A stretch of DNA of 43,735 bases, taken from positions 1,732,693 through 1,776,427 of the forward strand of contig NW_003144786.1 in the NCBI RefSeq assembly GCF_000003605.2, given 5' to 3'. Positions 1 through 43,735 of this stretch are shown here, piece after piece (the stretch's first letter is position 1; every line of letters begins with the position of its first letter). Source of the stretch: Saccoglossus kowalevskii (taxonomy: Eukaryota > Hemichordata > Enteropneusta > Harrimaniidae). A model generated the notes under the pieces. The model saw nothing but the letters and a program-made list of their open reading frames with translations. It was not told where the DNA came from and made no database searches. The position numbers and the translations under genes were made by a program.

Positions 1-140
1 TCAGTCACATATCCACATACACTTTCTTGTCTGTATAGGAAAACATGTGATCAGTCACATATCCACATACACTTTCTTGTCTGTATAGGAAAACATGTGA
101 TCAGTCACATATCCACATACACTTTCTGGTGTGTATGTGC
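1..140. repeat. 50-bp tandem repeat, 2.8 copies, cut by window edge
   Basis: Bases 1-50 and 51-100 are identical, and 101-140 is a third copy that decays after about 30 bases. The unit starts tcagtcacatatccacatac and ends aaacatgtga. The array probably continues to the left of the window. Confidence 0.97.
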
Positions 141-2890
141 AAAACAGATGCATGTACCATATTTACTCTATTAGAAGTGCATCTCCAATAGTATAGTAGC
201 GCCTATAAACCATACATTGCATTTGTTACCTCAGTAATTGATGTAAGCACATGCACTACAACGTGAAATACAGAAAATATGATACATAGGATAAACTAGA
301 TATCCTATTTGTGAACATACAATATCAAATATCAAACTTGTGTTGTAATCTATGTTCCAGAACTAATGAAAATACAAGTTTAATAAATCTGATTTTGTAA
401 GGTTACTTATAAGATATCCAGTGTAGATTGACTGGTCTGTATAGGTAGAGAGAAGATATCCATATATTTATGCTGTCTGGTCAGGTATGAAGCAAGGAGA
501 AATGTCACATGAACATCAAAATAATAGCTGAAACATTCAGCAGTAATTTACAAGATGAAAAATTAATATGTTACATTCCCAAAAGAAACAAGGGATAATT
601 TCCTGAAATTTATATTCTTCATTTATATTCTAGTCTAATAATAAGATAGGGAACTGCATATATAACAGGGTAACTAATTTCAAGATATGAAAATGCCAGC
701 TGATAAGTAACATTTACTCTACCTCATTACTTTTATTTTTAGTATTTACTAATTACAACTCATCTTTTTTTGCTATTAACTGATAGAAACATCAATTTCT
801 ATATTTCTATCATTACATTGTAAGTATTAAAATGATATACCCTGCTACCACTAATAATGCATTCTTGATTTTTGCAGTATGTGTCTTGAGGCATTTAAAC
901 TGACTGAAATACAATAAATTGCATAATGCTTTGTCAATTTTTGCGGTATACAGATATTTAAAAAAGTTTCATCTGGCTTTATATCTGTTACATTGTCAGT
1001 TTTAATGAATTGTAAAAAATGGCATCTTCCAGGCAGATGTCTTCCATTTGAACACAAATATAAAAATTCGTACAGCCCAAGGGAGCAAGCTGTATTCGGA
1101 TCTAATTTTTACTCAGTCCATATGGAACATTTTAATGAGGGTAATTTCCATTGTCATCCACTTATGCAAGGCTTTATTACACCGTGTTGCTATGGGAGAT
1201 TAGACTTATTTGCTTCTATTTATGTAAAACTGAATCACAACATTTGTAAAGCTGGCCAGTAGGACCAATACTTCCTGTTCAAATGTATGGCTATTGATGT
1301 AGTTGAATAGATAACATTTTTATAATGATAAATAGTAGCCTGTCTTGTATAGTATAATGGGGTTGGGGGTGGAGGGTGGGGGTGATAAAGGTAGTGGTCC
1401 TGTAGGCATCTCCGTGGTTCTACTAATTGTTTGTGGTAGATGAATATTAATATTAATATTACTATAACATAACATTACAAATCATGTATTAGATGTGGTT
1501 ATGTGCGAGCTTTCTCTCAAATTCATCATTGATTATTAATGTCACAATTATGAAGTGTGACAAATCTGTTTCAATTTCATTAAATAGTCTATGTATATGT
1601 AATTTTTCAACTCAAAATAATAAGTATCACGAAGTTTATCTTGAATATTGAGTATGATAAAATATTAATTATTCAATCTTCTTATCAGTGTCTTAGTCAT
1701 ATCAACACAATGCAATGTAACAACTGTGGTTCTCAATTAATATATATTTGCAGTTGATATTTATGAAAATTAGGGCAATAATATATTTTCAATTAAAATT
1801 TTATAATTTTTGTTTGTAATTCTAATTTATAAATATGTTTTTGCTTTAATGTATTTTTAATACTATATATATATGCAATTGAATTGTATTCAATTGTTAT
1901 GTATATATGTATTTGCAATTAAAATTTTGTATTTTGTTCAAATTCATTTTTTTATTGGCTTTTTAATTTCAGGATGATCAATAATATTTTGCAATTCAAA
2001 TTTCATGATAATTTATTTTTGCAATTGATATTTCATATTGAAGTATTTTTCAAATTTGATGATCTCTATAAAATGGTGTCCTTAAAAACCTGTGTTGAAA
2101 AATCTAATCAAATAGCTCCCACATAATTGAGAAAATGTCAAAGTTACTTTTGCTACTTTAACGTAGATTGTTATCTAGTTTGTGATTTTTTCAAATGTAA
2201 ATGTCTCTTGCATCTCAAATAAAAGATGCGAGAGTAATTTATTCAAAGGTTACATGACATGTTTATAGTGGTAACCATCTTATTGTCCAAAATGACATGA
2301 AAATATTGAGATTACTATGCTTATGATTATAATTACAAATCTATTGGTATTCAGTGTGTTGTACAAAATGGCTTAATTCACACTGGCACCTTAATAATCA
2401 TTTGAAATTTGAATCGATTCGCAACCAAAGCTTTGATGCACAAACTTGCACATTTCATTAAATATTGGACCAAACTGATCTCAATTTGTGAAAAAAAAAA
2501 ATATGCAAACAAATTATGCAAATTTATTTTGTGAAAGGTGACAAAAGATGACTTTTGCATCATAAATTTATCTTCTGAAAATTTATAAAAACAGTGGATG
2601 TATTTACCTGTGTATGTCACTCAATGTTAAACACAGTCTTTGTTATGTGCATGGGACACATGAAAATCTGACAACAAAAAAATGTGCACAACTGGGTCTC
2701 AAGTTTGAAATATTCCTTTAGAAAAACACTATCTTTTACAGAACTGACAGACGATAGCTGCTCCCCCTGAGTTTCAAATGGTTTAACCCTAACTGAAGTA
2801 ATCTTGCATTATAATTAAAAATTAGGAGGGCTATTCTATGTCTGTAGAACCAATGAGTCATTTAAACACAATTAAAGAAAAGTTTGTTGT
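141..2890. other. Non-coding AT-rich stretch
   Basis: No supported gene. It contains a G-rich tract at 1359-1382 and, at 1740-2060, an irregular series of tttgcaatt/aattgcaa words in very AT-rich DNA. The short ORFs here look like chance. Confidence 0.6.
1359..1382 (+). other. Potential G-quadruplex tract
   Basis: Four runs of three or more G (4, 5, 3 and 5) are separated by loops of 2, 4 and 1 bases within 24 bases. This fits the standard G3+N1-7 quadruplex pattern and stands out in AT-rich surroundings. Confidence 0.7.
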
Positions 2891-2894
2891 GATA

Positions 2895-3490
2895 TCTATT
2901 AAAAGTGTACTATGTATTAACATCCACGCAGATGAGAACAGAACTATTTGTTTTAAATTGTTCAAAACAAAATGGATGAGACTTCTATTAGGGATGTGGC
3001 TTCTAAACTTAGTTAATATTTGGTATTTATGCGTATGGTTCACCTAGAAGTCAGATACACAGTCATACATGTAGCAGACACAACAGCATGGAATCAACTT
3101 TACTCACATTAGCTGCAGATCTCTGGCGTTTCAATGTCAGTTGATCTATCAGTAAAATATTTACTGAAAAATGTTAGCTTTGATGGTACCATTAATGGGC
3201 TTTCCTACTAAAAGTTGTTGAAAATCACTTTTTTGATTCTGTATATTTAGCCAAATCTCTTGGTGTGGGCAATTCAGTATACTACTTTTTGGCTTGTCGC
3301 TATTGTTCTAATAAATCGCTAACTTTCGATAGTGGACAGATTTTGTTTTTACTAGGATCTTCATTATCATTATCTATTAAAAGTGTACAATGGATGAGAC
3401 TTCTATTAGGAATGTGGCTTCTAATACAGTAGTTAATATTAATATTTAGTATTTATGCGTATGGTTCACCTAGAAGTCAGATACACACAT
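2895..3490. repeat. Direct duplication split by a 300-bp dispersed repeat
   Basis: 2895-3060 and 3371-3490 share tctattaaaagtgtac, atggatgagacttctatta and a long stretch ending cctagaagtcagatacaca. The second copy lacks about 70 internal bases. Between them sits copy A (3072-3370) of a dispersed repeat also found at 5243-5749. Confidence 0.85.
3072..3370. repeat. Dispersed 300-bp repeat, copy A (without insertion)
   Basis: Runs from tagcagacacaacagcatgg to actaggatcttcattatca. It matches 5243-5749 closely once the MITE in that copy is removed. Family unknown; no coding potential and no obvious terminal repeats. Confidence 0.9.
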
Positions 3491-5242
3491 ATATTTAAAG
3501 AATGAGTACACACCAGGAGCTACATAAATGTAGCAAAATATTGGAGAGAATGAGATTTCCATTAGAGCTATGTGTATTAGATTTCATGAAGTGTAATGAT
3601 ATGTCAAATATCATCTACCAAATACAAGATCTGTCATTTAGATCACATTTCATGATTGATATTTTTTTGAAACCTATATACCGGTACATGACTTTATATT
3701 ACCGGTAACTTTTAAAATGGTCTACTAATTAAGTACAAACCTGTTCAATATTTGATCTCTTACTTTTTGTGTGTGATTATTTCTGAAATTCTTATGATGG
3801 GTTTGTGCGTGCAGGATTAAATTACTCTTATTTGTAGTCATGGTAACTGTGATTATTCATCTTCAGTATTATAAGAGTTTGGATTGTCCTTTTATGTAAC
3901 TTATAAACTGAATTGTCAATAATTTTCAACTGGTAATTATTGAATTTGTGTTCTGTCATGACTATAAAGTGTGAAATTCGTTAATTATTACAAGAATTGG
4001 CACTGCATCAGTGTGAGAGTGGAGATGAATACTGAGGTGGGGGAAGGACACTACTAATAATATTATGTTAATTAAATATTAATTAAAATTGCAGCTTTTA
4101 TTCAAATATTTCATCAAATGACTATCGTATTATGGACAGATAGATCTTATGTACTAGTACATGTTCTGCAGCTATGTGACATAAAAGTAGTTAGGTAAAC
4201 AAATAAATTTATAATATTAACAGTATGCTGGTGTGTTATTTTTTCATTGCAATGTGTGTTACGATATTGGGGGATGAAGATTGTGGAAGAGGATACCTTG
4301 TACATGTGGTTATCATAACCGCCCCTCGTTCGTTAACAGGAATTATTATTAACAGCTTTTATTTTTGACCAACTTTTACCTGTACATGTATGTCAACTTT
4401 AAATAAACATACCGGTATAATAATCACACAAATGTAGTCATCAATTTTAAATGAAACTGGTGCACTTATATGGTATGTAAATTTAAACCAAGCATCAATG
4501 TACTGCAAATAGTAGTACATACAACTGAAATTAATATTGATGTATGTCTAGAATAAAGTCAACTACAGAACTAGCCTACATGTATTTCTCTTGCTTTAAA
4601 AGGTCAGTTCCATGTATGTATCACACCTGACATAATGTATTTATCATAGTGGACTACTTAATCCATCACAAATAACCTGTTTAGCTCATTCAGTGACTTT
4701 GTCTCAACACACATAGATGATCTGATTATTGTTCAAATCCAATGAGAAAGTAATACCTTCTACTGGAATAATGTGAGAACATCAGTCGTACTGAAAACAG
4801 TCCGCTCACTAGTAGTTACACAGAAAAAGAACCTGTCCCCTCAACCTCAAACACAATTGAAAGAAAACATTTCCGATCCTATTACTAGACGCATGGGACT
4901 GTCCGTGCACGCGCGAAGGCGAAGGGGGGGGGCAGCTAACGTGCAGGGCAGCGACAACAATCCTTGTACTGTATAATATTCGTTTATGCTCAAAATTTGA
5001 AACAGAGTGGCGAATTCGAGCAGCTATCCACACTTTTTATGATCGGCGCCCAGGCATTCCGACGAGTCAAGTCTGTCATTTCTGATGAGCATAATGAAGT
5101 TGCATGTAGGGTATATTACCGGGTATGTGGTGTGTTGAGTGAATAGCATTATCATCTGAAAAATAATGACATGTCTGTGACATTACCATGGACTTGTTGC
5201 TCAGCGTGTCTTGTGTCTTGCATTCTCTTATGTCAACAGTCA
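3491..5242. other. Non-coding stretch with a short GC-rich patch
   Basis: No supported gene. 4890-4960 is GC-rich (cgcgcgaagg, a run of 9 G at 4924-4932), unlike its neighbours, but has no recognisable coding or RNA structure. 4308-4320 is a perfect palindrome (ggttatcataacc). Confidence 0.5.
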
Positions 5243-5749
5243 TAGCAGACACAACAGCATGGAATCAACTTTACTCACATTAACTGCAGATCTCTGGTGT
5301 TTCAATGTCAGTTGATCTATCAGTAAAATATTTACTGAAAAATTTTAGCTTTGGTGAGTCCTGGTACCATTAATGGGCTTTCCTACTAAAAGTTGTTGAA
5401 AATTATAAAATCGAATCTCTGGGTGTGGGCAATTCAGTAATACTACTTTTTGGTTTGTCGCTATTATTCTGACAATTCGCTAACTTTCGATAGTGGACAT
5501 ACTGTAAAAAGACTACCGGTAATTTTCACTGGGTTTAAATTTCGCTGATTTACCATTTCAGGCATATTCAGTGGGTTTTAAATTCATGGTTTTATCATTT
5601 AGATAACGTGTTCTATGCTCAATTTTACATATTCACTGGGTTTTAATTTAGCGCATTTTCCAGTCAGCGAAATAAGCAAAATTAAAACCCAGAGAATAAT
5701 TAATCCTTTTACAGTATTTTGTTAGTTTTTACTAGGATCTTCATTATCA
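5243..5749. repeat. Dispersed 300-bp repeat, copy B (interrupted by a MITE)
   Basis: Same sequence as 3072-3370 with scattered substitutions. It is split by a 213-bp palindromic element (5502-5714). Copy A gives the empty-site sequence. Confidence 0.9.
5502..5714. mobile_element. MITE, CTGTAAAA family, copy 1 (TA target duplication)
   Basis: The ends are CTGTAAAA and TTTTACAG, flanked by TA on both sides (5500-5501, 5715-5716). Inside, a short motif like CACTGGGTTTTAATTT occurs four times, three in one direction and one inverted. The 213-bp length, TA flanks and lack of ORF suit a non-autonomous Tc1/mariner-type element. The empty site in copy A of the host repeat (gacagattttg) supports insertion at TA with one later substitution. 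Confidence 0.88.
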
Positions 5750-5765
5750 ACAATACTAGTACCCA

Positions 5766-5852
5766 ATAGGATCGACTGTCAGTAGAGTTATCAGTCAGGC
5801 ATTCACAAAGCTTGTCAATCTGAAAATCCTTGGTTCAAATCCAGGGTGTTGC
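5766..5852 (+). repeat. tRNA-like patch, possible SINE head
   Basis: GGTTCAAATCC at 5832-5842 is a perfect Pol III B-box (tRNA T-loop), with a weak A-box-like gtcagtagag about 55 bases upstream. No cloverleaf with paired acceptor arms can be drawn, so it is not an intact tRNA. A tRNA-derived SINE remnant is the likeliest reading. Confidence 0.35.
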
Positions 5853-6060
5853 TGCTTAAAAAATGTACCATTTTTAAATACTTAATAGAAAATTGTACAA
5901 TCCTGATTTTTATTCGGAGATATTTGCTTACTTTACGTTCTATAACAGCAGCAACCATGAGCTAGTACAGCCAGATCTGAAGGCCTTTGCTGCAATGTCT
6001 GCTGCTCTGTGTGGTGTGGACAGGTTTCATGCACTCTGCGTGTAATAAGCTTGGTTATTA

Positions 6061-6165
6061 AGCATCCTTTTTTGAGGATGCTCAGTGGCCGAGGGGAAGA
6101 CATGTAGTGACGTGAAGCTAGGCGGTTAGGTGCCGTACGCGAGTGCCGGGTCGAGTATGCATATT
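6061..6165 (+). repeat. GC-rich tRNA-like patch behind a hairpin
   Basis: A perfect 8-bp inverted repeat (agcatcct 6061-6068, aggatgct 6075-6082) precedes TGGCCGAGGGG (6086-6096), which resembles the A-box/D-arm of tRNA-Leu or tRNA-Ser. The segment ends in gggtcgagtatgc (6148-6160), a degenerate B-box. Base composition is far more GC-rich than the flanks. It could be a SINE head or a decayed tRNA pseudogene. Confidence 0.3.
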
Positions 6166-21245
<15,080 letters not shown>

Positions 21246-21372
21246 GTATGTATCTATAAATTATTATTGAAAATCTTAATACTGTATCTTGATATCTGTG
21301 AATTTTCACATATAGTGTCAAAAGTGTGATTGCATCACTCAATGAATGTTTTGCAGTGATTTGATCAATAAT

Positions 21373-21609
21373 TAACCTTTTCACCAGCAGACTTTCACAA
21401 TAACATTTGTCTGCACTTTTTTCTTGTATTCTTCAATATTTCTGGAAATGAACCCAAATTTTGGAACCAACAGACAAAATTTGAGTCAATTCTCAATTTT
21501 TTACTCAAAAAATTTGGCTATTCTTGTCCCAATTTTGTGAAGGAATTGCAGACTATAAATAGGACTATATTGTGAATTTGTGATGAAAAGAGGGTGGTGA
21601 AAAGGTTAA
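21373..21609. mobile_element. TTAA-flanked MITE (piggyBac/Kolobok-like target)
   Basis: TTAA at 21373-21376 is followed by CCTTTTCACCA, and the far end is TGGTGAAAAGG followed by TTAA (21606-21609). This gives short terminal inverted repeats within 237 bp and no ORF. A TTAA duplication is the hallmark of the piggyBac and Kolobok superfamilies. The assignment rests on that alone. Confidence 0.75.
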
Positions 21610-24600
21610 AGGTAATTACATGACAAACATGTACATCATGCTGTTTTACACAGGATCTTAGCATTTTTAGTCAAAATAGCAAGATCACAAGTAAAAGTCC
21701 CAATATCACAACATTGTCTTGTAATAACCTCTCTATCATAAGTAATTTCATGATCTATATGTGCTGTGGGACAAATATTAGATAATTTTGCAGTATATTT
21801 CATTATCTTCAGTGGAACTACATGTAGATAGCACACTTGTGGTGTGACTGAAAACATACTGTGAGCGACATACTGACATGCACAGATTTGGTCAAAGTTC
21901 ATGGAACACTTCATCTAATAGTTAATCGAAGTCATTGTAATATTACTGATGTTCAATGCAATATTGTTGAATGTGACTGCTTACAACATTTTCTAAAAAT
22001 TTGTGTAGTTTAAGTTGTCTCAAATTGAATAGTTACGCATGTTAATTGCGAATTAGATATTAATGTCTAGATGACTGTGGATTCAAAGTTCAAAAAATGA
22101 TGCAATATCTTTTGTCATGGCCCAATGCTAAGAAGCAATGCCTGTTACATCCTAACCAAAAGTATCTAATATGTGGAAATTACTTTTAATAAGATTACTT
22201 ACATTGAATTTCTATCAAAATACATTCAATATAGGTCAAATACCTCAAGTATCAAGAACTCATGACTATAAATTCTCAAACTGTACGTGACTAGACTGTA
22301 AATATAAATACAAATATGGTGAACGTAAATATTAAATCTCAGAATCAGAAATGTGCATATAATATTACTGGCATTCCCACTGTATTCAATTTGTTTCAAA
22401 CTGAGGCCAAGCATTCAAAACATTTCGTGAATATATTATCTTTACACCAGACTGTGGCTGGCTTTTACAACAACAAACTCCAGTTTGGCTAATTTAGCAG
22501 TGGCTTCAGACATACCACCAAACCGCATTAATTACTATATAAGTTACACTCGATTGTGGCCCAATATAATAACACAATAACATTCTAACTTGATGGTAAT
22601 ACTATTATAATTATTCAGAATGCTTGCCCCTTAAAAATGGTTAACCAATTTTAATACGCAGTTGTACAAATACAAATTGTCTACATGGATATTTGATATA
22701 AATACAAATATGTATGAAAACACCTATTTGTTCAGCTAAGGTAAAAGGTCAGTTTCCACAAAAAATACCTTTAGCCACAGTAACGTAGCAATGTACAATA
22801 ACACTGGAAAAGCGATATAGAATCGCATACTTGAGACGATATCCACACACTTTGCAGTGCTCTAGCTATATGGTTGAAGTAGTCAGTCGAGGATGTTCAT
22901 GCACCTTGCTGTTCTCTAGCTGTTGGGTTTAAGTACACAAAATACACTAGAAATGTATAGAAATGCATCACACTTGAAATCTCCGCAAACTGTCATGTTT
23001 TCTGTTTGATTACTCATTCTTAGTCAGCCATGGATGCGAAGTGCTCACAATATAAAGTTGTTAATTAGTGGTCATAAACGGTTAGAACACAAAAAACTGA
23101 AACACATTGTTGGTGAATATTAACATATGCAGTGATAACAAATAAATGTAAAGTTGAAATATTTTCTGCATTTGAAGCATAAAAAAAATATGGATGCATA
23201 TATTGTTTTAGGATCAAAGGCACCACATGTTAGGTGTATGATAATACATGTAACTACTCCCATCAGATATACTATACAAATATAAATATTTAATAGTCAA
23301 AACATGTCTACAGCAATAGATCTAGAAGGAACATTTAAAATTATTACAGGGGTATACTATACATACTATTTGACTAAAGTAATTAATCCACCTTGATATA
23401 TTGGTTAGCTCAAAAATTGGAATTAATCACAAAAGGCCCCAGGCACTTGTTGAATAATAGACACCTTGGCAGGTGTTTCACTTTTTTCGAATCAGCTTTA
23501 TTTTCAAGATGATAAATGGTTTTAAGCAAGCATTACCAACAACAAACTGTGGTATTTTTGTTTGGCTTCATTGGCTGTATGTGTTTTTCCCTCAATGTTG
23601 TTTTCTCTTCATGGGATCTGTTTTACCTGCCACTGAATTTCTCATCCTTTTCAGTTTATGCATACCTACAATGTCTAAAATGTTAGTGTGTGATGTTTGC
23701 ATGAATCTGAATGGGTAATGAAATATTACAGCATATTGTACCTTAACATTAGTGAAATGTGGTATGAATGGAAATCTGCAGAGACTATAGGCTGTATATT
23801 CAGACAATGAGATATTACTAGCATCATACCTAGGCATAAGTTGAGTTGGGCATACTCTGCATAGACTCAAGACTAGTAAAATATAATCAAACGTTTACAC
23901 CAATTAGCTATGAATTCTAGACATGGCAATCTCCTAAGGACATAGTATATGTGCATGTAGTAGCTAAAGAGACCACCTATCCAGAGAATCTGATTTAATA
24001 ACTGTCACTCAATTTGTATTACATTATTATCATGTTGTGATTATGTTCTAAGTTGTAGCATTTGTGACTGCAATGCTTTGACAGAGAATTCAATAACTTA
24101 CTTTGTAGGTTTTATGATGCGCATCATCAGTCCATTCAAATCTGTTGAAAAATTGTGAGATATAGGATGTAAAATAACCAAATCTACTGCGTCATGTCTT
24201 CCTTGCATCCTTCTACACTGGGTAGACCTTTGTAGCCATCAAATTATTTCAATTATTTTGCCTTTTTTTTGTCAATTTCTGTGTTTGGATTGACTCTTTA
24301 CATTGTTTTTCCACCATGCTGGCAGGTAGTCTGTGTAAGTTGGGTCATATTTAATCATTGAAAAGAATCATGCCGTGTTCACAATGTTTGCCGGGTATAT
24401 AGGCTCACGGAAATACAAAATTAAATGACACGTTCTGGAAATGCCCACTGACTTTAATAAACAGAATGCAATGATGTTTTCTTGAGTACTCAGATACAGT
24501 TAATGAGATTTAAAGCTTGAAACATTTCAAAAGCATTGCCTAGCACCTAACTGCATGAGATCCTAACACAGGTGGGAAAACGGAAAGTTAACTTGTAGAT

Positions 24601-24813
24601 GGATTATGACGTATTTTACAATTTGTTCCATTTAGCATCTGTCTGATAATGGTGGCCATTTTTTACTCCTGTGTGCAATGTCTGAAGAACTGCTCATTGA
24701 AAATTGGTTCATTGATGCTCTGGGACAATGCGCAGATCTGATTAGTTTGGTTTAAAATCTGTGCTTATTTTAGTAATTAATTACCTAATTTACATAATAA
24801 TTAGTTGATTTTT
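21610..24813. other. Non-coding, probably CaMK1 intron continuing downstream
   Basis: AT-rich, with several 60-92 codon chance ORFs and no family match. I looked for the calmodulin-binding exon here and did not find it. Confidence 0.5.
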
Positions 24814-25321
24814 AGCTCCGCTGTCGACTTTGTCGAGCGGAGCTTATCATATGAGTGATTGTCCGTCGACGGTGTCCGTCGTCGTCCGTGTTTTACATTT
24901 TCAACTTCTTCTTGAAAACTACAAGCCTGAATGCTTTAATACTTGGTGTATATGTACCTTGGGTAGACCTCTCTTAGATTTGTTCATTTCATAATTTCCT
25001 AATTTTGTTGAATATTTTTGTCATTTTTGGTAAAAAGTGATATTTTTGACTTCTTGTTAAAAAATGCAAGGCCAATTGCATTGATATTACATGTATAGGT
25101 ACTACATGTGGACCTCTTTCAGATTTGTTAATTTCGTGGTGATATCTTCAATTATTTTTGTCATTGTTAGTGAAAAGTGATATTTTTGAATTCTTGTTGA
25201 AAACATAAAGTCCTGTTGCTTTGATACTATACATATTGTTCATTTTCTAACGATATTTTCAGTTCTTTAGTTTTAATGTGCATTGCTAACAGCGAAGCTA
25301 TCTCAGCTGACAGGCTGCTTG
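24814..25321 (+). mobile_element. Hairpin-ended element with core repeats, copy 1 (Helitron-like)
   Basis: Begins with the hairpin AGCTCCGCT...AGCGGAGCT (24814-24845 region) and then ttgtccgtcgacggtgtccg. The core units carry ggtaaaaagtgatattt (25029, and a variant near 25169). It ends acagcgaagctatctcagct then caggctgcttg. No ORF. T-rich DNA abuts the left end. Shares structure and sequence with 33580-34284 and 42094-42488. Confidence 0.8.
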
Positions 25322-25386
25322 TATAAATCTTTAGAGAGTCTGCATGCATGTTACTACCATGGTTTAGCTTTCCATCTATGAGAATA

Positions 25387-25425
25387 AGGGAAGAGTAGGA
25401 AATCAAACGGGCGGTTCACCGCGGT
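25387..25425 (+). repeat. Left terminal inverted repeat of the 2.24-kb transposon
   Basis: 39 bp ending in ACCGCGGT. It matches the complement of 27589-27627 except at its 30th base (t against g). Confidence 0.95.
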
Positions 25426-26570
25426 AATCACCGCGGCTCTCCGCGGTACACCGGGGAGAGCCGCGGACTGCTTATAATTAGGGGTCTCTACCGCGGTGGC
25501 CACCGATACCGGTTGCAACCGCGGTCGTAGGAAAGATGTGAAATACGTACTTAACAGTTTCCTTTGTGATTCCATGAGTCTTTGTTTCAAATACACATAG
25601 CTGTTTTTAAATCGAGCAGGTTACGAGCATCGCTGGCATGGAAATACTAAGCATATAGTAATATTATCGGCCCACGTATTTTATTAATATAAAAATCCAT
25701 AAGTCCAATACTGTATACGAATTGTTGTTGCGTGAAACAATGTTGTATTTTATGCATGTATTTATCACCAATTCCAAGAGTAAAAGTCGTAACTTTCGAA
25801 GGTACGAGTATTATGACTCGTCCATACATTGCACTTACGTTTGTTACACTTGAATAAAGTCTACCACACGAAAAGAATGTTATTTACGAAGTTTTAAATA
25901 GCCGAGCCTTCCTGATTCGAGCCTCTTGTTGATTTGACAACGGTGGGTATCATTAATGTTTATTCTTTGCCTGTATCGCATTCCAGACAAAAAGTTCAAG
26001 ATCGGTAAACAAGAAATGGACGAACTAAAATGTCTCCTATGTTTCACGTGCGACATGATTATTAAAAAAAACAGAGTTAAGCGGTCATGTACGTTCTATA
26101 AATCTAACCTTGCACACATAATCTTGTATTGACGTGTTTTTTTTTTGTTGGTCAAAAACGACGTTGCCTTTCAGTTAACTCTTCGCGAGAGTTTACCGAT
26201 TTTTTGAACAAATGTTAAGTAACTATATCGTTTTGCGTCAAACTGGGTGGCCCGAATTTAAATGTCAGTGCGTGAACTCATTGAGGTCATTGCCCATTGC
26301 CGCACGTAATTCAAACACGTGGTTATTAGAGTTCAGTCGAAATGTACGTGAATAATGCGATTAAAGTGCGCTGCGAGTTTATTATAGAAAAATTTAACAT
26401 TACGCATGATATTGTATGTTATTGTATGGTTACATATTCACTTTATTTCGAATAAAATAATTCACCGATGAGTCACAAGTATTTAAAATATTTTCTCGAC
26501 TTTCGTTAGACACCTGACTCCGGGACCTGACTATCTTTTTCAATGATTTACTAGTAAATGCGCCCATGTT

Positions 26571-26815
26571 TATATTTGCGTAATAATTACGAATGCAACG
26601 CATTATCAAGTCGGTAATATTGAAATATTCACAGACCCAATAGCCCGAGTTAGTGTCCCGACAATAATAAAAATAACTTAGTTTGCGTAATTATTATAAA
26701 AGTAATACATTGCAAAATTGAAATATTTAGAGCCCGTCAAATACTGTAAACATATTTGCGTTATTAGAAAAGCAGCACACTAAGTAAACGATGTTGAAAT
26801 ATTCAAAGCCAATAC
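26571..26815. repeat. Degenerate tandem repeat inside the transposon
   Basis: Three rough units. Each has atttgcgtaataatta-like DNA (26571, 26680, 26752) followed by attgaaatattcacagaccc-like DNA (26619, 26717, 26790). Unit length varies between about 70 and 110 bases. Confidence 0.6.
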
Positions 26816-26902
26816 AGAGTTGGATACAAGTTGTGTTATTACAGTACCGCCGGATATGATAACAAATTTACGAGATCGAAGCGCGGACCAAGAAAGAAAA
26901 GG

Positions 26903-26916
26903 GTTGCTAAGGTAAC
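26903..26916 (+). promoter_or_regulatory. RFX/X-box-like site
   Basis: GTTGCTAAGGTAAC is an imperfect palindrome close to the RFX X-box GTTGCCATGGCAAC (three differences in 14). It sits in the CpG-rich interior of the transposon. Similarity only; function is inferred. Confidence 0.35.
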
Positions 26917-27588
26917 GCGCCAGTTCAGTGCGTGACTTGGGGGTCAAACTTCGGTCAAAACACACTTGATGTCAGCAAGTTTCGCAACGTACTTGAAGTT
27001 CAATTGTGCCCCAAAATGATGTCGACGATCACTCAATTGTCGCAACGCATGTTGTACCAAGTCCATGATACACCCCGTTTCGACTTTGGCTTGCTTTTTC
27101 TTCTTAGTGCATGTTCTTGTTCACGTAAATGCGACCTCTCACCAATGTATTAAAACACTTTGAATTTATACTTATGCGTGATTATATTTGGTCTACGCGA
27201 AACATTAATCTTTCTAAACATTTTCTGAGACCATGCATGATATATATTCACAAAATAATGCGATCTTATTTTATATTATGTTGATCTCTACGTCTTTCTG
27301 GATCGTTTTGTGATTTTATTCCAAAGCTCAGGCAAATAAAATAATGTGAACTATTATAGACTAGTTTCCTAGCTTTTGGCTCAGCCAAATTGGTTTAATT
27401 TTTCATTAGAACTTTGTGATCCTTTTAATTTCCCAGTTCTTTGTGTTCATTAATGGTCTTGACAATAAGTGTGAATTGCTGTGCGAGCCCACCGCACACG
27501 ACCGCGGTAAACCGGGGTCATGGAATCTATGCATAAATTTGCATAAAATGCGGTCGACCGGCGAGCACCCACCACCACCGCGGTATTG

Positions 27589-27627
27589 ACCGCGGTGCAC
27601 CGCCCGTTTGATTTCCTACTCTTCCCT
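27589..27627 (-). repeat. Right terminal inverted repeat of the 2.24-kb transposon
   Basis: 39 bp beginning ACCGCGGT and ending cttccct, directly followed by the aata duplication. Confidence 0.95.
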
Positions 27628-27739
27628 AATACAAAAAGATGTTGAAATTTAGATGATGCAGTCTATGTAGGGTGTAATTACAAACAGTGTTAACTTACAT
27701 ACTAAATTTAGTTTTCAAGTAGATTGCAAATCATGTATA

Positions 27740-28160
27740 CGCTAACATAAAACTAGTCTGTGTCATGATTTCCTCTGTAATTTCAAGGTCACCATGTATC
27801 AAAAAAGTACATTGTCATAGGCGTAGTTAGCGACTTGTCTGTATTAACTCGCAATGTTTTGCTGTCCAGTTGAACGTATATGATGTAAAACAATTACAGC
27901 AATTACTTCCTGCGATGACTTCCCCTTTAATTACAAGGTCATCACGTAGAATGGGATGATGTCATTGACGCAGTCAGTGAATTGTCAGAACTCTACATTT
28001 TGCTGTCAAATCACCTACGTATACAAAGTAAAAAAATTACCGCAATTACTTCCTGCGATGACTTCCCCTTTAATTACAAGGTCATCACGTATCAGAATGG
28101 AACGATGTCATTGACGCAGTCAGTGAATTGTCAGAACTCAACATTTTGCTACTAAGACAT
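27740..28160. repeat. Tandem triplication, unit about 145 bp
   Basis: Units two and three share tgcgatgacttccccttta (27911 and 28054, period 143) and attgacgcagtcagtgaatt. An older, more diverged first unit starts near 27761 (tgtcatgatttcctctgtaa). Each unit has a caaggtcatcacgta-like word, part of which resembles a CRE half-site. Confidence 0.9.
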
Positions 28161-31100
28161 TTTAGTGACACCGGATTAGATGACCTTCCAGGTATGCATG
28201 CTGTTACAAGATTCCAGGAATATTTTCCCAACAGTAGCTAGGTCAAACCAAGTTACATTCATTGTTCATATCATGGTGATGACAAGTATTAAACCCCCCT
28301 CCCCCACCTAATGTGGCATGCAACTAACATGTACATGATTGATCCATCCGCAACTTTAGGATTTGTCACTTTGTTGGCAGTTTTACAAGGATTCTAAATA
28401 TATTCGTTTTTCATGTAAGCAGACACATGATGTAGAATAATTAGAATATTTGTCATATTTGACATAGACGTAATATTATTAACATGATTCATATTTGTGT
28501 ATTGAAAATGGTTATTAATTGTGGACCACATTGTAGCGACATTGTAGCCTGACTTGGATCATCTACGTCATCTATATCTAATTTCTGTTTAATCACTCTT
28601 TCATATTATACATTAGAAGACCACTCACTATCCGACCCTGGATGAACTGTCTGACCTTTGACCCATTCCAACTCATTTATGTATGTCATCACTTTATACT
28701 TGGTGCATCTTTCTTGTTAGATAACTAATAATTATGTTCACAGAGTAGGCCAATCCTGTCCACTCAAACATTTCTGCAAATTTTAACTTTGTTTTATAAT
28801 TATTCTTATTATCATATTTAATTAATTTTAAGTAGTATCGTAGATAACGAAAATCCGATTAACATTTCTGTAATGATTAGTCTGTAAGGAAAACTAGACG
28901 TACATGTATGTATTGTGCTTTTTAAATTCTATTCTGAATCTAATGAGAAATAAATATGTTGAATATCATAATGGGAGGTATGGCGTTGGTATTAGAAGTG
29001 GAATGAGATCTGCTGTGAACCGCAATTCTTGTGACAAGACATAATAAATGTGTCTGGGTCAATTTTTTCAACATCTACAACTCCTCACATTATGGTGACA
29101 TGTTTTGTCAAACAAAAATTTTTAGTATGATTCGCGTTCATTTATTGTATCCAAACTACGCATAGTCAGGTGGGTTTTTGGTTTACTTTCTGTTTTAAAC
29201 GGTTCATTATTTTTTACTTGTATTTTTAATTAATTGTAATAAATATTTCCAATAAATAATATTTATTTTGTCATTTTGAACTGCCCAAGCTTGTGTTAGT
29301 CCAGGTATCATATTTCTTTATTTTAGAAGCGACAAGCACTATGTGGTGCAGTGTATTTTCATAGATTTAAAGATTATCAAACTCAAAAACTAGCATTCAA
29401 CCATTTATACTAACTAACCTATTTAAAATGTTATTTTAATTTGGGCATGCACTTCCAATAGAGCACATACAGTATGTCTTTGATCACACTTGAAACAGCT
29501 GCATAGAAGACGAATAATTGACATGGCCTCCTGCAACTGACAAGTGTATATTATCCCTAATCTCATGTGTGGAGAGATTAAACCTGCTGGTCATCAGCAT
29601 CAAAGAAAACATTACATCCAGTGGTTATCATCATCATCATCTGAGCACTGCGTGGTCATTCATTACCAATCCTGTATGTCAGCATTTCAAGTCTAATGTA
29701 ATTTATAGATTGCAGTGGTATATGATACACTGGCATAACTTCAACTTCAAATAATAGTAAATCAGATAAAATTTATTCAGATGTTTGAGACTTTCATGTG
29801 CATCTGTTTATGTTTACGGTATAATTCATTGCCATTAGTACCCGACCTATATTCATTCAACGTAACACTTTACATTTTTACATTTCACGAAATATACCTA
29901 TATGTAAATAAGGAAAATTATGTCAAAAATTAACAAAGTAACTATAGAAATATACTTAAAAAAAACACTATTTGGTGGGAAAAATGTTTGCTTTAAAGCC
30001 AGATCCTAACACGACTTAGTACATGTAGCTGCCCAAAATGATTCAGGTTTTGGAAGTTAAGTGTTTATTTAATAGACAGCTTTTTTTTCATGTGGATAAC
30101 AATTTTGCTGATGTGAATCGGAAGCAGCTGAGCAGTCATGCATACAGTGATGATATTTGTGTTCTGGTGCAGGATGCATCAAGTAAATTCTTGCCATCAA
30201 CATTTCTAACATTTTTTCTTTCAAATCATCCATCATTTTAAGGAATGTCAAATATTGATGATGATTTTCAATGTAGTATAGATTTTTAACTTGATGTTAC
30301 CAGTATGTGAAGTTCTTGATGCATGTAGCCAATGCGCAGCAATAAACAAGATCTGTATAACTGTCAGATTTTTAGTGTAATCTTAATCGTGTAACAGAAA
30401 AAAAAAGAAAATGTACCCTATTTCTGATTCATGCACCTTCATCACTCTCAGCACACAGTAGTTCTTTTTTATGACATTATGCTTTTGTTTTTATTACCTC
30501 TTTTTGTTTCATGTTTGTATTATGAAAAGAATCATGTATGTCTATTCATTACTAATATAAGGTTATAGTACCCGGTATTACTGTAGCATTACTATAAATT
30601 TAACTTAAATATACCGGTATATATTTATATTATATTATTGTATTCAATCTATTTATAATATTCAATTTACAATAAATTAAAATGGAAATATTTCTTTGAT
30701 TTGGGGGGATCAAGTTTGTAGTGCTACTCCTGTGTATCAAGATACTCATTGATTATGTTATGACAAAACATATAGTTCTCCAAAAGGTCTGTTATCTAAT
30801 CCGGGACTGAGTTGACACATGTCAAAACATGTGTGTGAACAACTCATATTCACATCAATATAACTGCTCTTTGAATCTTTCTTTGCCATTCATTTGACTC
30901 ATAATAAATACCATAACAGAAAGTAGAATCAGACAAATAGGTGTACCGTTTGCCATGTTTGGGTCAAAAAACAGATCTACAAATGAGGGCATGATTTCGG
31001 CTTGAGCCGAGTGGTTACCAAATGGGTCCTGATGAAGGTTGTGACTAAGGTGAACACAATTGTTTTAATCCCTCTGCAAAGAATTAAAAATTTCACCACA

Positions 31101-31570
31101 TGTCAAAATCTCATAACGTGAACACAGGTATGTCCTTAAAAAACACATGAACATTTAATATTGTATAGCGTTGAAATCATACTAATTACTTTGTATATTT
31201 GAGTTCTCAGTCCCTAAGGATGCCTAAGGCATCTGAATTCTGACATGCATCAGACCATTCAATGTTGTCTCTAACTAAAGAATGTGGATCATACACATGT
31301 TTTTCTACATAAATATCTGCATTTAAAATGTATTCCCTTGAGAAGTCAGAAGCTATAAATGAATACTTGGCACATGCTCATTTCATTATCTTTTCAATAC
31401 TTCTTCATGCTTTGGCCTACTTATTATTGTTGTGTGAACAGCTGTTTAACTATAGTTTAATAAATTATTTTATGGTAGCCATGACCAAGTAAGTCCAGTT
31501 TTATGCTTCAAACTATCAAAACATAAGATTATATTAACACATGTATAAAATACTGATTACTTAGATTAAG
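28161..31570. other. Non-coding AT-rich stretch
   Basis: No supported gene. Several 60-80 codon ORFs in both strands have low-complexity or unrecognised translations. I see no transposon ends. Confidence 0.5.
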
Positions 31571-31951
31571 CCTGAATAGGCGATTTTCTGTACAATTGCG
31601 AGATCTCGCGAGATGTATGAAAAACGCGCATCGAACGTCTGCCGCAAAAATCGAACGATTTGATTTTGAACTAGAATTTCTTTATTTCGTAACTCACATC
31701 GACCGGCCGATCTTCGACAGAGGAATATTGCTTTCGAATACCCTTACTTAATCAAAATTGCCTTTCATCAAATGTGGACAGCACATTATTAAACATGGAA
31801 ATGTCCCCCAAAATACTTCGCGTTTGTCGAATCCCACGCGATGTTTGACGCCACTACGACGCTATGACCTTTGTTTGTCCTGTTTTTACGTTCGATTTCA
31901 CGCATAATGCGTGATTCTCGCAGTGAATGGAAAATGGTCTATTGCACCTGG
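31571..31951. other. CpG-rich island-like segment, possible inserted element
   Basis: This 380-bp segment has dense CpG (gcgagatctcgcgagatg, gaccggccgatcttcg, cgcgatgtttgacgcc) within CpG-poor DNA. Its ends are weakly inverted: cctgaataggcgatttt on the left against the complement of aaaatggtctattgcacctg on the right. TCTCGCGAGA at 31604-31613 is a known promoter motif in animals (Kaiso/ZBTB33-type). It could be a CpG-preserving transposon copy or a real promoter. No transcript start or ORF follows. Confidence 0.5.
31898..31914. promoter_or_regulatory. Perfect 17-bp palindrome
   Basis: TCACGCATAATGCGTGA reads the same on both strands around a central A/T. It lies in the CpG-rich segment. A dimeric DNA-binding protein site is a plausible but untested reading. 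Confidence 0.5.
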
Positions 31952-33579
31952 CTGAAGTTAGAAGCATATTCATATTCATACTGGTGTGAACGTATCCCAT
32001 GGGCAGATACGCATAACGTAAAATAATTGTAATGGTAGGTGTTAACTTGGGTTGGTAATAACGCTAGAGTCCCCCAACTTACATTTAAAAACATAACCAT
32101 CAGAGTAAACCAAAAACATCAAACAAAATCAAATGACGTGCAATCTACTTAACTATGAATTGACGTTATATTCAACCCAAACAATGTGTTGACTCGCATC
32201 AATCAGATCTGATGTACACGCAGGTGGTATGTCAACAACAAAAACAAATTAGTGATTACATTTGCTGTTTAGCCTCCCTAACCGACAAGATAAACATTTG
32301 TAAACGTGGATATATATACTGGTGATCAATTAAAATCAAGTTGGTAATCTCATCAGCTGTCTAGGACCCCCAATGACTAGATAAACATATGGTACTTTGT
32401 GAAAATATACTGCTAACTGTCTGAATTGCTTGATATTTCATAATTGGACAACATTTTAATTTTGGGTTCAATAACTTTGAATAATGATGTAAATTTAATC
32501 TCGGGAGTATTATTTAGAAAATATTTCCTGACAATCACCAAGATATTGTGTTGCATTTTTGAGTGAACAAATCATAAAACCCCTTTATGTCACAGCATTT
32601 TTTCAGTTGCTTCTCAAAATAGGTAGGTGAATGTGTATTTTGAGCTCCATGCAGGTATTTGTATAATTATATAAACCTTTGCATCGAATAATTTAGCAAG
32701 TGAGACAACAAACTTCTTTATGATTTACCGTACAACAAATCACCAAAAACCACAGTGAAGTAACTTGGTTGAGGTTGAAAATGTTGTCTTCATTTGATGT
32801 TCTATGATTACCTCAGTAAGATTTCAATTATGACAAACACTATTTATTGCTCAAGGAACACCCAGTAGAAATTGTCATGGTAACAATATCTTTTTTGCAA
32901 TTACACAGGTACCATGCAGATGTACGTAATGAAACTTTTCTGTCAGTTACTAAGCATTATTAACATTTTTCAACATTAGTTACCACAGTGAAAATTTCAA
33001 TTAGTTTATAATGGTAAAAGTTATTAATACCCATGTACCTTGCAAGTACTATCACCATAGCAACATCATTTGAAGAAACATAATTATGCAAATAAGCCAC
33101 AAATAAATGGCATGTCCTTGGTTGATTCAATAATTGTATAGTACTTTTGATAATAATTCTGTTGCTACTAGCCTTCGCCAATAATTGATATATCAACTTT
33201 TTAGCTCGTCTGAAAAAATATGTATATTGATTCTTATTTTTTTTTAGAAAAATATAAAACACATATTTTTTCTTTTCTCCTAAGGCTTACAGATTGTTGG
33301 ATTATTCTAAGTCTGAAAGAATTTCAAAATTAATGAGCTTAGAGATATAAAATAGTATTGTTTGTTGGAAATTTAATCTTTTTAAAAAAAATGTTATTCT
33401 TGTATTTAAACAAACCAGCATAATCAATGAAAAAGCTCTGGTAAAAGCATCTTGTGAAATTGGTCTCAAAATTGTTTCTAGCTGATTTTGTTTAATACAT
33501 TAAATGCCTGTATTACACCAGATGAATTTTTAATGCACATATTTCTGTGGTCTAGGTCTAGAAGAAACATTTGTTTTTT
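31952..33579. other. Non-coding stretch
   Basis: AT-rich, with no supported gene or repeat. A 100-codon minus-strand ORF at 32960-33262 is Lys/Asn/Tyr-rich and matches nothing I know. Confidence 0.5.
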
Positions 33580-34284
33580 AGCTCCGCTGTCGACTTTGTC
33601 GAGCGGAGCTTATCATATGAGTGATTGTCCGTCGTCGTCGTCGTCCGTCGTCATTTTTGGTAAAAAGTGATATTTTCGACTTAAAAACCCAGAGTGCAAT
33701 TGCTTTGATATTACATATATAGGTACTACATGTGGACCTCTCTCAGATTTGTTCATTTTGTGATGATATCTTCAATTCTCTAATTTTGGTGAATATTTTT
33801 GTAATTTTTGGTAAAAAGTGATATTTTCGACTTCTTGTTAAAAACCAATAGTTCAATTGCTTTGATATTACATATATAGATACTACATGTAGACCTTTCT
33901 CAGATTTGTTCATTTTGTGATGATATCTTCAGTTCTCTAATTTTGGTGAATATTTTTGTCATTTTTGGTAAAAAGTGATATTTTCGACTTCTTGTTGAAA
34001 ACTGTATGTCCGATTGCTTTGATATTACATATATAGGTACTACATGTGGACCTCTCTCAGATTTGTTCATTTTGTGATGATATCTTCAATTCTCTAATTA
34101 ATTTATTTTGGTGAATATTTTTGGTATTTTTGGTAAAAAGTGATATTTTCGACTTCTTGTTAAAAACTGTAAGTCTGATTGCTTTGACACTATTCATATT
34201 GTTCATTTTCTAATGATGTTTTCAGTTCTTTAATTGAAATGTGCATTGCTAACAGCGGAGCTATCTCAGCCGATAGGCTGCTTG
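33580..34284 (+). mobile_element. Hairpin-ended element with core repeats, copy 2 (longest)
   Basis: Head hairpin AGCTCCGCTG...GAGCGGAGCT, then a gtcgtcgtcg run. Four core units start with ggtaaaaagtgatatttt at 33659, 33810, 33967 and 34132, giving spacings of 151, 157 and 165. The tail reads ctaacagcggagctatctca and closes with a small hairpin cagccgataggctg and cttg. It is flanked by T-runs on both sides. Length 705 bp, non-coding. Confidence 0.88.
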
Positions 34285-34935
34285 TTTTTTGTTTTGTTTT
34301 TTCAGAATTTTAGAAGAAGAAAAATTTGGTTTTCCTAAATAATTAAAATAAAAGCACATGATCAATTATATGTGCATTTATTTTATAAAAAGGTAACTTT
34401 AATATGGGTATCTATTTTATCATAGACCCTCTAGGTCTATGATTTTATGAAAAGATATTGATCACTAACTTAAAATTTTGCTTTGTATATATCCATCGAC
34501 CACTTTTTGGGTAAAATACCAGTACCTGCCTGGAGATGAGTCTTACTGATTTGTTAACAAATATATTTAATCTTCCCTGATTTAAAATTAAGAATCTCTG
34601 ATCTGACCCACTATGAATTTAAAACAAAAAATGTCAGAAAATAATCAGATATGTTAAATGACATATTTCTGAAACATTTGACAAAAATACACACCAATTT
34701 AGTAGCAGTGTTTTGCATTCTTTAATTATTTTTTTGCAGTATAAATTTATTTTGAACATTTTTAATTGATCAGTGATTTATGAAAATAAGTGACAAATTT
34801 TGATAATGCATGAATCCTATGCAAACCCAAACCTGTCCTACATGATGATCTCTGTGTAAACTGGAAACCTGTCTAAACTGAACACTTTGTAAACTGTCTG
34901 AGCTGAGCTCTGCATCCACTGAAATGAAGATGAAG
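34285..34935. other. Non-coding stretch leading into the minisatellite
   Basis: AT-rich. From about 34850 degenerate versions of the minisatellite unit appear (tgtgtaaactggaaacctgt, ctttgtaaactgtctgag). Confidence 0.6.
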
Positions 34936-35785
34936 CCTGTGTAAACACAAATCTGTGTGAGATGGACTGTGTAAACACAAATATCTGTGTAAGATGAACC
35001 CTGTGTAAACACAAATATGTATGTAAGATGAACCCTGTGTAAACACAAATCTGTGTATTAAGATGGGCCTTGTGTAAACACAAATATGTAAGATGGATCC
35101 TGTGTAAACACAAATCTATGTAAGATGGACCCTGTGTAAACACAAAATATGTGTAAGATGAACCCTGTGTAAACACAAATCTTATTTAAGATGGACCCTG
35201 TGTAAACACAAATCTGTGTAAGATGGACCCTGTGTGTAAACACAAATCTATGTAAGATAAACCCTGTGTAAACACAAATCTGTGTAAGATGGACCTTGCG
35301 TAAACACAAATCTGTGTAAGATGGACCCTGTGTAAACACAAATCTGTTTAAGATGGACCCTGTGTAAACTCAAATCTATGTAAGATAAACCCTGTGTAAA
35401 CACAAATCTGTGTAAGATGGACCTTGCGTAAACACAAATCTGTGTAAGATGGACCCTGTGTAAACACAAATCTGTTTAAGATGGACCCTGTGTAAACACA
35501 AATATATTAAGATGTACCCTGTGTAAACACAAATCTATGTATAGATGAACCCTGTGTAAAGACAAATCTGTGTAAGACTGACCTTGCGTAAACACAAATC
35601 TGTGTAAGATGGACCCTGTGTAAACACAAATCTGTGTAAGATGGACCCTGTGTAAACACAAATCTGTGTAAGATGATCCCTGTGTAAACACAAATCTATG
35701 TAAGATTAACCCTGTGTAAACACAAATATATGTAAGATGTACCCTGTGTAAACACAAATCTGTGTAAGATGAACACAGTGTAAAC
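34936..35785. repeat. 32-bp minisatellite, about 27 units, each with a forkhead-type site
   Basis: The consensus unit is gatggaccctgtgtaaac followed by acaaatctgtgtaa. Units vary from 28 to 36 bases. I count 24 units with GTAAACA, the forkhead core. Higher-order order is visible: a three-unit block (aaaccc, then acctt, then gcgtaaacac) recurs near 35262-35345 and 35388-35470. Minus-strand ORFs across it (up to 120 codons) come from the stop-free repeat read in rotating frames and are not genes. Confidence 0.97.
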
Positions 35786-36472
35786 CAGGGGGGGGAGTTG
35801 CATGACACGATTGGTTGAAATACTCGTCTCATTTGCATAAATTAATATTCATGAGCAATGACAAATTCATCTTTTCAGTAAAATTGTGCCAAAATGCTTT
35901 CCGATAGCATACATGTTAGTTCTAAATTGATTGATTCTATCGTTACGAGCTGAAAAAATAATCGGAAAAACGATGTAAAGGTAATTTTTGAGACACATTT
36001 TCGATCAGGCTCCAGCTAACTATTGAAAGTAAACACAGGTTTTCTCTTTACCATGATCTTAGCAAGTTATGAAATTCATGGAGAATGCAGAGGCACGTTT
36101 ATATTTCACTCTAGTACTATTGCTCAAAATTGCTCAAAATGTTTTCGGTGCATTTCAATGAACCACAGTGTGTGTGCATGCGCAATTTGAACGCAATAAA
36201 ATCACGCGTAGAACTCGGGCTCCAGCAAGAAATTGTGGCGTCAAACTGGTTGTTGGTTAAATTGTTTTGCAATAGACATAATTTTGGAGCCTGTATTTGT
36301 CTATAAAATGTTTCTAAGTTTTGTTGAGGATTATTCTGTAAAGGAATGGCTGAAATTATTTTATCTGTTCGTAAACGGGATGTTGTTGCTTGACGATGGG
36401 CTACGGACGACTGACGTCGAAACGTTCCATTCAGATCAGATGGCACCCTCTCATGCCAATCCCCCCCCCCAG
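35786..36472. mobile_element. 687-bp hAT-like insertion inside the minisatellite
   Basis: GTGTAAAC occurs just before (35778-35785) and just after (36473-36480) the segment. The minisatellite unit interrupted on the left resumes on the right (acaaatctga). The segment begins CAGGGGGGGGAG and ends CCCCCCCCCCAG. Inside, gttgcatga and the complement of tcatgccaat form imperfect terminal inverted repeats. An 8-bp duplication and a CAGGG start fit the hAT superfamily, though the right end is CAG rather than CTG. No transposase is present; a 121-codon minus-strand ORF (36117-36482) is not recognised. Confidence 0.75.
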
Positions 36473-36480
36473 GTGTAAAC

Positions 36481-38270
36481 ACAAATCTGAAGGAAGAAGG
36501 ATTAATTGAGAATTACACCAAGCTTAGGTGGCCCTGGATGCAAATGAGCTTTCCTGATATTACATCCCATAATATAACAAGTTATTTGATACCTATTATC
36601 ATGGTTAATCCTTTAAAGTGGCAATGCATGTGCGCATCAACTTAAGAAACCAAGATAAGAATGTGATTAAGAATGTGATGTCAGATAACAGGTGATGATT
36701 TTCTTTACTTCACCATTGACCCTGACTATGATAGATTTCACAGGGCTGTAAAATGCAAAGAAAATTGTTGTCTTTGTTGATGGTTAACATCTTATGAGTG
36801 AAAAAAATTAGATTTGATTCTCATCATGGTCCACATTTTATGATTAAAAAAAAAGAAATTTGAAATTTCCATTCTATAATTTCTCAGATACAACATCATT
36901 TGTCTGGGGAAAAAAATTCAGCAGGAAATTTATTTGTTTCACTTCTTTCTTGTTATTCAGTCTATACATACATGTACGTATTCATCCTTGTCTTGGAAAG
37001 ACGATTGTAAATGTATGCAACTGCAATTGATTTTAATTCTGCACATCAGTGAGATGTAGTTACAGATTACGTACACCGGCGATTAGAATTGAAAGATTCT
37101 CTATCTATATAGGATTTTAATTATATTAATGTCTGACTAGTATAATTGTAGTATGGTAGGGTGATGGCAGTATGCAGCTTCTTTCCATGCTTTCACTTAG
37201 ATTGGAGCATTCCAATTGGAGTTAGGGGTGAGAGGTACATTTCAAGAGGGATTTTCTTATATATATATATATATATACATTTGTTCAAATAATATTCATG
37301 AGATATGTCTACGTCATAACCTCGTTAAAGGTTATTAGCATATTGTGTATGCAGTGCGCATGCTTTGGGCTCTTTTTTCGTATTCCACAACGCGTGCGTC
37401 AATTGAAGATTACTTTCCATGCATCGTATTATTCAACACTGTCAATGAGGTTTCACCATATTGATGGTGCTGAAGGTTGTGTTCGTATTCGAAACCCAAA
37501 TATAAGCGACACTACCAGATATATACAACAGCTAACAAGCCACACCAACCCAGTGACAGCTGAGGATTTGTACACATGCACTCCCACCATGCCATACACT
37601 GTAATATGCAATTACAATTCTGGTTTCCCCATAACTCTGTAAACAACACACAGACATCACTCTTGGTTCAGGCGCACGGATCACTTCATGGGGGATGGGG
37701 GTATATAGTGCATATGCTGAATTTCAAACAAGCAATGCAATTTTGTTGATCATTGATTTTGCTATTTGATAGAACAATAGACATGCAACGCCCAAATATT
37801 TGAAATAGTTTTTAAAAGATAGCTGAGTGAACATGGGGGGGGGGGGTTACAAAAGGGGGCAGCTAGAAGAACTACATAAATACAGTTGAGAAACGTGGAT
37901 TAACTGAAAAAGAGCTGGTGTGTGTGTGTTTCACTGAGTAAATATGACCATGACATAGTTTTTTAACTCCCAAAATATTCCCTAAAAAAATATTTCGCTA
38001 TAGAAAAAAATAATTTGCATGTTCGTTTATCTTGTTTAGGCAGAACAGTGAGCAAAATTTCAGAAACTGACACGAGTTAGTTGAGGGGATTTTTAACGAT
38101 ATGAATTGAAGACCCGGATGAGTAGTGTAATGCAATTCTGTATTTTTGGAACATTTTAAATTTGTCCTACCTTCCTGTTTGTTGCCCTTAGATCATGCAA
38201 TATGTGCAAGTGCACAAACGATAAATGCACAAACGCTGTCAATTTAGAAATCAGGAATTACTTGGATTAA
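36481..38270. other. Non-coding stretch with one unrecognised 114-codon ORF
   Basis: 37298-37642 (plus) is the longest non-repeat ORF of the window. Its translation ends in TRYIQQLTSHTNPVTAEDLY and onward, with no domain I know. Neither splice sites nor codon bias convinced me. It follows an (AT)9 tract (37259-37276). A run of 12 G lies at 37835-37846. Confidence 0.4.
37259..37276. repeat. (AT)n microsatellite
   Basis: Nine AT dinucleotides in a row. Confidence 0.9.
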
Positions 38271-38767
38271 TTAGTCCCCGTTTGGATGCAGTCCGAAAAT
38301 GGGGACTTGTGTTTTGACCTCTGTGCATCCGTGCTTTCGTGTGTGTGTGCGTCAGACCCTGTATCTTAGAAATGCCTGGACCAATCACATTTAAACTTCG
38401 CACATACATCATACATGGTATTATACATATGCACATCAATTTGTTTCACGATCTGATTCAAGATGGCCGAATGGCGAATATTTTTGTACTGAAAAATCAG
38501 CAAAATTAAGCATTTCTCGGCTGTTTACAGATGGATTTTGTTCAAACTTGGTATACACATTGGACATTACGGGTTCCTGATGCACGTCATTTTATTTTTC
38601 AGATCGGATTCAAAATGGCAGACTGGCAGCCATTTTGTTTGAATGAATGGGCTTCTAGAGCCATATCTCTGACATGCTTTGACTGAATATGTTCAAATTT
38701 TATATATTCATTATACATCATGTTATAGATATATACATGTATTCAAAATGGCTGATTTTGTTTTAAT
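38271..38767 (+). repeat. AGTCCCC-hairpin dispersed repeat, longest copy
   Basis: Opens with the hairpin AGTCCCC (38273-38279) / GGGGACT (38301-38307), then gtgcatccgtgctttcgtgt. Degenerate units follow with gatctgattcaagatggccg, ggattttgttcaaacttggt, gatcggattcaaaatggcag and attcaaaatggctgatttt. This plan (hairpin head, GTCC-rich link, degenerate tandem body) is the same as in the AGCTCCGCT family. The right end is unclear. Truncated relatives are at 8847, 19730 and 20936. Confidence 0.7.
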
Positions 38768-41700
38768 TAATACTGTTCCAGAGCAATATTTCTCAATATA
38801 GACAAGTACTCGCTTGACTATCAGATACAAATGTCAATCATTTTAATGTTAAACAATCATCATAATCATATTCCTGATATGATTATATTCCAGCTATATT
38901 ACTATAAACAAAACTATATATCTTAAATTTGATAACTAACGGGAACTGTGCCATGCATGGCTTGTTAATTACAACTTAACATTCAAAATATGATGCAGTA
39001 AATTTCAGCTATTTTGATGTTACCGGATACTAGCGATAAGTTCAGTGTTATATATATGAGTGTGCCTACTGACTTATGCCTTTTGAACTTATACAAAGTG
39101 TATTTATAGTTAACAATTGGGAAAGGCCATCAGCACTCTTGCTAGTTCAAGTTCTAGATTGTAAGTTAAAAAGTACGAAACAGGGTTTGTTATCTATCAA
39201 TTATTATAAAATAAAATGAAAGGATTATAGTTTATGAGCAAATATGTCATATGAAACTGTTACTGTTGAAAATGTTTCAATTTAAGAGTTATTTTAATTT
39301 GGTGTAATACGCACAAAATAAACAAATACTTTATTATTACTTGGTACGTGTTCTCAGATCAATCAGCAAATGTTTTCACTGATGGATCTTCAATTTTTCT
39401 CATCATCACTGTTTTGATATTTTGTAAATTCCTGTAATTTATTTGTAATTTTGAACAAAATGAACATAATTTTCTATTGCCTGCTAATCATGATTGCCAT
39501 TTTTGACAAAGATTTGTTTTTTGAAAGCTGACAAAAGTGGATCAGAAGTGTGACATACATGTAATGACTGAGTTGTCACCATTCTCCACTGATAGTGCCT
39601 GTCTGACAATACATTAATTACTGTACAATTTTTTTAGCTAGCATGTTCAGATAATATAGCTATGAGAAAATATATTATTACCATGAGGTTGTATGCATTT
39701 TAATAGCTCAATTAAAATTGAGTTAATTGATGCCATTGAGCTATTTGCCAAAATGGTATATATTTTTAAAGTATTGTACTCTGCATTATAGTTTGGCTAT
39801 ATTGTATAGTTAGGCTCATCTAAACTGAAGGTAATTTCTTTGCCACAACTATTAGAAGATATTAATTCCATCAGGGACTCAATGAACCATAATCTTTGTG
39901 AAAATATTTTCATGAAATGATCAGTGCAAAAGAAATAATTTTTTTTTTTTTATACTGATATATGTCCTGTAGGGCCTCCTAATGTCGAAAATACAATTGG
40001 AATGTCATATATTATTTCTTGGAATTTGAAATTAAATTGAGATTTACAGCCATAATTTAATTATCAAATAATATTGAAATATCTGATAATTGTTTTTTGA
40101 GAATTGCACTTTTGGCAAAACTGACTTGTAGATGAACTAATTTTTAACTCAGATTTACAGCATTTATGTCAGAATATTGTTTGTATGGCTAGGAAAAAAA
40201 ATGAGTAACACAGGATGATGGTTGGTTAAATTGTGGTTAGATGTTAACACATATACTTTAATAATACTTGTAATGCCCTTCCAGTAGCTCCCATGCCAAG
40301 GCCATACAAAATATCCATTATGATATTTAGAACCTGGTGGCTTGATACTGTTAATACTATATTACCACTCATTGAGAATAAAAATGGAATTACTTACTGT
40401 AGGGAAGCATAGATGTGTGTATGACACACAAAACATGATCTTAGTTCATAACCATGAAAGTATGTGCTTTATATACATTTAAAATATAGTTATGAAATAT
40501 AGTTATGAAAAGTATAAAGACCAGTAGTGGTTGGGGAGAGGTGGCTTTATTAATAATGGTGTCACTGTACTGGTGGTACTTAATAAGTAACTTAATTTTT
40601 TTACTTTATTAGTCACTGAGTCACTGTATAAAGTTATATTTAAGTCATTCCTTTCAGTAGTATTGTATGATTAACTCATTACTATCACTAACTATGTATG
40701 ACATAGTTTAAAATATTATATTTCATCAAATAACCCCTCGCTTCTTGCCAAGACTAAATAATTTAGATAAACAGGGAGGTTGTAGGAAGAGGTAAACACA
40801 GAATAATCCACTGCTGGTGAAATGTCTAGATCAGCTGCAGTAAAAGTAGTGGCAATTATACAGTACACTCATTCTGTGTATGTAATATTGTTTTTCTGTT
40901 TTTCCTTTCTTTAGCAATCACTGCTTGACTTTTCATCCCTCTATCTGACCCTTCACCTTTTTTATCTGATCTTCTGCCTAACACTCTCTTTGACACCAAA
41001 GATTCCCACCATATTTCGCCAGGTTTTATGATATGCAATGTAGGTTAGGTTTCAAAGACATGCTGTCATGCATGCTTTTATTGTGACCGTTGCTCTGTAT
41101 TTTTTGCATTACTCATAATTGTTGATGTGTGTCAGGGTGAGAGCTAGAAAAAAAGTGTTGTATTATATGTACATTGGTTTGCCTTGTTTCTTTCTGCTCC
41201 TGTACCAGACCTAATAAAAGTACAAACATGCACTCATTCCAATTGGCTATGTCTAATCAACTTTTTTAGCATGTTGAATTAATTTAAACAAGTTTTATTA
41301 CTGTTTGAACTTCTTTTAAATCATTGTACATTTATAAAGACGGATACTGATGTTTCATCTAAATCCTCCCTGGCATGCATGCCGTAGTCATTTGTGCAAA
41401 TTATAAAAAGGAATTTTACTCTGACCTCTTATTAATGGAATATTGCTCTATAAATCCTAGTTCATAAAGGTTGACTTTTAGGATAATTTATCATCTGCAT
41501 AGTGTCCTGTTTTATCATTAAGAGAGTTTGCTATCTGGAATTATGAAAGATTTACATGATCTTATGCTTTGGCTGCAGCACGTTACTGCCTATTAAAACT
41601 ACATTAATGTATTGCTCCTGTAGCCATTAGGGAAATTTAGTAGATGTTTTCGTAGATTACGTCTTAAACTTGGAGAACTGTTGCTAGGATAAAACATGCA

Positions 41701-42093
41701 ATATTCTCGTTTTTGTGTGTGTGTGTGTGTGTGTGGTTCCAATCATCAGCATGCAATTGTAGAGCTACGTGGAACATTAAGGTTTTGTCGTTTATTTTGC
41801 CTCTGTGCTCATTCTTTGCATTATACTGCATTTCACAGGTGGATAATAGGAGAGATTGGTTGCTAGGCAATGAATTTGAAGATGTCTGCGTTAGTGTTAT
41901 TAACATATTAAGGAGTATTAGATACCCAGAAAAACATTGTTTCCCATACTTGGTGCTTCACATTACAGGATAGATAATACTAAAAAATCAGGGTCACCAT
42001 TACCCTGCAATTTTTATTATGTTATTGAGAACTCTGTAATATACAATAAATGTATATGCTGAATGTGTCTAGGCATTCATACTTTTTTTTTTT
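38768..42093. other. Non-coding AT-rich stretch
   Basis: No supported gene. It contains an 11-bp perfect inverted repeat (aatagctcaat 39702-39712, attgagctatt 39735-39745) and a GT microsatellite. Candidate acceptors at 40914 and 41748 do not lead into CaMK1-like sequence. Confidence 0.5.
41715..41734. repeat. (GT)10 microsatellite
   Basis: Ten uninterrupted GT dinucleotides after a T-run. Confidence 0.95.
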
Positions 42094-42488
42094 AGCTTCG
42101 CTGTCGACTTTGTCGAGCGGAGCTTATCATATGAGTGACTGTCCGCCGGTGTCTGTCGCCTGTGTCAACTTTTTACTTTTTTGACTTCTTCTTGAAAACT
42201 ACAATTTTTATTGCTTTGATACTTGGTGTATATGTACCTTGGGCAGACCTTTCTTAGATTTGTTCATTTCGTGATGATATCTTTTTAATGAATATTTTTG
42301 TCATTTTTGATGACAAGTGATATTATTGGATTCTTGTTAAAAACCGCAAATCTGATTGCTTTGATGTTATACATGTAGGTACTACAGATATACCTATCTC
42401 ACATTTGTTCATTTTCTAATGATATTGAGTTTTTTAATTGAAATGTGCATTACTAACAGTGGAGCTATCTCAGCCGAAAGGCTGCTTG
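42094..42488 (+). mobile_element. Hairpin-ended element with core repeats, copy 3 (shortest)
   Basis: Head AGCTTCGCTG...GAGCGGAGCT and tail acagtggagctatctcagcc gaaaggctgcttg. About two degenerate core units. Preceded by a run of 11 T (42083-42093). One substitution in each outer arm (cttcg, gtgga) weakens the inverted match between head and tail. Confidence 0.85.
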
Positions 42489-43735
42489 TTGTCATATCTC
42501 ATTATCAGGTCGCATCTATTCATTTGTGAACTCTTCTAATGTACTGTATTTGTTCTATTAGTAGCATATGCATAAATATGAATAAAAGCTGTAAATCATA
42601 TTGAGTATAGGTAATGTTTGGATTAATGTACATGTATTAGAGCAACTACAATACAGCTTATTCAATACAGAACCAAATTAGGCAGAATATTTAAATATTG
42701 CCTGAATGAGATGTTTAGTTGTTTTATACGGTTGAAGAAAGACACCTTCTTAGCTAGCATGTAATATTAACTAATCTACAATGAGATGGGAGGATTTTTT
42801 TAGCTGAATTAGGATTCTCTGAATTTAGTCATTGAATCCAAATGGCTGAACTGGCATTCACAGTTGGTGATTTCACACAATGATGGCTTTTACAGTATTG
42901 AATGTGTGGTCAGCATTATAAGTGGCTTGACATAGAGAATAACTTTATCTCTTGTGAGTGTTTATACATAGAAGAAATGACTCGATCAACACAGTAGCTG
43001 AGAAGTCCTTCACACACGCCACGACTGTTAATTTAAATCATCCACTTGTTACTGCTGCTAATTGATGCTTTGATGTGTTCCCATAGATACCCTGTAATCT
43101 CAACCCCTACTCATAAAAGCTTAGATAAATGGACTGATAGGGCATCCCATGTGTAAAAAACTGGAATGTATAGCACTACTTAACAGATATTATTACTATA
43201 TAGCCCAGACTTTAGCTATTTCTCCTGATATATGTATATACCGGGTATAAGCTATACTAAATAAGTTGTAATTCTTTTCAGAATTTTGTTGGTCTGGCTT
43301 TTGTTAATGAACTATTACATGTGTCCTATTTAGTAACTGTACAAGGGTAGCCTGCCCTACCACCATAAGTAGGTGAAGGTTTCAGATACTTAATAAGATG
43401 TGCATAATATAGTTTTATTGTGTCACTTTTTTTTAGTACCGGGTAGTAGGTGTAATCCACACTGTGCTGCTGAGCTGAGATTTCAGCTGTCTAGTCAAAT
43501 TATAGAGAGTGCTTTTTAATTGTCTTTGACACTATTTTATCTTCTTCATCTTCAAGCCTTATTGACTTTAAATCATCCTGATGAAAATTACATTTTGTTT
43601 TGCTGCTAATGCAGAAGACTCAAGGTCTTTTTCATCATGATATATTCTGCCTTTCTATTTCAGGTGACCCATTGTTCTGGTGTAGGTTTTTTCCTGTAAA
43701 TTCACACTTTGTTCTTATGCAAATTGTAAACTGCT
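42489..43735. other. Non-coding stretch to the window end
   Basis: AT-rich. There is no exon, RNA gene or repeat that I can support. The tttctatttcag at 43653-43664 looks like an acceptor but the following codons match nothing known to me. Confidence 0.5.

Follow-up and report, generated by a model that had tools for sequence, protein, structure and literature searches.

What kind of element gave rise to three similar, repeat-bearing stretches in a 43,735-nucleotide region of the Saccoglossus kowalevskii genome (the whole stretch of DNA analysed here, hereafter the window)? A preliminary description had proposed a Helentron-type non-autonomous element with tandem repeats at its centre. The anatomy of the copies supports this proposal, as do two of the checks suggested in that description: the genome contains numerous copies sharing these ends, and an empty site shows no fixed duplication. 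Almost certainly, the three copies were inserted independently and belong to a single abundant family of non-autonomous Helentrons (HINEs, of the DINE-1 type), a kind of element known from earlier work on oysters, mites and flies. What the analysis shows directly is the structure of the copies, their number, their unrelated flanks, the junctions at Ts, one empty site, the classes of core unit and, elsewhere in the genome, coding DNA for Rep, helicase and endonuclease.

The three copies, all on the forward strand, were located at 24814..25321 (E1, 508 bp), 33580..34284 (E2, 705 bp) and 42094..42488 (E3, 395 bp), where the shared head hairpin, core and hairpin tail ending in CTTG were present as described. 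They lie in a single orientation with a spacing of 8.5-8.8 kb, and a relaxed scan detected no fourth copy in the window. The pairwise identities were 52/52, 50/52 and 50/52 over the first 52 nt, and 60/66, 55/66 and 60/66 over the last 66 nt. The head of E2 matched the other two copies with blastn E-values of 1e-24 and 2e-20, and its tail with 2e-12 and 7e-13. Repeated 31-mers numbered 457 in the window (many from other repeats), compared with 0 of 20 first-order Markov resamplings containing any.

At the 5′ side, the heads (24814..24844 in E1, 33580..33610 in E2 and 42094..42124 in E3) carry an 11-bp subterminal inverted repeat (5′ subTIR; AGCTCCGCTGT in E1, with one change in E3) and a complementary inverted repeat (IR; AGCGGAGCT in E1), which are predicted to form a hairpin with a 9-bp stem; this stem folds in all three copies, with one wobble pair in E3. 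The complement of the subTIR is set back by 22 nt from the 3′ end in all three, within the tails at 25289..25321, 34252..34284 and 42456..42488, with one, zero and two mismatches, respectively, to the 5′ subTIR. The inverted tail motif reported earlier, ACAGCGGAGCT, is exact in E2 only, and E1 and E3 each carry one difference. A palindrome with a 5-bp stem (CAGCC/GGCTG in E2) and a 4-nt loop stops 4 nt short of the 3′ end in each copy, leaving the terminal CTTG. The 3′ end of classical Helitrons is CTRR. A classical Helitron was rejected based on the CTTG end and T junctions of all three window copies; the target of classical Helitrons is A-T (PMC4067079). The reappearance of the head motif at the tail had been considered unusual, but it corresponds to the diagnostic subterminal inverted repeat in the published accounts of Helentrons and HINEs (PMC4067079, PMC7492417). 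As in this family, the IR of DINE-1 is nested with the 5′ subTIR, whereas the mite HINEs in the same account have palindromic subTIRs without the separate IR present here (PMC4067079). In mite HINEs, 2-4 nt separate the subTIR from the 5′ end and 38-60 nt separate it from the 3′ end (PMC4067079). The corresponding distances here are 5 nt, if the Ts are included, and 22 nt; the discrepancy at the 3′ side counts against the HINE reading.

The junctions were analysed in 36 copies. At the left junction, T was found at positions -5 to -1 in 36, 35, 34, 36 and 34 copies, respectively, but at -6 in only 11. As the five Ts are near-constant and the preceding base is variable, the Ts are probably part of the element, and those preceding E1 (24809-24813), E2 and E3 probably belong to it. 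The boundary Ts of HINE-Mo and DINE-1 are likewise described as part of the element and variable in number (PMC4067079). At the right junction, T was found at +1 in 35/36, at +2 in 31/36 and at +3 in 21/36 copies, in agreement with the proposed insertion at TT or T-rich targets. In a sample with exact heads, five Ts preceded 25 of 31 heads and T started all 21 right ends; one locus of the first sample (L035) had a right side without T.

Filled and empty sites were then compared. The filled site L071 has an empty counterpart in L030, with 92.7% identity over 248 bp: the empty site reads GCATCTTG-T9-ATGCGG and the filled site GCATCTTG-T6-[element]-T7-ATGCGG, so that only Ts differ at the junction. 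At L029, where one HINE is nested in the core of another, the neighbouring unit reads GTC-T6-GG and the filled one GTC-T6-[element]-TTT-GG. The empty-site check suggested earlier thus revealed no fixed target duplication in either case, the number of Ts alone being different. The other empty sites outside HINEs (L011, L017, L018 and L023) were 72-80% alike, too diverged to fix single bases. The 11-bp inverted repeat common to head and tail could also be explained by cut-and-paste movement of a MITE-like or foldback element through a DDE transposase, and DINE-1-like elements were formerly annotated as MITEs (PMC4067079). However, the inverted repeat is asymmetric, lying 22 nt inside the 3′ end, nothing beyond Ts is duplicated at the close empty site, and the E1 junctions permit at most one T of duplication, leaving this explanation with a negligible probability. 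A MITE with terminal inverted repeats and a fixed-length duplication was largely refuted by the empty site.

Further copies with the same ends, which the preliminary description had called for, were abundant. The 31-bp head, with up to two mismatches, gave 1815 matches in the 572-Mb genome, compared with none for the reversed control pattern, and 35 full copies were recognized in the 41 loci examined. The family comprises well over a thousand copies. This distribution bears on whether the window instead experienced segmental duplication of a satellite-bearing locus, without transposition, as the identical orientation of the three copies 8.5-8.8 kb apart could suggest. The same head is spread over the whole genome, however, and the 500-bp flanks differ from copy to copy, their best mutual match being an inverted one of 25 bp (E 0.004); segmental duplication is ruled out by these two observations, and we regard it as extremely improbable.

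Between the ends, all three HINE copies in the window carry a GTC-type tract and units of approximately 157 bp. The microsatellite, with approximate limits read from the sequence, occupies 24861..24888 in E1, 33627..33653 in E2 and, in degraded form, 42140..42166 in E3; it has GTC in common with the unit end. The cores span 24895..25276 in E1 (a first-type, an internal-type and a last-type unit), 33657..34239 in E2 (three internal-type units and a last-type unit) and 42173..42440 in E3 (a first-type and a last-type unit). The repeat unit described earlier as approximately 155 bp is real, but its period is 157 bp in E2. Similarly, the unit numbers given as two, two to three and four agree with the totals taken together but do not follow the order of the copies along the window: E1, E2 and E3 have approximately 2.4, 3.7 and 1.7 units. 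The core marker proposed earlier is intact in four units of E2 and one of E1, but altered or missing elsewhere: it is altered in one unit each of E1 and E3, and it is missing from the first units of these copies, which begin downstream of it.

The unit classes were examined with the units of 36 copies. First, internal and last units separated from each other, the nearest neighbour from another copy being of the same class for 111 of 123 units, compared with at most 56 in shuffles. Copies contained from two to seven or more units, and array length varied in the internal units. A position rule holds in the 36 copies: special first and last units stay with the ends, expansion and contraction being limited to the internal ones. 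One tentative and rather unlikely joint reading is a position-built array, in which the terminal units would belong to a module recognized by the enzyme, the internal units would be expandable cargo and the GTC microsatellite would be a recombination point for array length. E2 has lost its first unit, for which recombination at the GTC microsatellite was offered as a reading. The internal units of E2 are 91-95% alike, compared with 85-87% to the internal unit of E1, which only suggests that the three originated within that copy; in a tree they were not grouped together (support 35-69).

None of the three window copies contained a stop-to-stop ORF of at least 70 aa or a Pfam match in six frames, and the window had no match in Rfam. 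Elsewhere in the genome, one locus encodes Helitron_like_N, PIF1, Pif1_2B and Exo_endo_phos, and Exo_endo_phos is in frame with the helicase at the best Rep locus. The combination of Rep, PIF1 helicase and endonuclease in one locus is the Helentron set. Eight Rep loci (L072-L079) were scanned for these ends, allowing 9 or 10 mismatches in the head, 10-12 in the tail and one in the 11-bp subTIR, and none was found; the 16 kb surrounding the best Rep locus, part of which reads N, and the 9 kb surrounding three others likewise gave no match. The lack of these ends near the Rep loci examined would fit a family of the same rolling-circle type moved by a Helitron2-type enzyme, and thus strictly no Helentron derivative. 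Helitron2 resembles this family in having a palindrome at each end and terminal inverted repeats that are asymmetrical (PMC4067079). Its autonomous form has no endonuclease domain. Against this reading, which we consider improbable, the best Rep locus carries the endonuclease domain in the helicase frame, and the GTC microsatellite and head IR match families assigned to Helentrons (PMC7492417).

Among the closest known systems, likened by published description and not by sequence, is Cg_HINE of the Pacific oyster (PMC7492417). Its members have an 11-12 bp 5′ subTIR with a complementary IR, several with a GTCY, GTCC or GTCK microsatellite; central repeats of 140-180 bp in arrays mostly of up to five; and a conserved right end of approximately 60 bp with a 3′ subTIR and palindrome (PMC7492417). 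They occupy T-rich sites without target duplication and have not been linked to autonomous partners either (PMC7492417). HINE-Mo and DINE-1 share subTIRs, a microsatellite, central repeats, a 3′ stem-loop and a TT preference with this family (PMC4067079). Among bivalve elements, again likened by description, Pearl has short arrays of approximately 160-bp central repeats, and MgE and DTC84, discussed together with HINEs, have a comparable architecture (PMC7492417). Separate first, internal and last unit classes, as seen here, are absent from the Cg_HINE text passages compared (PMC7492417). There was no match in a phage collection, no exact head/link or tail match in viral_contigs and no exact head match in prokaryote genome_contigs, collections in which animal DNA is not expected. 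In literature text, with supplements and figures outside the scope, the 11 papers containing one of six stretches of the element were unrelated, judging by title and start of abstract, and so were, by title, the 20 listed of the 141 papers containing an element 9-mer.

Taken as a HINE, the family would be moved by the Rep/helicase/endonuclease of an autonomous Helentron. This enzyme would recognize the paired ends, namely the 5′ subTIR/IR hairpin and the 3′ subTIR with its terminal palindrome, and nick at the T junction. One strand would be copied by rolling-circle replication and inserted at Ts, the other target bases not being duplicated, while core length would shift through gain and loss of internal units, the first and last units staying bound to the ends.

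Knowledge of how HINEs move is unchanged by this family. What is added here is the division into first, internal and last unit classes, absent from the Cg_HINE passages compared, and the length variation in internal units. The family is a clear example of non-autonomous Helentrons dispersing satellite-like repeats across an animal genome, and its copies, with two to seven or more units of distinct classes, form a natural series for array growth and shrinkage.

Three copies of the HINE (non-autonomous Helentron) family lie on the plus strand of the window, namely, E1 (24814‒25321, 508 bp), E2 (33580‒34284, 705 bp) and E3 (42094‒42488, 395 bp), and a relaxed scan of the window detected no fourth copy. 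In the three pairwise comparisons, the first 52 bases were identical at 52, 50 and 50 positions and the last 66 bases at 60, 55 and 60 positions, confirming the three-copy family claimed in the preliminary description. No kinship was detected between the 500-bp flanks of the three copies, the best match being 25 bp long, inverted, with an E-value of 0.004. The left and right flanks of E2 gave weak matches to each other, one of 19 bp (E 0.015) and one of 57 bp with 72% identity (E 0.051), which stop short of the junction on at least one side. E1, E2 and E3 are independent insertions.

Read 5′ to 3′, the order of features is a T-run, a subterminal inverted repeat (subTIR), a short complementary repeat (IR), a link, a GTC-type microsatellite, the core, a 3′ subTIR, a stem–loop, CTTG and then T. 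The T-run preceding the 31-bp head hairpin comprises five (E1), six (E2) or 11 (E3) Ts. The 5′ subTIR, AGCTCCGCTGT, pairs with the IR, AGCGGAGCT, and the link connects the IR to the microsatellite ahead of the core. The 3′ subTIR, ACAGCGGAGCT, is located 22 nt before the element end and differs from the complement of its own head by one (E1), zero (E2) or two (E3) mismatches; the tail stem–loop has a 5-bp stem and a 4-nt loop.

The core of E2 has a period of 157 bp by Tandem Repeats Finder. A profile of the E2 units detected nine units in the window with E-values of 9e-13 or better, all within E1, E2 and E3 (about 2.4, 3.7 and 1.7 units, respectively); the next match had an E-value of 1.5. In trees of these nine units, the E1 and E3 first units grouped together (FastTree 0.997, IQ-TREE 100), as did the last units of all three copies (0.90 and 93), and the internal units showed no resolved grouping. 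In their last unit, E1 and E2 have a 29-column gap in common, which is not found in E3.

Across the animal genome that contains the window (572,110,611 bases, 4830 contigs), the head with up to two mismatches was detected 892 times forward and 923 times in reverse, 1815 in total, and its reversed control pattern gave no match. A search with E1 as query yielded at least 54 matches from the 40 candidates scored out of 3983. In the resulting sample of 41 loci (eight supplied by the search and 33 fetched afterwards), we identified 35 distinct copies with both ends and two heads without a tail, the other loci being below the thresholds; the genome thus holds further copies sharing head and tail, which the preliminary description had suggested collecting. 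Adding E2 and E3 and removing L040 (10 head mismatches) gave a set of 36 copies, which is biased to E1-like copies. A second sample, selected independently of the core, consisted of the first 30 loci among the exact-head matches listed; of its 31 heads, nine lacked a tail within 1.5 kb and one had a second head next in line, leaving 21.

The 36 copies contained 123 unit hits, two to seven per copy, a few of which are fragments of a single unit. A 5′-shortened first-type unit opens the core in 35 of 36 copies, E2 being the exception. For 111 of the 123 hits the unit closest in sequence from another copy was of the same position class, compared with a mean of 41 and a maximum of 56 in 200 label shuffles. 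Mean between-copy identity was 0.93 for first, 0.90 for internal and 0.87 for last units, and identity between classes was 0.75–0.81. The exact-head sample likewise had the first type in 29/31 and a last-type ending in 20/21, with two to seven unit hits. The position rule of the repeat array is well demonstrated by these data, and it is accordingly through their internal units that the arrays differ in length. The E2 microsatellite passes directly into an internal unit at a GTC (sequence GTCATTTTTGG), and this GTC is otherwise the end of the preceding unit; the first unit of E2 appears to have been lost at this short shared sequence. Locus L024 (1001–1791) carries one head and two complete tails, with a first and a last unit between the head and the nearer tail and a first, an internal and a last unit between the two tails, representing either a nested insertion minus one head or read-through past the first tail.

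At the junctions of the 36 copies, T occupied positions −5 to −1 in 36, 35, 34, 36 and 34 copies, but position −6 in only 11, and positions +1 to +3 in 35, 31 and 21. In the exact-head sample, five or more Ts preceded 25 of 31 heads, and T opened the right flank at all 21 right ends. Since the five-T block is sharp, with an ordinary base ahead of it, these observations suggest that the five Ts left of the head are part of the element, and the true 5′ end would therefore lie five bases upstream of the start coordinates used here. Boundary Ts belonging to the element are described for other families in PMC4067079.

We then compared 57 joined flanks (36 + 21 copies), six of which were set aside as carrying core units themselves. 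Junction-spanning matches were detected among the fetched sequence for five flanks (L011, L017, L018, L023 and L071). The closest empty site, L030, matched the L071 flanks at 92.7% over 248 bp: the empty site reads GCATCTTG-T9-ATGCGG and the filled site GCATCTTG-T6-[element]-T7-ATGCGG, the sole difference at the junction being four Ts. The other four empty sites were 72–80% alike and showed no clear duplication, but are too diverged to be read at single bases. At L029 (minus strand, about 900–2330), a HINE of seven unit hits, with T in place of the first A of its head, is nested within a second HINE, inside its core; the adjacent unit there has the sequence GTC-T6-GG and the filled unit GTC-T6-[element]-TTT-GG. 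No fixed target duplication, the outcome that would have spoken against the proposed family, was seen at any of these sites. The L030 site falls within a dispersed repeat of a kind containing GATGGC...GGCAGCCAT...TTTTG, which is present in both orientations at 19860–20023, 20974–21064 and 38444–38640 of the window and also in L030 and L047. A repeat at 21372–21616 holds HINE copies L011 and L017 elsewhere in the genome.

No stop-to-stop ORF of at least 70 aa was detected in E1, E2 or E3. A Pfam search of the window in six frames, with stops as X (18 stretches), and of ten ORFs gave protein-kinase matches only. These CaMK1/CaMK1D-type, exon-like pieces (11876–12088, 18627–18719, 19554–19634 and 21159–21245, plus strand; the later ones placed by motifs) are the sole coding matches found in the window, and all three HINEs are on the 3′ side of the final piece detected, either in a later intron or downstream. 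Inverted repeats of 64 bp (25373–25436 and 27578–27641) are 86% complementary and 2.1 kb apart; because both sides contain GGGAAGAGTAGGAAATCAAACGGGCGGT, another TIR element, about 2.3 kb long, likely lies directly 3′ of E1. The region 5499–10830 is bounded by 199-bp inverted repeats (92%, 4.9 kb apart) with outer ends ATACTGTAAAA and several CACTGGGTTTTAATTT-like motif copies near the ends, and no Pfam match was detected inside it. An array at 34927–35785 comprises about 27 copies with a 32-bp period and a 128-bp higher-order period, and blocks at 3013–3487 and 5243–5499 recur at spacings of roughly 2.2 kb or 0.4 kb with 92–100% identity.

The Rep family Helitron_like_N (PF14214) gave eight genome matches above the cut-off, from 11/11 candidates, and none in 14 control genomes. 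In an 8-kb stretch of the best Rep locus (three frames of one strand, stops as X), PIF1 and Pif1_2B were followed further along, in the same frame, by Exo_endo_phos; this locus carries the Rep–helicase–endonuclease set of Helentrons. The preliminary description had suggested looking for a Rep/helicase element sharing the HINE ends: head, tail and subTIR were not found in the eight Rep loci (2.0–3.6 kb each), in the readable part of 16 kb around the best locus or in 9 kb surrounding three further Rep loci.

HINEs with the structural features found here are described in PMC4067079, PMC7492417 and PMC7992393, and the non-autonomous Helentron reading holds on these features, the autonomous partner being the single defining feature without a match. 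As far as the available text of PMC7492417 describes them, the oyster elements are likewise unlinked to an autonomous partner. Compared with the mite HINEs, the 3′ subTIR is nearer to the element end, and the first, internal and last unit classes are absent from the portions of the HINE descriptions compared. The element family is real, abundant and ordinary, and of a known kind.
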